64,000 bases of DNA from Haloarcula salinisoli (GTDB lineage Archaea > Halobacteriota > Halobacteria > Halobacteriales > Haloarculaceae), in NCBI RefSeq assembly GCF_019599405.1, contig NZ_RKLQ01000001.1, positions 1,612,001-1,676,000 of the forward strand, given 5' to 3'. Positions within the stretch are counted from its first letter, which is position 1; every line of letters begins with the position of its first letter. Below are positions 1-64,000 of the stretch, in pieces. A program made the position numbers and the translations under genes. The notes under the pieces were generated by a model. The model saw nothing but the letters and a program-made list of their open reading frames with translations. It ran no database searches and was not told the origin of the DNA.

Positions 1-59
1 ATGACGTATATCTGGACGACGACTTTCTCGCCGGGCGTCTCGCCGACCTCTTGACTCAT
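1..59 (-). CDS. Partial gene, N-terminus only, unidentified
   Basis: An ATG on the minus strand at 59 opens a frame that stays open to the window edge. It encodes about 19 residues beginning MSQEVGETPGEK. The reading is acidic and typical of a haloarchaeal N-terminus. It lies beside the oxidase genes, so it may belong to that locus, but too little is visible to name it. Confidence 0.4.
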   Translation of the reverse strand, partial: MSQEVGETPGEKVVVQIYV

Positions 60-117
60 AGGTTGGTTTGGGACGCGAGACGATTAGCCTTTTTCACTTC
101 CGGCCCCAAGGCCGCGT

Positions 118-210
118 ATGTCACAGAAGGAACTCCTGTTTATCGTGCTTTCGGGCATCGCTATCATGATGTTCATCACCGCTATCGTGCTGGTCTCGGG
201 TGCGAGCTGA
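118..210 (+). CDS. 30-residue single-pass membrane protein
   Basis: ATG at 118, TGA at 208-210. The protein starts MSQKELLF and is almost entirely one hydrophobic helix rich in Ile, Val and Met. It lies between a divergent partial gene and another small membrane gene, next to cytochrome oxidase subunit I. Known haem-copper oxidases of the ba3 type have tiny one-helix subunits of this size (CbaD, subunit IIa). That role is only an inference from size and position. Confidence 0.5.
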   Translation: MSQKELLFIVLSGIAIMMFITAIVLVSGAS

Positions 211-260
211 GCCGCCCCAAACCTTATTTTCGCACCCACTGTCTGTGAAAGACAGTTCAG

Positions 261-449
261 ATGACAGCCGCCCCGCTCGACCTCCACAAGCGCGTCCGGC
301 TCCCGCTGTTTGTCCTCCTCGGATTCGCGACCACCGGTGCGGCCTACTACACCGGAACGACCGGAGAATCGTTGCCGCTACTGGTCGCGGCCTCGGGGCT
401 GGGGACGCTGCTGGTGCTCACGACCGATTACGAGCAACTCGAAGAGTAA
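261..449 (+). CDS. Small two-helix membrane protein
   Basis: A 62-residue protein. A basic N-terminal stretch (about residues 1-12) is followed by two hydrophobic helices (about 13-30 and 37-54) and an acidic tail ending QLEE. It follows the 30-residue membrane gene by 50 bases on the same strand and converges on coxA. I do not recognise a named family. The location suggests an accessory role in the oxidase locus. Confidence 0.55.
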   Translation: MTAAPLDLHKRVRLPLFVLLGFATTGAAYYTGTTGESLPLLVAASGLGTLLVLTTDYEQLEE

Positions 450-463
450 CGAAAAACGGCGTC

Positions 464-603
464 GTCAGTTGTCGGCTTTCGGCTCACCGCCGTCGGAGCG
501 GGGCTCCGACGAGGTTCGGTTCGCTTCGCTCACCTCACTGCCGTCAGAACGAGGTTCTGACGTAGTTCGCCTCAATCGTCCGATTTCGGCTCACCGCCGT
601 CGG
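464..603. repeat. Hairpin repeat with a duplicated coxA 3' end
   Basis: The 20-base sequence tttcggctcaccgccgtcgg occurs at 477-496 and again at 584-603. The second copy encodes the C-terminal residues GGEPK of coxA. The first copy, read on the minus strand, encodes GGEPKADN followed by TGA, so it looks like the former gene end. Between them are two palindromes: gtcggagc/gctccgac (about 493-511) and gtcagaac/gttctgac (543-561, three-base loop). This is what insertion or expansion of a hairpin repeat at the gene end would leave. Confidence 0.6.
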
Positions 604-2365
604 TCAGCGCAGATTTCTCGTCGTCCTCGCCGCCGTCGGTGATAGCCGTCTCCAGCTTGCGGTCGTACCACTCCCACTCCTTGTCGAGCATTCCGTCGCG
701 CTCGAGGTTCCACGGGTCGCCGTCCTCTACCTTCGGCCCTTCGAGCCAGGACTGCAGCAGGTTCCAGACGAAGATGAGCTGGCCGACCAGCAGGATAAAG
801 GCGCCAACCGTGGCCAGCAGGTGGTACGTGCTTACCTGTGCCAGCGGCGCGATGGCGCCGTCGAACTGGTAGGTCGCGTAGCGGCGCGGCATACCCAGAT
901 ACCCCAGCGCCAGCATCGCGAAGAACGTGAGGTTGGTCCCGATCATCGAGAGCCAGAAGTGGGCCTTCCCGAGCGTGCGCTGGTACATCCGACCGGTGAA
1001 GACGGGGAACCAGTAGTAGATGCCCGCGAAGACGGCAAAGCCGATAGCGCCCATGACGATGTAGTGGAAGTGACCCACGACGTAGTAGGTGTCGTGCAGC
1101 ACCAGGTCGACGGGGATTGCAGCGAGGAAGACGCCGGTGACACCGCCGATGATGAAGTTCGAGATGAAGCCGATACAGAACAGCATCGGGGTGGTCAGGC
1201 GCAGGCGGCCGTTCCACATCGTCGTAATCCAGTTGAACGTCTTGACGGCGCTGGGTATCGCGATAGCCAGCGAGACCGCCATAAAGGAGGCCCGCAGTCG
1301 CGGGTCCATCCCCGTCGAGAACATGTGGTGGGCCCACACGCCGAAGGAGAGCACGCCGATAGCCAGCGTGGAGTAGACGACGAACTTGAAGCCAAACAGC
1401 TTCCGGCCGGAGAACTTCGGCAGGATGAGACTGACCAGGCCCATCGGCGGGAGCACGAGGATGTACACCTCGGGGTGGCCGAAGAACCAGAACAGATGTT
1501 GCCACAGCAGCGGGCCGCCACCCTCCACGGCGAAGAACGTCGTCTGGAGGTTACGGTCCAGCAGCAACATCACGATAGCGCTGCCCAGCAGCGGGAAGGC
1601 AAAGAGGATGAGCGCCGACTGGGTGAGGATGGTCCACGAGAAGATATCGAGGTTCGCCCAGCTGACGTCCTCACCGCGCTCGGTGAAGACGGTCGCGATG
1701 AAGTTGATGGCACCCATCGTCGCGGCGACCCCCGAGAGGTGCAGCCCCAGCAGCATCAGGTCGACGCCGGGGTTGGCCTGCTCGACCGACAGGGGCGTGT
1801 ACATCGTCCAGGCCGTCTGTGCCGGCTCGATCATGTTCTCGGTGACCGGCGCCAGGAAGAACCCGGCCCAGATGAGGAGGGCGGCGGGCGGGAGCAGCCA
1901 GAACGCGATGGCGTTGATACGCGGGAACGCCATGTCGTCGGCACCGATGAGCAGCGGGATGAAGTAGTTCGCAAAGGCCGCGATGATTGGCGTTCCGAAC
2001 AGGAACAGCATCGTGATGCCGTGGCTCGTCAGGATTGAGTTGTACGCGTTCGCCCCCAGTATCGCTCCGCCCGGGGCGATGAGTTGGACGCGGATGAGCA
2101 TCGCCATGATACCCCCGACGGCGAAGGCGATGATACCGTACAGCCCGTACAGCAATCCGATGTCTTTGTGGTCGACGGTCGTCAGCCAGCGGATGATACC
2201 CGCGGGTTTCTCCCGGTTGAGGACGGCGGCGTCCTCACCGGTCGCGGTGCCACCTCCGGCAAGCGGCGTGTACGACCGCCAGTTCTCGATGCGCGTGAGC
2301 AGCGCGATGATGCCGACGAGGAGGACGGCCATCAACCCCGTCAGCACTAGATCTCCTACAGCCAT
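572..2365 (-). CDS. coxA: Cytochrome c oxidase subunit I (haem-copper oxidase)
   Basis: A 597-residue polytopic protein, the catalytic subunit of a proton-pumping terminal oxidase in the cell membrane. Visible ligands are His115 in TSHG (low-spin haem), His297 and Tyr301 in GHPEVY (CuB and the crosslinked Tyr), His346-His347 (CuB), and His432 and His434 in GHFHY (haems). Glu299 in GHPEV is the mark of an A-type oxidase D-channel. The ends extend beyond the conserved core, with an acidic C-terminal tail. Two small membrane genes lie upstream on the same strand. Subunit III is at 17324, and no subunit II is in the window. The last few codons appear altered by the adjoining repeat. Confidence 0.96.
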   Translation of the reverse strand: MAVGDLVLTGLMAVLLVGIIALLTRIENWRSYTPLAGGGTATGEDAAVLNREKPAGIIRWLTTVDHKDIGLLYGLYGIIAFAVGGIMAMLIRVQLIAPGGAILGANAYNSILTSHGITMLFLFGTPIIAAFANYFIPLLIGADDMAFPRINAIAFWLLPPAALLIWAGFFLAPVTENMIEPAQTAWTMYTPLSVEQANPGVDLMLLGLHLSGVAATMGAINFIATVFTERGEDVSWANLDIFSWTILTQSALILFAFPLLGSAIVMLLLDRNLQTTFFAVEGGGPLLWQHLFWFFGHPEVYILVLPPMGLVSLILPKFSGRKLFGFKFVVYSTLAIGVLSFGVWAHHMFSTGMDPRLRASFMAVSLAIAIPSAVKTFNWITTMWNGRLRLTTPMLFCIGFISNFIIGGVTGVFLAAIPVDLVLHDTYYVVGHFHYIVMGAIGFAVFAGIYYWFPVFTGRMYQRTLGKAHFWLSMIGTNLTFFAMLALGYLGMPRRYATYQFDGAIAPLAQVSTYHLLATVGAFILLVGQLIFVWNLLQSWLEGPKVEDGDPWNLERDGMLDKEWEWYDRKLETAITDGGEDDEKSALTDGGEPKSDD

Positions 2366-2425
2366 AGACGCACGTCAGGACTGAGTGATAATGAAAGGGG
2401 CGGTTCCGCCGGCCGGTTTGAGTCG

Positions 2426-2761
2426 TTACGCCTCGGGGAGCTCGTCGTCTTCGCCGGCCAGTTCCCCATCCTGGGACTCCTCGTCGTCCAGCGTACCGGT
2501 CGTGGCGTTCGGTTCCTCTATGGCGGCGTGGTCGGCCGCCTCCTCCGCGCCCTCGATGGCCTTGCCGGCGTAGTACGTCAGCACCGCCAGCAGCAGGAAC
2601 ATCGAGACCATCAGCGAGAACTGGAGCCCGCTGAAGACGGCGTCAAAGCCGAACGGATTCACGACCGCGAAGGCCGCGATGAAAAAGAGGATGATACCAA
2701 GCGGGATAACGTTGACAGTGAGGTCCAGCAGCGTGTCCTTGTCGAACCCGAACAGTTCCAT
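2426..2761 (-). CDS. Oxidase-locus membrane protein, DUF6684-like
   Basis: A 111-residue protein with two hydrophobic helices (about 17-35 and 46-66) and a long acidic C-terminal tail. It sits 60 bases upstream of coxA on the same strand. Haloarchaeal oxidase loci commonly contain such a protein, and I believe the family is DUF6684, but that label is from memory. Its role may be in assembly or as a small subunit. No cofactor-binding motif is visible. Confidence 0.65.
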   Translation of the reverse strand: MELFGFDKDTLLDLTVNVIPLGIILFFIAAFAVVNPFGFDAVFSGLQFSLMVSMFLLLAVLTYYAGKAIEGAEEAADHAAIEEPNATTGTLDDEESQDGELAGEDDELPEA

Positions 2762-2808
2762 ATGTTGGGGGAATCGGAGTGGGACAGTAAATAGACTGGT
2801 GGTTTGCC

Positions 2809-3204
2809 TCAGACCTTGGTCTGTTCCATGACCGAGCCGACCCCGCCCATCGCCACCATCACGACGCCCGCGACCGCGACGGCGACGAGACGGGTGAGAA
2901 CCGGCCCGTTACCGATGTTGGCGACCGTAATCGACGATATCGGGACGTACGCGACGGCCAGCCCCGCAGCGATGAGAGCCAGCACGACGCCGACGCCGAC
3001 CATTGTCGGCCACGGCCGCGTTACGTAGCCCGACTCGGTGAGGATACCGGCGATGGAGCCGCCAAAGAGGATGAGTCCGAAGACGGCCACCGGAAAGAGG
3101 CCGATGAAGACGCCGATCTCAGAGAGGACAAGGCCCAGCGCGACGAACACCGGCCACGGACTCGCTGTCCGGTACTGGTCGCTCAATCCGGGTTGCTCTT
3201 CCAT
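2809..3204 (-). CDS. Four-helix membrane protein of the oxidase locus
   Basis: The ATG at 3204 gives 131 residues starting MEEQPGL. A longer open frame upstream is GC-rich read-through with no helix-forming content, so I reject it. Four hydrophobic segments are visible (about residues 17-35, 38-56, 67-90 and 104-125), with GIFIG-like and glycine-rich turns. It precedes the DUF6684-like gene by 47 bases and coxA after that, so the three are probably co-transcribed. It may be the haloarchaeal DUF7541 family, which I have not verified. Function unknown. Confidence 0.6.
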   Translation of the reverse strand: MEEQPGLSDQYRTASPWPVFVALGLVLSEIGVFIGLFPVAVFGLILFGGSIAGILTESGYVTRPWPTMVGVGVVLALIAAGLAVAYVPISSITVANIGNGPVLTRLVAVAVAGVVMVAMGGVGSVMEQTKV

Positions 3205-3358
3205 ACCCGCAGTTAGGTGTGGGGCGTGATATGCCCATCGGACTCTCCTGCCGGTAAGTGGTACAGCTGGCCCGTGCCCAGGGTGGTTTCGTTCGCGTGT
3301 TCGCGCGGCGTCAGACGTGGCACAAACTATTTGTCTGCGATACGGCTTGGTGAAGGTA

Positions 3359-5809
3359 ATGAGTATGCGTACGGTAGAGCTAGTATCCGAGTGGGACACG
3401 GTGCCCTTCGACGGCGGCTACGACGGACTCCAGTCCCTCTCCGACCAGGGTTTCTCCGGTGCCGTCACGACTGGCCCCACACAGCTTTTCATGCTGAACG
3501 GGACCGTCGTCGGCGTCCTCGAGGGCGATATCGAAGCCTTCGATGGCGCCGACGGCACCGCACGAGCAGCGCCACACGATGCATTACCTTTGCTGGTCGT
3601 GATGCAGGACCGGGCGGACAGCCCGCGGGCACAGTACTACACAGAGGACACGCCGATCTCGGACGTCGACCGGACGCTCGAAGACGGGAACTTCACCGGG
3701 TTTGTCGAGCTGTCCGAGAACGTGCTCTCGGGGGATTACTACATGGTCTACCACCAGGGGCGTTCGATGAGCGTCGCCTGGGTAGGGAACTCACAGCGGC
3801 TCATCACGGACGAGGAAGCCTTCGAACAGGCCGACGGCGAAGTGGGTATCTACAAGGTCATGCCGGCCGACATCGAGCCAGTCGAGATTCCCGAACCGAC
3901 GACACCGACAGACGATACCGAGGAGGCGGTGGCTGGGTCGGCCACGGCGGTCGACGAACGAGCGGATGCGCCCGAGGAAACGGCGACAGCGGCGTCGGGC
4001 GAGACGACGACAGACAGCGCGCCAGCCGAGGAGGCGGCGGACCCGGCCAGCGATGCAGGTTCGGACTCGTCCGCCGACGACAGCGCGGCCACTGCGAGCG
4101 ACCGGTCGGACCCGAGCGACGACGCCGGGTCCGGAACGGCGTCTGCCACGGACGTCTCCGAACGAGGGGGCGGCGCGGCCGGACCACCAGGGTCCAAAGC
4201 GGCCGGTGCGAGTCAGGGGGCGGCCGTCGACAGGACACAGCGCGACGAGACGGATACTACTGGGGCCGACAGCGGGACCACGGCGGAGGCGCCCGCCACC
4301 GACGCGGAGTCTGGGCCAACCGAACCGGCGAACCCTGCCCCGACCGAGACCGAGCCGACACCGAAAGACGGCGGGACGGCCGAGGCCAGGACCGAGACCG
4401 AGCCGACACCGAAAGACGGTGGGACAGCCGAGGCCAGGACCGAGACCGAGCCGACACCGAAAGACGGCGGGACGGCCGAGGCCAGGACAGAGCCCCCGGA
4501 GCCGTCCGGCGGCAGGACTACCCAGGCCGAGACGGCCGATTCCCCGACAGACAGGACCGGGACGGCATCGACGGACGAGGGAGTGGGAGACAGTCAGACC
4601 GCGGCCGGGGCGGTCGACAACGACGCGGTGAGCGACCTCGAAACCCGGTCGATTCCGTCGCTGGACCCCGAACGGTCCAGCTCCACGCCAGAGCAGACGA
4701 CGCCCACGCAATCGACGACGGCGACGCAGTCGACATCGTCGGAGTCCCCGTCCGCCGAGTCCGCGTCGGCAGACAGTTCCTCGACGGCGGGAGCGGCTGA
4801 CCCTGAGTCGACCGAGTCCCAGTCGGGGACCTCGGCAGCGACCCAGAAGTCACAGTCCCAGGACTCCCAGTCGACACCGTCCCCGGAGCTACAGGCGACG
4901 CTGGAGGAGCGCGAGGCCGAGATCGCGGAGCTGGAAGGCGAGATACGCGACCTCTCGGCGGAGAACGAAGATCTGGCCGCCGAACGCGACCGGCTGCTCG
5001 ACGAGCTGGAGGAGGCCCGAGCGGAGATACGACGACTCGAAGAAGAGCTGGCAGCGGCCGGCGGGACCGCGCCGAGCGAGCAAACGCTCTCGGCGGCCGA
5101 GGCCATCGACGGGACGAACCTCTTCGTCCGCTACCACTCCAAGGGCGAGGCGACGCTGGAGACGGCCCAGAGCGGGAGCGCCGACAGAGCGTCGGTCGAG
5201 GAGAACCTCCGGCTGGAGTATCACACCCAGTTCGACGCCGACGAGGCGGTCGTCGACGGCGAGGCCTTCGAGGAGTTCCTCCACGGGAGCATCCAGTACC
5301 GCTTCGTCGACTGGCTCGTCCGGAACCTACTGTACGAGATACAGAGTACCGGGCACGAGAGCGCGATGGGCGTGCTCTACGACGCCATCCCGAAGGTCGA
5401 CCGCGCCGAACTCAACGGGAAGGTGTCGGTGACCTACACCGAGGACGGCCAGGAACACCGCTCACAGGAGACCTTCGACGTGGTCGTCCGCGACCGGATG
5501 GGTAATCCGCTCGTGGTCGCCAACATCAACGACGCCCGCCAGCCCGCGACCGACGGGCAGATGACCGACATCGTCCGGAACGCAGAGCGAGTCGGGTCGG
5601 CCTCGGACTCGCTGGCGGCGGCGTTTCTCGTCACGAGCAGCTTCTTCGAACCGGAGGCGCTGGAGACGGCGAGGGAAGCCACGTCGAGTGGCCTGTTCAG
5701 TCGCGACAAACGCAAGAGCTTCGTCAACCTCTCGCGGAAGGGCGGCTACCACCTCTGTCTGCTCGAAGCGCGAAACAAGGAGTTCCACCTCGCCGTCCCG
5801 GAACTCTAG
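3359..5809 (+). CDS. Large acidic coiled-coil protein, DUF7527-like
   Basis: The start at 3359 (MSMRTVE) gives 816 residues; an ATG at 3365 is equally possible. Four parts are visible. An N-terminal folded domain covers about 1-190. A long disordered region, extremely rich in Asp, Glu, Ser, Thr and Ala, covers about 190-505 and includes three perfect 16-residue repeats. A heptad coiled coil of Leu, Glu and Arg covers about 510-570. A conserved C-terminal domain of about 240 residues follows. Both ends look well conserved, so the protein is probably a real haloarchaeal family (perhaps DUF7527). No catalytic motif is secure. The architecture suggests a scaffold or structural protein. It is divergent from the oxidase genes. 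Confidence 0.75.
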   Translation: MSMRTVELVSEWDTVPFDGGYDGLQSLSDQGFSGAVTTGPTQLFMLNGTVVGVLEGDIEAFDGADGTARAAPHDALPLLVVMQDRADSPRAQYYTEDTPISDVDRTLEDGNFTGFVELSENVLSGDYYMVYHQGRSMSVAWVGNSQRLITDEEAFEQADGEVGIYKVMPADIEPVEIPEPTTPTDDTEEAVAGSATAVDERADAPEETATAASGETTTDSAPAEEAADPASDAGSDSSADDSAATASDRSDPSDDAGSGTASATDVSERGGGAAGPPGSKAAGASQGAAVDRTQRDETDTTGADSGTTAEAPATDAESGPTEPANPAPTETEPTPKDGGTAEARTETEPTPKDGGTAEARTETEPTPKDGGTAEARTEPPEPSGGRTTQAETADSPTDRTGTASTDEGVGDSQTAAGAVDNDAVSDLETRSIPSLDPERSSSTPEQTTPTQSTTATQSTSSESPSAESASADSSSTAGAADPESTESQSGTSAATQKSQSQDSQSTPSPELQATLEEREAEIAELEGEIRDLSAENEDLAAERDRLLDELEEARAEIRRLEEELAAAGGTAPSEQTLSAAEAIDGTNLFVRYHSKGEATLETAQSGSADRASVEENLRLEYHTQFDADEAVVDGEAFEEFLHGSIQYRFVDWLVRNLLYEIQSTGHESAMGVLYDAIPKVDRAELNGKVSVTYTEDGQEHRSQETFDVVVRDRMGNPLVVANINDARQPATDGQMTDIVRNAERVGSASDSLAAAFLVTSSFFEPEALETAREATSSGLFSRDKRKSFVNLSRKGGYHLCLLEARNKEFHLAVPEL
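4343..4486 (+). repeat. Three tandem 48-base coding repeats
   Basis: Units at 4343-4390, 4391-4438 and 4439-4486 each encode TETEPTPKDGGTAEAR. The copies differ at only a couple of bases (for example ggc/ggt in the Gly codon), which implies recent expansion by slippage or unequal crossing-over. They lie inside the disordered linker of the coiled-coil protein. Confidence 0.9.
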
Positions 5810-5821
5810 AAAAGAGGCCGC

Positions 5822-6127
5822 TTAGCTCTCTATCTCTGCGGCGTCGTCGATTTTCATTCCCTCGAGTTTGTCGATTATCTCGTCGATCTTCTCGTCGAGG
5901 TCGTCGACGAACTCGCCGGTCTGTTCTGTGGTAATCGCGCCCTGGCTGGAGGGCTCGATGAGATTCTCCTCTTCGAGAACGCGAAGGGAGTAGCGAACCT
6001 TGTGGTGTGGGTAGCCCGTCTCGTTGGACATCTTCACGATTCCGATAGGCTCGTTCTCTATTACCATGCGAAGCACCTGCAGATGGCGCTCCAGCATGTC
6101 GACTTCCTTCTCAAGCCTGTCTATCAT
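5822..6127 (-). CDS. Winged-helix transcriptional regulator
   Basis: A 101-residue protein. An N-terminal helix (residues 1-20) precedes a winged helix-turn-helix (about 20-65) with the pattern IVKMSNETGYPHHKVRYSLR followed by an EEENLIEPS wing. A C-terminal amphipathic acidic helix (about 70-95) probably serves for dimerisation. This is a common small haloarchaeal regulator type. A TATA-like cttttaaac (minus strand) lies about 30 bases before the start. Its targets are not visible. It converges on the coiled-coil protein gene and is divergent from purA. Confidence 0.75.
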   Translation of the reverse strand: MIDRLEKEVDMLERHLQVLRMVIENEPIGIVKMSNETGYPHHKVRYSLRVLEEENLIEPSSQGAITTEQTGEFVDDLDEKIDEIIDKLEGMKIDDAAEIES

Positions 6128-6348
6128 GGCAATTGTTAACTTGTGTTGGGTGGGTTTAAAAGTTACCCTCGCACACCCGACCTTGCCGGTTTCACCGTAC
6201 AGATGCGGGGCTCTTAAAACCGTCGTAACGTTTCACATGGGAGGTGTTGGCGTGTGCGAGCGTGGTGTGCGTGTCGCCGTCGGAGCGTTCGGGTGACCGC
6301 CGACCGCGGTCGGCGGGGCTGGCAATCGGGACTGTGAGACCGTAATCT

Positions 6349-6355
6349 GTTTATC
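6349..6355 (+). promoter_or_regulatory. TATA-like box of purA
   Basis: The sequence gtttatc lies 24-30 bases upstream of the purA ATG (6379). That spacing puts transcription initiation at or next to the start codon, so the mRNA is probably leaderless, as is usual in haloarchaea. There is no clear Shine-Dalgarno sequence. Confidence 0.6.
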
Positions 6356-6378
6356 ATGGTGGACGGAACGTCCGGTCG

Positions 6379-7755
6379 ATGACCGTAACCATCGTCGGCT
6401 CACAGCTCGGCGACGAGGGCAAGGGCGGCATCGTCGACCTGTACGGCGACGACGTGGACGTCGTCGCGCGGTATCAGGGCGGCGATAACGCCGGCCACAC
6501 CGTCGTTCACGAGGGTGAGACCTACAAGCTCTCCCTCGTCCCGAGCGGAGCCATCCGCGGCAAGGTCGGCGTGCTGGGCAACGGCTGCGTCGTCAACCCG
6601 CGAACACTGTTCGACGAGCTAGACACACTCCAGGAGCGCGGTCTGGACCCGGACGTGCGTATCGCCGAGCGCGCGCATATCATCTTCCCGTTCCACCGCG
6701 TGCTCGACGGTATCGAAGAGCAAGTCAAGAGCGAATCCGACAGCGAAGTCGGCACCACGGGCCGGGGTATCGGCCCGACCTACGAGGACAAGGCCGGCCG
6801 CCGGGGCATCCGGGCCGGCGACCTGCTCCACCCCGACGTGCTCCGTGAGCGACTGGAGTACATCGTCCCGCAGAAACGCGCCGTCGTCGAGGACGTCTAC
6901 GGCATGGACGTCGACGACCTGGAGAACCCCGAAGCGCTGGATGTCGAGGCCCTCTACGAGGAGTTCCGCGACTACGGTGAGCGCTTCGCCGAGGAGGACA
7001 TGACGGTCAACGCCAGCGTCTTCCTCACCGAGAAGATGGCCGAGGGAAAGAACGTGATGCTCGAGGGCGCCCAGGGGACTACCATCGACATCGACCACGG
7101 GAACTACCCCTACGTAACCTCCTCGAACCCCACCGCGGGCGGCGCCACAACGGGCACCGGACTCAGCCCCGGCGTCGTCGGCGGCGGCGAGGTAATCGGT
7201 ATCGTCAAGGCCTACCTGACCCGCGTCGGTAGCGGACCCCTGCCCACGGAGCTGGGCGGCGTCGTCGGCGACACGCCCGGCTACGAGGAACAGGGCCAAG
7301 GGGAAAACGAGGAACTCGCGACCCAGATTCGCGAGGAGGGCGGCGAGTACGGCACCGTCACCGGCCGGCCCCGACGGGTCGCCTGGCTCGACATGCCGAT
7401 GTTGCGCCACGCCGCCCGCGTCTCGGGCTTTACCGGCCTCGCCATCAACCACCTCGACGTGCTGGCCGGTCTGGACGAGGTCAAAGTGGGCGACGCCTAC
7501 CGGCTCGACGGCGAGGAGCTGCACACGCTGCCGGCCACCACCGAGGAGTGGGGCCGCTGCGAGGCGACGTACCGAACCTTCGACGGCTGGCCCGAAGTCG
7601 ACTGGGGCTCGGCCGCCAGCGAGGGGTTCGAGGCGCTGCCCGAGAACGCTCGCGCATACGTCGAGTACATAGAGGACGAACTGGAGACGCCGGCCTACGC
7701 CATCGGCGTCGGTCCCGGCCGCGGCGAGACTATCGTCCGCGAGCGCCCATTCTAG
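6379..7755 (+). CDS. purA: Adenylosuccinate synthase
   Basis: A 458-residue cytoplasmic enzyme of AMP synthesis. It condenses IMP with aspartate using GTP. Diagnostic motifs are GDEGKG near residue 12 (P-loop-like GTP site with the catalytic Asp), GGDNAGHT near 37 (catalytic His), QGT near 236, TGTGLSPG near 256, and TGRPRRVAWLDM near 334 (IMP/Asp loop). The length is a little over the bacterial average of about 430 because of acidic insertions typical of halophiles. It stands alone in its transcript. Confidence 0.96.
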   Translation: MTVTIVGSQLGDEGKGGIVDLYGDDVDVVARYQGGDNAGHTVVHEGETYKLSLVPSGAIRGKVGVLGNGCVVNPRTLFDELDTLQERGLDPDVRIAERAHIIFPFHRVLDGIEEQVKSESDSEVGTTGRGIGPTYEDKAGRRGIRAGDLLHPDVLRERLEYIVPQKRAVVEDVYGMDVDDLENPEALDVEALYEEFRDYGERFAEEDMTVNASVFLTEKMAEGKNVMLEGAQGTTIDIDHGNYPYVTSSNPTAGGATTGTGLSPGVVGGGEVIGIVKAYLTRVGSGPLPTELGGVVGDTPGYEEQGQGENEELATQIREEGGEYGTVTGRPRRVAWLDMPMLRHAARVSGFTGLAINHLDVLAGLDEVKVGDAYRLDGEELHTLPATTEEWGRCEATYRTFDGWPEVDWGSAASEGFEALPENARAYVEYIEDELETPAYAIGVGPGRGETIVRERPF

Positions 7756-7818
7756 GCACGGACGACGGGATTGTCGGCAGACAGTATCCTTTTATTCCTA
7801 CCGCTCCGACCAGCGGGT

Positions 7819-8013
7819 ATGAAAGAGGACCTGATGGACATCATCTGCTGTCCGCTGGACAAACACGACCTCGACCTCGACGTCGCGGAGCGCGACGACG
7901 AGGAGATTCTCTCGGGTACCCTCACCTGCACGGAGTGCGGTGAGCGCTTCCCTATCGAGGACGGCATCCCGAACCTCCTCCCGCCGGATATGCGCGAGGA
8001 AGCCCCCGCGTAA
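7819..8013 (+). CDS. Trm112-like methyltransferase activator
   Basis: The ATG at 7819 gives 64 residues starting MKEDLMDIICCPL. A possible earlier start lacks family similarity. The protein is a Trm112/UPF0434-type zinc-ribbon: IICCPLDKH near the N-terminus, CTECGERFP in the middle, and the terminal pattern IEDGIPNLLP are hallmarks. In archaea Trm112 binds and activates several class I methyltransferases acting on tRNA, rRNA or protein. It is followed after 41 bases by a membrane protein gene. Confidence 0.88.
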   Translation: MKEDLMDIICCPLDKHDLDLDVAERDDEEILSGTLTCTECGERFPIEDGIPNLLPPDMREEAPA

Positions 8014-8054
8014 CCGCCTGAAGGTTTTTCTTTCGGCGCGACTGACAGCCTAGG

Positions 8055-8618
8055 GTGTCCGACGCCCTGACTGTCCACGTCAATCGGGAGTCCCTCCACA
8101 GCCTGTCGGTCCCCGACAGCTTCGAGGCGAGCGACAGCTTCGACGTGGTGCTGGTCAACCACGGCGAGTCCACGCACGTCCACCTCCATCTCGACGACGC
8201 CCTCTCCGAACAGGCCGCCATCGAGGCCCCGAATCATCACGTCGAGGGCGGCGGGGAACGCACAGTCCGGGTGCGACGGACCGATGACGGTCGCGCCCGC
8301 GGGAACCTGAAAGTGGTCACCGCCTACGGTTCGACGACCCGCCTCGTCGACGTGGTGCTGACCGAGCCGGCGGCCACCGACGAGTCAGTCCAGGTCGACG
8401 AGGAGCTGGCGAAACCGCAACCACGGACCGACGACGGAGGGCTCTCGACCGTCGGGTCGGTTCCGCTGGGCCCCCTGCTGGCCGCGAGCGGGTTGGCCGT
8501 CGGGCTCGCGGTGGGTGCCGGGGCAGTCTTCGGCAGCGTCGTTGCAGTGGTCGCTTCGCTCACCGTTGCCCTCCTCATCATCGGTACCGTCGCCTGGCTG
8601 CTCGCAGCCCAGCCCTAG
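8055..8618 (+). CDS. Membrane-anchored beta-rich protein, DUF7524-like
   Basis: A GTG start at 8055 gives 187 residues. The first 115 or so look like a beta-sandwich (alternating hydrophobic strands, with VVLVNHGESTHVHLHL resembling a CARDB/NEW3-like module). An acidic linker and two closely spaced hydrophobic helices at the C-terminus follow (about 140-160 and 163-183). It is found widely in haloarchaea, I believe as DUF7524. Function unknown. Its 3' end overlaps by four bases the 3' end of the convergent DR2241-like gene. Confidence 0.6.
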   Translation: MSDALTVHVNRESLHSLSVPDSFEASDSFDVVLVNHGESTHVHLHLDDALSEQAAIEAPNHHVEGGGERTVRVRRTDDGRARGNLKVVTAYGSTTRLVDVVLTEPAATDESVQVDEELAKPQPRTDDGGLSTVGSVPLGPLLAASGLAVGLAVGAGAVFGSVVAVVASLTVALLIIGTVAWLLAAQP

Positions 8619-9694
8619 TCGTCGGTCTCGACACCGGCGAGGTTGCCGTCGTCGTCGAACAGCTTCGCCCGCAGGAACCGCGTGCGGTAGCGGTTCGCGC
8701 CGTCGTAGACGTCGGCCTCACGGATGTCCCCGGCCCGCCCGTCGGCGACGGCGTCTATTATCTCCTCGACCTGCTCTTTCTCGCTCGGGGTCAGTTCGAA
8801 CTCGTAGGTCTGGGCCTGCTCGCCCTCCAGTTTCGTCCACTGGCGCGCGGCCGCGACGACCAGCGAGCAGGGCTCCCGGCAGGGAAACTCGCCGTCGCCG
8901 CCGTCTACGTCTAGCTCCGTCTCCTCGTCGTAGTCCCACTCGCGGCGTTTCAGGCACTGGGAGTCGTCACAGCAGGCCTCGGCGACCCAGTTGACGTGTT
9001 CGTACCCCTCGCCGCGGTCCCAGGTGCGGACGACCCCGTAGATGCCGGTCTGGCGTTCCACAGTCTCGTGCCAGTGGTCGACGTCGAGTTCGCCCTCGCG
9101 CTCGCGGTGCCAGTTCTGGACCGTCGCCGGGTAGAAAGCGTGGACGGCTTCCACGACGTCCGCGGGGTCGAGGTCGGGGAACTGCCAGCCGGTCTGTAGC
9201 GACGGCGCGGTCTTCAGCGGGCGATAGTCGCCGTCGTCGTCGTGCTTGGCGATTTCGCGCGCATCGAGGGGGTCCTCGTGGGCCGTCAGTCCGTCGGCGG
9301 GGGTCGCCGCGTCATCGACGTGTCGCAGGTCGTAGGTTCGACCGTAGTCACCGTCGAGGGAGACGGTGACCTGTAGCTGGCCCCACTCGGTCGCCAGGCC
9401 GTCGGCGAGCGCGTCGTAGCGTGCCGGGACTGTGTGCTCCTCGGCGCCTTCCAGCCAGCGCAGGAACGCCCACCGGGCGTCCGTCTGTGGCGCGACCGCG
9501 TGCCAGAAATACCAGTTCCCCACGTGAGGGTCCGCGGCCGCACTCTCTCGGAGAGCGGCCTCGTCGAGCCCGCTGGTCGCTTCGGCGGGTGTCTCGAACG
9601 TGTAGCCGTCCTCGCCGACCTCGACGCGGAGGCCGTCGAAGTCGATGCCGTCCGGCGCGGTAGCCACCAGCGCGTCCACCGGGTCCTCGTTCAT
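8615..9694 (-). CDS. DR2241-type Fe-S protein linked to CbiX
   Basis: A 359-residue protein with a Cys-rich C-terminal half: ACCDDSQCLKRREW near 239-252 and FPCREPC near 270-276. This gives five or six Cys suitable for a 4Fe-4S cluster. The N-terminal half is a mixed alpha/beta domain with many Trp. The DR2241 family is known to sit beside sirohydrochlorin cobaltochelatase genes, and cbiX lies 80 bases upstream on the same strand here. A role in cobalamin or sirohaem metabolism follows from that neighbourhood. The biochemistry is unknown. Confidence 0.8.
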   Translation of the reverse strand: MNEDPVDALVATAPDGIDFDGLRVEVGEDGYTFETPAEATSGLDEAALRESAAADPHVGNWYFWHAVAPQTDARWAFLRWLEGAEEHTVPARYDALADGLATEWGQLQVTVSLDGDYGRTYDLRHVDDAATPADGLTAHEDPLDAREIAKHDDDGDYRPLKTAPSLQTGWQFPDLDPADVVEAVHAFYPATVQNWHREREGELDVDHWHETVERQTGIYGVVRTWDRGEGYEHVNWVAEACCDDSQCLKRREWDYDEETELDVDGGDGEFPCREPCSLVVAAARQWTKLEGEQAQTYEFELTPSEKEQVEEIIDAVADGRAGDIREADVYDGANRYRTRFLRAKLFDDDGNLAGVETDD

Positions 9695-9774
9695 ACGGGA
9701 CCACGGGACTGAGACAAAAAAAGCGAGTCGGTTCCCTCGGCAGTTGCCGCGGTGGGCCGGACGGGCCCAGTGGG

Positions 9775-10653
9775 TCAGTCGCCCGCCGCCGGCCCCGCGC
9801 CGCTCTCCCCGCGGACCTGCTCGATGGCCGCGCTCACGTCGGCTCCGGCCTCGGCTGCCCGCTCCAGGACGACGTCGGCCATCAGCGGCTCGGTGCCGAC
9901 GGCGCCGGCGTACCAGATGTCGTGGCCGTCGACGGTCTCGGGAACGCCCCAGCCGCCGCGGTAGTCCTCACACAGCCCCATATCTTCGGGGATGTCCTCC
10001 TGGGTGTGGTAGCCGTCGGCGATAAAGAGGGGAACGACGACGATGTCGTCGCTCTCGAAGAAGTCGGTCACGTCGTCGACTTCGGGGTCCTCGTCCATGA
10101 ACAGCGCCTTCACCTCGTCGAAGCGGTCCATCTCGGCGATGCGGTCGGCGTGGTACTCGATAGCCTTCGCGGAGTTCTCGTTGCGCTCGGTGCCGTGGCC
10201 GACGACCGCGAGGCCGACTCCCTCGCCCACGTCGGGGTCGTCGGTCACCGACTTCGCGCGCTGGACGATGACGTCACTCATCGAGTCGTGGGTACCGACC
10301 GGTCCGCAGTAGTGGACGGTCTGGCCGGTGTCGTCGGCGGTGAGCGTGGCGAAATCGGCGCTCGTACCGTCGGAGTCCCACAGCTCCGGGTCCCACTCGT
10401 CCAGACGGAACTCCCGCGGGATGACCTGCTCTGTGAAGTAGCCCTCCGAGATGAACAGCGGCACGAGATACACCTCCTCGGCGTCCACCGTCCGCAGCGC
10501 CTCCCGGAAGTGCGGTTCCTCCTTCCAGAAGGACTCTCTGACTTCGCTGAACGCGCCGGTCGCGCGGATGGTGTCCGCGTGTGCAAACGTGGGCGAGCTC
10601 GACTCGGCGTTCAGGTGCGAGCCGTGGGCGGCGATGACGAGCGCTTGGTCCAT
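9775..10653 (-). CDS. cbiX: Sirohydrochlorin cobaltochelatase, two-domain
   Basis: A 292-residue cytoplasmic chelatase that inserts Co2+ into sirohydrochlorin in the anaerobic (early-cobalt) vitamin B12 pathway. Two CbiX halves are visible. The first has AAHGSH at about 7-12 and VPLFISEGYFTE near 103. The second has VVGHGTERNENS at about 174 and VPLFIADGYHT near 233. The paired His and the LFIADGYH-like motifs are the chelatase signature. The length agrees with a long or tandem CbiX. It is probably co-transcribed with the downstream DR2241-like gene. Confidence 0.92.
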   Translation of the reverse strand: MDQALVIAAHGSHLNAESSSPTFAHADTIRATGAFSEVRESFWKEEPHFREALRTVDAEEVYLVPLFISEGYFTEQVIPREFRLDEWDPELWDSDGTSADFATLTADDTGQTVHYCGPVGTHDSMSDVIVQRAKSVTDDPDVGEGVGLAVVGHGTERNENSAKAIEYHADRIAEMDRFDEVKALFMDEDPEVDDVTDFFESDDIVVVPLFIADGYHTQEDIPEDMGLCEDYRGGWGVPETVDGHDIWYAGAVGTEPLMADVVLERAAEAGADVSAAIEQVRGESGAGPAAGD

Positions 10654-10737
10654 AGACGGCCGTTAGTACGAATCGGCCTTAGGGGCTTCGCCACGCACGC
10701 AGGACTGGACCTGACGAGACAACTCGGTTACGGCGCC

Positions 10738-12075
10738 CTACTCGTGGACGATTCTGGTCACGTGGCGCTGTCCCAGCGAGTCCGACTTGACCAGCCGAAC
10801 GCCGAGCTCGTCGGCCAGCTCCGCGTCGGCGTCCCGCACCGTCCCAGTCGTCGCCAGCATCACGGTGTCGGTCCCGGCCGCCCCGGTGATACGGTCGCAG
10901 TGTTGGATACTGCTCCTGACCGTCCCGTCTTCGGGGCTGTGAACCACGATACCCATCAGTTCGTCCCCACACTCCGCGAGCAGGTCGAACGGGCCCGCGC
11001 CCTCGGGTCGAACGGTCCAGCCGGTCTCTGTAAGCACGTTGGTGACCATCTCCGTCACCGCCTCGACGACAGGCGGGTCCGTGGTGTCGCGCATCGTCGC
11101 CACGTTACGGAGTCGAACACCGAGGTCGGCGGCCAGTCGCGCGTCCCCGGGCCGGACCGTGCCGGTCGTCGCCAGCATCACGGTGTCGGTCCCGGCCGCG
11201 CCGGATATCGCGTCACAGCGTTTTATCAAACTGGGATCGATATGCCCGTCATCGGGACAGTTGACGACGACGCCGACCAGTTCGTCCTCGCGCTCGGCGA
11301 GCAGGTCGAACGGGCTCTCGGGCTGGGCTCCCCGGGCCCGCCAGTCGGTCTTCGCGAGCGCCTGCAGGATGTCGTCTATCGCAGTCTCCGTGTCCGGTTT
11401 GTCGGCGTCCTGTTCCGTGTCCGAACTCCCGGTCGACCCCGAGGACGTTGTCGGCGTGTCGGTTTCCATGGACCGCCCGGGCGTCGACTCGTCCATGGCC
11501 GGTATCAGCTCGGCCACCTGATCGCGTTCGAACGACTTCGCCGACCCGACAGTGCTGTCCAGCAACCCCCGTATCGACTGCGTAGCGGCACGCATCCGAC
11601 CGGGTTCCCGACACGTATCGCTTCTGTCCTGTAGATAGGTGGCCACCCCGGAGAGCCCGCTGGCCGCCGTCTGAATCTTCCAGGTCGTGCCGTCGGCACG
11701 GTCGATAGTCAACGTCCCGGTTCGCCGTTTCTTCGTCGTGTCGACGTCTGCAATCGCTTCGATATCGAGCGTGAACTGTCGGTCGCCGCCCATCTTGCCG
11801 ACCAGCGCGATGACCCGTCGGTCCGTCACGACCACGACGGTCTCGTACCGGCTATCCGGGAGGACGGTGCTGGTCGTCCCGTCCTGTATCGCGATACCCT
11901 GTCGCTGGTTCGTCAGGACGTACGCGACGGTCTCGTCGTCCTCGACAGCGTCTATCGCCGGCCGGTCTGCGAGATACTCGCCGGACCGGAAGCCGGTTTT
12001 GATGGTATTGGTGAGCGCCTCGGGGAGATTGTCCTCCCTATCGGTTACGTCGATAACTTGCCCCACATCGTTCAC
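10738..12075 (-). CDS. PH-like domain plus two tandem Mrr-like domains
   Basis: A 445-residue protein. Residues about 40-140 form a bacterial PH-like domain (VAYVLTNQRQG, VVVVTDRRVIALVG). A Ser/Thr-rich linker (about 190-225) follows. Then come two homologous domains of about 100 residues each, with the shared motifs PFDLLAE and TDTVMLATTGTVR. They resemble Mrr-type restriction-endonuclease folds. In both, the expected E-x-K is replaced (GVVV and GIVV), so catalysis is doubtful and the domains may only bind DNA. Stands alone. Function unknown. Confidence 0.65.
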   Translation of the reverse strand: MNDVGQVIDVTDREDNLPEALTNTIKTGFRSGEYLADRPAIDAVEDDETVAYVLTNQRQGIAIQDGTTSTVLPDSRYETVVVVTDRRVIALVGKMGGDRQFTLDIEAIADVDTTKKRRTGTLTIDRADGTTWKIQTAASGLSGVATYLQDRSDTCREPGRMRAATQSIRGLLDSTVGSAKSFERDQVAELIPAMDESTPGRSMETDTPTTSSGSTGSSDTEQDADKPDTETAIDDILQALAKTDWRARGAQPESPFDLLAEREDELVGVVVNCPDDGHIDPSLIKRCDAISGAAGTDTVMLATTGTVRPGDARLAADLGVRLRNVATMRDTTDPPVVEAVTEMVTNVLTETGWTVRPEGAGPFDLLAECGDELMGIVVHSPEDGTVRSSIQHCDRITGAAGTDTVMLATTGTVRDADAELADELGVRLVKSDSLGQRHVTRIVHE

Positions 12076-12306
12076 CCCAGTTGGCAGACGGTTCCCAGAC
12101 CGTAGCCAGCCCAGTTGTCTAACGCATGAATTATACAGTATACAATAAATAACTTGGCTATCCAGGGGCCGTCTGCGGTGGACGGTGCTCTCGACTGCCC
12201 GTCACACCATCGGGAAGCGGCGAGCGCACACTCGAACACCGAGAGGTGCCGGTTGGATGGCCCGAGCCCGGCCACACTTTTGCCCCCTGCCCACCGAGAA
12301 CGGGAC

Positions 12307-12780
12307 ATGTCACTTGCCGCCGCGACACGCGACGCCGTCCGCGAGCGCCCGTTCCTCTACGACGCGCTCGCCGCTGGCGTCGTCAACTACACCGCAGCCG
12401 CCAGAACGCTCGACGTGGACGGCGACACCGACGCCGTCGCCACCGCCTTGCGGCGTTTCGCAGACGAACTGGCCGACGAGCCGGGCTACGAGAGCGAGGC
12501 GCGGGTCTCGATGCAGAGTGGCCTCGGCCGCGTCGACGACGGTGACGCGCTCCTCGTGGTGGGCGAGACCCGCCTGGCCGGTGGCGCCGGCTCGCTGACC
12601 GGTATCGTCGCCAGCGGCGACCTCGAACCCGCGGCGCTCGGAGACACGCTCGGCCGACTTCGCGCGGCCGATATCGCCGTCGAAGCCGCCGGCGTCGGCG
12701 ACGAGACCCTCGTGGTCGCGGTCGAACGACGCGACGGTCCCGACGCCCTCCGTGTCGTCGAGGCTGCCGTCGGTCGGTAG
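12307..12780 (+). CDS. Conserved haloarchaeal protein, DUF7523-like
   Basis: The ATG at 12307 gives 157 residues; the upstream in-frame stretch is non-conserved AT-rich DNA. The first half looks helical (a possible winged-helix, DAVRERPFLYDALAAGVVNYTA). The second half has a beta-alpha-beta pattern with GSLTGIVASGDL, as in ACT-like domains. I think this is the DUF7523 family. Its role is unknown, but an ACT-like half would suit ligand-dependent regulation. It lies 262 bases before cysS on the same strand. Confidence 0.65.
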   Translation: MSLAAATRDAVRERPFLYDALAAGVVNYTAAARTLDVDGDTDAVATALRRFADELADEPGYESEARVSMQSGLGRVDDGDALLVVGETRLAGGAGSLTGIVASGDLEPAALGDTLGRLRAADIAVEAAGVGDETLVVAVERRDGPDALRVVEAAVGR

Positions 12781-13042
12781 CCGGCGAACCGAACCACCCG
12801 CTTGGTGCCAGGTCGTTGGTCCGTCCCAGGCAGGAATGAAAGGGGCGGGCCGTTGCGCGAACCCCGGCGAAGTAAGCACCGCAGGGAGTGAAACGACCGA
12901 GGAGCACAGCGAGTCGCGGGAGCGCAACGGCCCGGGGCTTTCTGGCGGTTCAAATCACTGCGGTCCTCACGAACACTTGCAGAGTGAGAGCAAAAGACTC
13001 GTTCCGACGCCTTCAAGCGGCCCGATAGAGAGAAAACAGGTA

Positions 13043-14533
13043 ATGACGCTGCGCGTGACGAACACGCTGACCGGCGAGACAGAGCCCTTCGAGCCACGTG
13101 ACCCCGATTCGGTGTTGCTGTACTACTGCGGGCTCACCACGTCGGACCCGCCCCATCTGGGCCACGCCCGCGGGTGGGTCCACGTCGACGTCATCGCCCG
13201 GTGGCTGGAGTGGCTGGGGTACGACGTCCGCCACGTCGAGAACTTCACCGACGTCAACGAGAAAATCGTCGCCCGCGTCGGCGAGGACGGCGAGAGCGAG
13301 GCCGACGTCGCGCGCCACTACGTCCAGCAAGTCCTCACCGATATGCGGTCGCTGAACCTCGACCGCGCGGAGGTGTACCCGCGCGTCTCCGAGCACGTCC
13401 CGGAGATCATCTCGCTCGTGGAACGGCTCGTCGAGAGCGGCCACGCCTACGAGGTAGAGGGTTCCGTCTACTTCGACGTGACCAGCTTCGAAGCGTACGG
13501 CAAGCTCTCGGGCCAGTCGGTCGAGGACCTGCAGTCACAGGGAGAGACCACCGGTGAGAAACGGAACCCAGCGGACTTCGCCCTCTGGAAGGCCGGCGGC
13601 GTCGACCCCGAGGACATCGAAGACCACCAGCACCCCGAGGCCGCGCCCGCCGACGAGGCGTGCGAGACGGCCCAGACGTGGGACTCGCCGTGGGGCGAAG
13701 GCCGGCCCGGCTGGCACATCGAGTGTTCGGCGATGTCGATGGCCCATCTGGACGAGACCATCGACATCCACGTCGGCGGGCAGGACCTCGTCTTCCCTCA
13801 CCACGAAAACGAGGTGGCCCAGAGCGAGGCCGCAACCGGGCAGCGCTTCGCCGACTACTGGCTCCACGTCCGCTTGCTGGAGACGAAAGGCGAGAAGATG
13901 TCCTCCTCGCTGGGGAACTTCTTCACCGTGAGCGCGGCCGTCGAGGAGTTCGGCCCGGACGTCCTTCGCACGTTCCTCCTGTCGACGGCCTACACCTCCA
14001 GAGCAACCTACAGCGAGGAGACCATCGGGGAAGCCCAGGAGCGCTGGGACCGCCTCCAGCGGGGCTACGAGCGCGCGGTCGAGGCCTGTGACGACGTCGA
14101 CGCGTACGCCACCGTCACCCACGACGGGCTCCGAGCGGCCGTCGAGGACGCCCGCGAGACCTTCGAAGCGGCGATGAACGACGACTTCAACACCCGCGAG
14201 GCGATGACCGCGCTGCTCGACCTCACGGGCGAGGTCAACGCCTACGTCGACGACCGCGACGAGTACGACTACGTCGCGCTCCGGCGGGTCGTCGAGACCT
14301 TCGAGGAGTTCGGCGGCGGCGTCCTCGGTCTCGCTTTCGGCGAGAGCGGCGACGGGGGCGACGTGTCGCTGGCCGGCGATCTCGTCGAGCTCGTCCTCCA
14401 GGCCCGCGAGGACGAACGGGCGGCGGGCAACTACGAACGGGCCGACGAACTGCGGGACGAACTCGAAGCGCTGGGCGTCGAGGTTCAGGACACCGACGAC
14501 GGACCGACCTACCGGCTCGGCGACGGCGGCTGA
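13043..14533 (+). CDS. cysS: Cysteinyl-tRNA synthetase
   Basis: A 496-residue class Ia synthetase that charges tRNA-Cys. Cys29 of YYCGLT, the Cys of IECSAM, and the His/Glu of HHENE are the zinc site that selects cysteine. HLGH at 38-41 is the HIGH motif, and EKMSSSLGN is the KMSKS loop. The last 150 residues are the helical DALR/anticodon-binding part. The start at 13043 follows directly on the 5' noncoding stretch. An upstream extension in the same frame has no family similarity. Confidence 0.96.
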   Translation: MTLRVTNTLTGETEPFEPRDPDSVLLYYCGLTTSDPPHLGHARGWVHVDVIARWLEWLGYDVRHVENFTDVNEKIVARVGEDGESEADVARHYVQQVLTDMRSLNLDRAEVYPRVSEHVPEIISLVERLVESGHAYEVEGSVYFDVTSFEAYGKLSGQSVEDLQSQGETTGEKRNPADFALWKAGGVDPEDIEDHQHPEAAPADEACETAQTWDSPWGEGRPGWHIECSAMSMAHLDETIDIHVGGQDLVFPHHENEVAQSEAATGQRFADYWLHVRLLETKGEKMSSSLGNFFTVSAAVEEFGPDVLRTFLLSTAYTSRATYSEETIGEAQERWDRLQRGYERAVEACDDVDAYATVTHDGLRAAVEDARETFEAAMNDDFNTREAMTALLDLTGEVNAYVDDRDEYDYVALRRVVETFEEFGGGVLGLAFGESGDGGDVSLAGDLVELVLQAREDERAAGNYERADELRDELEALGVEVQDTDDGPTYRLGDGG

Positions 14534-14616
14534 CCGAACTGCTGGCTCGACGGCATTTCTTTCACTCGCGCCTGAGGCCACGAAACTTAAGAGGAAGAAA
14601 AATAGTCTGTGTTGGT

Positions 14617-15306
14617 ATGCGACGTATCATTCTGACAGCTGTGGTAGCGCTGTTAGTTGTCTCCTCGGGCTGTGTGGGACTAATTACGGGCGAGACTGTG
14701 GAGTTCGAGGCCAACGATGCGTCGGTCGAGGACGCCGAAGTGGACTCGACCGACTACACGCTGAACAATTCTTCCGAACGCTCGATTACCCGGGACGTCA
14801 GCTTCCTGGGTCAGGAGCGGACCATCCGCATCGTGAATCAGCTGAACCGGCACACGAAAAACGGGACACTGGCCGAAGCGACGGGCAACGAGACGCTGGC
14901 CCTGGCCGTCGAGCGCGACCGAGTCGATGCGACGAACGTCCCGGATCTCGCACAGTTCGTCGTGGTCTCCTCACCGGGGGCGAAAGTGCTCGGTCAGACG
15001 CTCAACCCAGCGGCGAGCTGGTCCAACGAACGCATCCTCGAGCAGGTCGCTGACCAGACCGGGAAGCTGAACAACCTCGATAAAGAGGAGACGCGGACGG
15101 CAGAGTCACTTGGTGAGGACCGAAACGTCAGTGAGTTCAGCGCGACGACCAACATGAAGGGCAAGGAGGTCGACGTGCGGGCCCACGTCGTCAGCTACGA
15201 ACACGAGGGTGACGTCATCATCGCCGTCGGGGTCCACCCCGAGGCGATGGACGAGGAGGATAACGTCGACGAGCTGCTCGAGGGTATCGAGCACAGCGGC
15301 GACTAA
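14617..15306 (+). CDS. DUF6517-like lipoprotein
   Basis: A 229-residue protein with a short signal peptide and a lipobox ending SSGC at residues 16-19, so it is predicted to be lipid-anchored on the outer face of the membrane. The mature part is acidic and Asn/Thr-rich, with several N-x-S/T sequons. The pattern FVVVSSPGAKVLGQ in the middle is the kind seen in the haloarchaeal DUF6517 lipoproteins (name from memory). Function unknown. A TATA-like cttaag lies about 30 bases upstream of the start. Confidence 0.75.
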   Translation: MRRIILTAVVALLVVSSGCVGLITGETVEFEANDASVEDAEVDSTDYTLNNSSERSITRDVSFLGQERTIRIVNQLNRHTKNGTLAEATGNETLALAVERDRVDATNVPDLAQFVVVSSPGAKVLGQTLNPAASWSNERILEQVADQTGKLNNLDKEETRTAESLGEDRNVSEFSATTNMKGKEVDVRAHVVSYEHEGDVIIAVGVHPEAMDEEDNVDELLEGIEHSGD

Positions 15307-15328
15307 AAGAGCGCCACGTTTTTCGGTC

Positions 15329-15586
15329 TCAGACCAGCGCGTAGATCATCAGCAGGCAGAAGTAGATGACGACGAGTGCACCCAGTGCTCGCAGTCGGAA
15401 GTTCCCCAGCGCCGACTCCTCAGCCTCGTGGGCCGCCCGGAACGCCGCGACTTCGTCGTCGTCGAGCTGTGCCGGGTGGTCGAGCCCGCGATGCAGGGCG
15501 AGCCACTCCTCGCGAGCGAAGGGGCGCCCACAGTAGCGACACTCGTAGGTCTCTGCGTCCGCGGGGACGTCGTAGTCGTCGGTCAT
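15329..15586 (-). CDS. C2H2 zinc-finger protein with one membrane helix
   Basis: The ATG at 15586 gives 85 residues. A classic C2H2 finger (CRYCGRPFAREEWLALHRGLDH, Cys-x2-Cys and His-x4-His) covers about 14-36. An acidic helix follows, then one membrane helix at the C-terminus (about 63-85). The start codon overlaps the stop of the upstream membrane gene, so the two are translationally coupled. A DUF7410-like small protein is my best guess. A membrane-tethered finger is unusual, and its partner is unknown. Confidence 0.75.
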   Translation of the reverse strand: MTDDYDVPADAETYECRYCGRPFAREEWLALHRGLDHPAQLDDDEVAAFRAAHEAEESALGNFRLRALGALVVIYFCLLMIYALV

Positions 15587-16962
15587 AGGTACGGGAGCGG
15601 CACCTCCGGTCGGGAGATAACCCATAGGCTCGTCATCGTGTAGAACACCATCACGGCGATGAAGGGGTACTGCGAGCGGACGGCCTGGAGCCGGGAGGGG
15701 AAGATGTCGTAGGCCGCGGCGTGGGCCACCCAGATGGCGACGAGGTGACCGAGGACGACGGCGGCGATACCGACACTACCGAACCAGCTCGGCGGCTCGT
15801 AGATGGGTACCGCGCCGGGGTCCGACAGCGGCGACAGGAGGGTGACCCACAGGGCCGGTGCGAGCACGAGGAAGTACCCCAGGTAGTGTGCGAGGTGGTA
15901 GCCCGCGGCGATGGCCAGAAGCGGCGGGGCAAAGCGCTCGGCGAGTTCGCTCTCGTCGAGATACGTGTCGGCGACCCGGCGACTCAGCCGGACGGCGAGC
16001 CAGTACGCGCCCAGGAAAAGTCCGAACCCGGCGGCCAGCGCCAGCGGGTAGAGCAGCTGTGGCGGGAGACCGGCCGCCACCAGCGGCGTCGTCAGGTCGG
16101 TGAAGGCGGGCGTCGTCACCAGCCCGTCGAAGGTGGTTCCCCACAGCAGGGCGATGACGAAGGCCACCTCGTCGCGGCCGTCGACCAGCCGCGGCGTCGA
16201 GAGGTCCATCCCGGGGAGTCGCAGTCGGAGGCCGCCATCGGCCCAGCCGATGGGCGCGACGCGGCCGTAGTAGCGGAACACACGTTCGACCGGGTCCGCC
16301 TCCGCGAACCACGTCTCCCGGCCGAAGACGACGGCCCCCGACAGCGTCAGCACGCTGTAGCCCACGATGGCGGTCGCCAGCAGGCGCGGGTCGTCGGCCA
16401 GCGGGCTCACGACTTCGAGCCAGATGAGCGCCAGCAGGCCGACGACGCTGGGCCAGGCGCCCGCGCGGGCGGGGTAGTCCCGCCCCAGCGACGGGAGCAT
16501 TAGCGCGATGGTATCGAGTGGGTTCAGTATCCGCCAGGTGTTGCCGATGAGATACGCCGTCATGGCCAGTCCGGCCCACCAGCCGACCCACACCAGCAGG
16601 ATGGCGAGGTTCGTCTGCGGGGTCGTCGGCCCGACAAAGCCGATGCCGAGGACGGTCACGTAGCCAGCGAGGCCGACGGCACGGGCAAGCAACACCGGGA
16701 GCCGCGAGTCACTTACCGTCAGCGGCACTCCCCAGTCGTGGATACGCTCGATGAACGACCGGTCGGTGACGAAGGAGGCCAGCAGGAACGAGGCACCGAC
16801 GGCGGCCCCGCCCGTCGAGAGGAACAGCCACGTCGGCACCGTGATGGATTCGCGGCCGCCCCCTGCGAGACTCCCCCCGTGGGCCGAGACGGTCCCCGCC
16901 GCCAGCAGCAGCGACAGCGTCCCCGCCAGCCAGCCGACGACGCGGCGTCGACACGTGGTCAT
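15583..16962 (-). CDS. Polytopic membrane protein, 10-12 helices
   Basis: A 459-residue protein with an N-terminal signal-like helix ending VSAHG, followed by roughly eleven membrane segments. Conserved-looking loops include WRILNPLDT (about 140) and GYHLAHYLGYFL (about 365, several His), which could bind a metal or haem. The gene lies in the haloarchaeal oxidase neighbourhood, 361 bases from divergent subunit III. A role linked to respiration is only suggested by position. It overlaps the start of the zinc-finger gene by four bases. Confidence 0.65.
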   Translation of the reverse strand: MTTCRRRVVGWLAGTLSLLLAAGTVSAHGGSLAGGGRESITVPTWLFLSTGGAAVGASFLLASFVTDRSFIERIHDWGVPLTVSDSRLPVLLARAVGLAGYVTVLGIGFVGPTTPQTNLAILLVWVGWWAGLAMTAYLIGNTWRILNPLDTIALMLPSLGRDYPARAGAWPSVVGLLALIWLEVVSPLADDPRLLATAIVGYSVLTLSGAVVFGRETWFAEADPVERVFRYYGRVAPIGWADGGLRLRLPGMDLSTPRLVDGRDEVAFVIALLWGTTFDGLVTTPAFTDLTTPLVAAGLPPQLLYPLALAAGFGLFLGAYWLAVRLSRRVADTYLDESELAERFAPPLLAIAAGYHLAHYLGYFLVLAPALWVTLLSPLSDPGAVPIYEPPSWFGSVGIAAVVLGHLVAIWVAHAAAYDIFPSRLQAVRSQYPFIAVMVFYTMTSLWVISRPEVPLPYL

Positions 16963-16989
16963 CAGCGGCCCTACGAGTCTCGGCCCCGT

Positions 16990-17300
16990 GTAGCTTCCGA
17001 CATGGGCGTGGCGTGTGAGTCTCCACGGTTCACTACGTTCACCGTTCCACTTCGAGACGTCTCCCGTCGGTCAGCACCTCGCCTGTTCAGCGGGTCGCGA
17101 GGCTCCCCGCTCCACTTCGAGACGTCTCCCGTCGGTCGACGTCTCGCTCCGCTCCGCGGCTCCTGCCAGTCGCCGCTCCGCTTCGAGGTATCTCCCTTCG
17201 GTCGATACCTCGCTTGCTCCACGGGTCGCTACGCTCCCCGTTCCGCTTCGAAGTTCCTCCCAGCGGTCGGCACTTCGCATCCAATGGGATGGGCTTTTGA
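16990..17300. repeat. Array of imperfect hairpin repeats
   Basis: The intergenic stretch before coxC holds no gene. It is built of about four imperfect units of 60-70 bases. Each has a palindrome whose arms change but whose loop is kept, for example cgagacgtc/gacgtctcg at 17118-17146 and cgaggtatc/gatacctcg at 17184-17212, with a loop like tcccgtcggtc. Units are separated by cgctccgcttcg-like spacers. Compensatory changes in the arms suggest that structure is selected or that new copies arise by replacement. Confidence 0.65.
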
Positions 17301-17323
17301 TACTCCGTCCGTAAGGGAGCGAT

Positions 17324-18181
17324 ATGAGTACATCCGACGAACACGAGGGAGGGCACGAACACCACCTCCCAGCGACCGAGGACTGGCCACACGGCTTCGG
17401 TGAGGCGAGCTGGTGGCCCTTCATCACAGCCATCGGCGGGTCGGGGATATACGTCGGGGCGGCGCTGCTCGTCCTCGCGATGGGCGAGAGCGCGCTCGTG
17501 AGTACGACCATCGGTGCCGGTGTCACCGTCGGCAGCATCGGCCTGTTCCTGGCCGGCATCTACGGCTGGCTGTATCACGCCTTCGTCGTCGACTTCTGGG
17601 AGCGTGGCACCGACCACCACTCCGGACGCACGCTGAAGTTCGCGATGTTGCTGTTCCTTGGCTCCGAGGTGGCGACCTTCGGCGCCGGCTTCGTCTACTA
17701 CTTCTTCGTCCGCGGAACGGACGTCTGGCTGGCCGCCGAAATCCCCGAGGTGTGGGGGTCGCTGGTGGTCGTCAACACCGTCATCCTCATCATCAGCTCC
17801 GTCACGCTGCACTACAGCCACGTGGCCCTGCGGAACGACAACCGCTCGGGCTTCCTGAAACTGCTCGCCGTGACCCTGCTCCTGGGCGTCATCTTCATCG
17901 GCGGGCAGGTCTACGAGTACTACGAGTTCATCGTCCACAAGGGCTTCACCATCGGTGAAGGTATCTACGGCTCGGCGTTCTACGGGCTGACCGGGCTCCA
18001 CGGCCTGCACGTCACGATGGGCGCGGTCCTGCTGGGTATCGTCTTCGTCCGTGGCTGGTACGGACAGTACTCCGCCGAGCGCCACACCTCCGTCTCGACC
18101 GCCTCGATGTACTGGCACTTCGTCGACGTCGTCTGGGTGTTCCTGGTCGTCGTCCTCTACCTCGGCGCGAACGTGGTCTAA
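17324..18181 (+). CDS. coxC: Cytochrome c oxidase subunit III
   Basis: A 285-residue membrane protein with seven helices after a His-rich N-terminal tail (DEHEGGHEHHLP). Diagnostic family patterns are MLLFLGSEVATFGAGF near 107 (conserved Glu in helix III), GQVYEYYEF near 187, TGLHGLHVTMG near 223, and WHFVDVVWVFLVVVLY near 262. Subunit III stabilises proton uptake and catalytic turnover of subunit I. It is detached from coxA by 15 kb but probably belongs to the same enzyme. Confidence 0.95.
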   Translation: MSTSDEHEGGHEHHLPATEDWPHGFGEASWWPFITAIGGSGIYVGAALLVLAMGESALVSTTIGAGVTVGSIGLFLAGIYGWLYHAFVVDFWERGTDHHSGRTLKFAMLLFLGSEVATFGAGFVYYFFVRGTDVWLAAEIPEVWGSLVVVNTVILIISSVTLHYSHVALRNDNRSGFLKLLAVTLLLGVIFIGGQVYEYYEFIVHKGFTIGEGIYGSAFYGLTGLHGLHVTMGAVLLGIVFVRGWYGQYSAERHTSVSTASMYWHFVDVVWVFLVVVLYLGANVV

Positions 18182-18213
18182 CGCTTAAGCACGTTCCCCC
18201 CTCTTGATTTCTC

Positions 18214-18456
18214 ATGGAAGAGTTAGACGTCAGCGACGGCTTCGACGTCCACGACTACCGCCACGGGCTGAAACTGCTCAAACAGGACCGCGGGACGATG
18301 ACGCTGGAAAATCGCGAGGGGTTTGCCTGCCCGGCCTGTGGCGAGCCCTTCGAGCGCCTGTTCGTCAGCGAGCGACGGACCAACAGCTTCGGCAATCCGG
18401 GGGGGCCGTTCTGTCTCGCCCGGACCGACGAGTCCCTGCTCGTGCTGACACACTGA
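18214..18456 (+). CDS. Small zinc-ribbon protein
   Basis: An 80-residue protein that follows coxC by 32 bases. The single CPACGEPFERL motif in the middle and a later Cys (PFCLART) suggest partial zinc binding. Homologues are often labelled flagella cluster protein or DUF7385, names I cannot verify. The opening residues MEELDVSDGFDVHDYRHGLKLL and the closing VLTH look conserved rather than random, supporting a real gene. Function unknown. Confidence 0.6.
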   Translation: MEELDVSDGFDVHDYRHGLKLLKQDRGTMTLENREGFACPACGEPFERLFVSERRTNSFGNPGGPFCLARTDESLLVLTH

Positions 18457-18464
18457 CGCCGGGG

Positions 18465-18764
18465 TCACTCTTCCTGGACTGGTGAGCCGGCCTCGCGGGC
18501 GAGGGCGAGATACCGGGCCACGAACGCCTCGGGAGAGTCCGTGCCGACCGCGGACTCGACGAGCCTGTCCTCCAGCCCCTCACGCGGGCTGTGACAGCGC
18601 TCGCGGTCACAGGGCTTACAGAGGTACTCGAAGGATTTGTCCTCGCGGTCCCATCGGTCGCCGTACTTGTCGTATTCGCGGGCCGCCGAGCGCGCCACCG
18701 ACTCCCCACAGGCGATACAGGTGACAGTCGACGACTCGCGGTGCCAGGCGTTCCGAAAGCTCAT
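18465..18764 (-). CDS. Small zinc-binding protein, DUF7562-like
   Basis: A 99-residue protein with two Cys pairs, CIACGESVARS near 16 and CKPCDRERC near 49, arranged as a four-Cys zinc knuckle. The rest is helical and charged. It converges on the small gene downstream of coxC. The pattern SAAREYDKYGDRWDREDKSFEYLC is typical of a small conserved haloarchaeal zinc-finger family. No DNA or protein partner is apparent. Confidence 0.65.
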   Translation of the reverse strand: MSFRNAWHRESSTVTCIACGESVARSAAREYDKYGDRWDREDKSFEYLCKPCDRERCHSPREGLEDRLVESAVGTDSPEAFVARYLALAREAGSPVQEE

Positions 18765-18952
18765 CGTTACACACGCACCTCCGTGGCTGACACAGCATCG
18801 GTGGTCGCCATGTCCGTGCGTTCACGCGTCCACACACTCGCTCTTGTGCCCCACCTTCGAGGTCCGCTTATAAATGATGGGGCACGCCGACATACCCGAG
18901 AGAGAGCGTCAGAGCCCTTTCGGGACACTGGACGAGAAATTAACAACGGAAG

Positions 18953-18960
18953 TTTATAAC
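18953..18960 (+). promoter_or_regulatory. TATA box of the alcohol dehydrogenase gene
   Basis: The sequence tttataac lies 24-31 bases before the ATG at 18984, inside an AT-rich stretch. This is good haloarchaeal TATA spacing for a leaderless mRNA. The purine-rich aacgga upstream could be the BRE. Confidence 0.65.
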
Positions 18961-18983
18961 GAATTATCAGTTACATTCAAGAG

Positions 18984-20024
18984 ATGCGCGCTGCTAGACT
19001 ACACGAGTACACAGACGAGATGGAGGAGGGGCTCTCTATCGACGAGGTAGACGAGCCACAGGTCACAAACAGCGACGACGTCATCGTCGAGGTCGAGGGG
19101 GCGGGCTGGTGCCAGACGGACAACCACATCATCGAGGGGATGTGGGAGCAGTACGTCCCACAGCCGCTGCCGATGACACTGGGTCATGAGAACGCCGGTA
19201 CCGTCGTCGCCGTCGGCGAGGAAGTCGAGCTGGTCGAGGAAGGGGACCAGGTAATCTGTCATCCGGTCCAGACCTGCGGTACCTGTCGCCCCTGTCGGCA
19301 GGGCGAGACGATGTACTGCGAGAACGACGCGTTCAACGGGCTGACGACGGACGGCGGCTTCGCGGACCTGCTGCACACGAGCGAGCGGTCGGTCATCCCG
19401 CTGCCCGACGGCGTCGATCCGGCCGATATCGCGCCCCACGCAGACGCCGGCATCACCGCGTACCACGCCGCAAAGAAGGCAGTCCGGGACCTCAACCCCG
19501 GCGACGCCGCGGTCGTCATCGGCGTCGGCGGGCTGGGCCACATCGGCCTCCAATGTATCGACGCGATGAGCGCCGCCGACATCGTCGGCGTGGATATCAA
19601 ACAGTCCGCACGTGACCTCGCGGAGGAGCTGGGCGCTCACTACACCATCGACCCGACGAGCGAGGACGTAGCCAGCGAAATCGGGAGCATCACCGACGGC
19701 GTCGGCGCCGCACAGGTGCTTGACTTCGTCGGCGCCGACGAGACGACGTCCCTGGCGCCCGACATCTGTGCGGCCGGCGGCGACCACCACATCATCGGCT
19801 ACGGCGGCCACATCCACGAACCGTCACAGGCGCTCGTCAACGGCGAGTTCGCCTTCCAGGGCAACATCGTCGGCCGCTACGCCGAACTGCAGGAGCTGGT
19901 TGCGCTTGTCGAACGCGGCGCTGTCGACCTCCACACCACGGAGTACGACCTCGAAGACGTCAACGACGTGGCGGTGAAACTCGAAGAACGGGAGATAGAC
20001 GGTCGCGCGGTCATCATCCCCTGA
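18984..20024 (+). CDS. Zinc-dependent alcohol dehydrogenase (MDR family)
   Basis: A 346-residue medium-chain dehydrogenase. GWCQTDNH near 37 (catalytic-zinc Cys), GHENAGTV near 68 (catalytic His-Glu), and the structural-zinc loop HPVQTCGTCRPCRQGETMYC near 93-112 (four Cys) are all present. The Rossmann glycine motif GVGGLGHIG near 175 and the Asp of VGVDIK near 199 indicate NAD preference. The substrate is probably an alcohol or aldehyde, but not a specific one I can name. Single gene with its own promoter. Confidence 0.9.
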   Translation: MRAARLHEYTDEMEEGLSIDEVDEPQVTNSDDVIVEVEGAGWCQTDNHIIEGMWEQYVPQPLPMTLGHENAGTVVAVGEEVELVEEGDQVICHPVQTCGTCRPCRQGETMYCENDAFNGLTTDGGFADLLHTSERSVIPLPDGVDPADIAPHADAGITAYHAAKKAVRDLNPGDAAVVIGVGGLGHIGLQCIDAMSAADIVGVDIKQSARDLAEELGAHYTIDPTSEDVASEIGSITDGVGAAQVLDFVGADETTSLAPDICAAGGDHHIIGYGGHIHEPSQALVNGEFAFQGNIVGRYAELQELVALVERGAVDLHTTEYDLEDVNDVAVKLEEREIDGRAVIIP

Positions 20025-20101
20025 GCAACACGGGCCCGGACGGAACCGCTATCAGCCAGTTCACACCCACCCTTTTCATCGCCGCCCTACTGTCTACAGG
20101 T

Positions 20102-20626
20102 ATGCCCGCTCCGTCACAACTGGTCATCGGGGCGTTACAGACGGGCCCGGGCCCTGGCCCGCAACTAGAGCCGGTCGCGAACCCGTTCCTGAATCTGGTC
20201 GGGAGCGCTATCGGTGCCTTCCTCACCACGCTCGTCGTCGGGGCGATTCTGGTCGCCGTCGCGCCCGACTACACCGAGCGGAAGATGGCCACCCTGCTCG
20301 ACGAGCCCATTAGTTCCTTCCTCTACGGGTTCGTCTCGCTGATTTTCTTCGCCCTCGTGATTTTCGTGCTCGCGATTACCATCGTCGGCATCATCGTCGC
20401 TATCCCGCTCGCAATCGTGCTGTACGTCGCCTGGGCGGTCGGCGGCGCCATCGCCTTCATCGCCATCGGCGAGCGGCTCGTCGGCCGCGGCGACGGCTGG
20501 GTGAAGCCGCTTCTGGTCGGGGCCGGTATCAACGGCGCGCTCACCCTGACCGGCATCGGCGGTATCGTCACGTTCGCCATCGGCGCAGCCGGCTTCGGGG
20601 CCGTGTTGCGTGACTATCTGGGGTGA
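20102..20626 (+). CDS. Small polytopic membrane protein
   Basis: A 174-residue protein with about four membrane helices (about 32-55, 75-95, 98-122 and 135-170), all rich in Ile, Val and Gly, and no charged catalytic motif. The last helices with GAGINGALTLTGIGGIVTFAIG resemble the membrane domain that follows bactofilin-like domains in some haloarchaea (DUF8173-like), but no bactofilin precedes it. Function unknown. Confidence 0.6.
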   Translation: MPAPSQLVIGALQTGPGPGPQLEPVANPFLNLVGSAIGAFLTTLVVGAILVAVAPDYTERKMATLLDEPISSFLYGFVSLIFFALVIFVLAITIVGIIVAIPLAIVLYVAWAVGGAIAFIAIGERLVGRGDGWVKPLLVGAGINGALTLTGIGGIVTFAIGAAGFGAVLRDYLG

Positions 20627-20681
20627 ACGGGTGTCGAAACCGATACATCCTTTGTGCGACCAGTCAAGCGAGACGTATCTG

Positions 20682-21839
20682 ATGACTGGCGCGTTCACAG
20701 ACAGGACACTGGCCGAGCATCGGCGTGTCTTCGAGAAGATCTGGTGGCAAAACCCGGAGCGACAGAACGGGACCTCCTCCTCCTGGTGGTTCTTTCTACT
20801 CTTCCCCGATGGTGAGGAAGGGTACGGTCCACGACAGCTCATGTTCTCGATAGCCGCCTGTATGGGTGAGTCGTGTCGTGTCAACGACCTCCCTCCCCTG
20901 AGTATGTCCCCGGACCGACCCATCACGGGCGGCGTGGACAGATTTAACGCGACGACGGTCGGGTGGGCAGGCGACGCCGACGTCGTCCACGACCACGTCG
21001 TCAAGCAGCCGGCCCAAGCGGTCCTCTCCCGCGACGAGAACCGTATCGAGGCCTGGGCAGAGGGCGAGGACGGCACCAGACGCGGCAGCGAGATAACAGG
21101 GACCTCGGACCCGCTGGGACTGCGAGCCCACGTCGTCGGCGACGATGCCGAGGCGGAGTTCGAGGCGTGGGGCGAACTCGATTCAAAGATGACCTCACCA
21201 CACCACTCACTGGATATCGACACGCCGCTGGGTGGCGCCGAGGTCGTCGCCTGGCGCCAGATGGAGTTCGAAGGTGAGTTCGACCTGCCCGATGGAACGG
21301 AGACGCTCTCGGGGTCGTGTTACTTCCAGCGCGTCTGTTTCGACATGCCACTCGTCCCCTGGAAGTGGATCTGGGCCATCTTCCCCGACGGGACCTCCTT
21401 TTCGGCGTTGGTTCCGTTTCTGGGCCCGCAGCTGTTCCGGCGGGGCTACGAATTCTTCGACTCACGCAGGCTCGAACGGCTGACGATTCCGCTCAGACAG
21501 GCCGGATTCTGGCACTGGGGCTCCGGTGAGGACCACGTCGAGTTCGACAGAATCAGCATCGAGCCACTCCTCGAGAGCGGCGAGCACCCGGACTTCGACG
21601 TTCGCGTCGAGAACGATGCCGGCGATTACGTGACCTTCGTCGCACAGACCTACGGCCACGCGCGAAACTGGCTCGACCGCGACAGACTCGGTGGGCGGGT
21701 GTCGGCACACTGGAGCTACAACGAGTTCATGTTCCGCATGGCCGGCCTCGCCGGACGTGTGGGCGACAGACGCATCGACGAAGCATCGATGGGCACCGGA
21801 TTCGGAACGCTGGAATACAGCACCGGCCTGGGTCTGTGA
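20682..21839 (+). CDS. Uncharacterised protein, possible lipocalin-like barrel
   Basis: The ATG at 20682 gives 385 residues. The protein is rich in Trp and aromatic strands: SSSWWFFLLFPDG near 28, ITGGVDRFNATTVGWAG near 86, CFDMPLVPWKWIWAIFPDG near 222. It reads as a two-lobed beta barrel such as those of CrtC/AttH-type hydratases. I cannot place it firmly, and no catalytic residue is identifiable. It is the last chromosomal gene before the integrated element. Confidence 0.55.
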   Translation: MTGAFTDRTLAEHRRVFEKIWWQNPERQNGTSSSWWFFLLFPDGEEGYGPRQLMFSIAACMGESCRVNDLPPLSMSPDRPITGGVDRFNATTVGWAGDADVVHDHVVKQPAQAVLSRDENRIEAWAEGEDGTRRGSEITGTSDPLGLRAHVVGDDAEAEFEAWGELDSKMTSPHHSLDIDTPLGGAEVVAWRQMEFEGEFDLPDGTETLSGSCYFQRVCFDMPLVPWKWIWAIFPDGTSFSALVPFLGPQLFRRGYEFFDSRRLERLTIPLRQAGFWHWGSGEDHVEFDRISIEPLLESGEHPDFDVRVENDAGDYVTFVAQTYGHARNWLDRDRLGGRVSAHWSYNEFMFRMAGLAGRVGDRRIDEASMGTGFGTLEYSTGLGL

Positions 21840-21904
21840 GCGACAGGTGCTCTCCTTCGGGGTTCTGAGCCGGGCGTCCGCTACGCATTGTTCGTCGTCG
21901 GTGA

Positions 21905-22045
21905 TGGGATTGTGAACTACGGTCGGAGCGAAGCTCCTCCCTGATTCAAATCTCTATCTGGCTTTCGCTCCTCACGTTCGTTCGCGGTTACACCGCTCAC
22001 GGTTCCGAGACGGTCGCTTCGCTCCCGTCTCGCTTTCGGAGCAGA
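21905..22045. repeat. Hairpin repeats flanking the element
   Basis: The intergenic stretch before the left attachment site holds palindromes of the same style as elsewhere in the window, for example cgagacgg/ccgtctcg at 22006-22032 and ctttc/gaaag just after it. No gene is visible here. These are chromosomal, immediately outside the element. Confidence 0.5.
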
Positions 22046-22067
22046 AAGCCGGTGGAGGGATGTGAAC
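22046..22067 (+). other. attL, copy of the tRNA-Thr 3' end
   Basis: aagccggtggagggat (22046-22061) is identical to 47495-47510. It is followed by one mismatch and then tgaac, again identical. In the tRNA this covers the discriminator base, the acceptor arm and part of the T arm. The copy lacks the rest of the tRNA, as expected for the displaced attachment half-site. Confidence 0.85.
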
Positions 22068-22108
22068 ATCATCTTCATAATCTCTTGTATCAATTTTAAG
22101 TTATCGGC

Positions 22109-23353
22109 ATGACCGAAACGAGAGCCAAAGTCGAGTCCCTGCGTGAACGCATACAGGACTCCAGCGATATCTGCGAAGAGGACCGTGAGGCCCTCCTCGC
22201 GTTCAGTGATAGACTCTATCTGCTCAAATCGGAGTATACCGACTACCGACACGAGAAGCTGCTCCGTCACTGCACCCGAATAGCCGAGCAGGTCGGTGAT
22301 CTCGCAGCGGCCCGCGAGAACCGCAACGCTGCCGAGGACATCGTTCGGTGGATTAACCAGACCTACGACAACGAATACACGAACCACGACTACCGGACGG
22401 CCCTCCGAATTTTCGGCCGTCGGACGACCGACTGCGACGGCACGCCTGAAAGCATCGATTGGGTTCCATCGGGAACATCGAACAGCCACGACCCGGTTCC
22501 CGATCCGGCAGAGATGCTGAAATGGGAAGAAGACGTGATTCCGATGACCGACGAAGCACGAAACTCCCGCGACGCCGCGCTCATAACGGTCGCCTTCGAT
22601 GCAGGTGCTCGAAGCGGTGAACTGCAATCGCTCACCGTCGGAGACATTTCCGACGCGAAGCACGGCCTCCGTATCTTCGTGGACGGAAAAAAGGGACAGC
22701 GATCGGTTACACTGATCCCCAGCGTCCCCTACCTGCAGCGGTGGCTGAATGACCATCCCGGTAGTGACGACCCCGATGCGCCGCTCTGGTCGAAGCTCAG
22801 CGAGCCCGAAGAACTCACCTATCGACGGTTCCGGGCGATCTTCGACGATGTCGCGAAGCGAGCCGGCGTAACGAAGCCCGTCACGCCGACGAACTTCAGA
22901 AAGTCGAATGCCTCGTACCTCGCCGAGAAGGGGATGAACCAAGCCTACATCGAGGATCGCCAAGGACGAAAGCGAGGAAGTGATGCGACCGCCCACTATG
23001 TGGCTCGTTTCGGCGGCGAAGCCGAGAACGAGTACGCGCGAATGCAGGGCGTCGATATCGAAGAGGAAGAGCCCGAACCCCTCGGGCCAGTCAGCTGTCC
23101 ACGGTGTGGTAAAGACACCCCGCGTCACGAGCCGACCTGCGTCTGGTGTAATCAGGCTCTCGACCACGCTGGAGTGCAGGCACTCGAAGACGAGGAAAGA
23201 GAAGTTCGGGACGCACTCTTCCGGTTTGCTCAAGAGAAGCCGGAGCTGATCCAGGACCTCCAGCGTGCCCGTGACTTCACGGACCTGATCGAAAACAACC
23301 CCGACCTCTTCGGAGACGCGCAGTCCTTTGCCGAAGCGCTGTCTGAAAATTAG
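22109..23353 (+). CDS. int: Tyrosine recombinase (integrase)
   Basis: A 414-residue site-specific recombinase that would integrate and excise the element at tRNA-Thr. An N-terminal SAM-like core-binding domain (about 20-110) is followed by a catalytic domain. Arg168 in AGARSGEL, a basic strand DGKKGQRSV near 192, Arg264 in TNFRKSN (replacing HxxR), and the nucleophile Tyr297 in AHYVARFG are visible. A C-terminal four-Cys zinc finger (Cys330, 333, 344 and 347) follows. Its GC content is intermediate between the chromosome and the AT-rich interior. It begins 42 bases inside attL. Confidence 0.92.
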   Translation: MTETRAKVESLRERIQDSSDICEEDREALLAFSDRLYLLKSEYTDYRHEKLLRHCTRIAEQVGDLAAARENRNAAEDIVRWINQTYDNEYTNHDYRTALRIFGRRTTDCDGTPESIDWVPSGTSNSHDPVPDPAEMLKWEEDVIPMTDEARNSRDAALITVAFDAGARSGELQSLTVGDISDAKHGLRIFVDGKKGQRSVTLIPSVPYLQRWLNDHPGSDDPDAPLWSKLSEPEELTYRRFRAIFDDVAKRAGVTKPVTPTNFRKSNASYLAEKGMNQAYIEDRQGRKRGSDATAHYVARFGGEAENEYARMQGVDIEEEEPEPLGPVSCPRCGKDTPRHEPTCVWCNQALDHAGVQALEDEEREVRDALFRFAQEKPELIQDLQRARDFTDLIENNPDLFGDAQSFAEALSEN

Positions 23354-23360
23354 CATCGAA

Positions 23361-23546
23361 TCAGCTCGATTCGAGCTTGATCCGATTCAGTTGTTCTTGG
23401 ACCTCTTCGACGCTGTCGACCTCGTCACAGTTAGCTAGCAGGGCGAGGGCGTAGGCGCGAGCCTCGTCGTTCCCGCACGCGAGAACTCTGCTAAGCATGT
23501 CACTGTTTTCGCGGACGAACTCACGCATCTCGTCCGTCGCACTCAC
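23361..23546 (-). CDS. Small acidic protein coupled to its upstream gene
   Basis: A GTG start at 23546 overlaps the TGA of the upstream gene (GTGA), which indicates translational coupling and decides this start over a longer frame. It encodes 61 residues, mostly helical and acidic (MREFVRENSDMLSRVLACGN near the start). It converges tail to tail with the integrase gene. I do not recognise the family. It may help control the integrase or excision, but that is speculation. Confidence 0.6.
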   Translation of the reverse strand: MSATDEMREFVRENSDMLSRVLACGNDEARAYALALLANCDEVDSVEEVQEQLNRIKLESS

Positions 23547-23815
23547 CGCTGTTTCTCCAGAGCTTGCAGGACGCTGAGAGCGTGCCCTAGATACATCTGC
23601 CAATACTCAATCAGCGACTTGATCTCCGTGCGGGTGAGCGGCTCGCAGATCGTGCCCTGATAGTTCCTGCGGTCCTCCTGTATTTTTGCGATGAGCGCTA
23701 GCGAGTCTTCGGCCTGGGCCATGGCATCCCGATAGAGCTCTTGTTCAGAGGCTCGGGAGCCGGCTGCAAGGTCATAATCGATGCTGTCGCCGCAGATGTT
23801 GGTACTGTTTTCCAT
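23543..23815 (-). CDS. Small helical protein next to integrase
   Basis: The ATG at 23815 gives 90 residues starting MENSTN. The C-terminal two-thirds reads as two long amphipathic helices (AMAQAEDSLALIAKIQED, then EIKSLIEYWQMYLGHALSVL). It forms a two-gene unit with the following small gene through a four-base overlap. No known family is recognised. Confidence 0.6.
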   Translation of the reverse strand: MENSTNICGDSIDYDLAAGSRASEQELYRDAMAQAEDSLALIAKIQEDRRNYQGTICEPLTRTEIKSLIEYWQMYLGHALSVLQALEKQR

Positions 23816-24033
23816 TGAGTCGAATGGCCGATGGGTGGCCAGTCCGACCGGGCGGAATAGATTGGTAGGCAATATCCGACGAAGCCGCCGGAACTGTTTT
23901 GTCGCTCCCCGATGGATGACTTAGTACAGGATCTGATCTATTCGGTCCGATCCATTCCTTCACACGCCGGCAACCGGTGTCCTTGGCCGGGATGGTTGCG
24001 GGCGTGGAACTGTACAGTGTCATAGTCGCTTCT

Positions 24034-24186
24034 CTACTCCGTACTCTCGACTGTTTCGTCGGGGTCGTACTGCGTGACCATCTTCTGGAGTAGCGAATCG
24101 TATGATTCGCCGCCTCGCTTCTGATCTTTCACCAGGCGACGCGTCGTGCGCGAACATGGGATCCGCGACTCTGTTGCCTTCGTCAT
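24034..24186 (-). CDS. 50-residue antitoxin-like protein (VapB/DUF7557 type)
   Basis: ATG at 24186, stop at 24034-24036. The protein contains SRTTRRLVKDQKRGGESYDS followed by LLQKMVTQYDPDE. The KRGGESYDxLL pattern is typical of small haloarchaeal VapB-like antitoxins (DUF7557), which bind DNA as dimers and neutralise PIN toxins. No PIN toxin gene is adjacent, so it is orphaned or regulates something else. It lies divergent from the gene at 24273, in the otherwise gene-free stretch 23816-24272. Confidence 0.65.
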   Translation of the reverse strand: MTKATESRIPCSRTTRRLVKDQKRGGESYDSLLQKMVTQYDPDETVESTE

Positions 24187-24272
24187 CTCCTGTTCGATTA
24201 CCACCACACACCATACCGATAAAGCTATTTCGGGTGTGAGTGTTGTATATTGTAGGCGGAAACCGACGAACT

Positions 24273-24929
24273 ATGGATGAAGAAAACAGCCCGAGTGACG
24301 AGATCGAGGAATTCTCGAAGGACCATTCCATCTTCAATAGAGAGCAGAGTCTACCAAAGCGTCCGAGAGGAATACTCACACATGCAGATAGAGAGTATTT
24401 TTACGGACTACGCGAATACGCCCACGCCCAGTCCGAATCTAATCGGAAACGGGACATACGAGAGCGAGTTGTCAATGCCTTCCAGGACTACATCATCTTG
24501 TATAGACTCTTAGGCTCGGAAGAACGGGCGAATATATTCGAGGAGGGACTGGGTGAGTACTATCAGAACAATGCAATCCCTGCGATGATCGCATTTCTAT
24601 ATCTCGGGTTAGAGCAAGATAGCAGCCGGTTTGCAGAATTCATTGAGCAGGGTGTACTGATTGGCGCAAATGCTGAGCAATCAAACCGTTCGGAAGGTGA
24701 AGCAACCAACGTTGATGTCTCGATAGATATCGAATACGACCCCGATCTGAAGAAGCTTCAGGACAAACTCAGAAAAAACCCGAATCAGCTTGCTCCCTCT
24801 GAGATTGGAGTTCTCGCACGAGCAGGATTGTTGGATTCAGAGGATCTTGGACAGTTGAGAAAACCAGAAAAGCCGGATAATCTATCTCCAAATATTGATT
24901 TGAAAATTCCTTTCCGCGATATTGATTGA
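24273..24929 (+). CDS. Haloarchaeal accessory protein with LTxxDREY motif
   Basis: The start at 24273 (MDEENS) gives 218 residues. The pattern RGILTHADREYFYGL near 31 followed by a basic helix (NRKRDIRERVVNAFQDY) recurs in many proteins of haloarchaeal viruses and plasmids, in my recollection. An acidic middle and an EIGVLARAGLLDSEDL segment follow. No enzymatic motif is visible. Codon use is AT-rich, supporting its place in the element. It starts 87 bases from the divergent antitoxin-like gene. Confidence 0.6.
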   Translation: MDEENSPSDEIEEFSKDHSIFNREQSLPKRPRGILTHADREYFYGLREYAHAQSESNRKRDIRERVVNAFQDYIILYRLLGSEERANIFEEGLGEYYQNNAIPAMIAFLYLGLEQDSSRFAEFIEQGVLIGANAEQSNRSEGEATNVDVSIDIEYDPDLKKLQDKLRKNPNQLAPSEIGVLARAGLLDSEDLGQLRKPEKPDNLSPNIDLKIPFRDID

Positions 24930-25079
24930 GGAAGATCTTTCTAAATCTACAACGGATGGAAACTGGGAGTCGATTCGAAATTGCGACTTTCAAAAAATTT
25001 GACGTTTGGTTTGCTGCTCTGTTCTTTACTTTCACCCTGGTATTCATAGAGTGATAAGGGAGTAGCTCGATCTGGTAAA

Positions 25080-25808
25080 ATGCGCATGAATACAATACCA
25101 GATGGACTCTTAGCAGTTGACATTGAGACCGCAAGCCCACACAAAGAGCCAGGCCGAGATAACTTCCAAGATACATCCTATTTCGAACTCGTGGCTGTAG
25201 GACTCGGGCATCAGGCCGCCCCAGGCGAGACTGTAGAAACGGATGTACTATTCAGAGATGGAGGGTGGGACGACGAATCAACAAGCGATCTCCTCCAGCG
25301 CGTCGATGCTTGGTGTCGCGAGCGAGATGCAGACGGCATCCTCACACACAATGGGGAACGCTTCGATGAGATTCATCTGAAGGGATGGGCGCAACAAGTA
25401 ACCGAACAGAGCCACTGGCCGGAAGCACACGAACGAATCAATTCTCTACTTTCTACTCAGATTGACCTGAACCCACTGGCAGTCGAAAGATACCAGCACC
25501 GTCTCGAATCTTGGCGAGATTCGGTCAAGCTCGAAGATGTTTGCGACTGGGAAGATGTCCCCGTGCCTGAGACGCATTATGATGACTACGCCATAGGAAA
25601 GCTATCACAGCATGAGGCGATTGATGAACCATACGTAACTAATGTTCATATCGGAGAGGTACTCGGTGAAGCATATGTCCAACACAAAATTCGGGACACA
25701 ACCGAGACACAACAGTTTCAAGAGCTTGAACGTCTCCTCCAGCATTACACGGAAGCCGATATTGAGCCACTTTTTAAATTAGCGCGTCGGTTCAGTGGTG
25801 GTCAATAA
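25080..25808 (+). CDS. DnaQ-like 3'-5' exonuclease (RNase H fold)
   Basis: A 242-residue protein with the three exonuclease motifs: DIET at residues 14-17 (Exo I), N91 to D96 in HNGERFDE (Exo II), and Tyr223 to Asp227 in HYTEADIE (Exo III, YxxxD). The acidic metal ligands needed for two-metal catalysis appear intact. It stands alone rather than fused to a polymerase. A predicted metallophosphoesterase follows after 26 bases, suggesting a two-gene nuclease unit. Confidence 0.8.
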   Translation: MRMNTIPDGLLAVDIETASPHKEPGRDNFQDTSYFELVAVGLGHQAAPGETVETDVLFRDGGWDDESTSDLLQRVDAWCRERDADGILTHNGERFDEIHLKGWAQQVTEQSHWPEAHERINSLLSTQIDLNPLAVERYQHRLESWRDSVKLEDVCDWEDVPVPETHYDDYAIGKLSQHEAIDEPYVTNVHIGEVLGEAYVQHKIRDTTETQQFQELERLLQHYTEADIEPLFKLARRFSGGQ

Positions 25809-25834
25809 CTTCTCTCCGGAGAAATCAGAGCATA

Positions 25835-26764
25835 ATGACTGACCAACAAGATATTCTGGTAATGGGCGATAATCATGGTGATGTAGACTCATTGGACCAG
25901 GTTATAGCAGACACCCAAGGTGAGCAGTTTGATTTTATCATCCACGTAGGAGATCTCACGAACACTTGGTTTGACGGAATAGAGACAGGAGTCGAACAAT
26001 TACAATCCGTGGAGTCACGCTTGGTGGATTTAGCTGAACGGGCCAATGAAGATCTCCTCTACATCTATGGGAATCGAGACCACACGAGGGGGCCTGAATC
26101 AGAATATGTTTACGAGCGGTATGAACTAGATGTTGGAACCCATATACCAATAGACGGAGGCATAACTATCTCAGGGCAGAGATTCACCCAAGACCCGGAA
26201 CTCGTGAGCGAGGACGATATTCTTGTGACTCACGGCGAGTGCGTGCCGATGCTGGATCACTTCGACGGACGAGCATACTTCTCGGGTCATGAACACACTG
26301 GTCGATACAAGGGCCCATGTCTCAATTCGGCCTTCCTCTATCGAACGGACGACCATGGGGGCGAACCGTTGATAGGAGGCTACTTTGTCGTGACTGTCGA
26401 CGATGAACCACCCTTTGAGGTTGATTTTCGCAATCTCGCCCGGCTACAAAAGATAATGTGCCCCAAGCATTACGGGAGAGGGGTTCTATTTGCGCCAGAT
26501 TTCCATGACTGTCAATTCTGCTATGACGGTGAACTACAACTTATGAAAGAGATGGCACAGTCTGCTTTCTACGGCATTACTCATCAAAACGAGCAAGATG
26601 CTGTCTCGGAAGACACATTAATAGAATATGCTGTTGGTCTGTATGAAAATTCACCTAGTGGTTTTGAAGACAAATTCACCCAATACGTGAATGAGCTGGG
26701 TCAGCATCCACTGGACCCTCTCCGTCGAGATGATGAGGACCGATTAGTCCGACCTACGGACTAA
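25835..26764 (+). CDS. Calcineurin-like metallophosphoesterase
   Basis: A 309-residue protein with the full metal-binding set: GDNHGD at 11-16, GDL at 39-41, GNRDH at 79-83 (the GNH position), His133 in THGE, and GHEH at 151-154. This matches Mre11/SbcD- and YfcE-type nucleases and phosphodiesterases. The C-terminal third (about 205-309) is separate, with Cys209, Cys226 and Cys229 as a possible metal site. It is the partner of the exonuclease gene 26 bases upstream. Whether it acts on DNA or a nucleotide is not decidable here. Confidence 0.82.
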   Translation: MTDQQDILVMGDNHGDVDSLDQVIADTQGEQFDFIIHVGDLTNTWFDGIETGVEQLQSVESRLVDLAERANEDLLYIYGNRDHTRGPESEYVYERYELDVGTHIPIDGGITISGQRFTQDPELVSEDDILVTHGECVPMLDHFDGRAYFSGHEHTGRYKGPCLNSAFLYRTDDHGGEPLIGGYFVVTVDDEPPFEVDFRNLARLQKIMCPKHYGRGVLFAPDFHDCQFCYDGELQLMKEMAQSAFYGITHQNEQDAVSEDTLIEYAVGLYENSPSGFEDKFTQYVNELGQHPLDPLRRDDEDRLVRPTD

Positions 26765-26846
26765 CTTCTTCTAACAGATATGATGGGGGTAAAGACTCAC
26801 ATAAACAGCTGACACTATTTTGTTGGCATTTCTATTGCCAACCCCG

Positions 26847-27629
26847 TCACGTGTTCTCCGTTACCTCACGGAACCGGTCAGAGTATTCGCCGCGTCGTGT
26901 CGCATTGTCCGTTTTGAATCCCCTGAACCGTACCGTCGGAGGGTCCCTGTACTCCTCTCGAAGCTCGTACCAGTAACGGTTGTCCCCTTGATACAGGCAG
27001 AGAACCCAGTCTTCCTGCTTGGCGGGCTTCGTTGGAAGCTTCGCCGCACGAAAAGGACGCCTCTGGAATTGTTCTACCACAATGTTTTCCAGCCTTCGCG
27101 CGTCCTCAGGCGCGAAGAAAAGATATTTGCCGTGGTCGGATTCATCTGCCTCGCTTTCTGGCACATCGTGGTCTACGTCCTGATTGCCATTCCGATAGTA
27201 TACCCATCCGCCATTTGTTATCCTCTGAATTTGATCTGGCAGACTCTCCAACGAACGTAACGAGTCGGGTCGAATCGCCTTGCGATGCTCGATGCAGTCT
27301 GAGACGTACGCGAGTGCTCTTTCACGGTACTCATCGCTCGGCTCTTTAGGTGGGTTGTCGACAAATTTTGTCAGCCGGTCGAACACATCTTCTGAGAGCG
27401 AGTCCTCTAATGTGGTCTTGAGTGCTTGCAGTCCTTGGTCGCTCGCCACCTTGGGCTGAGCGTGCAGATCGTCCACACCGGTAGGGGGCTCGGGTACTTT
27501 AACCATATATACAAAATACTCCGAGCTATCATTATTCTTGATACTTAAGCGTTTCAGATAGTAGACGTCCGATTCACCAGAACCGAAAAATAACCGCGTG
27601 CGTTTATTGACCCAACTAAGAGAAATCAT
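26847..27629 (-). CDS. DUF1917-like (Bles03 fold) protein
   Basis: A 260-residue protein. The C-terminal half carries the pattern of the DUF1917/Bles03 family: GKYLFFAPEDARRLENIV, then AAKLPTKPAKQEDWVLCLYQ, then FRGFKTDNATRRGEY. That family is annotated as a putative phosphothreonine lyase, but no activity is known. The N-terminal half is unassigned. The start at 27629 is probable; a later Met is possible. It is divergent from the HEPN gene, sharing a 92-base AT-rich promoter region. Confidence 0.6.
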   Translation of the reverse strand: MISLSWVNKRTRLFFGSGESDVYYLKRLSIKNNDSSEYFVYMVKVPEPPTGVDDLHAQPKVASDQGLQALKTTLEDSLSEDVFDRLTKFVDNPPKEPSDEYRERALAYVSDCIEHRKAIRPDSLRSLESLPDQIQRITNGGWVYYRNGNQDVDHDVPESEADESDHGKYLFFAPEDARRLENIVVEQFQRRPFRAAKLPTKPAKQEDWVLCLYQGDNRYWYELREEYRDPPTVRFRGFKTDNATRRGEYSDRFREVTENT

Positions 27630-27721
27630 TCGGACTCATAGCCAATTGACTTTATTTAATCCCCGTTCCTTTACAAATCCGAAAGATAGTTTTTATCGGC
27701 TACCTGTTGAAATGCTCCATA

Positions 27722-28537
27722 ATGAATGACAGTAGTAAGACATCAGAAGCCGACAGGACTAGCCAAAGAAAAATCACATTGACAGATGCATACTTATTGG
27801 GGAGTAATCTCGATTACCTGAGGCTCGCTGGTGCCAATCAATGGGATATCGGTGGCCTGGAGCCAGAACTAGGTGGAGGATATATATTGAACGCTTTGCG
27901 GGAGTGTATTGATGTTCTTTCCGAGACAGACATTGATGCTCCTGTTGTCGATGAGATGGCAGAGTTTGGGGAGAAACTTTCAGAGGAATACAAGGCCAAT
28001 TCGAATATCAATTCAGAGGATGGAAGGTTATTAGAGCAAAAAGCGAATACTTGGTTTGACAGTCTAATATCAGAACTTCGAAAAGAAAAAAGAATTGCTG
28101 TTAGAGAGCATGGGCTATTTGACGTCGAACGTGTACTGCGCCACCCCGAAGATTTATTTCGTGAAGAAACTTGGAATTGGCTTTCAGAGAGATGTCAGGA
28201 TGATATTAGCCAAGCGTGTCGGTGCTTGGCTGTAGAATGCACGACTGCATCAGTTATGATTGCTTTGCGAGCAGTGGAGGACCGTCTAAGGATATGGTAT
28301 GAAGCCAAATCCGAAAAAGAGCTTAATCGGGGTCCGTGGGGAACGGTCTTGGGCAATCTCTCAGAGGAATATAAACACGACAGTGACCGCCCTGCCGTGC
28401 TTACCGACTTATCTTATTTAAAGGATAGACGGAACGAAGTGTCACACCCGCAAGAATCACCTAATTGGTCAGAGGCTGAAGAAACAATATATAGGGTGAG
28501 AGGGACTATTGAACGTATTTATCAAGAACAGGAATAA
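27722..28537 (+). CDS. HEPN-domain protein (probable RNase)
   Basis: The start at 27722 (MNDSSK) gives 271 residues, all helical. The C-terminus carries the HEPN signature R-x4-H in KDRRNEVSHPQE (Arg237 to His242), the catalytic pair of metal-independent HEPN ribonucleases. The N-terminal two-thirds is unassigned helical sequence. HEPN proteins commonly act in abortive infection and toxin systems, and no adjacent nucleotidyltransferase antitoxin is visible. Flanking genes are not tightly coupled. Confidence 0.7.
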   Translation: MNDSSKTSEADRTSQRKITLTDAYLLGSNLDYLRLAGANQWDIGGLEPELGGGYILNALRECIDVLSETDIDAPVVDEMAEFGEKLSEEYKANSNINSEDGRLLEQKANTWFDSLISELRKEKRIAVREHGLFDVERVLRHPEDLFREETWNWLSERCQDDISQACRCLAVECTTASVMIALRAVEDRLRIWYEAKSEKELNRGPWGTVLGNLSEEYKHDSDRPAVLTDLSYLKDRRNEVSHPQESPNWSEAEETIYRVRGTIERIYQEQE

Positions 28538-28682
28538 TCATAATTCTATTACACTTCTTCACCCGGGCTCGTGTGCATTGAGAGTATACTTACTGTATTT
28601 TGGAGGTGAGCAAGGGCTCCTACTAAGCACATGAGATCAGACTAAGCAGAAGTCATAAGCGTTGGCGCACATAAAATCTGTT

Positions 28683-29066
28683 ATGAAAGTAGTTAATGAC
28701 TTTAAATTAGCAATACGGCGACCTAATGGTGATATCCAGGAGATTGAAGTAGGTCAGGCAGTTCATCCCGACTCTGTCGAGAGTGTTATCATACCATTTA
28801 GCGCTCCGTGGAGCAGTAGTGGTCCCGAAGTCAGAGAGGTTCCACTCCAAGAGGTTGCCGGACAAGAAAGGCCCATGGGACAAGAGACCATTTATAATGG
28901 AATTGTTGAAGAAGATGTACCAAATGCCAGACAAACTTTTAAAATCATAGCAGAACTCTCGGAATACCCTTCAGGAAGTATGACATTGTATCAGCTTCGG
29001 CACACAGAGCAAGTCAGCTATGCGGATATCAGTGACCTGGTTGGATATAGCCAAATCAATTTATAA
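28683..29066 (+). CDS. Small uncharacterised protein of the element
   Basis: The ATG at 28683 gives 127 residues starting MKVVNDFKL. An upstream TTG in the same frame is possible but less likely. The first part looks like beta strands (KLAIRRPNGDIQEIEVG); the centre is Glu- and Pro-rich; the end is helical. No similarity to a named family is recognised. AT-rich codons and isolation suggest an accessory gene. A possible promoter region of 145 AT-rich bases precedes it. Confidence 0.5.
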   Translation: MKVVNDFKLAIRRPNGDIQEIEVGQAVHPDSVESVIIPFSAPWSSSGPEVREVPLQEVAGQERPMGQETIYNGIVEEDVPNARQTFKIIAELSEYPSGSMTLYQLRHTEQVSYADISDLVGYSQINL

Positions 29067-29204
29067 TATCCTAAATACTTATAGACTGAAACTGTGAAAA
29101 CAATGCGTTGTATTGATGAGTCGGTCAGTCACTCGACCTTCTCCACTGTTTGTATGAGTTAGAGGTCCAGCGCATACCCGAGTCACAGCAAGTGTCGATG
29201 GTTT

Positions 29205-29906
29205 TCAGGGTGGCGATGTTTGCTCTATCTGTTCTTGGAGGACACTGAGAAATTCCGGGTTGTAACCCTCATCGACGTGGTTCACATTCCATAATCCTGA
29301 ATCGCGAATTTTCTCGCTTCGGCTGTATTGCCCTAACCATTGTTCTCGTTCATCAATCGGCGTACACTGGTGATTGCTCAGGAGGGCAATCACATTCTGT
29401 TCCAAGTAGGCGCGGTCGCTATCCGGTCCAGGTTCATCATCTACTTTGACCCAAAGGAAAGGCAGATCTCGAATGTAGTCGCTCACTCTCCGCTCCAACT
29501 CTAATTCTGTAAGGCGTTGATCCCGCCCTGCGCTTGACCCTACTCCCCAATCTGAATGCTCACCGTGGAGACCATCGCGCTCAATAATTGCTTCACCAAT
29601 CCGCTTTCTAAAGACTGACCCGCGGTGATTTCCTCCACCTTCGTAGGTACCACGCTGGGCTCCTCGATGGGTCCGAAGTCTGTCCCAAAGAGCTGTCTGT
29701 GACCCTTGCGAAACCGCGTGGGTCCCTACCCGTGTTAACCGTAGTTGCTGACCTCGATATTCGTCTGGTGCGAAAAAGAAATAGATTCCCCGATTGGGCC
29801 AGTCCATATAGCCAGTACACTCTCCAAGTCGTTGCTTGCCACCGACCTGCTCTTCGAGTTCTGAGAGGAGAGCATAGAATCGGTCGATATCATCTGCTCT
29901 TATCAT
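29205..29906 (-). CDS. GIY-YIG-like nuclease, third gene of operon
   Basis: The ATG at 29906 overlaps the stop of the upstream gene (ATGA), fixing the start and giving 233 residues. An N-terminal GIY-YIG fold is visible: GIYFFF at 40-45, RVGTH near 59 (the YIG position) and the catalytic-type Arg in LWDRLRTHRG (near 73-82). The C-terminal part is unassigned. GIY-YIG enzymes cut DNA as single-strand-type nucleases. It is the last of three overlapping genes and may be a nuclease effector. Confidence 0.75.
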   Translation of the reverse strand: MIRADDIDRFYALLSELEEQVGGKQRLGECTGYMDWPNRGIYFFFAPDEYRGQQLRLTRVGTHAVSQGSQTALWDRLRTHRGAQRGTYEGGGNHRGSVFRKRIGEAIIERDGLHGEHSDWGVGSSAGRDQRLTELELERRVSDYIRDLPFLWVKVDDEPGPDSDRAYLEQNVIALLSNHQCTPIDEREQWLGQYSRSEKIRDSGLWNVNHVDEGYNPEFLSVLQEQIEQTSPP

Positions 29907-30331
29907 AGTCGCTCCTTGTACCATGCCTGCTTCTCTCCAATAGCTAAACCTTCGGTAGGTATCTCTATGGTGACTCCTGCGGATTCGATTAGCGGGAGAA
30001 GTTCATCGTAGTAGTCCTTGCCCGCGTGGAGGACCAGCGTAACATCCTCAAAGAGCAATCCCTGCCCATCTAGTTGCTTGGCCACCCTCTCAGCCCACTC
30101 ACGCTTCTTCGCCACTCTTGCACCACTGAGTGTCTCGTCGTAAGGTTCGATAGGGTCTGCGTCAGGATTGATGAGGCCGTGTTTGGCTGAAAGAACCCAC
30201 CACTCGTCGTGGTTTTGCTCTGCGTAGTCTCGCATCTTCTCGAAATAAGGAGACGTGTAGAGATTTCGCGGAGCGTCGGGTTCGTCCCGCTTGGTCTTGA
30301 CACAACTAACGAGGCCAATTTCTTGACTCAT
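29903..30331 (-). CDS. DUF6884 protein (YaaA-like), second gene of operon
   Basis: The ATG at 30331 overlaps the stop of the gene before it (ATGA). 142 residues. The signature VSCVKTKRDEPDAPRNLYTS then WWVLSAKHGLINPD then IEPYDETL is that of DUF6884, related to the YaaA-like DNA-binding proteins. It has no clear catalytic residues of its own. Its own stop overlaps the following GIY-YIG start by four bases. It is probably a DNA-binding or sensor partner in the three-gene unit. Confidence 0.75.
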   Translation of the reverse strand: MSQEIGLVSCVKTKRDEPDAPRNLYTSPYFEKMRDYAEQNHDEWWVLSAKHGLINPDADPIEPYDETLSGARVAKKREWAERVAKQLDGQGLLFEDVTLVLHAGKDYYDELLPLIESAGVTIEIPTEGLAIGEKQAWYKERL

Positions 30332-30930
30332 TCTATAATCTCCCACGTGATGACAGCCCCCTGTTGATGTACTGGATGCCGTAATCCGTCGAAGTGAGCC
30401 ACATTTCTGGTTTCTACCTCGAAATCATACCAGTATTCCACATCAAGGCAGAATTTCTCCCCAATACTTTTCGCACTCATTCGTTCGTATGGCTCATCGG
30501 TCGGTTCGTAGTATAGCCCAAGTAACCCTCCATACTCCTCAAAGTCTGCATCGCGAACCTTTTGAGCGTCGGTCAGCAGTGTCGAAGTCGTTTGCTCGGG
30601 AAAGGGGCTAAATGCTTTGGCAAAGCTGTTCGGGTCGATATTTCCGTTGTCATATCGGAAGCGAAGGAGCTTCGCTTCGACCGGGATTTCTGTCACCCCG
30701 CTCTTGATGAAGAGGTCTACTCGCTGGTCGCCGTTAGGATATGTTCGCTCAGTCTCGATGGAGTAGTTAGTATTATTTTCTACAGCATTTCGGAGCATCT
30801 CGACTTGTCTCTCTTCTTCGAATGGGCCAAGCCCTGGTTGCCAGCGACTATGTTCTGCCTCTGAATCGATTTCAGGTATGGCTTCAGCCAAATCATCTGC
30901 GAGTGATTTTAGTAGTATGCTCGTTTTCAT
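30328..30930 (-). CDS. PD-(D/E)XK nuclease-like, first gene of operon
   Basis: A 200-residue protein. Asp72 in RVDLFIKSG and Glu85-Ala-Lys87 in PVEAKLL form the D-(x)n-E-x-K core of PD-(D/E)XK nucleases. The N-terminal helix region includes FEEERQVEML. The rest is acidic and unassigned. It precedes the DUF6884 gene with a four-base overlap. It is a predicted DNA-cutting enzyme, possibly Mrr- or RecB-like. Confidence 0.75.
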   Translation of the reverse strand: MKTSILLKSLADDLAEAIPEIDSEAEHSRWQPGLGPFEEERQVEMLRNAVENNTNYSIETERTYPNGDQRVDLFIKSGVTEIPVEAKLLRFRYDNGNIDPNSFAKAFSPFPEQTTSTLLTDAQKVRDADFEEYGGLLGLYYEPTDEPYERMSAKSIGEKFCLDVEYWYDFEVETRNVAHFDGLRHPVHQQGAVITWEIIE

Positions 30931-31018
30931 TCTTATAGGTCCAACTGATCCTCTAATTTAATTAGCAGATTTCTGGTTTGGTCCACTCTCATAAGAATTT
31001 GGTTAGCGCGTTATAGGA

Positions 31019-31162
31019 TTATGTGCTTCCGGTACGTGCAGAAGTAGTGGCACTGCTGTGTTTACTGCTCTTGAAAATGGGCTGATACTCGGACTTCTCT
31101 TCATTGAACGCTATCCGAATCGCTTGGCTAATCGCGTCGGATTTACCGCCATCGGCTCTCAA
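31019..31162 (-). pseudogene. Possible remnant of a small RHH protein
   Basis: A TTG at 31162 would open a 47-codon frame with GGKSDAISQAIRIAFNEE, the kind of sequence seen in ribbon-helix-helix proteins. There is no ATG start, and it overlaps the end of the preceding gene. I list it because the pattern is too good to be chance, but it may be a broken gene. Confidence 0.3.
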
Positions 31163-31406
31163 CCGAGGTCCGGTATCGCAATCCGACCACAGTGGTGTTG
31201 AAGAGCTTGATCGTGGTCGGGTCCAATTCTTCCCTGGCGTCGTCGAGGTTCTCCCGGGACTCGATTAGGTGAGTCAGAGCGGCATCGATAACATCGGAAT
31301 TCGGGGGATCGTCAGTCGGACCAGCAGCAACAATCGCCGACGCCTGTTCGAGTAATCGTTGCCGTTCGTCGGTCAGCCGGATCGTCGTTCGCTTTGTCGA
31401 ACCCAT
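31143..31406 (-). CDS. Ribbon-helix-helix regulator, DUF7386-like
   Basis: An 87-residue protein. The start KRTTIRLTDERQRLLEQASA (about residues 5-24) is a typical RHH strand-helix, followed by a helix with VIDAALTHLIESRENLDDA. RHH proteins bind DNA as dimers and often regulate nearby operons or act as antitoxins. No toxin partner is adjacent. It lies upstream of the nuclease operon on the same strand, so it could regulate that operon, though this is inference. Confidence 0.75.
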   Translation of the reverse strand: MGSTKRTTIRLTDERQRLLEQASAIVAAGPTDDPPNSDVIDAALTHLIESRENLDDAREELDPTTIKLFNTTVVGLRYRTSVESRWR

Positions 31407-31599
31407 CGTACTCTCTTCTTCGTATCGGAGATCCTAGAGTGTTATCCCAAGAACGGCACATAATTGGTCGGGGTCCGAGGAGAAATCGCCTCCAGACATT
31501 CTTGCTTGGTAGCCATCCGGATCTTATTGCTCGCGGCCTACAAGGGGGAGTCGACCAATGTAACCGTCCAACATGGTACAATGGGGTTCGCGGCGACCC

Positions 31600-31860
31600 G
31601 GATGGTCGGATCGTTCCCCTTCGGCCGGGGCGTAGTAGTCCGGCTGCCTGCCGATAGTTCTCGAAACCGGGAAGCATTAGCCGGGTTACACGGCCCCGGC
31701 TAATTGCTTCCGGAGACCGGGAAGTACTATTCAGGTTACTCGGTCATTCGGTCTTGGAGACCGGCCATAGCGCTTCAACTGCCCCGCCAATTGTTCCCGG
31801 GGATTGGGACGCAGTAGTCCGGCTGCCCTGCCAATCGTTCCGGGGCGCCGGGAGTGGTGA
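31600..31860. repeat. Imperfect tandem and inverted repeats, non-coding
   Basis: The stretch 31407-32139 carries no convincing gene. Motifs like gtagtccggctgcc, gccaattgttccc and accgggaagca recur four or five times with a spacing of about 50 bases, diverging between copies. A near-perfect palindrome (ccgggaagcattagccggg at 31667-31685 and its complement at about 31694-31713) lies in the array. Direct plus inverted repeats near element regulators suggest a replication origin or partition site, but this is unproved. Confidence 0.55.
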
Positions 31861-32006
31861 GCTCTGGTTCTTAGTTCTGGTTTAAATACTAATGTATGCG
31901 ACTACTTCCAAGACCGTTCGTCTCGGGTAACTCAAGGTAGAATTGGTGATAAATAGCCGATTCGCTCGACCGACCCGGCTTGTCTCACCCGACCATCGAC
32001 GATAGA

Positions 32007-32053
32007 ATGTATGCATATACCCGGGTCTTTGCTTCCCCGGAACGTGCATACAT
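32007..32053. repeat. Palindrome with 9-base arms
   Basis: The arms atgtatgca (32007-32015) and tgcatacat (32045-32053) are perfect complements, with inner cccggg/ccccgg boxes also pairing. The loop is AT-rich. It sits in the same gene-free region as the repeat array and could be a regulator-binding or origin site. Confidence 0.5.
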
Positions 32054-32139
32054 CGAGGATTGTGAATACATCTATGTCTGACCCCGGGCAGTCGTAGCTT
32101 GATCACCGTTATAGAGGAGTTGGTCCAACCTCAACTCCA

Positions 32140-32328
32140 GCGGGGAGGAAGGCGGGCGTCTAGAAGCCTACCACGCCAACCAATTTCCGCAAGTCGAACA
32201 CAACCTATTTTGCCAAGAAAGGGAAGAGCGAATCGTTCATCAACGACCGACAGGACCGGGCGCGAGGAAGTAAGGTGGCCCCTCACTACGTGGCGAGGTT
32301 CGGCGGTCATACTCGACGAGATACCTAA
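32140..32328 (+). pseudogene. Decayed second integrase, C-terminal fragment
   Basis: From 32173 the frame reads TPTNFRKSN, then AKKGKSESFINDRQDRARGS, then HYVARFGG, ending at a TAA (32326-32328). This aligns without gaps to residues 259-303 of the intact integrase (TPTNFRKSN, DRQ and HYVARFGG are identical). A TAG stands where the intact gene has a Thr codon just upstream (about 32161). The catalytic Arg and Tyr motifs remain, but the N-terminal two-thirds is missing. Confidence 0.8.
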
Positions 32329-32393
32329 CTATGCGTCTGCCTTTCCCGATTGAAAGGTTGGGATTGAATCTGAGGAGAGTAACAATTATTGGT

Positions 32394-34418
32394 ATGTATC
32401 CAGAGTTTACTAAAAAGGTGACGTTGCCCGCCAATTCGAAGTTCCGAGTAGCAAGCGTGTTTTCAGGAGCCGGAGGGCTCGACCTTGGTTTCGCCCTGCC
32501 CTCCATATTTCAAACTGTATTTCACCTCGATAATGATTCGACTGCGATCAGAACACTTCGGGAGAACAAGGAGGAATGGTTCGATGCAGAAGCGACCATC
32601 GTCAATCGGGACATCGTAGAGTTCGTAAAAGAACTCCAGGATGGGACGGCCGAGGCTAACCTTGATGTAGACCCTGACATACTCGTCGGTGGCCCACCTT
32701 GCCAGCCGTTCTCTGCCGCCGCCCGCAGAACGGGGGGTACAAACGGTACAGAGAGTGAGGAGGGACGATTGTTTCTGGCCTACTGCGATTTACTTGAGGA
32801 GTGGGAACCCTCTGCGTTTCTCTTCGAGAACGTCTACGGAATAACCTCAAATGATGAGGATTGGGAACCGATCAAACAAGCCTTCGAAAATGCGGGTTAC
32901 AAGGTGAAACCCAAAACTCTGGACACTGCCGATTATGGTGTTCCTCAACACCGGATAAGAACGTTCATAGTAGGAGTTAGAAAAGAATCGAACCGCGGAT
33001 ACCACTTTCCGAAGCCAACACATGGCCCAGAATCTGACGGGGGGCCTACGCTAAACACAGCCGGAGACGCGTTGTCAGGCCTCACAGTTGACGTGTGTGG
33101 TGATAAGTACTCGATGAATTCGAAACATGCCGACTTGTTGCCAGAAGTTCCTCCAGGCCTCAATTACAGCTTCTTCACTGAGAAGCTGGGCCATCCTAAT
33201 CCAAGATTCGCTTGGAGGTCGAGGTTCTCGGACTTCCTCTACAAGGCGATTCCGAGTGAGCCGGTTAGAACATTAAAAGCTCAACCCGGGGGAGCAAATG
33301 GACCGTTCCATTGGGACAACAGACGTTTCACCGAGTCAGAATTGAAACGATTGCAGTCTTTCCCCGATAATTACCAGTTGGCTGGAAGCTACTCGAAGGT
33401 AGTTAGGCAGATTGGCAATTCAGTCCCGCCAAGGATGGCGTGCGTCCTCGCACGCAGTATGGCTGCGCAACTGTTTGACTGGATTCCGGAAATGGAGTGG
33501 GAAAGTCCCTTCCTTCCGTACCAGTCTCTGTCTGAACGGGCTGTTCCTGATCAACTTTCCGATAATGCCGAACTAAACTTCCGGAGCAGGAAGCGCACTC
33601 CGTTGAAGGTACGTACTCAGCGAGCTCAGAAGCGGCTCGGTGACCGAGCGGAGATTAATAAAGAGGTTGACCCAGAATGGATTACTCCTCGAGAGTATGA
33701 ATTTGATTTGGGGGGCATAATTGAACTACTTGAGGAGGGATCATTTTATGAGGAGTTGCGAGAACGTCAGTATCTAGTAAATTCTCAGGTGGCCAATGGA
33801 ACTCACTCGGTGGATATAACTGGTGTGAATGACACCTCCGGAGGAACGATTGAACTCAAGCTAGTATCCGACGAGGGTTATCTCTTACCTGCTATTGAGG
33901 CTGCTGAAATCAAAGTAGTAGCTGAGGGTGTCGAAGTGCCAGATTTATTCTCGATTTGGGCGGTTCTGATAGAGGACATCAGAGCACGTACTGATTATGA
34001 GCAACTAATGAGTGTTGTCGGGCACTATTCTTGTGCCCCTAGCAATTTCTCAACCCATATCTCGTTCAACGGGATATCTGCAAGCCCATTACGCCAGGTT
34101 GCAGAATTCTTCTCGAGCGAAAACCACTGCAATCGATACTTCACTATCAGTGAAATCGCGGATAGTGCGGGTATACCGCGGCCAGCGCTGGTAAATACAT
34201 TGGAAAAACTGCGGGAACTGCGATACGATATCAGAACCCCCTCTACTCACTCTAACATTCAAAACTCTGAGTCTGGTGCCCCAGAGGTTCTCTGTACATA
34301 TCCATTCCCGAACTTGGTTTCCGCCTCACCATTCGATATGGGTGCCGAGTTGACAGAAATTCGAACTCACATTCAGGAGGACGTACTAACCGGAAAAATG
34401 CCCACCACATCGGAGTAA
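32394..34418 (+). CDS. drmMII: DrmMII, DISARM C5-cytosine DNA methyltransferase
   Basis: The start at 32394 (MYPEF) gives 674 residues. Residues 1-370 are a canonical m5C methylase: motif I FSGAGGLDLGF (23-33), motif IV GGPPCQPFS (nucleophile Cys103), ENV (145-147), QHRIR (185-189) and GNSVPP (341-346). The remaining 300 residues are an extra C-terminal part. One stretch there, Asp474 with Glu487-Leu-Lys489 in TIELKL, looks like a PD-(D/E)XK core, and a winged helix (FTISEIADSAGIPRPALVN) follows near 600. In class 2 DISARM this enzyme marks self-DNA. It is convergent with the other drm genes. Confidence 0.88.
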   Translation: MYPEFTKKVTLPANSKFRVASVFSGAGGLDLGFALPSIFQTVFHLDNDSTAIRTLRENKEEWFDAEATIVNRDIVEFVKELQDGTAEANLDVDPDILVGGPPCQPFSAAARRTGGTNGTESEEGRLFLAYCDLLEEWEPSAFLFENVYGITSNDEDWEPIKQAFENAGYKVKPKTLDTADYGVPQHRIRTFIVGVRKESNRGYHFPKPTHGPESDGGPTLNTAGDALSGLTVDVCGDKYSMNSKHADLLPEVPPGLNYSFFTEKLGHPNPRFAWRSRFSDFLYKAIPSEPVRTLKAQPGGANGPFHWDNRRFTESELKRLQSFPDNYQLAGSYSKVVRQIGNSVPPRMACVLARSMAAQLFDWIPEMEWESPFLPYQSLSERAVPDQLSDNAELNFRSRKRTPLKVRTQRAQKRLGDRAEINKEVDPEWITPREYEFDLGGIIELLEEGSFYEELRERQYLVNSQVANGTHSVDITGVNDTSGGTIELKLVSDEGYLLPAIEAAEIKVVAEGVEVPDLFSIWAVLIEDIRARTDYEQLMSVVGHYSCAPSNFSTHISFNGISASPLRQVAEFFSSENHCNRYFTISEIADSAGIPRPALVNTLEKLRELRYDIRTPSTHSNIQNSESGAPEVLCTYPFPNLVSASPFDMGAELTEIRTHIQEDVLTGKMPTTSE

Positions 34419-34586
34419 ACCAAATGTCGCGTATCTCGCTGACGAGATCGCTCGTCTCGTTCGTCAGTATCCTGCAGGTCACGCAGGGATTCTCTCCTCC
34501 GGACGGGGACCACTTCTCCCACGACCCAGCATAGGACACTCTGTTGACGCACTGATGTGTCTGGGCTGCTTGCTACCTCTGAATCC

Positions 34587-34867
34587 CTATCCGTCGAACC
34601 CGTAGGGGATCAGGCATCGGCTGTCGTCGAAGGCTTCCCTGAACATCGGCTTCTCCACGAAAGTCTTGCTTCGGGCGTTGATTTGCGTCGGCACGTCGTC
34701 GTGGTCCTCAGCCCATTCGCGGATGAACCCCACTCGAGCATATCACACTTCTCGGGAGGGTTGTTCTGGACCACGACGAAGTCTTCACAGGGAGCGATGT
34801 TGTGCCACTTCGGGATCTTGATCCCAGGAGGGAACTGGGCACATTTCAACTGGAGGAATAATTTCAA
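34587..34867 (-). pseudogene. Broken SRAP (YedK/HMCES-like) gene
   Basis: The minus-strand reading gives WHNIAPCEDFVVVQNN and DMLEWG. After a single-base frameshift it continues FIREWAEDHDDVPTQINARS then KTFVEKPMFREAF and RCLIP. The INARxxTxxEKPMFREAF and RCLIP motifs are the SRAP-domain signature. The frame then ends at TAG (34587-34589) in place of the conserved GFYEW. The N-terminal catalytic Cys is also missing. SRAP proteins crosslink abasic sites in single-stranded DNA. This copy is inactive, a remnant between drmMII and drmC. Small hairpins (such as gacgag/ctcgtc at 34441-34456) lie between it and drmMII. Confidence 0.75.
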
Positions 34868-34876
34868 CTACTTAGG

Positions 34877-35764
34877 TTAATCACGATTAGAAGATATCTG
34901 CTTACGATCGAATCCGCCGGCTACTCGTTCGACGTTGTGGAAATGTTCTGAATCCCGAAGCGATTCGAGCAACCCAATTAGTTCCCTGGCGGCAGCTCTT
35001 TCGAACCTAACTCCCAGCTCTAGATTTGAAAGAAAGCCTTGCCCGGTTACGTTTGCAGTTCCGAGATAAGCCTCCTCCTGATCAGTAGCCACGACCTTGG
35101 CATGGAAAGTTGACCAGCTCTCATCGTTGATATATTCATATAGTCTGACGTTGTTACCACAAGGAGAATCTAGCAAATGGTGGGTGAATTCCCGGTTGAA
35201 TTCTCCATCTTGCCCACCATAGGTGAGATATCGCGTTACTAGAGATATCGAACTGCCACGGTCGACTGCTGACAACAATGCAGGTCGCAACCGCTCAAAA
35301 GCTTCAGCAGAAAGAAATGGGCTAACAATCCAGACGTGCGAAGATGCATTCTTGATTATGTCTAATACGCCTGTGAGTAGGTCATTGAAGCCGTCTGTGG
35401 AAAGTGCATCATCGTCAGGAAAGGTTGCTAACAAATCGACAGGGGGTGAGATCTCCTGGCGCTGCTGGAGCAGCTCCGCGGTGTAACCTATTGTCGGGAG
35501 GGCACGAGTTCGTGTACGAACTGCATCTGAACCAATGTATCTGTGATAACGGAGGTGATCGAGCAACTGTTCTAGTTCATGATTAGGAGCCTTGATTTCG
35601 ACTTCGGCGCGCAGGCCATCGACGCTTACATTCGTATTTTGCTGTTGAAGATATCGGAGAGTGGTTCCAACGACTTCGTAGTCGTATGATCCAGAGAGAT
35701 TCAGAAATGCTGACGCCGTTTCAACAAGCAGCTCTCTATCCATCGGTCCGCCATAATCAACCAT
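34877..35764 (-). CDS. drmC: DrmC, DISARM PLD-family nuclease
   Basis: A 295-residue protein with a phospholipase-D-type motif: His221-Ala-Lys223 followed by Asp228 (HAKVVATD), and GTANVTG at 235-241. VWIVSPFLS near 144 is the preceding strand. Only one HKD motif is present, as expected for a dimeric PLD nuclease. It is last in the drmE-drmA-drmB-drmC operon, one base after drmB. DrmC is reported as dispensable for DISARM in some systems. Confidence 0.87.
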   Translation of the reverse strand: MVDYGGPMDRELLVETASAFLNLSGSYDYEVVGTTLRYLQQQNTNVSVDGLRAEVEIKAPNHELEQLLDHLRYHRYIGSDAVRTRTRALPTIGYTAELLQQRQEISPPVDLLATFPDDDALSTDGFNDLLTGVLDIIKNASSHVWIVSPFLSAEAFERLRPALLSAVDRGSSISLVTRYLTYGGQDGEFNREFTHHLLDSPCGNNVRLYEYINDESWSTFHAKVVATDQEEAYLGTANVTGQGFLSNLELGVRFERAAARELIGLLESLRDSEHFHNVERVAGGFDRKQISSNRD

Positions 35765-35765
35765 A

Positions 35766-37775
35766 TTAAATAGAGAGATAGCCGTCTATTTCTTCTCCGT
35801 CGCCCCCAGGTTTCCCTTCGTCAAACGGACCTCCGAAGAGAGTTGCCCGTCCGAGGTTGTGATTCGTATTATCTGTCGACATTGCTGGTAGGTAGAGACA
35901 ATGCTCACAAGCCCCATTTTCGTCCGCATAGCAGACCCGATCGAGAGGGCAGGTTATCTGCTCCTGAAGTTGCGTATGGAACTGATCAAACCGTTCTTCA
36001 AACAGCGATAGCACAGTCCCGAGGGCTTGATCTGTGTCTGGACGTTTGTAGACGAGGAATGAAAGCGTATGCGGCATAAGCCGCTCAACCAAGCTTTCAC
36101 GTTGATGTCCCGATAGGCTCCCCATCGTGTTCATAAATACGTGAGCATAGGTGTTGATCAATGAATAGATATGCCGAGAAATACATTGTCGCTCATTAGT
36201 CAGTAAGTGAGTGCCATCTCGGTCATCCACTAAGCTATCATATCGACCGGGAGCTGCTATACGATCGACGAACCACATTCGAGCATCGTCGGGACTCGGA
36301 CGATTTGCATCCGTGATGACGTTGTTTTCGACCAGCCAGTCTAATACGAGTTCAGGATCTAATTTGACCAATACACCTTCCGCTCTCATTTCTTGGGCGT
36401 AGAACGTTGGGAACGGATCACTCTGTGTCGTGAATGTGTTGAGCTGTAGGTCAACTTGCTCGGAGTCGGAGGTATTGGCCCCGTCAGGATTGTCATTCTG
36501 AGCAGGACTTGCCTCAGTGTCAACAGCATCTCTTACATTTTGGGGTTCAGATTTGACACGTGTGTACCCATAAGTGACCGTTGTCAGTGGGATATCTTCG
36601 ATCAAGTGAAGCTGCTCGATGTTGAGTGAGTTGAGAATTTCACGGTATGACGCTAATGTCGACTCTGTGAGGTGGGTATTCTCCGGAGATTCGATTAGTT
36701 CCTGAACCGAATTCGCTGTATAGTCACCTGTCGGCTGATATTCCTCATTTTTGGTCAGACTCAGAAATTCATAGCATTCCTGTGTAAGACTGGCTTTTTG
36801 TTGATCATCGAAACCGGACCTGTTTTCTAGCCAATCCTTGATATGCCTGCGATGTTCTTCTCTATCTGGGAGGAGTGCCGTTTTTGCTTGCTCTCGTGCG
36901 CGGCGTTCCTCATCCTCATCAGCCAACATGAATTCTTCAGTGCCGCCTAAGAGTTCGGCCGCTTTTTGCTTGATCTCGCTCTCAGTCGGATATTGAATAT
37001 CTGTCGCAAGTACATAGTCACTGATGACCTTCGCACGATACCGGGTTCGATCAATATTCTCTAGTCCTTCCTGAGCATTAACAAAGTCCTCAGACTGAGG
37101 GTAGAAAACGCTCGAGTCAGTGTGGTTCGTGACCATCAGGTCATCATTGTCGCATGACGGGTCTGGGCAGCTCACATCAGTTGCCATAAACGGTATCGAC
37201 TCCGAACAGCCCGGGTGGACACAGTGCCATTCCCAGCTAGACATCCGGGTCGTGGGACGATCCAGTTCCATATTGAGTTCTGTCCCATCATGTGTGTGTG
37301 TCGGGGCCCAGAGTTGGTCTATTGCTCCACATTCACAGATCGCGACGAATGGGAGCTGATCTGTGACCGATAATCTCTTATTACAATTATCACATGAAAA
37401 GAGGCTATCAGTGTCTAGACTTGCAATTTCACGCTCATCATTGTAATCAAATCGAAGAAACATACCACACTGGGAACACTCAAATGTTCTTGGATAGGTA
37501 TGGTAGATAGCACCTCCAGGAACAACGATATCAACGTCATTGTAGAGATCGATGTCGAGTAACTCTTCTGAATTTGGCCATCTGTAGAGATGCTCCTTTA
37601 CCCGCCCTATGAGGAAGTCTTCTGGAGCTTCGAGTTCAACATACTGTCCGGCCTCCGTTCGCCGGTCCACACTCCTGATTCGTCCACTTGCCTGAATTTG
37701 TGCGTGGTTCAGCGTATTTCCCGGAAGAAACTCATACTGGAATTTAGACAGAGAGCGGTCCATGTCTTCAACCAT
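35766..37775 (-). CDS. drmB: DrmB, DISARM DUF1998-type protein
   Basis: A 669-residue protein. The C-terminal CLDRVCYADENGACEHCLY then NHNLGRATLFGG is the DUF1998 signature, found in helicase-associated proteins. The N-terminal third carries Cys pairs for several zinc ribbons (CSQCGMF, CDNCNK, CECGA, CVHPGC, CPDPSC). In known DISARM DrmB forms a complex with DrmA that loads on foreign DNA. The start overlaps the drmA stop by one base, indicating one operon. Confidence 0.85.
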   Translation of the reverse strand: MVEDMDRSLSKFQYEFLPGNTLNHAQIQASGRIRSVDRRTEAGQYVELEAPEDFLIGRVKEHLYRWPNSEELLDIDLYNDVDIVVPGGAIYHTYPRTFECSQCGMFLRFDYNDEREIASLDTDSLFSCDNCNKRLSVTDQLPFVAICECGAIDQLWAPTHTHDGTELNMELDRPTTRMSSWEWHCVHPGCSESIPFMATDVSCPDPSCDNDDLMVTNHTDSSVFYPQSEDFVNAQEGLENIDRTRYRAKVISDYVLATDIQYPTESEIKQKAAELLGGTEEFMLADEDEERRAREQAKTALLPDREEHRRHIKDWLENRSGFDDQQKASLTQECYEFLSLTKNEEYQPTGDYTANSVQELIESPENTHLTESTLASYREILNSLNIEQLHLIEDIPLTTVTYGYTRVKSEPQNVRDAVDTEASPAQNDNPDGANTSDSEQVDLQLNTFTTQSDPFPTFYAQEMRAEGVLVKLDPELVLDWLVENNVITDANRPSPDDARMWFVDRIAAPGRYDSLVDDRDGTHLLTNERQCISRHIYSLINTYAHVFMNTMGSLSGHQRESLVERLMPHTLSFLVYKRPDTDQALGTVLSLFEERFDQFHTQLQEQITCPLDRVCYADENGACEHCLYLPAMSTDNTNHNLGRATLFGGPFDEGKPGGDGEEIDGYLSI

Positions 37776-40700
37776 TATTGCCCACCTCGTACGAGTGCGT
37801 CGAGGAAATCATTTGTGTCGTCGAACGGTCGAACAGACCCTTGATCACCGATGTCCCGTAGGTTACGCATGGGCCCTTCATCCCGAGGAAATCCAGGAGT
37901 ATTCATCTCACTTCCGAGTTCATTGTTCCAGATTGCCCACAGACGCCGTGTTTCCGATTCTAGGTATGTCCGAATATGATTAATAGAACGTGTTGCCGTA
38001 TCAGTCCCGTAGAGCCGTTTAACCATCTCAATAGTCTTTTCTTTGGTGACATCCGGGTATTTCGAATCACGATGCATTATCTCATAGAAGTGATCTGCTG
38101 TCTGAACATTCAATCGCTCTTCTTCGCCATCGTCATTGACGTACATTGATCGCTCTCCATCAGTCGAATCCCAGTAGTATTTTGGACGGTAGTATTGCAG
38201 GAGGATACTCTTGAGAATTCCTGGGAAGGTCTGCTCTGCACCAAATTTGGCCCATCGGTCGATTGCAACCGGCTCAACCGAGCGATCAAGATGCTCATGG
38301 AGTGTCTCAAAGTACTTGTATCGATGGCGGTCTCGCTGATCAAACGGTCTGAAAAAGTCGATAACAAATCCGGGGGTCCCACTGGAGCGTCCGACACGAG
38401 AAGATGCTTGAATATACTGGAAAGTTTGTGATGGATACCCAAAGAAGACCATGAAATTAAATCTGGGATTATCGATACCGTGACCAACAAATGACGTACA
38501 CGGGATAGTGTCAGTCCGGTTTTCGAATTCTTCAGGAGGATCAAGGAGCGTATCAAGTACTCCTGTCCCCTGTGTATCAGCGGTCAATTGTTGGATATTG
38601 AGAGGTCGATTGTAGCCCTCTGAAGCCATTTCATCGGCAATTTGCTTTCCGATGCTATTCCGATATGTGTCCTTCTCGCGCTTATTTGTGAAGTAGACAA
38701 GAGACGTTTCATACTTATCCAGAATATCGGTCTGAGTTTCTGCATCAAATGAGTCTGCCCAATCCGCTTCGTTAACAAGATTATTGATTTTAGATTCTAC
38801 GATCTCGGATTTGGACGTTCCTGAACGGAGACTATACGACGTTTTTATTATATCTCGAACCACCTCTCCTGGAGTCGCGTCCTGGTAGTCCCGAATATTC
38901 TCGTGGTACTGCTTAATAAAGTCAAGAACAGCATAGAGGTGGGTTCGATTGTTCGGTGTGACGCCACCAAACTCTCGCTCGACTTCGCTTTCGCTAAGCT
39001 CACCGTAGTACGTTTCTCGAAGTTCAGGTCCGTCCTGAGGAAAGCGAACTGCGTCCTTCTGGAATAGATTTTGAATCTGGCGTTTGTATTTAGAGATTGT
39101 CGCTGTTGAGGTGAGAACTTTCGGCTCAACCCCACCCTCAATGCTTGGCTCATCTTGGTCTTGCCAAGCACTGGCCAGCTTACAGAATTCCAAGTATGCT
39201 GTTTCGTAGTGGCCGGCAAATGTTCCAAGTTCTTCATTCAACAGATGCACCTCGTCAATGAGGTGGAGAGACGGAATAGGATCAAAATATAGGGCATCCC
39301 GGTCGGCCCTTGTTCCAGGATCTAACTCCGACAGATTGTCCGACTCTTCACAGATATCCTTTTCTGGACATCGATCACTATAACCTGGCCCGTGAACAGA
39401 ACACTGGGAAGTCATATTGCCGAAAATATTCGCAAACCGGGGCTGGAATCCCATGACAGAGACCTTATCAAGAGATCCAAGCAGAACTGATGGTAGATAG
39501 CGATACACGTCATGATCGACGACATAAAGCGGGAGACGCCCAACACAATCATCCCCGGTACAGAAGTGTTCTACTAGATTTCTTGCTTCGTCAAACTCAA
39601 CTCTGACCTCAGAGTTACATAGAGGGCAGGCTGACACAACCTGACAATCATTTCTCACAGCCTGCTGCCGAGATAAATATAGTTTTCTTTTGTCCTCACC
39701 GATAGAATTGGGTGTATCTTGACCCCCGACGAAGAACCCGAGGGAGAACTCATCCCCGATTCCATTCAATCCAAACTCTTCAGAATCTGGTTCGCCGTCC
39801 GCTCGGCGGAACTCTTCTGCAACCAGGAGAGCCTTTAGGAACCGAGATTTCTGCTGAGACGAAAGTAATCTAAGGGGGAATCGGATCCAAGCGGAGACAC
39901 CACGGTCCTTTCCTCGAATACGGTCAAAGAATAGCGTAGTAAGGACAATTCCGAGATATGCCTCTGTTTTCCCACCCCCAGTTGGGAACCATAGTACATC
40001 AGCATCATCGCTGAAGTCTGTTTCGTACTTATTTCGACGGTCTGCAGGATCACGAGCGACAATATCAGGTAGATTAGAAACAATATAAACGAGTTGAAAG
40101 AGCCGCCAACCATCGAATCCTTCATCGGTTGCGAGTTCACTATGGACTCGATGGTTTACTCGATTCATTAACTGGAATGCCCTTTTCGCTTCGTCATCAT
40201 CAGCCAACATCTCAATACCGGCCTCAAAGCGATCGATCTCTACGTCACGGAATGCCTCGGCGTCGTCTTCAAATGCTCTAACTTCTTGAGGGGAATGGGT
40301 TTCCTCGAATTCTGCTTTCCGAGTCCCTGTCCAATCATTGTGATAGCTTCGCATCCCGCGGGCAATCGATCGGAGCGCCTCGATCGTCCCGTTGCCGGTA
40401 GTGCCAGCTAACGTCAAGAAGCGAGTATCATGTGTGTCCCTGAAATCGAATTCATAGACACTCGCTGTAGGGACAGCCGTCGTTTGGAGTTTGAACCATC
40501 CAGTCGGCGCCTCTATGTCACTATCCAACTCTGACGATTTCTCAATAGCCTGGTTACCCACAGAACAGTTGTGACCCTTCGCCCAGACCTCCTGACTAAA
40601 CCGGTAATCTTCCGGGACTAGATCAAGTTCGTACGCTGCTACTGGGCCAGCGACTTCGATGACTGGGTTAAATACACACTCCTCTTTGGGTTCGCGTGCA

Positions 40701-41470
40701 TCTGCATTAGGATCCCAGATCAATTCGGGCGTTCCCTCGCCTCTATGTGGGATGCTGAATCGATCTCCAAATGAGTTGAGTTCCAACCGTAGCCGAAGTT
40801 GATCCTCGGATTTCTCTGCTGTGAACTCGATCGGCCACGTGAGATTGCCGATTGGATGGTGCCGCAGTCGGTCTACTGCATCCTGATAACCGGATTCGGT
40901 GAGATTGTGTAACTCTAAATCACTCTCCTTAGGATCTAAGGTCGTGGTTGTCGGCTGTGTAATCCTACTCGCCTTCTCAAGCGCATCTTCAAGTTCAGCA
41001 TGTAATTGTTGAGTTATTTGGGCTGCATCAGCTTGAAGCGATTCGAGACTGATTTCAGTCTCAAATGCAACATCTACCCGTCGGTAGAACGGGTCATCAA
41101 ACGCATACGAATTCGCACTGCTGTTCTGCCGTTCGGCTGTATCGTCGCCCTCTTCCTCCGTTGCTGTTAGGTCTCGATATTCAGAGTAGGTCGGATAGGT
41201 CTGATAGTAGACTTCAAATTCAAGTAAGATCGGGTACTGCGTGGCAATGGGCTGGAAATCGAGTCCGATGGAATTCGGCTTTATTTCTGCACTCTTCGTA
41301 GATTCTTCGTCGTCACTCGGAGGAGTGAGGTTCGAGATATAGTAAGCCCGCTTGGGTTCCTCGGAGACGCAATATGGTTGATGATGGCCCCGAACTTGCT
41401 GCAGTGTCCGTTCTGCTAATGCAGTCCCAATCGATCGTTCAGCCGTGTTCCCGCCTTTAAAGTTTGACAT
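37775..41470 (-). CDS. drmA: DrmA, DISARM helicase
   Basis: A 1231-residue superfamily 2 helicase. Motif I PTGGGKTE (496-503), DEVH (739-742), STAT (788-791), and motif VI QASSRVGR (1021-1028) are intact. A Cys cluster (about 615-707: CPLC, CTGDDC, CSVHG, CPEKDIC) between motifs I and II would bind zinc. The N-terminal 480 residues are a large domain unlike other helicases. DrmA is the DNA translocase of DISARM. The size agrees with known DrmA (about 1200-1300). It is 12 bases after drmE. Confidence 0.88.
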   Translation of the reverse strand: MSNFKGGNTAERSIGTALAERTLQQVRGHHQPYCVSEEPKRAYYISNLTPPSDDEESTKSAEIKPNSIGLDFQPIATQYPILLEFEVYYQTYPTYSEYRDLTATEEEGDDTAERQNSSANSYAFDDPFYRRVDVAFETEISLESLQADAAQITQQLHAELEDALEKASRITQPTTTTLDPKESDLELHNLTESGYQDAVDRLRHHPIGNLTWPIEFTAEKSEDQLRLRLELNSFGDRFSIPHRGEGTPELIWDPNADAREPKEECVFNPVIEVAGPVAAYELDLVPEDYRFSQEVWAKGHNCSVGNQAIEKSSELDSDIEAPTGWFKLQTTAVPTASVYEFDFRDTHDTRFLTLAGTTGNGTIEALRSIARGMRSYHNDWTGTRKAEFEETHSPQEVRAFEDDAEAFRDVEIDRFEAGIEMLADDDEAKRAFQLMNRVNHRVHSELATDEGFDGWRLFQLVYIVSNLPDIVARDPADRRNKYETDFSDDADVLWFPTGGGKTEAYLGIVLTTLFFDRIRGKDRGVSAWIRFPLRLLSSQQKSRFLKALLVAEEFRRADGEPDSEEFGLNGIGDEFSLGFFVGGQDTPNSIGEDKRKLYLSRQQAVRNDCQVVSACPLCNSEVRVEFDEARNLVEHFCTGDDCVGRLPLYVVDHDVYRYLPSVLLGSLDKVSVMGFQPRFANIFGNMTSQCSVHGPGYSDRCPEKDICEESDNLSELDPGTRADRDALYFDPIPSLHLIDEVHLLNEELGTFAGHYETAYLEFCKLASAWQDQDEPSIEGGVEPKVLTSTATISKYKRQIQNLFQKDAVRFPQDGPELRETYYGELSESEVEREFGGVTPNNRTHLYAVLDFIKQYHENIRDYQDATPGEVVRDIIKTSYSLRSGTSKSEIVESKINNLVNEADWADSFDAETQTDILDKYETSLVYFTNKREKDTYRNSIGKQIADEMASEGYNRPLNIQQLTADTQGTGVLDTLLDPPEEFENRTDTIPCTSFVGHGIDNPRFNFMVFFGYPSQTFQYIQASSRVGRSSGTPGFVIDFFRPFDQRDRHRYKYFETLHEHLDRSVEPVAIDRWAKFGAEQTFPGILKSILLQYYRPKYYWDSTDGERSMYVNDDGEEERLNVQTADHFYEIMHRDSKYPDVTKEKTIEMVKRLYGTDTATRSINHIRTYLESETRRLWAIWNNELGSEMNTPGFPRDEGPMRNLRDIGDQGSVRPFDDTNDFLDALVRGGQ

Positions 41471-41482
41471 TATATTTTATGT

Positions 41483-43828
41483 TTAATCGCTTGTTGACTC
41501 AGTAGTCTGTTGGTTCCCACTTTGGTTAGAAGACGTTTCTAGTTGATCAATGCCTTTGACCGTAAGCCGTTTAGTATCTTCGCGGATTCGCCGCCGAGTT
41601 ACCTCATCATAATATTGGGACTGTGAGCTATCCGTTGTTGCGTCTAACTCATGCTCAATAAGCGGTCGAATTCGTCGGCCAATCTTGTTGTGGCGGTCGC
41701 GAATCCGTTGCGCCGCTTCATTGACATCAGTGGCTAGGGTTTCGAACATACTGGCATCGACGCCAGGTCGGCACAGTTGATAGACTCGCTTGATATCCTC
41801 AGGATCATCAGGCGCGATTGTCTTTCCGTACCGCCAGAGAGTAATCGTGACCGGGGAGGTGATATCCGATCCCATTTCCTGTAGCTGTTGTTGAAATTCC
41901 TTGACTATCCAATTCTCTTGTTCTAAGGTTCGGTTTAGTTGGTCCCTCCAACCTTCAACAAGATCAGTGTCCTCACGAATCCTTTCGCGTTCTTGGGCAT
42001 GATCAATGACAATATCATAGATGTCATCTGCGATATCGTCAATAAGAAGGATCGTATCGCCTCTTTCCAGACTCTTCGCCCGGGTTCGGACGATATCACC
42101 TTCAGCAGGGGAATATTTCGTAACCCGAGAGAGCGGCGTAAGCGTAATTCGCTCGTGGTCCTCCTCGAATGTGAGTTTCAGACGTTCTGACGGCTCCGAT
42201 TCATCATCGCTGTCTGTATTAGCAGGGTTGTTAACGGCCGATTCGTCACTAGACTCCTCCGAATCATTGCCGGCACCCCACAAAGAAGAGCTACTCATCA
42301 ACTGGCTTGCGTCACCCCCATTCGTAGAGTTGGACGCAACTGGGCCTACACTCGTCACTTCAGATTCTATGTCATCCAGATCGATGGGCTCTCCGTCCAA
42401 GCTACCGCCACCAACAGTGTGCTCTTGTTGGGATACAGACTCCCCAGCAAGAGCCCTAGCTCGATGAATAATAAACTGGTTCAGGATTTTGTGATGTACG
42501 AATGCAACAGTCTCACTCCTCGGGAACTCATAATGGTTCGAATCCCGAGGAGCCACCCCAGCGTAGACAGTTCGACTGTCTTTGACTGGATCTATGTCTG
42601 ATTTCGTTGTTAAGACAATATTCTCGGATTCTCCGACCGTGAAATCCCGTTCCTCCGCCGCTAGGATGAACGCTTCCTGGACACGTTTATTGCTGAATAC
42701 AAACCGCGTGGGATTGTCTTGTTCCCGTGCCCGCTCCACTGCATTCAAGAGATAGTTTTGAAGTGGTTGCTCGTCGTTCAGGGTTGCTTCTAACTGGGTA
42801 GCTGTCTCAGTGAAGTTACGGATTCGACCACCACCATGACTAATTTGTTCTGCGATTAGATTCAGACGGTCGACTTGCTGCGGAATGGAGTCAAAGTATC
42901 CGTGGGACTTGCTCACGCGATTCCAGTATTTTGGCTTGACTGGCAATTGGGTTAACCGGTTATATAATCCGCCAACAACTTTGGGGGCAATATTTCGTTC
43001 CTGTAGTTCGATTTTCTTAGCAGCGAACTGTCGATGGAGATGGTCTACTTCTTCAGCGATGATACTATAGTAATCGTATGAGACGTCACCCACAGCAAGA
43101 AGATTCTCAATAATCGCTAATTTTGTGTCCAGGTTGACGGGTATCGACTCTATCGGAGAAGACTCTAGGTGAGTCGGGCGTATCTGAATCTGCTCGTCAG
43201 AGTGAGTCCGAGCTAGGTCATATCCCATTCCGTAGCCATCGGAGTCCCCAATAAATGCAACCCGTCCTTTCCCTGCAGCCGCGAACAGCTCTACTAATTG
43301 CCGTGCATATGTATCATGCCAACGCGGCGCTCGCAGGTCGATGATTATCCCTGCTGGGAGGGGTGTCCCGGATTCAATATCGAAATTAAACTGGCTATTA
43401 GCGGTGAAAATCCCCCAGCGGTTTTCCATCTCTGATAAAGAATTCACCACATAACGGGGAACGGGATCACTTCCCTCCTTGTACGTCGGGTTTGTCGTAT
43501 CCCGATAGTGGAACCGGTCAAAAACGGTTGTATACCCTTGGCGGGGAAAAAGAAGAACAGGGAAGTTGCCACCACCACGATTGGGATGCTCGTCAAAAGC
43601 AAGAGCTACTGCCAGTCCAACCGGAATTGAATTTGAAGGGAACGAAGTCTCGATCAGGATACTCTCTTCAGATTCGATGTTTCTGACTGCACGCTCTGTC
43701 ACTGCAGCTTCCACAGGGGAGAGCGTAAACCGATCACCGTCGACTCGGATATTTCCAGCCTGAAAGCCAGCAAGAGCTCCGCGAGAATAGCACTCACTCG
43801 CAAGGGATCCAATATTTTCAGGATCCAT
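41483..43828 (-). CDS. drmE: DrmE, class 2 DISARM protein
   Basis: A 781-residue protein at the head of the drm operon. There is no domain I can name, but the size, the gene order drmE-drmA-drmB-drmC and the m5C partner all match class 2 DISARM. Visible segments are FIGDSDGYG near 196, FVFSNKRVQEAFILA near 375 (a strand-helix like a helicase second RecA domain), a Ser/Asp-rich linker (about 475-550), and an RGDTILLIDDIADDIYDIVID segment near 592-612. Reading as a degenerate helicase-like fold is inference. Confidence 0.8.
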   Translation of the reverse strand: MDPENIGSLASECYSRGALAGFQAGNIRVDGDRFTLSPVEAAVTERAVRNIESEESILIETSFPSNSIPVGLAVALAFDEHPNRGGGNFPVLLFPRQGYTTVFDRFHYRDTTNPTYKEGSDPVPRYVVNSLSEMENRWGIFTANSQFNFDIESGTPLPAGIIIDLRAPRWHDTYARQLVELFAAAGKGRVAFIGDSDGYGMGYDLARTHSDEQIQIRPTHLESSPIESIPVNLDTKLAIIENLLAVGDVSYDYYSIIAEEVDHLHRQFAAKKIELQERNIAPKVVGGLYNRLTQLPVKPKYWNRVSKSHGYFDSIPQQVDRLNLIAEQISHGGGRIRNFTETATQLEATLNDEQPLQNYLLNAVERAREQDNPTRFVFSNKRVQEAFILAAEERDFTVGESENIVLTTKSDIDPVKDSRTVYAGVAPRDSNHYEFPRSETVAFVHHKILNQFIIHRARALAGESVSQQEHTVGGGSLDGEPIDLDDIESEVTSVGPVASNSTNGGDASQLMSSSSLWGAGNDSEESSDESAVNNPANTDSDDESEPSERLKLTFEEDHERITLTPLSRVTKYSPAEGDIVRTRAKSLERGDTILLIDDIADDIYDIVIDHAQERERIREDTDLVEGWRDQLNRTLEQENWIVKEFQQQLQEMGSDITSPVTITLWRYGKTIAPDDPEDIKRVYQLCRPGVDASMFETLATDVNEAAQRIRDRHNKIGRRIRPLIEHELDATTDSSQSQYYDEVTRRRIREDTKRLTVKGIDQLETSSNQSGNQQTTESTSD

Positions 43829-44156
43829 TAATCCATGTTGACAAGGTATCGCTATTCATTAAGTACTTACCACTTATTCAATTCCAAATTACATAATGAT
43901 TTGGATTGCACATCTATTCAATATTCTGTCAGGTGCAATCATATATCGGCCTTCTCTATCATAGTTAGTACCTCAGTCTATTGAGGAAATTCTGGCAGTT
44001 TTAATCACTTATTCAAACAAATCATATGGCTAGCATGTTGACGAGAGTCCCGGTTGAAGCCCATTCTTGTTGATGACCGCGTTCTACAGAAGATCTAAGC
44101 CCAGACACTCGTCGACTATATGAAGACAGGGGCCATCAAATAGCACTCGCGCACAT
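43829..44156. other. AT-rich intergenic region upstream of drmE
   Basis: No credible gene is seen. The 100 bases nearest drmE are strongly AT-rich (runs such as attaagtac and attcaattcc on the plus strand) and probably hold the operon promoter on the minus strand. The stretch from about 44035 to 44150 looks like decayed coding sequence (interrupted frames), possibly a transposase remnant, but nothing identifiable. Confidence 0.4.
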
Positions 44157-45068
44157 TCAAGACTCGAATCCGTGGAGTTCTCGATGACCTTCGATCACCT
44201 GCTGATCCGGCACTTTGTCGAGGCTTTTGGGTTCTAACAGTTGATTCCCTGCAAGAGATGCAACTTCCTCAGGAAGTTCACGCTCCGACCATTCGTTCAC
44301 GGTCACGGTTCTATCGTCGGTTAGGCTGAACCACCCCGAGTCGAACGCCCAATGGTGGAGTTTACAGAGTGCGATTCCGTTCCGTACATCGTCGTCGCCG
44401 CCTTCCGACTTCGGATAGATGTGAGCGGCTTCTACTTCCGGATGCCCTGTTGGAGTTCGTCGAGACTGACCACAAACCGCACACGTGTAGTCATACTGCT
44501 GCTTCACTTCACGAGCAAAGGTGGTCGATCTCACTCGACGTCTACTTTCGGTATACTCGGGATCGTTGTCGATTAATAAAGGTGAGTCCTCATCTGGGTC
44601 GCTCACTTCCTCAGCCATTTCCTGGTACTCCTCCCAACTTGCTACCCCGAGCTTCTGCAGTTCGAACTTGTAGACCATCCGCGAACCGTCGCTCACATAC
44701 CTGTAATTTTGAACGTCGACGAGGCCCTCGTATTCGTACTCGTCGACCCCTTCCTCACTTGTGAACAGATAGATGGGACGCAACTCAGATTCCGCCTCGA
44801 TGAGCGCTCCGTTCGCATAGTCTGATGATTGGTCCCCCTTTTCCTCCTTACCCTCACCTTCGTAGATCAGTGTTCCATCGTCACGGTGTTGATCGTCGTA
44901 GATTTCCCCCGCATTAGAATTCAGGATGATAAATTTCCCCTCATCGCGAGTGCGGGGCGTTATTCCTTTGAACTGAAACCCGAAGTTCGCGCTAAAAACG
45001 TCGTCTACCTCTTCTTGAGACAGCCTTTCACCAATTTCTAATGGCCAGGATAGTGCAAAATCCACCAT
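44157..45068 (-). CDS. HNH endonuclease with SRA-like N-terminal domain
   Basis: A 303-residue protein. The C-terminal HNH domain has Cys196-x2-Cys199, the catalytic His216 in EAAHIYPKSEGG, Asn230, Cys235 and His238-His239. The N-terminal 140 residues carry TLIYEGEGKEEKGDQ and ANGALIEA then RPIYLF then YEYEGLVDV. This pattern is that of SRA-type modified-base readers found in McrA-like and related restriction proteins. The combination predicts a modification-dependent nuclease, which would be odd beside an m5C methylase. It lies upstream of drmE, with a separate promoter region between them. Confidence 0.78.
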   Translation of the reverse strand: MVDFALSWPLEIGERLSQEEVDDVFSANFGFQFKGITPRTRDEGKFIILNSNAGEIYDDQHRDDGTLIYEGEGKEEKGDQSSDYANGALIEAESELRPIYLFTSEEGVDEYEYEGLVDVQNYRYVSDGSRMVYKFELQKLGVASWEEYQEMAEEVSDPDEDSPLLIDNDPEYTESRRRVRSTTFAREVKQQYDYTCAVCGQSRRTPTGHPEVEAAHIYPKSEGGDDDVRNGIALCKLHHWAFDSGWFSLTDDRTVTVNEWSERELPEEVASLAGNQLLEPKSLDKVPDQQVIEGHRELHGFES

Positions 45069-45764
45069 TCAACATTTAAATTGTTTGGCGGATGTATAAA
45101 ATTGGCCGCTGACGGATTCTCTTCGAGGATGGGTGATGCGACGATCACGGCAATCGGCTTCGCGATGTTCTACCTCGCGATACGCGCACAATCTTCAGAA
45201 AACCGTCGAAGAGACACTCGTCTTCGAGAGTACCGCGGGAATTGTTGGTTCAGTCTCTTGACGCTCTTCGGTTTCGTTCGGCGGTCACTCAAATCCATTT
45301 ATAATACATCGATGTCGTGAGCGTTCTGGGTCCGCAGATTGTTACGCTCTCGTGGAGCTCGGTAAGGGGCGCACATCCTATCCGTGTCGGCCCAGGATGC
45401 TAGGTCGAGACTTCGCCTAAACACAGTCCGACGGTCAGCGCGGCGTCTCTACTGGCCCCCACGAGTACGCCCTCGCGCCGACGGCCCTGATGGGCTCGAA
45501 TTTTGGGCATCCGCAAAAGGCGCACGCACCCTGAATTCGCTTGCGGTTCGTTGTGCTAAGGCGGAGTATTTTGATTTTGTGCCCTTAGGCACACCCCTAA
45601 GAGAGAATCAAACCCCCCGGGTTGATTTTCGACGCGAGACGGATCGCTCGCGCTCTCGCGATAGTCCGGGAAACTGTCGGGAATTGGTCAAGTCGGGCCG
45701 GAAGAGGCTATTCTAACCGGTAAATAGAGCGTATAGCCAGTGTTGCCACTCACTGGTCACCCGG
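45069..45764. other. Gene-poor region with possible remnants
   Basis: Between the HNH gene and the right-end gene there is no secure gene. The part at 45081-45320 has a plus-strand frame with FSSRMGDATITAIGFAMFYLA that looks like a truncated membrane segment. The part at 45384-45716 has a 110-codon frame without obvious family (WASAKGARTLNSLAVRC). Its DNA includes a hairpin gtgcc/ggcac near 45590 and many short palindromes. It could be a conserved non-coding region upstream of an element-maintenance function. Confidence 0.35.
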
Positions 45765-47414
45765 CTATCCGGGGTTCAGGTACTGCCAGGCGTTAGCGAG
45801 ACTACCGTCGCTAAATCGAATTCTCGCCATGCGGTACCGCTGGGCTGGGAGTCCTGCATCCTCCCAGATCTCGAAGCCCTCCCGAATGACTCGACCGGCT
45901 CGCTGACCAGGAGCACCAAACCGCATTTCCATCCGTGCCTCACGCCGGCTGAGAGCATCGTCGATGTCGATACCATGTCGGGCGGCCCAAGCGATGAAGA
46001 CGCTCATCGTCTCGTCCATGCCCTGCTGAGCAGTCCTGACAGCCTTCGCGCCTGCCTCGGCAGCGCGCTTCACAGCGTCTTCTGCCTCTGTGACGGCCTG
46101 GTGGACGAGATCAGCGATATGGCTCGACCGGAGACTTACTCGGGCGTATTCACGCTCCACTAAGTCCTCAATCCCGCGCAGCGCTCGGCGGACACTCTCA
46201 ACGTGCCGACCGTGCTCATCAGCGATATCGGCTGGCGAAACTTCACCGCCGTCGGTGACGAGTGTCTGTAGGCTCTCCCACTGAACTGGACTGAGACCAT
46301 CTGCGAGGTGGCGGATGACGACGCTCTCCTGAGTCGACCGTATCTCAGTCACGTCCAGTGCGATCACTTCCGGGCCGCTCTCTGTGGTTTTCGCGTCAAA
46401 GTACGCATCTGTGACGAAGATACCGGTCCCGTGCGTAGGGGCGATATCGAGCCCGGCATCAGCGAGGACCGACAGTAGCGTCTGGTCGAGCTCTCTCTGG
46501 AGCTGGTCGAGGTCGTCGGGTGTAACTCCAAGGGTCTCGTTCCACCGGCTCACTTGGTAGGACACACCCACCTTCGGATGTGCCAAGGGTGAGTCGCCAG
46601 ACTGAGAGAGCGCGTGCCTCGCGTAGTAGTGTTTGATCTCCTTAGGGAGGGCATGGTCGGGGAAGACCTCGCGGACGCGTCGTGGGCCGAGCGTGACCGT
46701 GTGATAGTACCCTGGGAGATTACGCCCGTACTCGTCATCGTCGTTCTGTACGACTTTGCGGTATCCGGCACGATCGTTTTCCAGGAGGTGTGCCATCGAG
46801 GCGATCGGGCCATCACGGGCGTGGACCGGCCCGCTAGTTTCCTTAGCAAGACGGACGTACCGTTCGGCATCTTGGATGTTGCTGTACTCGTGTGGGACCT
46901 CGAAATAGTCACCTCGAACCCTGACAGCCGCAGCTGCTGATTGAAGCAATCGCTGGTAGCGCGCGAATTCGATATTCGACCCGGCGATTTTCACGTTGAT
47001 AGCCTCTATAATCGGCTCCGGGACCGAATGCTCCGAGACATTTCCGTACTTGTTCTCGGTTTTCATTCCCTGCCAACGGGGAGCCAGGTGAGCATTGAAG
47101 TCTTGTTCACCGACTGGATCCTCATCTGGGTGACGAGCGACTTTCAGTCGAAACTCCCGCATCTCGTGGAGCCGCCACTCTGTCCCAGTCGGTAGTCGAG
47201 TACCCGGATGGACGATATTGCTCTCCTGGAAATACAGCTTCACGATCCACTGCTCCCCCTGGTCGGTGAATTCAGCGACTTGGCTGCCGTCGCCTGCTTT
47301 CACTCGTGAGTCGGCGGCGAAGTACGGGGCCAGCCCGTTCTCGTCGAACAGGAAGTTCGCGGAGAATTCGTGTGGGGCCGGCTCGATGTACCCCGTCACG
47401 CGCGACACCTCCAT
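45765..47414 (-). CDS. Large winged-helix element protein, DUF7845-like
   Basis: A 549-residue protein at the right end of the element, its start 81 bases from the attachment site. The N-terminal part (MEVSRVTGYIEPAPHEFSAN) and the middle have no named domain. A winged helix of MarR/Lrp type is visible near 372-425 (LSPVQWESLQTLVTDGGEVS then ADEHGRHVESVRRALRGIED). An Ala-rich helical C-terminus follows. I believe this is the DUF7845 family seen beside tRNA-integrated haloarchaeal elements. It probably regulates or maintains the element. It is more GC-rich than most of the interior. Confidence 0.65.
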   Translation of the reverse strand: MEVSRVTGYIEPAPHEFSANFLFDENGLAPYFAADSRVKAGDGSQVAEFTDQGEQWIVKLYFQESNIVHPGTRLPTGTEWRLHEMREFRLKVARHPDEDPVGEQDFNAHLAPRWQGMKTENKYGNVSEHSVPEPIIEAINVKIAGSNIEFARYQRLLQSAAAAVRVRGDYFEVPHEYSNIQDAERYVRLAKETSGPVHARDGPIASMAHLLENDRAGYRKVVQNDDDEYGRNLPGYYHTVTLGPRRVREVFPDHALPKEIKHYYARHALSQSGDSPLAHPKVGVSYQVSRWNETLGVTPDDLDQLQRELDQTLLSVLADAGLDIAPTHGTGIFVTDAYFDAKTTESGPEVIALDVTEIRSTQESVVIRHLADGLSPVQWESLQTLVTDGGEVSPADIADEHGRHVESVRRALRGIEDLVEREYARVSLRSSHIADLVHQAVTEAEDAVKRAAEAGAKAVRTAQQGMDETMSVFIAWAARHGIDIDDALSRREARMEMRFGAPGQRAGRVIREGFEIWEDAGLPAQRYRMARIRFSDGSLANAWQYLNPG

Positions 47415-47494
47415 TTCCGGGCTGCGCGCAGCGACCGATATGGCCGATACGCGGGGCTACGGAAGGTGTATGGGGGATGTGAAGGAAACGGTCC

Positions 47495-47516
47495 AAGCCG
47501 GTGGAGGGATTTGAAC
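47495..47516 (+). other. attR, within tRNA-Thr
   Basis: The 22 bases match attL at 22046 with one difference. They cover the 3' end of the tRNA-Thr gene, so integration here leaves the tRNA intact. Confidence 0.85.
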
Positions 47517-47569
47517 CCTCGGCCTAATCCTTACGAAGGATTCGCTCTGCCAGTCTGAGCTACACCGGC
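47496..47569 (-). tRNA. tRNA-Thr (anticodon CGU)
   Basis: A 74-base gene on the minus strand. The acceptor stem GCCGGTG pairs perfectly with CACCGGC, followed by discriminator T (47496). The D stem is GCTC/GAGC, the anticodon stem AATCC/GGATT has loop TTCGTAA (anticodon CGT), and the T stem GAGGG/CCCTC encloses TTCAAAT. CCA is not encoded. It decodes ACG (Thr). The gene is complete, and its 3' end is the attachment site of the element. Confidence 0.95.
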
Positions 47570-47681
47570 GCGATGGCACACTCGACCAAGCACGCGTTGC
47601 GACAGCACGTCTACAGTGTGCCACTCGACAGTACAGGGTAGTGCCGATAACCGCAATAAGGATTGCGAATCGCTGCCGTTG

Positions 47682-48095
47682 TCAAGCTGGTTTCGTGCCG
47701 ACGATGGTGACCGGCACGGGCGATTCCAGCAGGACCTGCTGGGAGACGCTGCCGAAGATGACCTTGCCGGTCGGGGAACGCTTTCGCGACCCCATGACGA
47801 TGTGGTCGGCCTCGTGGTCTTCTGCCAGATCGAGGATCCCGTCGGCCGGCGGAAGACGAGCCGTTGCGAGGGTCACGTCGTAGCCGCGCTCTTCGAGGTA
47901 GTCCCGCGCGAGCGTGACAGTCTCGACCTCTTCGAGACCCTCAGGGTCGTCCGGGTCCTTGACGTCATCCGGCGGCAGCGCGTGAGTGACGATGACCTCG
48001 ATGTTCGCCGCGTCTGTCGGCAGGTCCTCGACGAAGGCGGCCTGCCCGCGGGCTCGGTCCGGGTCCGTATCGACTGGGACGAGTATCCGGTACAT
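47682..48095 (-). CDS. Universal stress protein
   Basis: A 137-residue UspA-family protein. YRILVPVDTDPDRAR at the start is the canonical strand with the Asp, and MGSRKRSPTGKVIFGSVSQQ near 102-121 is the ATP-binding GS-rich loop, followed by PVTIVG at the end. Such proteins bind ATP and help survival under stress. The gene is separate from its neighbours. Confidence 0.92.
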   Translation of the reverse strand: MYRILVPVDTDPDRARGQAAFVEDLPTDAANIEVIVTHALPPDDVKDPDDPEGLEEVETVTLARDYLEERGYDVTLATARLPPADGILDLAEDHEADHIVMGSRKRSPTGKVIFGSVSQQVLLESPVPVTIVGTKPA

Positions 48096-48171
48096 GGTAA
48101 TGGAGGGGACCGTCTGGTCCCGTTGACTGAAAATTCAATGGGGGACCCCGTAACTTTTGCCACTCCGTGCG

Positions 48172-49152
48172 TCACCGCCGTAATCGGGCGTCGATGACGA
48201 CGTTGTGCTCGCCGGGGGCGTACGACCGGACGGTCCGGCGGGTCTCGACCGTCACCTCGTAGTCGGGCTCCGCCGCCGACCGTATCGCCCGCTCGCCCGG
48301 TCCGAACGGGTCCGTGTCGGGCTGGATGTCGTAGTAGTGTATCGTGCAGTCGTCGCCGGCCAGCTCGACCGCCGTCGCCAGAAACTCGTCGGCGCTGTGT
48401 GGCAGGTTCATCACGATACGGTCGGCCCACCCCTCGTAGTCGGCCGCGAGCTCTCGCACGTCGCCACAGAGGGCTGTGATGCGGTCCGCGACACCGTTGC
48501 GCGCTGCATTGTCCCGGAGATACTCGATAGCCCGCTCGTTGATGTCCGTTCCGACGCAGGTCCCACCGCGCTTTGCGAACGGCACGACGAAGGGGCCGAC
48601 ACCGGCGAACATATCGAACGCCTGCTCGCCCTCGCGGACCTGCTCGACCACGCGGTGGCGCTCGGTCGCCAGCCGCGGCGAGAAGTACACCTCGGCGAGG
48701 TCGAGTTCGAACGCACAGCCGTACTCCCGGTGGACGGCTTCGGTGGTATCACCGGCCAGAATCTCCCAGTCGCGGACCCGCTCGGTCCCCTTGATCTTCG
48801 AGGCACGGTTCAACACCCCCTCGACGGGCAGGTCCGACGCTACGATGGCGTCTGCGATTCGCTGGGCTCGCTCGGGGTCGTCCTCGTCGATGATGACCAG
48901 GTCCCCGAGCCGTTCGTAGCTCGGCGCAAAGCCCAGTTCGTCGGCCGGCATCGTCTGGCCCTCCCGGACCGGCGCGTCGAACTCCACGACGTCGAAGCTG
49001 TCCGGCACCAGAGTGGGGTCCGTCACTGGAACGTACAGCACCTCCTCCTCGACAGTGATATCGTAGCCGTCGTCGATGGCATCCGCCTCGGCCAATCGCT
49101 GGCGAGTCGCCTCGCCATCCGTGACTGGCACGCGAACGCAGGGAACGCCCAT
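48172..49152 (-). CDS. trm5: tRNA (guanine37-N1)-methyltransferase Trm5
   Basis: The ATG at 49152 gives 326 residues starting MGVPCVRVP. The frame before it runs antisense to dphB and has no family similarity. The class I methyltransferase core shows AFDMFAGVGPF near 194 (SAM site), GTDIN near 218, GDVREL near 246, and NLPHSADEFL near 264 (the NPPY-like motif of Trm5). It makes m1G37 on tRNAs to prevent frameshifting, and archaeal relatives also initiate wyosine synthesis. Confidence 0.92.
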   Translation of the reverse strand: MGVPCVRVPVTDGEATRQRLAEADAIDDGYDITVEEEVLYVPVTDPTLVPDSFDVVEFDAPVREGQTMPADELGFAPSYERLGDLVIIDEDDPERAQRIADAIVASDLPVEGVLNRASKIKGTERVRDWEILAGDTTEAVHREYGCAFELDLAEVYFSPRLATERHRVVEQVREGEQAFDMFAGVGPFVVPFAKRGGTCVGTDINERAIEYLRDNAARNGVADRITALCGDVRELAADYEGWADRIVMNLPHSADEFLATAVELAGDDCTIHYYDIQPDTDPFGPGERAIRSAAEPDYEVTVETRRTVRSYAPGEHNVVIDARLRR

Positions 49153-49227
49153 GCGCTCTCTCCCCCGTCGGTAGCGGTAAGCCTGACGCTTCGCGTCCTT
49201 TATCCCCCGGGCCGACCGACGGGGGGT

Positions 49228-49998
49228 ATGCTCACTTTCGTCGGTCTCGGCCTCTACGACGAACGCTCGGTCACCATCGAAGGGCGCGACGCTATCAGCG
49301 ACGCGGACCGCGTCTTCGCGGAGTTCTACACCAGCCGCCTCGTCGGGACGGACCTCGAGACACTGGAAGCGTTCCACGACACCGACATCGAGGTCCGTGA
49401 CCGCGCCGGCGTCGAACAGGACCCCGAGCCAGTTCTCGACGCCGCACAGGGCGATAACGTCGTCTTCCTCACCGCCGGGGATACGATGGTCTCGACGACC
49501 CACACCGACCTGCGCATCCGTGCCGAAGAGCGCGGCATCGAGACCCGAATCGTCCACGGCACCACCGCTCAGACGGCAGCCGGCTCGCTCACCGGGCTCC
49601 AGAACTACCGCTTCGGGAAGGCCACGACCCTCCCGTTCGAGAAAGCCCACGGGGGGGACGGCGTCCCGGACAGCGTCGTCGCAACTATCGAAGACAACCG
49701 GGCGCGTGACCTCCACACGCTCGTCTATCTCGACATCAAGGTCGACGACCCACACTGGGCCGAGAGCGACGACACCTACATGACTGCCGACCAGGCTGCC
49801 GAACTGCTCGCCGCTGAGTTTCCCGACCAGCTGGCCGTCGTCGTTGCCCGCGCCGGGAGCCCCGACCCGCTGGTCGCCGCCGACACACTGTCGGCGCTCG
49901 CAAAACGAGACTTCGGCGACCCGCTCCATCTGCTGGTGATACCTGCACAGCTCCATCCGATAGAAGACGAGGCGCTTTCGGCTATCGCCGACGACTAG
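49228..49998 (+). CDS. dphB: Diphthine synthase
   Basis: The ATG at 49228 gives 256 residues starting MLTFVGLGLYDE. This SAM-dependent tetrapyrrole-methylase-fold enzyme methylates the modified histidine of elongation factor 2 in diphthamide synthesis. FLTAGDTMVSTTHTDL near 83 and IVHGTTAQTAAG near 111 are family motifs. It is divergent from trm5 with a short GC-rich promoter gap of 75 bases. Confidence 0.94.
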   Translation: MLTFVGLGLYDERSVTIEGRDAISDADRVFAEFYTSRLVGTDLETLEAFHDTDIEVRDRAGVEQDPEPVLDAAQGDNVVFLTAGDTMVSTTHTDLRIRAEERGIETRIVHGTTAQTAAGSLTGLQNYRFGKATTLPFEKAHGGDGVPDSVVATIEDNRARDLHTLVYLDIKVDDPHWAESDDTYMTADQAAELLAAEFPDQLAVVVARAGSPDPLVAADTLSALAKRDFGDPLHLLVIPAQLHPIEDEALSAIADD

Positions 49999-50996
49999 TC
50001 GTCGCTCGGGGTCGCGACGTCCTCCGGTTCACCGCTCTGGTCGAGCGCCGCCGTCAGGTCGTATTCGGTTCCCGTCACCAGGAAGAGGAGGTCCTCGACC
50101 AGCACGGTCACCTCCGGGAGTTCTTTGACCAGGAAGTACGTAATCGCGACGAGGGCGATGACCGACCCCGTCTGTGCGAGGATGCGGTCCGCGACGTAGT
50201 ACGACACCATCTGGGGGTCCTCGACGCTGAACAGCGTCATCACAAGGTTCGGGAATATCTGCATACGCTGCTCGCCAAATGAGACGGCGATGAACACGTT
50301 TCGGACCAGATTCAACACGTAGATGACCGACACCGTCATCGCCAGCGCGCGGAGCTTCCGCCGCCACGGCGCCGCGACGGACAGGATACCGCCCACGAAG
50401 ATGGCGATGCTACCGATGCCGGTACAGGCCAGGATTATCGTGTACGTTATCGGCTGGGAGTTCCCCTCGAACCAGAACGTGCTCCTGTGAGGATACGGTT
50501 TATCGACTATCGGAACGCCGTTGTACGACAGCCCGTCGACGAGGAGTGGGTCGACCCCCAGCAGCGACAGCAGGAACGCCGTCTGGTCAGCGACGGATTC
50601 GACGATGGCCTGGCGCAACGGGCCGATGGTGAGGAAGGGGACGTACACCAGCCCCATCAGCCCCACCGCTCGCGTGAGCACGAACAGCGAGTCCCGGCCC
50701 TGATACAGGTGATAGCCCGCCCAGACCGACAGCGGCACCGCCGCGAAACTCCCGATGCCCTCGATGAAGCTCTTCTGTGTCAGCGTGAAATGCGGGATGA
50801 GAACCAGCCAGAACGCCCCGAAGGCCACCCAGCCCGCCACGGCAACCCGGCGGGCCCACTCCACGTCGTACCGGGCCACGACAGCACTACCCAGAAACGC
50901 CGCGAGGACAACCCACATCAGCGGTTCCGACCAGACGAGCGGGTCAAAGGTTACCCCGCCAGCGGAGATGGTCGACTGAAGTACGGGGAGAGACAT
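49995..50996 (-). CDS. artA: Archaeosortase A
   Basis: A 333-residue polytopic membrane protease that cuts PGF-CTERM proteins and transfers them to lipid. Cys191 in LACTGIGS is the nucleophile; Arg232 in LVRN and Arg271 in ADRI are the conserved basic partners. Seven or eight helices surround them. The protein is convergent on dphB, overlapping it by four bases. The next gene is an S-layer glycoprotein with a PGF-CTERM, its expected substrate. Confidence 0.93.
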   Translation of the reverse strand: MSLPVLQSTISAGGVTFDPLVWSEPLMWVVLAAFLGSAVVARYDVEWARRVAVAGWVAFGAFWLVLIPHFTLTQKSFIEGIGSFAAVPLSVWAGYHLYQGRDSLFVLTRAVGLMGLVYVPFLTIGPLRQAIVESVADQTAFLLSLLGVDPLLVDGLSYNGVPIVDKPYPHRSTFWFEGNSQPITYTIILACTGIGSIAIFVGGILSVAAPWRRKLRALAMTVSVIYVLNLVRNVFIAVSFGEQRMQIFPNLVMTLFSVEDPQMVSYYVADRILAQTGSVIALVAITYFLVKELPEVTVLVEDLLFLVTGTEYDLTAALDQSGEPEDVATPSDD

Positions 50997-51117
50997 TGTG
51001 TTATCTTTGCCAATCCGGCCTAAATGCTTTATCCTTAGGTGTGCGGTGAGCGCACAGCGCAGCCGCTACTGGGTGAGCACGCAAAAAAGTTCGAAAGTCA
51101 AGGACGGGGCGGTCCCG

Positions 51118-53397
51118 TTAGTTGTTGCGTCGGACTGCGAGCAGCGCAGCAGCGACGAGCGCGATGAGAGCGAGTGCGGCCGTGAAGCCAGGCCCGCTAC
51201 CACCGCTGGTGCCGGTCTCGGTCGCTTCGTCGGCAGTCTCGGTTGCCGTGTCGGTTGCCGTTGCCGTGTCCGTCATCGGCTCAGGCGTGTCGGTTGCCGT
51301 TGCCGTGTCCGTCGGCTCAGGCGTGTCCTGCGTGTCCGTGCCAGGCGTTTCCGTGCCCGGGTCGACCGGACCGTCGACGAGTCGGCCGTCGTATTCGTCG
51401 CCGGAGACAGCGATGATGCTCGCGGTGAACTCGGAGCCAGCGCTGTTCTCGCTGAAGTCAGCGACAGCGGTGAAGGTGCCGTCCTCCTGGACGACCGCTT
51501 CGGGCCGCTTCACGAACGGATCGCCGCTCGTGTCGCTGTCGAGCTCGAGTTCGAGCTCGGTGCCGGGTGCGAGGTTCGTCTCGCCGGTCACTTCCTGACC
51601 AGATGCGGCCTGGAGGACGATCTCGTCGTCCTCGTTGGTGTCGAGTTCAGCCTCGGCGTCTTCGACGTTGAAGTCACCTGTGACCGAAACGTCGTCGTCC
51701 ACGAGATCGCTGTTCTCGTAGGCGGTGAAGTTCGCGGTGAACAGGTCACCGTCGTCGAAGTCGTACGGAGTGGTGCTCTCGAACGTGTCGACCATCGCGG
51801 TGCTGTCGACCACGACGAAGTGCTGGTCGTTCGCCTCGTCGTAGATGACGGAGTAGTTGTTCGAGCCGAGCTGACCGATGTCAAGCGCAGGCTCGTCAAC
51901 GTTCGGGATCGGCTCGGACTCGAACTTCAGTCCGGCCGGGATGGTGCTGTCGTTCTGCTCGGAGATGTTACCGTAGATTGTAGTCGCATCGGCATTGGTG
52001 AGGATGCCGCCACGGTTCTCGAGAGCGCCCTCGAAACCGGAGCCCTGAACCTGCACGACGACCGTGTCGCCTGCTGCGACGGTGTCGGTCTGCGTGAGGT
52101 TGGTGCCGGTGTAGGCACCGATGTCCTCGGCGTCCTCGTCAGCGAGGTCGTCGTAGGTGTCTTCGGGTGCCGTCCAGATCTGCGTGCTGTCGACGGATGC
52201 TTCGCTCAGCTGGAGCGTTGCGCGGGCGTCAGCGTTTTCGCTGTCGACCGAGCTGACGAAGCCCTCGGTGACGAACATGTCGTAGCTGGTCGCGTCGAGG
52301 ATGTCCCCGCCGTAGTAGCCGTTACCGGTGAGGTTCGAAGAGGACGTCACACTGACGTCCGTGTCGTCGTCGCCGCCGGTTACGACTTCAGCTCGCTCGT
52401 CGTAGTGGCCAGCGGTGAAGGTGTTGAATTCGACGTACGCGACGCCGTCCTCGTCATCGTCCGTGACTTCGGCAACGGCAGCGTAGCCGTTGGAATCCTG
52501 ACCAATCTGGATCGTCGCCTCGTCCGTGTTGGACAGCTCGACGGTGATGTTCGCGATGTCACCGCGCTGTTCCACGAAGACGTTGTCACCGAAGTCGGCC
52601 TCTGCGGAGCCGGTATCGGTAACTTCGATGGTGTCAGTGTCGGATGCGTCAGTGTCCGTCACGTTCGCTTCGAACGTGTACGTGTCAGCGTTGATGTCGG
52701 TGAAGTTGAGGTCGAAGGTCCCATCAGCGGTGCCACTACCACTCTGGGTGACTTCGATGATGTCTTCATCCTCGTAGGTCGTAACGATGTTCGCGTTCTG
52801 GAAGATATCCCCGAGCTCGTCAGTGTCGAGGCCTTCAGCGCTGATGTTGACCGAGTAGTCATCTGCTCGGATGTCGGAGGTGACCTCGTAGTCGACGTCG
52901 GTGGAGCCGCCGTCGTTACCGACCGAGGAATCTTCGAACTCGGCGGAGAGGTCCATCGTGACGACCTCGAACTGGTCCGACGTGTTGACGCTACCGTCGG
53001 GAGCCAGCGAGGAGACCGTCCCGAAGCCATTCGGCCCAACGTTTATCGGCTGGCCACTCGGGTTGACGATGACGAAGTCGCCCTCGGAGAGCTGACCGTC
53101 CAGATCGAATTCGATTGTGTTGTCACCTTCCGAGTTGATCGAGCGGCGCAGAGTGCCCGGCTCATCGTCATCGTTCAGTTCTCGGACGCGATACACGGTG
53201 TTGTCTGATAGGCCCGTTACTCCGACGCTCTGCCCGGCGTAGTACGAACCTCCGGTTGTCAGAGGTTCACTATCAGCAGAGATATTTCCTGTTTGCGCAG
53301 CGGCACTCCCGGAAAGCGCGACGGTCCCGGCGAAAACCGAGAAAACCATCAGCGCAGCCAGGATCAGGCTACGAATCTTGTCTGTATTGTTTGTCAT
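51118..53397 (-). CDS. csg: S-layer glycoprotein with PGF-CTERM
   Basis: A 759-residue secreted protein. A signal peptide (about residues 1-35, ending SGSAAAQ) is followed by an acidic beta-rich ectodomain with many N-x-S/T sequons. Next is a Thr/Pro/Asp stalk (about 680-725, likely O-glycosylated) with short repeats of TDTATATDTPEP. The end is PGF (736-738), a membrane helix and a basic tail (RRNN). This is the standard layout for the haloarchaeal cell-surface glycoprotein. ArtA upstream on the map is the processing enzyme. Confidence 0.92.
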   Translation of the reverse strand: MTNNTDKIRSLILAALMVFSVFAGTVALSGSAAAQTGNISADSEPLTTGGSYYAGQSVGVTGLSDNTVYRVRELNDDDEPGTLRRSINSEGDNTIEFDLDGQLSEGDFVIVNPSGQPINVGPNGFGTVSSLAPDGSVNTSDQFEVVTMDLSAEFEDSSVGNDGGSTDVDYEVTSDIRADDYSVNISAEGLDTDELGDIFQNANIVTTYEDEDIIEVTQSGSGTADGTFDLNFTDINADTYTFEANVTDTDASDTDTIEVTDTGSAEADFGDNVFVEQRGDIANITVELSNTDEATIQIGQDSNGYAAVAEVTDDDEDGVAYVEFNTFTAGHYDERAEVVTGGDDDTDVSVTSSSNLTGNGYYGGDILDATSYDMFVTEGFVSSVDSENADARATLQLSEASVDSTQIWTAPEDTYDDLADEDAEDIGAYTGTNLTQTDTVAAGDTVVVQVQGSGFEGALENRGGILTNADATTIYGNISEQNDSTIPAGLKFESEPIPNVDEPALDIGQLGSNNYSVIYDEANDQHFVVVDSTAMVDTFESTTPYDFDDGDLFTANFTAYENSDLVDDDVSVTGDFNVEDAEAELDTNEDDEIVLQAASGQEVTGETNLAPGTELELELDSDTSGDPFVKRPEAVVQEDGTFTAVADFSENSAGSEFTASIIAVSGDEYDGRLVDGPVDPGTETPGTDTQDTPEPTDTATATDTPEPMTDTATATDTATETADEATETGTSGGSGPGFTAALALIALVAAALLAVRRNN

Positions 53398-53535
53398 AGT
53401 TGTTGGTTGCTATCGGGCGGCGTCAGCCGTTTTCCACGTGGTCGGGACGTGGTCACCGCGACCACGCATAGACCGAACCGGTGTACTCACTTCTGGCGCC
53501 ATGGGTAGGGGTACGGATGTAACCTACGTCGGATG

Positions 53536-53543
53536 TTATAAAT
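53536..53543 (-). promoter_or_regulatory. TATA box of the S-layer gene
   Basis: The minus-strand box atttataa lies 139-146 bases before the ATG at 53397. It implies a leader of about 110 nt, in line with the long leaders reported for haloarchaeal csg mRNAs. A second weaker TATA-like run (cttatac on the minus strand) lies about 80 bases further upstream. Confidence 0.55.
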
Positions 53544-53854
53544 GCTTTGTGGTCAAGGGTGTGGGATGACATAGTCCCCCACACCCGAATTCCAGGCATA
53601 GAGCCGCTCCTGTGCCAGTATAAGGCCTTTGTGGCTACCATCAAATATATGTCATACGCCCGTCTGACGGCGTGGGTTCAAGTACCAAGGTGAAGGCAGA
53701 TTTCCACCGCTAGGCGGGCGCTGGCGGCCACTGGCAAACCGAGCGGTCACAGAGCAGCTTCAGGGTACATACTAGTTGTTCCCATAGCGTGCACGGCATA
53801 GCGTCGTTTACTCTCCGTCGGTGCTGGTACGAAAACGGTGGGCAGGCCCCTGCC

Positions 53855-54123
53855 ACTGGTCGCTAAATCTCGCTACTCCTCCGCGGTTCCCTGCGGTCAC
53901 CGCTCCGGTTCGAGATTTCTCGCAAGGCGAAAAATCTCGCTACTACTCTGGGGCTCACTTCGTTCGCCCCATCGACTCGAGGTCGTCGCTCTGGGCGACC
54001 TCGCTACTGCTTGCGGGCCACGCTGTTCTCCGTCGTCGGGCGGCTGTGCCGCCCGACTGCCCGAGGGACCTCCGGTCCCTCTCTGCTCGCAATCGGAGAT
54101 ACCTCCCGCTGGTCGGTATCTCC
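53855..54123. repeat. Hairpin repeats upstream of the S-layer gene
   Basis: This intergenic stretch holds no gene. Several palindromes lie in tandem: cgagatttct/aaaatctcg near 53910-53941, tcgaggtcg/cgacctcg near 53978-54003, and gagatacc/ggtatctc near 54091-54122 with the loop tcccgctggtc. The loop and arm style match the hairpin array before coxC. From 53398 to 53854 only the csg promoter and leader are seen. Confidence 0.6.
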
Positions 54124-54876
54124 CTACTCCCTAACAATCTCGACTTCGTGACCCTGGGGGGTCTTCGTAAACGCGTAGCGGTCGTCACAGCTCTCGGGGT
54201 CGCGGTAGTCCTCGGCGTTGCGCTGCATGAGCGCCTCCCACGTGTCGTTGAGATCCTCGGTGCGAACCGCGACGTGGCCCCAGGCGTCGCCCATGTCGTA
54301 GCTGCGGCCGTCGTAGTTGTAGGTCAGCTCAACCGACATCGCCTCGTCGGCGGCGTCGCGAGGCTTCAGGAAGTACAGCGCAAAAGAGGAGTGCTCGGAA
54401 CGGCGGAACATCTCGTAGTCCAGTTTCCGGGTGTACCAGCCGATAGCCTGGTCGGCGTCTTCCACCCGCAGCATGGTGTGGTCGAGGCTCCACTTCGCGC
54501 CGTGGTCGCGCTCGACGATTTCGACTTCGTGGCCGTCAGGGTCCTTGACGAAGGCATACGAGCCGCCACAGGAGTCGGGGTCGCGGTAGTCCTCGACGCC
54601 GGCGTCCATCAGCTCCTCGTAGGCGTCGTAGACGTCCTCGACCCGGACAGCGATGTGGCCCCACGCGTCCCCGTGCGTGTACGAGCGCCCGTCGTGATTG
54701 TACGTCAGTTCGAGCAGCGCGCCCTCCTCGTGGACGTCTTCGGGGCCGAGGAAGACGTTCGTGAACGTGTCGGCCTCCCAGCGGCCCTTCTCCTCGTAGT
54801 CGAGGTAGTCCTGATACCAGTCCAGAGACGCTTCGAGGTCTTCGACACGCATCATCGTATGGTCGAGTGTCAGCAT
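54124..54876 (-). CDS. Two-domain glyoxalase/VOC-family protein
   Basis: A 250-residue protein made of two VOC domains (about 1-125 and 129-250). The first opens with LDHTMMRVEDLEASLDWYQD and the second with LDHTMLRVEDADQAIGWYTR. Both contain GDAWGH(I/V)AV and end in HEVEIV. Each has the His and Glu typical of glyoxalase I metal ligands, so a lactoylglutathione lyase-like activity is predicted. Many halophiles use other thiols, so the substrate is unsure. Confidence 0.88.
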   Translation of the reverse strand: MLTLDHTMMRVEDLEASLDWYQDYLDYEEKGRWEADTFTNVFLGPEDVHEEGALLELTYNHDGRSYTHGDAWGHIAVRVEDVYDAYEELMDAGVEDYRDPDSCGGSYAFVKDPDGHEVEIVERDHGAKWSLDHTMLRVEDADQAIGWYTRKLDYEMFRRSEHSSFALYFLKPRDAADEAMSVELTYNYDGRSYDMGDAWGHVAVRTEDLNDTWEALMQRNAEDYRDPESCDDRYAFTKTPQGHEVEIVRE

Positions 54877-54927
54877 GGTCGAACGGTCGGCCCGAACGGC
54901 GAAAAACGTACCGACAGCACCTGTCAG

Positions 54928-55374
54928 TCAGTCGTCGTCCGTCGTCCCATCGGTAGTGAACAGCGGCCAGTAGTACCACCAGACCGCCGCCAGAATCACG
55001 ACCGTGCCGACGGGGAGGGCGACGTAGCCCGGCCGCCTGTTGAAGCCGAGGAAGACGCTGACCTGTGAGAGCGCCGCACCGACGAGCGCCAGCGCGGTGA
55101 TGCGGGGGTCCTCGCGCCAGACCACACCGGAGACTGCACTCGCGAGCGCGAGCAGATACAGCAGGACGCCCGTCCGCCACGACTGGATGAACGATGGCAC
55201 CCGGTCGGTGAATCTGAAGAAGAAGTCGTATATCGAGACGAACGAAGGCGGGTTCGTGTTGACCAGCCCGGCCGGGAACACCAGCGTCAGCTCACTCCCG
55301 ATGACCAGCACTGTCCACGGGAACAGTCCCAGCAGGGCGACGACGACGAGGCGACGCCGCGAGTCAGCGACCAT
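54928..55374 (-). CDS. Near-ArtA membrane protein, TIGR04206 type
   Basis: The ATG at 55374 gives 148 residues starting MVADSRRRLV. Four membrane helices are visible, with PSFVSIYDFFFRFTDRVP in the first loop and WWYYWPLF near the end. The pattern is that of the TIGR04206 family, annotated as found near archaeosortase A (as I recall). Here artA is 4 kb away, so the link holds loosely. It probably belongs to the cell-envelope group. No catalytic site is visible. Confidence 0.65.
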   Translation of the reverse strand: MVADSRRRLVVVALLGLFPWTVLVIGSELTLVFPAGLVNTNPPSFVSIYDFFFRFTDRVPSFIQSWRTGVLLYLLALASAVSGVVWREDPRITALALVGAALSQVSVFLGFNRRPGYVALPVGTVVILAAVWWYYWPLFTTDGTTDDD

Positions 55375-55521
55375 ACCGGACCGGAGGACTGGAGACACTA
55401 ATACTGCCGGCTGTCCCAAACAGACGAATTCGCCACCGAGGGTGGGGAATATCTTTGCGAACGTACAGCCGGCATTGTACGGGAGAGTAGTCACGCGCGT
55501 ACGCGGGAGACCGCGAATTCG

Positions 55522-56631
55522 TTACCGCCGGGCGATGATACGGAGCACGTCCTCGTCGGCCAGTTCGTGGTCCCGACCGACCTGCTGTTCGTCGTGTTTC
55601 GCGCTCGGACCGGTGACACGGGCGAAGCGGAACCGGTCGTCGAAGCTCCCGCCCAGTTTCTCGCAGGCGTCGTCGACGGTAGCGCCTTCCCGGAGAATAA
55701 GGGGCTCTTCCCGGTCGACGCCCCGACCCGGCTTGTCCATGTAGATACGGATGAGCCCGAGTTCGTTCCAGATTCGCTCGACGAGTCCGTCCAGCCCCTT
55801 CTCCTTCTCGGCGCTGATGAAGATGGCGTCGTCGGGGTCGATATCGCGCTCTTCGAGCTCCGCCTCCACGGTCGGGAGATAGTCGGGCTCGATGAGGTCG
55901 GCCTTGTTGACCACGACGATGGAGGGCAGATAGACCCGGTTGTCCATCACGCCGTCGACGAGCCGGTCGATGTCGACGGACTCGCCGATGGTGACGTCGG
56001 CGTTGACGTAGCCGTGCTCGCGCAGGACGCCCTTGATGGTCTCCTCCTCCAGTTCGAGGTCGGCGGCCTTGTTTATCGAGAGGCCGTCTTTACCCTTCTT
56101 CCGGATGTTGACCCGCGGCGGCTCTGCGTCCAGGCGAATCTTGTTCTGGTACAGCTCCTCGCTCAGGCGGTCGTACTGGTCGATGTCGAAGACAGAGACC
56201 ATGAAGACGATGAGGTCGGCGGTGCGGACGACCGACAGCACCTCCTGACCACCACCGCGTCCGCCCGCAGCGCCCTCGATGAGCCCCGGCACGTCGAGAA
56301 TCTGGATGTTCGCCCCCTTGTGTTTGAGCATCCCCGGGTAGACGTCCAGCGTCGTGAACTCGTAGGCCCCCGTCTCCGATTCGGCGTTCGTCAGCGCGTT
56401 CAACAGCGTGGACTTCCCGACGCTCGGGAAGCCGACCAGGGCGACGGTGGCGTCGCCGTGTTTCTCGACGCCGTAGCCGCCGCCCCCACCCGAGCCGGAC
56501 TGCTGTTCTAACTTCTCCTTTTTCTCCGCGAGCTTGGACTTCAGTCGACCGATATGCGCCTCTGTCGACTTGTTGTAGGGCGTACTGGCGATTTCGTCTT
56601 CGAGTTCCTGAATCTCGTCTTCGAGCCCCAT
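55522..56631 (-). CDS. DRG-type GTPase (Obg/TRAFAC family)
   Basis: The ATG at 56631 gives 369 residues. An N-terminal coiled coil (about 1-45), a glycine-rich linker, the P-loop GFPSVGKST (67-75), the switch II DVPGLIEGAAGGRGGG near 112, NKAD near 243 and a C-terminal TGS domain (about 290-369) match developmentally regulated GTP-binding proteins. These bind ribosomes and assist translation. It stands alone in its transcription unit. Confidence 0.92.
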   Translation of the reverse strand: MGLEDEIQELEDEIASTPYNKSTEAHIGRLKSKLAEKKEKLEQQSGSGGGGGYGVEKHGDATVALVGFPSVGKSTLLNALTNAESETGAYEFTTLDVYPGMLKHKGANIQILDVPGLIEGAAGGRGGGQEVLSVVRTADLIVFMVSVFDIDQYDRLSEELYQNKIRLDAEPPRVNIRKKGKDGLSINKAADLELEEETIKGVLREHGYVNADVTIGESVDIDRLVDGVMDNRVYLPSIVVVNKADLIEPDYLPTVEAELEERDIDPDDAIFISAEKEKGLDGLVERIWNELGLIRIYMDKPGRGVDREEPLILREGATVDDACEKLGGSFDDRFRFARVTGPSAKHDEQQVGRDHELADEDVLRIIARR

Positions 56632-56766
56632 TGTGTGTACGTCGGCCGCGCACACCGAATAAGGCTTTCTTCCCTGGCCGAGCCGTTCCATGACCCCCTT
56701 GATTACCATGGTTAATCCCCGAAGATTTCGACACACCTATACGACGCCCGCCACCAGCAAACGATA

Positions 56767-56967
56767 ATGGTGAACGCGGACCGATTCCGTGACAGCACGC
56801 AGATTCTGTTACCTGCGGGTGCGCTCAACGGGATCCGTGACGAACTGGAAACCCGCTTTACCGTCACCGTACGGACCGAGGAGGAGCAGGTCCGTATCAT
56901 CGGTTCGCCCGTCGAAATCAAAGACGCCGGCGACTTCCTCGCGATGAACGGCGTTACCTTCGCCTGA
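56767..56967 (+). CDS. Small conserved protein, VNG1110C-like
   Basis: A 66-residue protein starting MVNADRFRDSTQILLPA. It has two beta strands and helices with the pattern RIIGSPVEIKDAGDFLAMNGV, like the haloarchaeal VNG1110C family (name from memory). It lies 135 bases from the divergent DRG gene. Function unknown. It has acidic, high-GC codons consistent with a host gene. Confidence 0.65.
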   Translation: MVNADRFRDSTQILLPAGALNGIRDELETRFTVTVRTEEEQVRIIGSPVEIKDAGDFLAMNGVTFA

Positions 56968-57134
56968 GAACCTTTTTCCGGTTCGGGTGCGCGCAGAGCG
57001 CGCACCGCTCACCGCAAAAACGTTCATGAAAAAGGCCGGAATCGCCGCGAGCGGCGATCCCGGGGAAACCGCTCACTTCGTTCGCGGTACTCCTGTGCCA
57101 CACCACCGGCTGGACAGCTACCAGCGAGACTACC

Positions 57135-58040
57135 TCACCGTCCGTTTTCGGTTAGATGCCGGACAAGCTCCTCAGTGACCGCGGGACGCTCGTGGTGGAC
57201 CCAGTGTGACGCGTCGGGGTACATCCGGAGTTCCCCATCGTCGCAGTAGTCGACGCTCTGTTGAGCCATGGACGGAGAGAGCGCGATATCGTCCTCGCCC
57301 CAGCAGATAAGCGTCGGCTGTGTGACAGTGGTCCGCTGGGGACTGTCCGACCGACGGAACCCCCGATACCAGTTGACCCTCGGTTCGACGCCGGTGTGTT
57401 GCCACGCCGTCCTGTAGCGCTCGATGGTCGCATCGTCGAACGTCCCCTCGTGTGACGTGTATTCGAGTGACTGGACCATGTTGGCCATGTCGTTGCGACC
57501 CAGAAGCCATTCTGGGAGTCTGGGAACCTGGTAGAACCAGACGTACCAGCTCCGAAGCATCTGTCGGGGGCTCGACCGGAGTGCCTTGCCGTAGACCGTC
57601 GGATGGGGGACGTTCAGGATTCCGAGGGTATCGACCATGGATGGGGACCCGAGCGCGAGGTGCCAGGCGACGAACCCACCGAAGTCGTGCCCGACGACGT
57701 GGGCCGACTCCTGCCCTTCGTCGTGGATTAGCGCACGGACATCAGCCGTCAGATTCGAGAGCCGATAGGCATCGATATCGTCGGGCGCGTCGCTCAGGTT
57801 ACAGCCCCGCTGGTCCGGAACGACCACGCGGTAGCCTGCGTCGACGAGCGGGCCGATCTGGTCGCGCCAGCCGTACCAGAAATCGGGGTGGCCGTGCAGG
57901 AGGACGACCAGTGGGTCGTCGGGGTCACCCGCAGCGACGACGTGTAACTGCACGTCGTTGAGTTCGCGGTAGGAGGATTCGAGTCCCACCGAACCACGCA
58001 ACGTTGCATCTGTGTCTGGAATCCTCGCTTTAGTTGCCAT
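57135..58040 (-). CDS. Epoxide-hydrolase-like alpha/beta hydrolase
   Basis: A 301-residue protein. HGHPDFWYGW near 49 is the HGxP oxyanion motif, GHDFGGFVAW near 117 carries the Asp nucleophile, and the C-terminal DASHWVHHERP holds the catalytic His. ICWGEDDIA near 246 supplies the Asp. This is the set used by soluble epoxide hydrolases and haloalkane dehalogenases; the Asp nucleophile rules out serine hydrolases. The substrate is unknown. It is divergent from the Bat-like regulator, 85 bases away. Confidence 0.88.
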   Translation of the reverse strand: MATKARIPDTDATLRGSVGLESSYRELNDVQLHVVAAGDPDDPLVVLLHGHPDFWYGWRDQIGPLVDAGYRVVVPDQRGCNLSDAPDDIDAYRLSNLTADVRALIHDEGQESAHVVGHDFGGFVAWHLALGSPSMVDTLGILNVPHPTVYGKALRSSPRQMLRSWYVWFYQVPRLPEWLLGRNDMANMVQSLEYTSHEGTFDDATIERYRTAWQHTGVEPRVNWYRGFRRSDSPQRTTVTQPTLICWGEDDIALSPSMAQQSVDYCDDGELRMYPDASHWVHHERPAVTEELVRHLTENGR

Positions 58041-58125
58041 CGACGGTCAGTTGCGGGGCGACTCGGATTCGACTGGTGTCGGATAGTCTAGTGCATTTAA
58101 AAACGAGGGAGCCGCTGTAGGAGCC

Positions 58126-58779
58126 ATGAAATACCTCCATCTGTCGCTGCAGTACGAACGGGAGGTCCAGCATCCGATGCAGCGACTCCTGACAGATTCC
58201 CAGGCGCTCGAGCGCAGTTGGCTCGTGACCTGGAACTTGCAGGGAACGGGCGACATCATCTATACCCTGTTCTATATCGTCGGCGACCGGGAGGTGTACA
58301 GAGAACACGTTGCCGAGGCCGAGGAGACAGTTCACTGCGATATCACACCTGTCGACGACCGGTCGTTCTACGCGTACGTTCGGGAGCGCGAGAAGGAAGT
58401 CTTCCAGCGCTTCCGGGCAGCGTTCGAACAGCCCTCAGTGGTTATCCTGCCCCCACTCGCGTACCGCCCCGAGGGGAGAGTCGACTTCGACGTCGGCGGC
58501 GAAGCTGCAGAACTGGCAGAAATTCTCGAGAACCTTCCCGATGAAATCACGGTCTCGGTGTCTGAGGTCGGCGAGTACGATTCCCGCCCGGGCGTTCCTG
58601 CAGTCGACCTCACGGCCCGGCAGCGTGAAGCGCTTCGAGCGGCAGCCGAGGTAGGGTACTACGAGTACCCGCGAACCGGGAATATCGCAGACGTGGCCGA
58701 GCGTCTCGACTGTGCGACGAGTACCGCATCGAACCATCTACAGAAGGCACAAGCACGGCTCGTCAGACAATTTATCTGA
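58126..58779 (+). CDS. Bat-like HTH-10 transcriptional regulator
   Basis: A 217-residue protein. The C-terminal ends with LTARQREALRAAAEVGYYEY then NIADVAERLDCATSTASNHL, the HTH-10 signature of bacterio-opsin activator relatives. The N-terminal 150 residues would be a sensing domain. It is divergent from the hydrolase gene and may control it through the shared 85-base region, though only position suggests this. Confidence 0.85.
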   Translation: MKYLHLSLQYEREVQHPMQRLLTDSQALERSWLVTWNLQGTGDIIYTLFYIVGDREVYREHVAEAEETVHCDITPVDDRSFYAYVREREKEVFQRFRAAFEQPSVVILPPLAYRPEGRVDFDVGGEAAELAEILENLPDEITVSVSEVGEYDSRPGVPAVDLTARQREALRAAAEVGYYEYPRTGNIADVAERLDCATSTASNHLQKAQARLVRQFI

Positions 58780-58880
58780 AACTGCAGAGCCCCCGACAGC
58801 CCTGCGTCGGTGAACAGTCGCGTCCGTAGCCCCACCACATCGTGTGTCGCCCTCACGCGGCTTCCCCCGAAACGCAATCC

Positions 58881-58886
58881 TTTAAA
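58881..58886 (+). promoter_or_regulatory. TATA box of rpl11
   Basis: tttaaa lies 24-29 bases before the rpl11 ATG (58910), giving a leaderless mRNA. Confidence 0.6.
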
Positions 58887-58909
58887 CCGCCGAGAGGGAT
58901 GCATCCTAC

Positions 58910-59392
58910 ATGGCTGGAACTATCGAAGTGCTCGTCCCCGGTGGGCAGGCCAATCCTGGCCCGCCCCTCGGTCCCGAGCTGGGTCCGACACCCGTGGACG
59001 TGCAGGCAGTCGTGCAGGACATCAACGACCAGACGGAAGCGTTCGACGGGACGGAAGTCCCTGTCACCGTCGACTACGACGACGACGGGAGCTTCGAGAT
59101 AGAGGTCGGTGTCCCGCCGACGGCCGAACTCGTCAAGGACGAGGCCGGCTTCGACACCGGCAGCGGCGAGCCCCACGAGGAGTTCGTGGCGAATCTCACC
59201 GTCGACCAGGTCATGCAGATCGCCGAGCAGAAGCAGTCCGACCTGCTCGCCTACGACCTGAAAAACGCCGCCAAGGAAGTCGTCGGCACCTGCACCTCGC
59301 TGGGTGTCACCATCGAGGGCAACGACCCCCGCGAGTTCAAGGAGCGCATCGACGACGGCGAGTACGACGACGAGTTTGCAGCGCCCGCCTGA
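58910..59392 (+). CDS. rpl11: Ribosomal protein uL11
   Basis: A 160-residue protein starting MAGTIEVLVPGGQANPGPPL. The PGPPLGPELG motif near 17-26 and the C-terminal rRNA-binding domain (about 70-150, with KQSDLLAYDLKNAAKEVVGT) identify it. It binds the GTPase-associated centre of 23S rRNA with the L10 stalk. It is transcribed apart from the L1 group: 190 bases and another TATA-like box separate them. Confidence 0.95.
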   Translation: MAGTIEVLVPGGQANPGPPLGPELGPTPVDVQAVVQDINDQTEAFDGTEVPVTVDYDDDGSFEIEVGVPPTAELVKDEAGFDTGSGEPHEEFVANLTVDQVMQIAEQKQSDLLAYDLKNAAKEVVGTCTSLGVTIEGNDPREFKERIDDGEYDDEFAAPA

Positions 59393-59487
59393 ACGCGTCT
59401 CGAACGCACTCTGCGGTTTTCTCCGCTGTTTCCGGTCGTGAGCCACGTCTGTGCCCCTCGTAGCCACCCGGACTGGCGGTTCGACGG

Positions 59488-59579
59488 CTTTAAGTTCCCG
59501 ATAGGCTTCTTGTCCGACGAGACAGGCATCCGCCTGTTTCACTGACCCGTAGAAGCCGTTTGGCGTACTACGGAGGTGA
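59488..59579 (+). promoter_or_regulatory. L1-L10-L12 promoter and probable L1-binding leader
   Basis: ctttaag at 59488-59494 is a TATA-like box, placing the transcript start near 59518 and the leader at about 65 nt. The leader holds a hairpin (acaggc/gcctgt, 59522-59537), then a two-part helix ccgtag/ctacgg (59547-59573) enclosing gcc/ggc with an asymmetric internal loop. It overlaps the Shine-Dalgarno ggaggtga at 59572-59579. Archaeal L1 is known to repress this operon by binding such a site. Confidence 0.55.
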
Positions 59580-59582
59580 ACA

Positions 59583-60221
59583 ATGGCAGACCAGGAAATT
59601 GAGAACGCAGTCTCTCGCGCACTCGAAGAGGCACCTGAGCGGAACTTCCGCGAAACGGTCGACCTCGCCGTGAACCTGCGCGACTTAGACCTTAACGACC
59701 CGTCGAACCGCGTCGACGAGTCCGTCGTTCTTCCATCCGGTACCGGACAGGAGACCACCATTGTGGTCTTCGCCGAGGGCGAGACAGCCCTCCGGGCCGA
59801 GGAAGCAGCAGACGACGTACTCGACGAGGACGAACTCGCAGAGCTTGGCGACGACGATGACGCCGCCAAGGATCTGGCCGATGACACTGACTTCTTCATC
59901 GCGGAGAAGGGTATGATGCAGGACATCGGTCGCTATCTGGGGACCGTCCTCGGTCCGCGCGGGAAGATGCCGGAACCGCTCGACCCCGACGACGACGTCG
60001 TCGAGGTCGTCAACCGAATGAAAAACACCGTGCAGCTGCGCAGCGGCGAGCGTCGGACGTTCCACACCCGAGTGGGCGCCGAGGACATGTCCGCCGAGGA
60101 CATCTCGGACAACATCGACGTCATCGTCCGCCGACTGCACGCCGACCTCGAGAAGGGGCCGCTCAACGTCGACACCATCTACGTGAAGACGACGATGGGC
60201 CCCGCCGTGGAGGTGGCCTGA
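59583..60221 (+). CDS. rpl1: Ribosomal protein uL1
   Basis: A 212-residue protein. The acidic, halophilic version keeps the family motifs: [18 protein letters not shown] near 22, [14 protein letters not shown] near 122 and [12 protein letters not shown]-like residues at the end ([15 protein letters not shown]). It binds 23S rRNA at the L1 stalk and, in archaea, its own mRNA leader. A strong Shine-Dalgarno precedes it. The L10 gene follows after one base. Confidence 0.95.
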
Positions 60222-60222
60222 T

Positions 60223-61263
60223 ATGAGCGCCGAAGGCGAGCGCAAGACAGAGACCATCCCGCAGTGGAAGCAGGAGGAAGTCGACGCCATCGTCGAGATG
60301 ATCGAGTCCTACGACTCGGTCGGCGTCGTCAACATCGCCGGGATCCCGTCCCGACAGCTCCAGGATATGCGCCGTGACCTGCACGGCACCGCGGAGCTTC
60401 GCGTCTCCCGGAACACCCTGCTCGTTCGCGCGCTGGAAGAGGTCAACGACGGCCTCGAAGACCTGACCGAGCACATCGCCGGCCAGGTCGGGCTCATCGG
60501 CACCGACAGCAACCCGTTCTCGCTGTACCAGGAACTGGAAGCCTCGAAGACGCCCGCGCCCATCGGCGCCGGCGAAATCGCCCCGAACGACATCGTCGTG
60601 CCCGAGGGCGACACCGGCGTCGACCCCGGTCCGTTCGTCGGCGAACTCCAGTCCATCGGTGCGGACGCACGCATCCAGGAGGGGTCCATTCAGGTCCTCT
60701 CCGATTCGACCGTGCTCGACGCGGGCGAAGAGGTCTCACAGGACCTCGCGAACGTCCTCAACGAGCTCGGTATCGAGCCCAAGGAGGTCGGTCTCGACCT
60801 CCGCGGCGTCTTCTCCGACGGCGTGCTGTTTGCCCCCGAGGAGCTGGAACTCGACGTCGAGGAGTACGAGAGCGACATCGCCGCAGCCGCCAGCGGGGCG
60901 TTCAACCTCTCGGTCAACGCCGAGTACCCGACCGCGACCACGCTCCCGACGATGCTGCAGACCGCGACCGGCGACGCCAAGAGCCTCGCGCTCTCGGCCG
61001 CCATCGAGGACCCCGAGGTCGTCCCCGATCTCATCAGCAAGGCCGACGCACAGCTCCGTGCCCTGGCCACGCAGATCGACGACCCGGACGCGCTGCCCGA
61101 GGAACTCCAGGACGTGGAGGCCCCGGCGGCCACAGAGGAACAGGCTGACGACCAGACCGAGGACACCGACTCCGAGGACGCCGACGACGCCGAGGCCGAG
61201 ACAGACGAGGCCGAGGACGACGATGACGACGACGCCGGCGACGCGCTCGGAGAGATGTTCTAA
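60223..61263 (+). CDS. rpl10: Ribosomal protein uL10 (P0)
   Basis: A 346-residue protein, the stalk base that anchors the P1 dimers. The N-terminal rRNA-binding domain ([18 protein letters not shown], and [16 protein letters not shown] near 46) and the archaeal insertion domain are visible, followed by an Ala-rich region and a very acidic C-terminal tail ending DALGEMF. It follows uL1 by one base and precedes P1 by 18 bases, all one operon. Confidence 0.95.
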
Positions 61264-61281
61264 CCACACCAACACAGAACA

Positions 61282-61629
61282 ATGGAATACGTTTACGCTG
61301 CACTCATCCTGAACGAATCGGGCGAAGAAATCAACGAAGACAACCTCACCAACGTGCTCGAATCCGCCGGTGTCTCCGTCGAGGAGTCCCGCGTCAAGGC
61401 CCTCGTGGCCGCCCTCGAAGACGTCGACATCGAGGAGGCCGTCGAGCAGGCTGCCGCCGCACCGGTCGCGGCTGGCGGCGCCGCCGCGCCCGCCGAGGGT
61501 GGCGACGACGAGGCCGACCACGACGAGCCGTCCGAGGAAGAGGTCGCCGAAGCCGAAGCGGACGACGACGGCGACGACGACGGCGACGACGAGGCCGACG
61601 GCGAGGGCCTCGGCGAGCTGTTCGGTTAA
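61282..61629 (+). CDS. rpl12: Ribosomal protein P1 (L12)
   Basis: A 115-residue acidic stalk protein. The N-terminal dimer domain ([20 protein letters not shown], then NVLESAGV) is joined by an Ala hinge to an acidic tail ending GLGELFG, the site where elongation factors bind. Several copies attach to uL10. It is the last gene of the operon. Confidence 0.95.
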
Positions 61630-61766
61630 ATCGGCGCAAACGGACTCCGTCCCAACCAGTACTTTCTTTGACGCCGCCGGTTAGCGCCAGCGCTGTCCTC
61701 AGTGTGGGGCGACCGAGCGCGCGGGCGCACGGAGATTCATATGCGGAGGGGCGACCAGCCCCGGCC

Positions 61767-62993
61767 ATGCTCCCGGTCAGATTCGCGGCCGACCCCGTCG
61801 GCGTCGCCGCCCTGCTCGCGGCCATCGCCGGCGGCATCGGCCTGGGGACCGTCAGCGGGCTGGTCCCCGGCCTGCACGCCAACACGCTCGCGCTCTTGCT
61901 GGCGGCGACGGCGGGGTCGGTGCCCGGCCCACGGGTCTACGTCGGCGCGGCGATGCTGGCCGCGGGGGTGACTCACACCTTTCTGGACGTGGTGCCGGCG
62001 CTTGCCCTGGGTGTCCCCGACCCGGCGATGGCCGCCGGCGCCCTGCCCAGTCACCGGCTGGTAATCGAGGGACGGGGCCGGGAGGCGCTGCGACTCTCGG
62101 CACTGGGGAGCGCCGGGGCAGTGGTGCTTGCGGTACCGCTTTCGGTCCCCATCACGTGGCTGATGGTCCGTCTCTACCCGCTCGTCACCGCACAGCTGCC
62201 GCTGGTGCTTGGCAGTATCGCGGGGCTGCTGGTGCTCTCGGAGCCGGGCTGGGACCGCCGAGTCGGCGCCCTGATGTCGCTGGGAGCGAGCGGCGGCCTC
62301 GGGCTCGCGGTACTCGACGCGCCGGTCGCGGGGGCCCTGCCCGTCGCGGACGTGCTGGTCCCGGTGTTCTCCGGGCTGTTCGGCGCGCCGGTGTTGCTGG
62401 CGGCCATCGAGGGTGAGGGCGTCCCGCCCCAGGCCGACGCGGCGGTGACGACACCCCGGCGCACCGTCGCTGTGCTGGCGACGGTCGGGACGCTGTGTGG
62501 CGCCGTCGTGGGGTATCTTCCCGGAGTCTCCAGTGCCGTCGCCGCGACGCTGGCACTGGGCCTGACCGCCCAGCGGGGCCCGCGAGCGTTCGTCGTGACG
62601 ACCAGCGGCGTCAACACGGCGACGGCGGTCTTCGCCCTGTTCGCGCTGGTCGTCTTCGGTGACCCTCGAACCGGTGTGCTGGTCGCGCTCGACCGCGCGA
62701 GCGTCCCGCTCGCACTGCCCGCGTTGGTCGCCGCAGTCGCCATCTCGGCAGTCGTCGCCGCCGTGCTCGTGCCCCGGCTCGGGGACCGGTATCTCAGACG
62801 TATCGGACGACTGGACCCGGCCCGGCTGTCGGTCGGCGTGCTCGTCGGACTGCTCGTCCTCTCGGCCGTCTTCGCCGGCCCGCTCGGGGTCGGTATCTTC
62901 GCCGCCGCGACGCTGGTGGGCCATCTCCCACCGACGACGGGCTGTCGGCGGGCGACGCTCATGGGGGTGTTGCTGGTCCCGCTGGCGCTATAG
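61767..62993 (+). CDS. TctA-like membrane permease (COG1784 type)
   Basis: The ATG at 61767 gives 408 residues, after an in-frame region without helices. About ten membrane helices are visible. GTVSGLVPGLHANT near 27 and GYLPGVSSAVAA near 249 are the duplicated glycine-Pro motifs of the TctA/DUF112 fold. TctA is the large permease of tripartite tricarboxylate transporters; no TctB or TctC is present, as usual for archaeal members. The substrate is unknown. It overlaps the 3' end of corA by six bases. Confidence 0.8.
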   Translation: MLPVRFAADPVGVAALLAAIAGGIGLGTVSGLVPGLHANTLALLLAATAGSVPGPRVYVGAAMLAAGVTHTFLDVVPALALGVPDPAMAAGALPSHRLVIEGRGREALRLSALGSAGAVVLAVPLSVPITWLMVRLYPLVTAQLPLVLGSIAGLLVLSEPGWDRRVGALMSLGASGGLGLAVLDAPVAGALPVADVLVPVFSGLFGAPVLLAAIEGEGVPPQADAAVTTPRRTVAVLATVGTLCGAVVGYLPGVSSAVAATLALGLTAQRGPRAFVVTTSGVNTATAVFALFALVVFGDPRTGVLVALDRASVPLALPALVAAVAISAVVAAVLVPRLGDRYLRRIGRLDPARLSVGVLVGLLVLSAVFAGPLGVGIFAAATLVGHLPPTTGCRRATLMGVLLVPLAL

Positions 62994-63965
62994 ATACTCT
63001 CGCCGGCGGAAGTGCAACAGCATGATGGCACCCATCAGAATCATGCCGAGCATCGCCGCGGGGTAGCCAAAGCGCCAGCCCAGCTCCGGCATGTTGTACG
63101 GGCCCCCGGCGAAGTTCATCCCGTAGATGCCGGCGACGAACGTCAGCGGGATGAAGATGGTCGCGACGACGGTCAGGACTTTCATCACCTCGTTGGTCGA
63201 TTGGGAGACGGTGTTGAGATAGATGTCCCGCGCGCCGGAGACGAGGTCCCGGTAGGTCTCTGTCAGGTCGGCAATCTGGACGAGGTGGTCGTAGATATCC
63301 CGGAAGTACTTCTCCGTCTGGGGCTGGATCTGTTTCGGGTCGCCCCGTGCCAGCAGGCCGACGGCCTCGCGGGCCGGCCACACCTGCTTGCGGAAGGAGA
63401 GCAGGTCCCGGCGGACGTCGTTTATTTTCTCGATGGTCTCGCTGTCGGTCGAGACCGTCACTTCCTCCTCTATCTCCTCGATGTCGGTCTCGATCTCGTC
63501 GAGCAAGTCGAAGTACGCGTCGACGATGACGTCGATTGCACGACAGGCAGTGAAATCCGGGCCCCGCTGGAGCAGTCGCTCGTCGCCGCGTTCGGCCGCG
63601 TCCATCACGCGCTGTATCGGCCCCGGCGGGCCGGTCCCCAGCGTGACCACCCAGTCCCGACCGATGAAGATGCCGACCGGCCTGGTCGTCACCTCCTTCT
63701 CGAAGGTCGTTTCGCCGGGGGTGAGGCTGATGGCTTTCAGGAGGACGAAGGTGTACTCCCGGAACTCCTCGGTCTTGGCCCGCGCGTCGCCGCGCATATC
63801 CTCGATGGCGAGCGGGTGGAGGTCGAAGGCCGACTGGACCGCCGAGACCTCCTCGTCGCTCGCCTCGGCGACGTGGACCCAGGTCGTCCCGGCGGCCTGT
63901 CGCGCCTCGGTGAGGTCGTCGTAGGCGACCGCTTCCTCGCCGGCGTAGACCAGCGCCGATATCAC
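62988..63965 (-). CDS. corA: CorA-type magnesium/cobalt transporter
   Basis: A 325-residue protein with a GTG start at 63965. A large cytoplasmic domain (about 1-265) with a long helix (DEIETDIEEIEEEVT) is followed by two membrane helices. The signature YGMNF sits at the end of the first helix (near 285), forming the pore of the pentamer. It is coupled to the upstream gene by a GTGA overlap. Confidence 0.93.
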   Translation of the reverse strand: MISALVYAGEEAVAYDDLTEARQAAGTTWVHVAEASDEEVSAVQSAFDLHPLAIEDMRGDARAKTEEFREYTFVLLKAISLTPGETTFEKEVTTRPVGIFIGRDWVVTLGTGPPGPIQRVMDAAERGDERLLQRGPDFTACRAIDVIVDAYFDLLDEIETDIEEIEEEVTVSTDSETIEKINDVRRDLLSFRKQVWPAREAVGLLARGDPKQIQPQTEKYFRDIYDHLVQIADLTETYRDLVSGARDIYLNTVSQSTNEVMKVLTVVATIFIPLTFVAGIYGMNFAGGPYNMPELGWRFGYPAAMLGMILMGAIMLLHFRRREYL

Positions 63966-64000
63966 GCGGCCGCCTCCGTGGCGTCGGACCGTCCGACCGC
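63962..64000 (-). CDS. Partial gene, C-terminus only
   Basis: The last 12 codons and TGA (63962-63964) of a minus-strand gene whose body lies beyond the window edge. The stop overlaps the GTG of corA. Too short to identify; the visible end is AVGRSDATEAAA. Confidence 0.4.
   Translation of the reverse strand, partial: AVGRSDATEAAA

What the first reader, a model, noticed from the sequence alone, without database searches (positions are those of the whole stretch)
29205..30930. Three-gene nuclease operon: PD-(D/E)XK, DUF6884, GIY-YIG
Three genes overlap by four bases each (ATGA) on the minus strand. The first and third carry different nuclease folds, and the middle one is a DUF6884 protein of unknown role. 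An RHH-type regulator lies upstream. Such strict coupling in a defence island, with two nucleases and a possible recognition protein, looks like an undescribed anti-virus or anti-plasmid system.
Basis: partly seen in the sequence, partly recalled or inferred. Interest (0 to 1): 0.8.

Follow-up and report, generated by a model that had tools for sequence, protein, structure and literature searches.

The report
DUF6884 operon with two predicted nucleases
A salt-loving archaeon carries a tightly coupled three-gene operon, two predicted DNA cutters around a protein of a family tied to an unusual guanine base (7-deazaguanine), which may be a restriction system that detects viral DNA disguised with that base.

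Summary
The operon is real: three minus-strand genes (30930-29205), each overlapping the next by ATGA, in a low-GC island beside DISARM. Gene 2 (DUF6884) and gene 3 already match the PADLOC candidate pair PDC-M57A/B; gene 1 matched no family library searched. Gene 1 has an invariant E/D/ExK signature (36 of 36) but fold searches were inconclusive. Gene 3 is GIY-YIG by motif only. The exact trio was found contiguous only here in 391 haloarchaeal genomes, but gene 1 - DUF6884 - GIY-YIG recurs in six other loci with two other GIY-YIG families, and in one genome an SRA-HNH-like protein takes the DUF6884 slot. DUF6884 looks like a hub: in 47 of its 62 best-scoring loci a predicted nuclease or AGOG glycosylase lies within 300 bp. 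A divergent DUF6884 sits by DpdA-like guanine transglycosylases in 42 of 42 loci examined and by DpdA in virus HRTV-29; a DUF6884::M57B fusion lies by QueC. Genomes with DUF6884-nuclease loci (45) and with DpdA-like genes (43) do not overlap (4.95 expected; P 0.004, not corrected for kinship). Best reading: restriction in which DUF6884 reads modified guanine, probably 7-deazaguanine, and its partners cut. No activity has been tested.

The parts
30328..30930 (-). Gene 1: 200-aa predicted PD-(D/E)XK-type protein, in no family of Pfam, PADLOC, PHROGs or NCBIfam at the limits used
   Evidence: 0 families each; invariant E39/Q42/D72/E85-x-K87/R90 in 36 of 36; AlphaFold pLDDT 76.7, pTM 0.82
29903..30331 (-). 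Gene 2: DUF6884 (PF21818; PADLOC PDC-M57A), 142 aa, start ATG in the ATGA overlap
   Evidence: PF21818 E 1.6e-42; PDC-M57A E 2.3e-33; C10, K14, S48, A49, G104, Y107 identical in 48 of 48
29205..29906 (-). Gene 3: PDC-M57B family, 233 aa, GIY-YIG-like by motif (G40-I-Y42, V60-G61, R76/R78/H80, E169, N171)
   Evidence: PDC-M57B E 1.8e-71; motif residues at least 95% conserved in 38 homologues
30328..30331 (-). ATGA stop/start overlap, gene 1 to gene 2
   Evidence: the same overlap in 4 of 6 operons examined
29903..29906 (-). ATGA stop/start overlap, gene 2 to gene 3
   Evidence: the same overlap in 6 of 6 operons examined
30956..30961 (-). TATA-like TTAAAT about 28 nt before the gene 1 ATG, a possible promoter of a leaderless transcript (read by eye, inference)
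   Evidence: sequence

Best explanation
The operon is a three-subunit restriction system. DUF6884 (gene 2) is the specificity subunit: its YaaA-like fold, with an invariant Cys and Lys, flips out and recognises a modified guanine in incoming DNA, most likely a 7-deazaguanine (preQ0, preQ1, ADG or archaeosine type) that viruses use to evade ordinary restriction enzymes. Gene 3 (GIY-YIG-like) and gene 1 (PD-(D/E)XK-like) are cutters recruited by it. Shown here: gene layout, conservation, exchange of partners, a fusion of genes 2 and 3, linkage of DUF6884 to guanine-modifying genes, and no overlap with DpdA-like genes in the sample. Inferred: recognition of 7-deazaguanine, cutting, antiviral effect, and that the three proteins act together.
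For: (1) Coupling: ATGA between DUF6884 and the GIY-YIG gene in 6 of 6 operons and between gene 1 and DUF6884 in 4 of 6. (2) Gene 1 - DUF6884 - GIY-YIG occurs in 7 of 52 gene-1 loci, the window included, with three different GIY-YIG families; two of the seven have a broken gene. In one well supported DUF6884 clade of 8 (97/92) the partner is M57B, c1 or c4, with or without gene 1. (3) Hub: 47 of the 62 best-scoring DUF6884 loci have, within 300 bp, a GIY-YIG type (32), gene 1 (7), a PD-(D/E)XK-like type by motif (9), HNH (3) or AGOG/AGOG-like glycosylase (6), some more than one; hit density within 1.5 kb 0.368 per kb against 0.018 further away in the same loci. (4) DUF6884::M57B fusion beside QueC on an IMG/VR contig. 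(5) Slot exchange: in Haloglomus irregulare an SRA-HNH-like protein, 43% identical to the window's own SRA-HNH, lies between gene 1 and the GIY-YIG gene. (6) 7-deazaguanine link: DUF6884 within 1 kb of a DpdA-like TGT in 42 of 42 loci, with an ArcS-like TGT+DUF5591 protein, and a QueD-like protein in one locus read; beside DpdA in HRTV-29; in dpdC by a paper's annotation (PMC11888242, passages). (7) 45 genomes with DUF6884-nuclease loci and 43 with DpdA-like genes: 0 shared, 4.95 expected, P 0.0038. (8) Targets exist: HVTV-1, grown on Haloarcula vallismortis, has about 30% of G as dPreQ1 (PMC6884629, passages).
Against: Gene 3's nuclease identity is motif-level only and gene 1's fold search is inconclusive. 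The partner families in (3) were largely defined from the same neighbourhoods, so 47 of 62 is partly circular; 10 of the 62 have neither such a partner nor a TGT. The DUF6884 beside TGT is a divergent clade, so its base need not be that of the nuclease-linked clade. The exclusion test is not corrected for kinship; gene 1 alone shows none (4 shared, 4.95 expected, P 0.43) and M57B alone a weaker one (5 shared, 10.45 expected, P 0.026). 86 of 101 M57B hits are not within 300 bp of a listed DUF6884, and 30 of 52 gene-1 loci had none of the modelled partners within 1.5 kb. AGOG acts on 8-oxoguanine (recalled), which would fit damage as well as 7-deazaguanine. Several bacterial plasmid and phage DUF6884 genes have no annotated nuclease beside them.
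Confidence: 0.42

Rival explanations
1. Lesion or base-excision module: DUF6884 finds damaged or wrongly inserted bases (abasic sites, ribonucleotides, oxidised guanine), and the nucleases or AGOG cut there, in repair or in attack on damaged invading DNA.
For: Pfam's authors report that the DUF6884 protein YfjM was found among interactors of abasic and ribonucleotide lesions and model base flipping (PMC11701544, passages); AGOG-type glycosylase genes lie beside DUF6884 in six of 62 loci.
Against: Patchy distribution, island setting and repeated partner exchange are unlike housekeeping repair; the TGT linkage in 42 of 42 loci and the virus DpdA neighbour point to a modified base.
Confidence: 0.2
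2. Only genes 2 and 3 (PDC-M57) form the unit; gene 1 is an independent, mobile nuclease-like gene that happens to lie upstream.
For: Gene 1 is without any modelled partner within 1.5 kb in 30 of 52 loci; DUF6884 with M57B occurs without gene 1 in 14 of 62 loci and fused without gene 1 nearby in L221.
Against: Gene 1 lies directly upstream of DUF6884 in 9 of 52 loci, and overlaps by ATGA in 4 of 6 operons; it also overlaps or abuts c4 GIY-YIG genes directly on plasmids.
Confidence: 0.18
3. A classical restriction-modification system: DUF6884 helps to modify host DNA (as DpdC-like enzyme) and the nucleases cut unmodified DNA.
For: DpdC carries a DUF6884 match by a paper's annotation, and DUF6884 sits in the haloarchaeal DpdA-like cluster.
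Against: No DpdA-like match at E 1e-30 in the window's own genome and no overlap of the two gene sets in 391 genomes.
Confidence: 0.08
4. A mobile-element helper or toxin-antitoxin-like module with no role against viruses.
For: Homologues are often on plasmids, and some lie near integrase-like genes.
Against: Defence-island setting and PADLOC's independent listing of the pair as a defence candidate.
Confidence: 0.12

Closest known systems
PDC-M57 (PADLOC-DB defence candidate, genes M57A + M57B)
   Same: Genes 2 and 3 match both models strongly; the pair recurs and exists as a fusion.
   Different: Gene 1 is not in the PADLOC library searched; candidate only, and I found no paper with the name.
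Type IV / modification-dependent restriction (SRA-HNH, AspBHI, MspJI, GmrSD)
   Same: Proposed logic: a base reader plus exchangeable nucleases; an SRA-HNH-like protein takes the DUF6884 slot in Haloglomus.
   Different: Known readers cited in the passages target modified cytosine, adenine or phosphorothioate; here the proposed reader is DUF6884 and the proposed base a guanine. A 2017 paper asks whether a dG+-specific enzyme exists (PMC5567051, passages).
Dpd 7-deazaguanine DNA modification islands
   Same: Share the DUF6884 family (DpdC); haloarchaeal DpdA-like loci carry DUF6884.
   Different: No DpdA-like gene in this genome at E 1e-30; here DUF6884 is with nucleases.
YaaA / B. subtilis YfjM (DUF6884 and PF03883)
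   Same: Family and, by the Pfam paper, fold.
   Different: Those are described for oxidative stress or lesions, not in nuclease operons.

Membership tests
DUF6884 (PF21818) | Match over Pfam's gathering score | tested here: met
   145.3 bits against 30
DUF6884 (PF21818) | CxxxK and LSAxxG motifs named by Pfam (PMC11701544) | tested here: met
   Gene 2 has CVKTK and LSAKHG. Among 48 haloarchaeal members C10, K14, S48, A49 are 48 of 48, but G52 only 21
PDC-M57 | Both M57A and M57B present side by side | tested here: met
   E 2.3e-33 and 1.8e-71, overlapping genes; PADLOC's own system rule was not available
PD-(D/E)XK nucleases | Conserved D and ExK on a beta hairpin, with an upstream helix Glu | tested here: met
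   36 of 36 sequences; E39 at the start of helix 40-52, D72 before strand 73-77, E85/K87 in strand 80-89
PD-(D/E)XK nucleases | Fold match to known members | tested here: inconclusive
   Best rows include MspJI (E 0.23), R.SwaI (Z 5.2), EcoRV (Z 4.5) among unrelated folds of equal score
PD-(D/E)XK nucleases | Metal-dependent DNA cleavage | not testable with these tools
   needs protein
GIY-YIG nucleases | GIY and YIG motifs, catalytic Arg and Glu | tested here: inconclusive
   GVY, [IV]G, RLRxH, ExN at least 95% conserved in 38 homologues, but Arg stands where Tyr of YIG is usual; profile alignment in register at only 9% probability
GIY-YIG nucleases | Pfam PF01541 match or fold | tested here: inconclusive
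   No PF01541 match for gene 3 (not among 3 matches in the genome); model unusable
Type IV restriction | Cuts modified, not unmodified, DNA | not testable with these tools
   needs assay; genomic exclusion with DpdA-like genes is only indirect
Dpd system | DpdA (TGT-like) present | tested here: not met
   No match at E 1e-30 in G000
DISARM | Triad genes are DISARM components | tested here: not met
   None of the three matches a Drm model; the neighbouring genes do

The most novel reading that the evidence does not exclude
DUF6884 is a general reader of 7-deazaguanine-type bases in DNA. Haloarchaea plug it into interchangeable cutters (three GIY-YIG families, PD-(D/E)XK, HNH, AGOG glycosylase), which gives the first family of restriction systems aimed at 7-deazaguanine-protected viruses, while viruses and Dpd islands use relatives of the same protein to make the modification.
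Probability: 0.35. Interest if true: 0.88.

Novelty: new variant of a known kind. Interest (0 to 1): 0.7.

Why it matters
Viruses with 7-deazaguanine in their DNA resist most restriction enzymes tested (PMC6884629 and PMC5567051, passages), and the 2017 paper asked whether hosts have enzymes specific for that base. This operon and its relatives give concrete, small candidates with a suitable virus of the same genus, and would give DUF6884, now 'unknown function', a role. They could also be tools for mapping 7-deazaguanine in DNA.

Tried and rejected
RHH as part of the system: dropped, not found with gene 1 elsewhere. Triad as part of DISARM: dropped. Gene 1 against PDB sequences: two matches at E 0.16 or worse, ignored; gene 3 and DUF6884 likewise nothing useful (110 for the c1 family). 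Viral contigs: no relative of gene 1, none with the single proteins of genes 2 and 3; with alignments, one M57B relative and seven DUF6884 relatives, of which only HRTV-29 (L222) lay by a DpdA that I knew of; the others were not classified further. AlphaFold of gene 3 with two sequences failed, so no fold search was run on it. In the fold search the families not listed are not excluded. PD-(D/E)XK for the k3 family is by eye (PDLL...IEAK), Pfam finds nothing. SRA in the Haloglomus protein is inferred: Pfam gives only HNH for it, and the window relative's SAD_SRA score is 30.6, just under the 30.7 cut-off. Tree bootstrap had not settled, and two long branches met. One DpdA-like genome of 43 (G237) was not fetched; the DUF6884 profile used there included three TGT- or virus-linked seeds. 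L053/L203 are one record counted twice (52 includes it twice). Paper searches: DUF6884 gave 2 papers, PDC-M57 none, GIY-YIG with YaaA and restriction none, GIY-YIG with haloarchaea and defence system none; preprints and subscription papers are mostly not held.

Full report
Observation. On the minus strand lie gene 1 (30930-30328), gene 2 (30331-29903) and gene 3 (29906-29205), with ATGA at both junctions. Gene 2 is DUF6884. PADLOC labels gene 2 PDC-M57A and gene 3 PDC-M57B; gene 1 has no match in Pfam, PADLOC, PHROGs or NCBIfam at the limits used. A TATA-like TTAAAT lies about 28 nt before gene 1 (by eye). The DUF7386 RHH gene is 212 bp upstream and was not found with gene 1 elsewhere.

Setting. 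The window is in a haloarchaeal genome; relatives labelled same genus include the loci that match Haloarcula japonica and Haloarcula sebkhae contigs, so Haloarcula is the likely genus. GC is 48-52% over roughly 24-46 kb against 61-69% in the flanks, with tRNA-Thr at 47496-47569. A DISARM locus lies next to the operon: a cytosine methyltransferase at 32331 and DrmC, DrmB, DrmA, DrmE on the other strand, then an SRA-HNH protein.

Are they nucleases? Gene 1: E39, Q42, D72, E85, K87 and R90 are identical in 36 of 36 sequences (alignment). The model (pLDDT 76.7, pTM 0.82) puts D72 and E85-x-K87 on a beta hairpin after a helix carrying E39, which is the PD-(D/E)XK pattern. Foldseek's best row is the modification-dependent enzyme MspJI but at E 0.23; VIA-align gives R.SwaI Z 5.2 and EcoRV Z 4.5 among unrelated folds with the same scores: not a confirmation. 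Gene 3: conserved GVY, [IV]G, RLRxH and ExN in 38 homologues, aligned in register to GIY-YIG domains at only 9% probability (0.7%), no PF01541 match, and a failed model. I therefore call it GIY-YIG-like.

Is the trio conserved? Gene 1 relatives occur in 45 of 391 Halobacteria genomes, M57B in 95, DUF6884 in 225. Of 52 gene-1 loci (one record counted twice), DUF6884 lies directly downstream in 9, and a GIY-YIG gene follows in 7; 10 others have a GIY-YIG gene nearby without DUF6884; 30 have none of the modelled partners within 1.5 kb. Only the window has M57B in the third place; elsewhere it is a double GIY-YIG protein (c1; PF01541 E 1.2e-6) or a c4-type protein (PF01541 E 0.016, under cut-off; motifs). 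Named examples are Halobellus salinus and Haloarcula japonica (c4) and Natrialba aegyptia (c1, broken). ATGA couples DUF6884 to the GIY-YIG gene in 6 of 6 operons examined and gene 1 to DUF6884 in 4 of 6. On the DUF6884 tree the window falls in a clade of 8 (97/92) whose members are linked to c4, c1 or M57B, nearest to a c4-linked copy at 82% identity: the third gene has been exchanged. Gene 1 also directly follows c4 GIY-YIG genes on plasmids of Salinigranum rubrum and Halomarina.

DUF6884 as a hub. I took the 62 best-scoring DUF6884 hits and read their surroundings. In 47 of 62 a modelled partner lies within 300 bp: M57B 15, c1 9, c4 8, PD-(D/E)XK-like k3 9, HNH 3, gene 1 7, AGOG 4, AGOG-like 2, with some loci holding more than one. 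AGOG is a Pfam call (PF09171, E 1.7e-27 and 2.3e-27; the two AGOG-like proteins are under the cut-off). Five more are the TGT-linked loci, and ten have neither. The density of partner hits is 0.368 per kb within 1.5 kb and 0.018 beyond it in the same loci. These partner families were mostly found by reading the same loci, so the 47 is partly circular. Outside haloarchaea, DUF6884 precedes an HNH gene on a Burkholderia ambifaria plasmid and an M57B-like stretch, in two tblastn pieces, on a Deinococcus plasmid, but stands without an annotated nuclease in other plasmids and phages. In an IMG/VR contig DUF6884 and M57B are one protein, next to QueC and followed by SIR2 and nucleoside deoxyribosyltransferase genes. 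In Haloglomus irregulare an SRA-HNH-like protein occupies the place between gene 1 and the c1 gene, with ATGA to the latter.

Link to guanine modification. A DpdA-like TGT (PF01702) is in 43 of 391 genomes at E 1e-30; in 42 of the 42 loci examined a DUF6884 gene lies within 1 kb, 41 on the same strand, worst E 7.1e-14. In the loci read more closely there are also a second TGT, in one case with DUF5591 as in ArcS (recalled architecture), a GHKL ATPase, HerA, and in one locus a QueD-type PTPS protein. One of these DUF6884 proteins also matches YaaA over the cut-off and DUF5591 weakly (E 0.006). Halorubrum tailed virus 29 has DUF6884 overlapping its DpdA gene, and a paper infers that this virus uses host preQ0 (PMC8651126, passages). 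DpdC is annotated with DUF6884 (PMC11888242, passages). The Pfam paper gives the YaaA-like fold, the two motifs, and a base-flipping model (PMC11701544, passages).

Test of the idea. If DUF6884-nuclease units attack 7-deazaguanine DNA, they should avoid genomes with DpdA. Of 391 genomes, 45 have a DUF6884-nuclease or AGOG locus among the 62 and 43 a DpdA-like gene; none has both (4.95 expected, P 0.0038, not corrected for kinship; both sets are spread over families f1, f3 and f4). Controls: gene 1 alone 4 shared (4.95 expected, P 0.43), M57B alone 5 shared (10.45 expected, P 0.026). So the signal belongs to the DUF6884-linked units, which is what the idea predicts, but it is one modest test.

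Mechanism proposed. DUF6884 flips and inspects guanine positions; a 7-deazaguanine, perhaps through its nitrile or aminomethyl group meeting the invariant Cys10/Lys14, fixes it in place (by analogy with the thioimide of QueF, named in the abstract of PMC5372742 seen); the bound complex then lets the GIY-YIG-like and PD-(D/E)XK-like proteins cut. Steps shown: layout, conservation, exchange, linkage. Steps inferred: binding, base identity, cutting, protection. Viruses of this genus carry the base: HVTV-1, about 30% of G as dPreQ1 (PMC6884629, passages). Against it stand the rivals listed, above all lesion recognition.

Novelty. The two-gene core is a listed, unvalidated candidate (PDC-M57; the archaeal survey PMC12988326 describes PDCs as candidates from guilt by embedding and has no occurrence of M57, passages). 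New here: gene 1 and the triad, the exchangeable partners, the slot exchange with an SRA-HNH-like protein, and the 7-deazaguanine link. I rate it a new variant of a known kind.

Noticed in passing
window 32331-43828: DISARM locus: cytosine methyltransferase (+) and DrmC, DrmB, DrmA, DrmE (-).
   Followed up: partly
window 44157-45068 (-): SRA-HNH protein (HNH_2; SAD_SRA just under cut-off) next to DISARM; relatives lie beside gene 1 in L057, L061, L073, L079 and L212.
   Followed up: partly
window about 24000-46000, tRNA-Thr at 47496: Low-GC island (48-52% against 61-69%) ending near a tRNA gene.
   Followed up: no
L254, L238, L267 and 39 similar loci: Haloarchaeal cluster with DUF6884, DpdA-like TGT, GHKL ATPase and a second, partly ArcS-like TGT; looks like an archaeal Dpd-type DNA modification locus (only three loci read closely).
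   Followed up: partly
L221:3911-7908: QueC, DUF6884::M57B fusion, SIR2/AAA protein and nucleoside deoxyribosyltransferase in a row on an IMG/VR contig.
   Followed up: partly
L145, L146, L147, L148, L168, L181: AGOG or AGOG-like DNA glycosylase genes beside DUF6884.
   Followed up: partly
L211:6226-7467: AspBHI-type modification-dependent enzyme (RE_AspBHI_N + Mrr_cat) just upstream of the triad in Halobellus salinus.
   Followed up: no
L001 / L082 (own genome, contig C5): A second DUF6884 gene, with a c4 GIY-YIG gene 742 bp away on the other strand.
   Followed up: no
Several gene-1 and M57B copies carry stops or are split, as often seen for accessory genes.
   Followed up: no

What the first reader, a model, noticed from the sequence alone, without database searches (positions are those of the whole stretch)
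32394..43828. Class 2 DISARM on a haloarchaeal integrative element
The m5C methylase, a DEVH helicase with Cys cluster, a DUF1998 protein, a PLD nuclease and a 781-residue DrmE-sized protein occur together, the four on the minus strand in one tight operon. This matches drmMII plus drmE-A-B-C. DISARM blocks phages by methylation-marked discrimination. Here drmMII is on the opposite strand and convergent, with a broken gene between it and drmC, so the two halves use separate promoters.
Basis: partly seen in the sequence, partly recalled or inferred. Interest (0 to 1): 0.75.

Follow-up and report, generated by a model that had tools for sequence, protein, structure and literature searches.

The report
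Archaeal class 2 DISARM antiviral locus
A salt-loving archaeon carries, on a piece of mobile DNA inserted at a tRNA gene, an intact set of five genes for a known type of antiviral defence (class 2 DISARM), in which the DNA-marking enzyme has apparently been swapped for one from a restriction-modification-like family.

Summary
Window 32331-43828 holds an intact class 2 DISARM gene set: drmE-drmA-drmB-drmC in a tight minus-strand operon, and a convergent plus-strand cytosine-5 methylase. DrmE passes the curated Pfam DrmE_N and DrmE_C cut-offs and NCBIfam DrmE_fam. DrmA matches DISARM DrmA models to 7e-116 and Serratia DrmA in the PDB. DrmB finds Serratia DrmB only as a profile (1.2e-13) and keeps the four-Cys zinc motif. 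DrmC keeps the HxK(x4)D motif. The module (32368-43929) recurs as a unit, 89-90% identical, in Halorubrum sp. Atlit-26R in a different setting, with dN/dS 0.08-0.20. The carrier is a ~25.5-kb element at tRNA-Thr with att repeats and an integrase. The "broken gene" is an SRAP-family remnant in a 482-bp insert absent from the Halorubrum copy. The neighbouring SRA-HNH gene is not part of the system. Convergent methylase placement also occurs in Halobacterium. The methylase is not the orthologue of the one in its closest DISARM kin, so it was probably replaced. DrmE is predicted to be a motif-less SF2-helicase-like protein (weak evidence). New member of a known kind, moderately interesting for modularity. 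No function was tested.

The parts
32331..34418 (+). DNA cytosine-5 methyltransferase (drmMII role), 695 aa; catalytic part ~36-381 plus a ~300-aa C-terminal extension; start may be 32394
   Evidence: PF00145 1.4e-56, TIGR00675 5.8e-51; GGPPCQPFS and ENV motifs; syntenic copy in L002, 87.7% aa, dN/dS 0.195
34877..35764 (-). drmC, phospholipase-D-family nuclease, 295 aa
   Evidence: PF13091 7.9e-14, NF038319 2.6e-14 (below its cut-off), PADLOC DrmC 9e-14; HAKVVATD motif at residue 221
35766..37775 (-). drmB, DUF1998-type zinc protein, 669 aa
   Evidence: PADLOC DrmB 1e-21, NF038324 5.1e-10 (below its cut-off); family profile finds Serratia DrmB 7s9v_B at 1.2e-13; Cys 609/615/623/626 invariant in 8 aligned DrmB
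37775..41470 (-). drmA, SF2 (YprA-family) helicase, 1231 aa
   Evidence: PADLOC DrmA 7e-116, NF038325 1e-102 (below its cut-off), PDB 7s9v_A Serratia DrmA 2e-44; PTGGGKT, DEVH and QASSRVGR motifs
41483..43828 (-). drmE, 781 aa, the class 2 signature protein
   Evidence: PF24955 DrmE_N 1.8e-79 and PF24957 DrmE_C 2.5e-41, both over the cut-off; NF038316 DrmE_fam 86.4 bits against cut-off 80; only copy in the genome
43829..43929 (-). region upstream of drmE that stays alignable with L002; candidate operon promoter
   Evidence: blastn match ends at 43929; upstream alignment
34392..34873 (.). 482-bp insert between methylase and drmC with a broken SRAP-family gene remnant; not part of the system
   Evidence: absent from L002, where the two genes abut; relatives of the remnant carry PF02586 SRAP
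22109..23353 (+). tyrosine integrase of the carrier element
   Evidence: PF00589 1.8e-14, phrog_216 integrase
22046..22061 (.). left attachment repeat AAGCCGGTGGAGGGAT
   Evidence: identical to 47495-47510; no other copy within 2 mismatches in the window
47495..47510 (.). right attachment repeat at the 3' end of tRNA-Thr (47496-47569, minus strand)

Best explanation
The locus is a complete class 2 DISARM of a haloarchaeal branch, carried by an integrative element at tRNA-Thr. Most likely mechanism, by homology with characterised DISARM: DrmA (SF2 helicase) and DrmB (zinc DUF1998 partner) form an autoinhibited complex that loads on exposed 5'-overhang single-stranded DNA of invading or replicating viral or conjugative DNA. 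Loading activates ATP hydrolysis and translocation, which blocks replication and leads to destruction of the DNA, with DrmC as an auxiliary nuclease. The cytosine methylase marks host DNA and damps activation on self. DrmE acts with DrmAB, perhaps as a non-catalytic DNA-binding or recruiting subunit. The methylase is transcribed separately, towards drmC, and was probably acquired from a restriction-modification-like family in place of the drmMII of the sister operons. Shown here: intact genes, family membership, synteny, purifying selection, element ends, discordant methylase ancestry. Inferred from published work: DNA loading, methylation damping, virus restriction. Speculative: the role of DrmE.
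For: Family matches. DrmA and DrmB find the two chains of the solved Serratia DrmAB structure 7s9v. Catalytic and zinc motifs are intact. The DrmA tree places the window beside haloarchaeal methylase-drmE-A-B-C operons, 87/90, inside a 100/100 clade of DrmE-linked helicases. The whole module, methylase included, recurs in Halorubrum sp. Atlit-26R at 89-90% DNA identity in a different setting without the SRA-HNH gene, with dN/dS 0.08-0.20 for all five genes. Halobacterium has the same gene set with a convergent methylase, and its DrmE, DrmA and DrmB score 408-1128 bits against PADLOC DISARM models. Published mechanism: PMC9142583.
Against: DrmA, DrmB and DrmC fall below NCBIfam's equivalog/subfamily cut-offs, so this is a divergent branch and behaviour may differ. 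The solved and mechanistically studied complex is class 1, from Serratia. Class 2 DISARM is reported to protect against modified phages, which sits uneasily with simple methylation marking (PMC9142583). No expression, methylome or virus data exist for this strain in what was available.
Confidence: 0.88

Rival explanations
1. The methylase is an independent solitary or restriction-modification methylase that merely neighbours a drmE-A-B-C operon, which works without it.
For: Its nearest relatives (47-49% identical, with the same C-terminal extension) are not near drm genes and sit by a conserved ~445-aa gene in four genomes; it is not the orthologue of the methylase in sister operons; it is on the opposite strand.
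Against: It moved together with drmE-A-B-C: the alignable block in L002 runs from just inside the methylase start to ~100 bp upstream of drmE, while flanks differ. It is under purifying selection (dN/dS 0.195). No homologue of the ~445-aa gene was found in the window's genome. A cytosine methylase lies beside the drm genes in most other haloarchaeal loci of this type, including a convergent one in Halobacterium.
Confidence: 0.12
2. It is another YprA/DUF1998 system (ARMADA, BRIGADE, Dpd, Druantia) rather than DISARM.
For: These share a YprA-family helicase with DISARM; BRIGADE is reported only from halophilic archaea (PMC12458937).
Against: The DUF1998 part is a separate gene here, which that paper gives as typical of DISARM, whereas it is usually fused to the helicase elsewhere. 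DrmE is present. No BrxHII/PglX pair or deazaguanine gene cluster was seen among the element genes scanned. All PADLOC matches of the helicase are DrmA.
Confidence: 0.02
3. A decaying, non-functional relic.
For: A broken SRAP remnant is inserted between methylase and drmC; one copy on a mobile element.
Against: All five frames are open with motifs intact and dN/dS 0.08-0.20 against the Halorubrum copy; the insert begins just at the end of the methylase reading frame and ends before drmC.
Confidence: 0.04

Closest known systems
Class 2 DISARM (drmMII, drmE, drmA, drmB, drmC), defined by Ofir et al. 2018 (own knowledge; the paper is not held)
   Same: Full gene set, with order E-A-B-C in the operon.
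   Different: The methylase is convergent on the other strand, carries a ~300-aa extension and comes from another methylase branch; DrmA, B and C are below NCBIfam cut-offs.
Class 1 DISARM of Serratia (DrmAB structure 7s9v, PMC9142583)
   Same: DrmA and DrmB are homologous; SF2 helicase plus separate four-Cys DUF1998 protein.
   Different: DrmE is present; no drmD or adenine methylase was found among the genes scanned on the element.
Halorubrum sp. Atlit-26R locus NZ_QPLT01000004.1 (L002)
   Same: Same five genes, same orientations, 89-90% DNA identity.
   Different: No 482-bp insert, no adjacent SRA-HNH gene, different surroundings.
Halobacterium sp. GSL-19 plasmid pGSL19_284 (L035)
   Same: drmE-A-B-C with a convergent cytosine methylase.
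   Different: DrmA ~32% identical; short 373-aa methylase of another branch.
Archaeal class 2 DISARM in Woesearchaeales proviruses (PMC11705971)
   Same: DrmE, DrmA, DrmB and a type II methylase on an integrated archaeal element.
   Different: Different archaeal group; proviruses rather than this tRNA-Thr element; DrmC is not listed there.

Membership tests
Class 2 DISARM | DrmE present | tested here: met
   PF24955 266.5 bits and PF24957 141.8 bits (cut-offs 27); NF038316 86.4 bits (cut-off 80)
Class 2 DISARM | DrmA helicase | tested here: met
   PADLOC DrmA 7e-116; Serratia DrmA in PDB 2e-44; Walker A, DEVH and motif VI present; below NF038325's equivalog cut-off
Class 2 DISARM | Separate DrmB with DUF1998 zinc module | tested here: met
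   PADLOC DrmB 1e-21; profile to 7s9v_B 1.2e-13; C609/C615/C623/C626; below NF038324's cut-off
Class 2 DISARM | DrmC PLD nuclease | tested here: met
   PF13091 over the cut-off; DrmC models 1e-13 to 1e-14; HxK(x4)D; below NF038319's cut-off
Class 2 DISARM | Cytosine-5 methylase (drmMII) linked to the drm genes | tested here: met
   PF00145 1.4e-56, motifs intact, syntenic with the module in L002; PADLOC scores generic type II and Druantia methylases above DrmMII
Class 2 DISARM | Restricts viruses, with host DNA methylated by drmMII | not testable with these tools
   needs virus challenge and a methylome
Class 1 DISARM | DrmD and adenine methylase DrmMI | tested here: not met
   none among the element genes scanned; the DrmA tree keeps it apart from class 1 rows
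ARMADA / BRIGADE / Druantia | DUF1998 fused to the helicase, BrxHII/PglX or deazaguanine genes | tested here: not met
   DUF1998 part is a separate gene; no such partners among the element genes scanned

The most novel reading that the evidence does not exclude
In this archaeal DISARM branch the self-marking methylase is an exchangeable part: the core drmE-A-B(-C) has been paired at different times with unrelated methylases in different positions, so the effector cannot depend on one methylation motif. DrmE is an SF2-helicase-like protein that has lost its ATPase motifs and serves as a DNA-sensing scaffold for DrmAB.
Probability: 0.25. Interest if true: 0.55.

Novelty: new member of a known kind. 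Interest (0 to 1): 0.33.

Why it matters
How DISARM tells self from non-self is unsettled: published work favours DNA structure with methylation as a brake, and the roles of DrmE and of less conserved parts are open (PMC9142583). Two nearly identical archaeal systems with a methylase from another branch than that of their closest DISARM relatives, on a self-contained ~11.5-kb module from haloarchaea (a group with genetic model species), would let one test whether the effector cares which sites are methylated. It also documents mobile carriage of class 2 DISARM in haloarchaea.

Tried and rejected
SRA-HNH gene 44157-45068 as a DISARM subunit: rejected. It is absent from the Halorubrum copy, relatives occur in 230 of 391 haloarchaeal genomes, and its closest relatives are in genomes without a drmE match or far from drmE; only one other locus (L022) has one within ~11 kb. 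Function of the methylase's C-terminal extension: AlphaFold model pLDDT 68; Foldseek gave only weak winged-helix-like matches, none at E <= 0.001; undecided. The extension was not detected in five other haloarchaeal DISARM methylases. DrmE and DrmA as related proteins: profile comparison found nothing. DrmE profile against PDB sequences: nothing convincing. Searches of phage records for DrmE and viral contigs for DrmA found no relative. Single-sequence search of DrmB against PDB missed Serratia DrmB; the profile found it. Ofir et al. 2018 is not in the held library.
Full report
WHAT IS THERE. Between 32331 and 43828 the window holds five intact genes. On the minus strand, in transcription order: drmE (41483-43828), drmA (37775-41470), drmB (35766-37775), drmC (34877-35764), with a 12-bp gap, a 1-bp overlap and a 1-bp gap between them.

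IDENTITY. DrmE passes the curated cut-offs of both Pfam DrmE domains and of NCBIfam DrmE_fam. DrmA matches PADLOC DrmA at 7e-116 and NCBIfam DISARM_DrmAS at 1e-102, and its only PDB match is Serratia DrmA, 7s9v_A, 2e-44. DrmB is the weakest on its own (PADLOC 1e-21, NCBIfam 5e-10), but a profile of eight haloarchaeal DrmB finds Serratia DrmB at 1.2e-13, and the four cysteines of the DUF1998 module (609, 615, 623, 626) are invariant. DrmC has a PLD domain with an intact HxK(x4)D motif. NCBIfam's strict cut-offs are not reached by DrmA, DrmB or DrmC, which marks this as a divergent branch, not as a different family.

RELATIVES. DrmE_N occurs in 11 of 391 sampled genomes of the class. A near-identical module lies in Halorubrum sp. 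Atlit-26R (L002): window 32368-34391 and 34874-43929 align at 90.2% and 88.8% identity, and the genes outside differ. All five genes show dN/dS 0.08-0.20 between the two copies and no internal stops. Similarity therefore covers the methylase plus drmE-A-B-C and ~100 bp upstream of drmE, and little else. The two genes that converge abut in Halorubrum; in the window they are parted by a 482-bp insert with a frameshifted remnant whose relatives are SRAP-family proteins.

ARRANGEMENTS. Other haloarchaeal loci show: methylase upstream and co-directional (L013, L014, L015, L017, L018); methylase upstream and divergent (Halarchaeum, DL31); downstream co-directional (Halorhabdus); downstream convergent (window, Halorubrum, and the more distant Halobacterium plasmid pGSL19_284). 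So the convergent layout is real but not unique. A further sub-branch (L016, L019, L020, L021, L034) has drmE-A-B without drmC; in L019 and L020 the drm genes converge on UvrD/PD-(D/E)XK, AddAB-like genes, with N4/N6-type methylase genes nearby.

METHYLASE ORIGIN. In the DrmA tree the window and Halorubrum are sister to the co-directional operons (87/90) within a well-supported clade. In the methylase tree they are not: they group (99/99) with methylases of other haloarchaea (three in the tree, a fourth by alignment) that share the C-terminal extension, are not near drm genes, and lie by a conserved ~445-aa gene of unknown family. No homologue of that gene was found in the window's genome, and the extension was not detected in five other haloarchaeal DISARM methylases. 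The simplest reading is replacement of the methylase in this lineage. That the ~445-aa gene is a restriction enzyme is an inference from its position only.

CARRIER. A tyrosine integrase (22109-23353) lies by a 16-bp repeat (22046-22061) identical to the 3' end of tRNA-Thr (47495-47510), the only two such sites in the window; G+C is 0.506 inside and 0.64-0.66 outside. Next to the tRNA is a regulator of a viral family (phrog_3288, 1e-197). The element, about 25.5 kb, also carries a PADLOC phage-defence-candidate gene (29205-29924, PDC-M57B, 2e-71) and an SRA-HNH gene (44157-45068), which is common in haloarchaea and not linked to drmE.

HOW IT LIKELY WORKS. By homology with Serratia DrmAB (PMC9142583): an autoinhibited DrmAB loads on 5'-overhang DNA, methylated DNA stimulates it less, and activation leads to a block or destruction of the invading DNA, with DrmC dispensable in the tested systems. 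These steps are inferred, not shown here. DrmE: an AlphaFold model (pLDDT 72, pTM 0.56) matches SF2 helicases in Foldseek (best E 9.6e-7, MDA5; also Hef and FANCM) with low TM-scores (0.2-0.5), and no Walker A GK[ST] or DExH is seen at the strands that would carry them in 12 aligned DrmE. A profile comparison with DrmA found no relation. A degenerate helicase-like scaffold is thus a hypothesis only.

KNOWN OR NEW. Class 2 DISARM in archaea is already reported (PMC11705971), PADLOC's DrmE, DrmA and DrmB models match the Halobacterium system nearly at full length, and NCBI annotates haloarchaeal DrmE-family proteins. This is a new, divergent member. The swapped methylase and the possible DrmE fold are the parts worth a specialist's attention. 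Interest 0.33.

Noticed in passing
L019 13-14114, L020 61-14207, L021 204-14419: drmE-A-B without drmC, converging on UvrD helicase / PD-(D/E)XK (AddAB-like) genes in genomes of two families; L019 also has N4/N6-type methylases by drmE. Possibly a distinct DISARM variant with another nuclease module.
   Followed up: partly
window 41483-43828: AlphaFold model of DrmE resembles SF2 helicases, yet Walker A and DExH motifs are missing in all 12 aligned DrmE proteins.
   Followed up: partly
L030 11578-12927, L031 6256-7590 and 10377-11753, L032 11925-13256, L033 12127-13458: A conserved ~445-aa family without Pfam or PADLOC match sits beside the extended cytosine methylases; possibly an undescribed restriction-enzyme family.
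   Followed up: partly
window 29205-29924: Strong match to PADLOC phage-defence candidate PDC-M57B (2e-71), next to a DUF6884 gene (29903-30346): a possible second defence system on the element.
   Followed up: no
window 44157-45068: SRA-HNH endonuclease gene upstream of drmE, of the phosphorothioate/modified-DNA restriction type; below NCBIfam's cut-off.
   Followed up: yes
window 45765-47414: DUF7845 protein matching phrog_3288 transcriptional regulator (1e-197) beside the tRNA-Thr attachment site, pointing to a virus-related element.
   Followed up: no
L022 923-14313: The most divergent drmE-A-B of the set is followed by a 719-aa protein with a weak membrane-domain match, then an SRA-HNH gene and a cytosine methylase.
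   Followed up: no
L045 12951-15311: Halobaculum plasmid: the place of the convergent methylase after drmC is taken by a 786-aa protein with only weak PADLOC matches.
   Followed up: no
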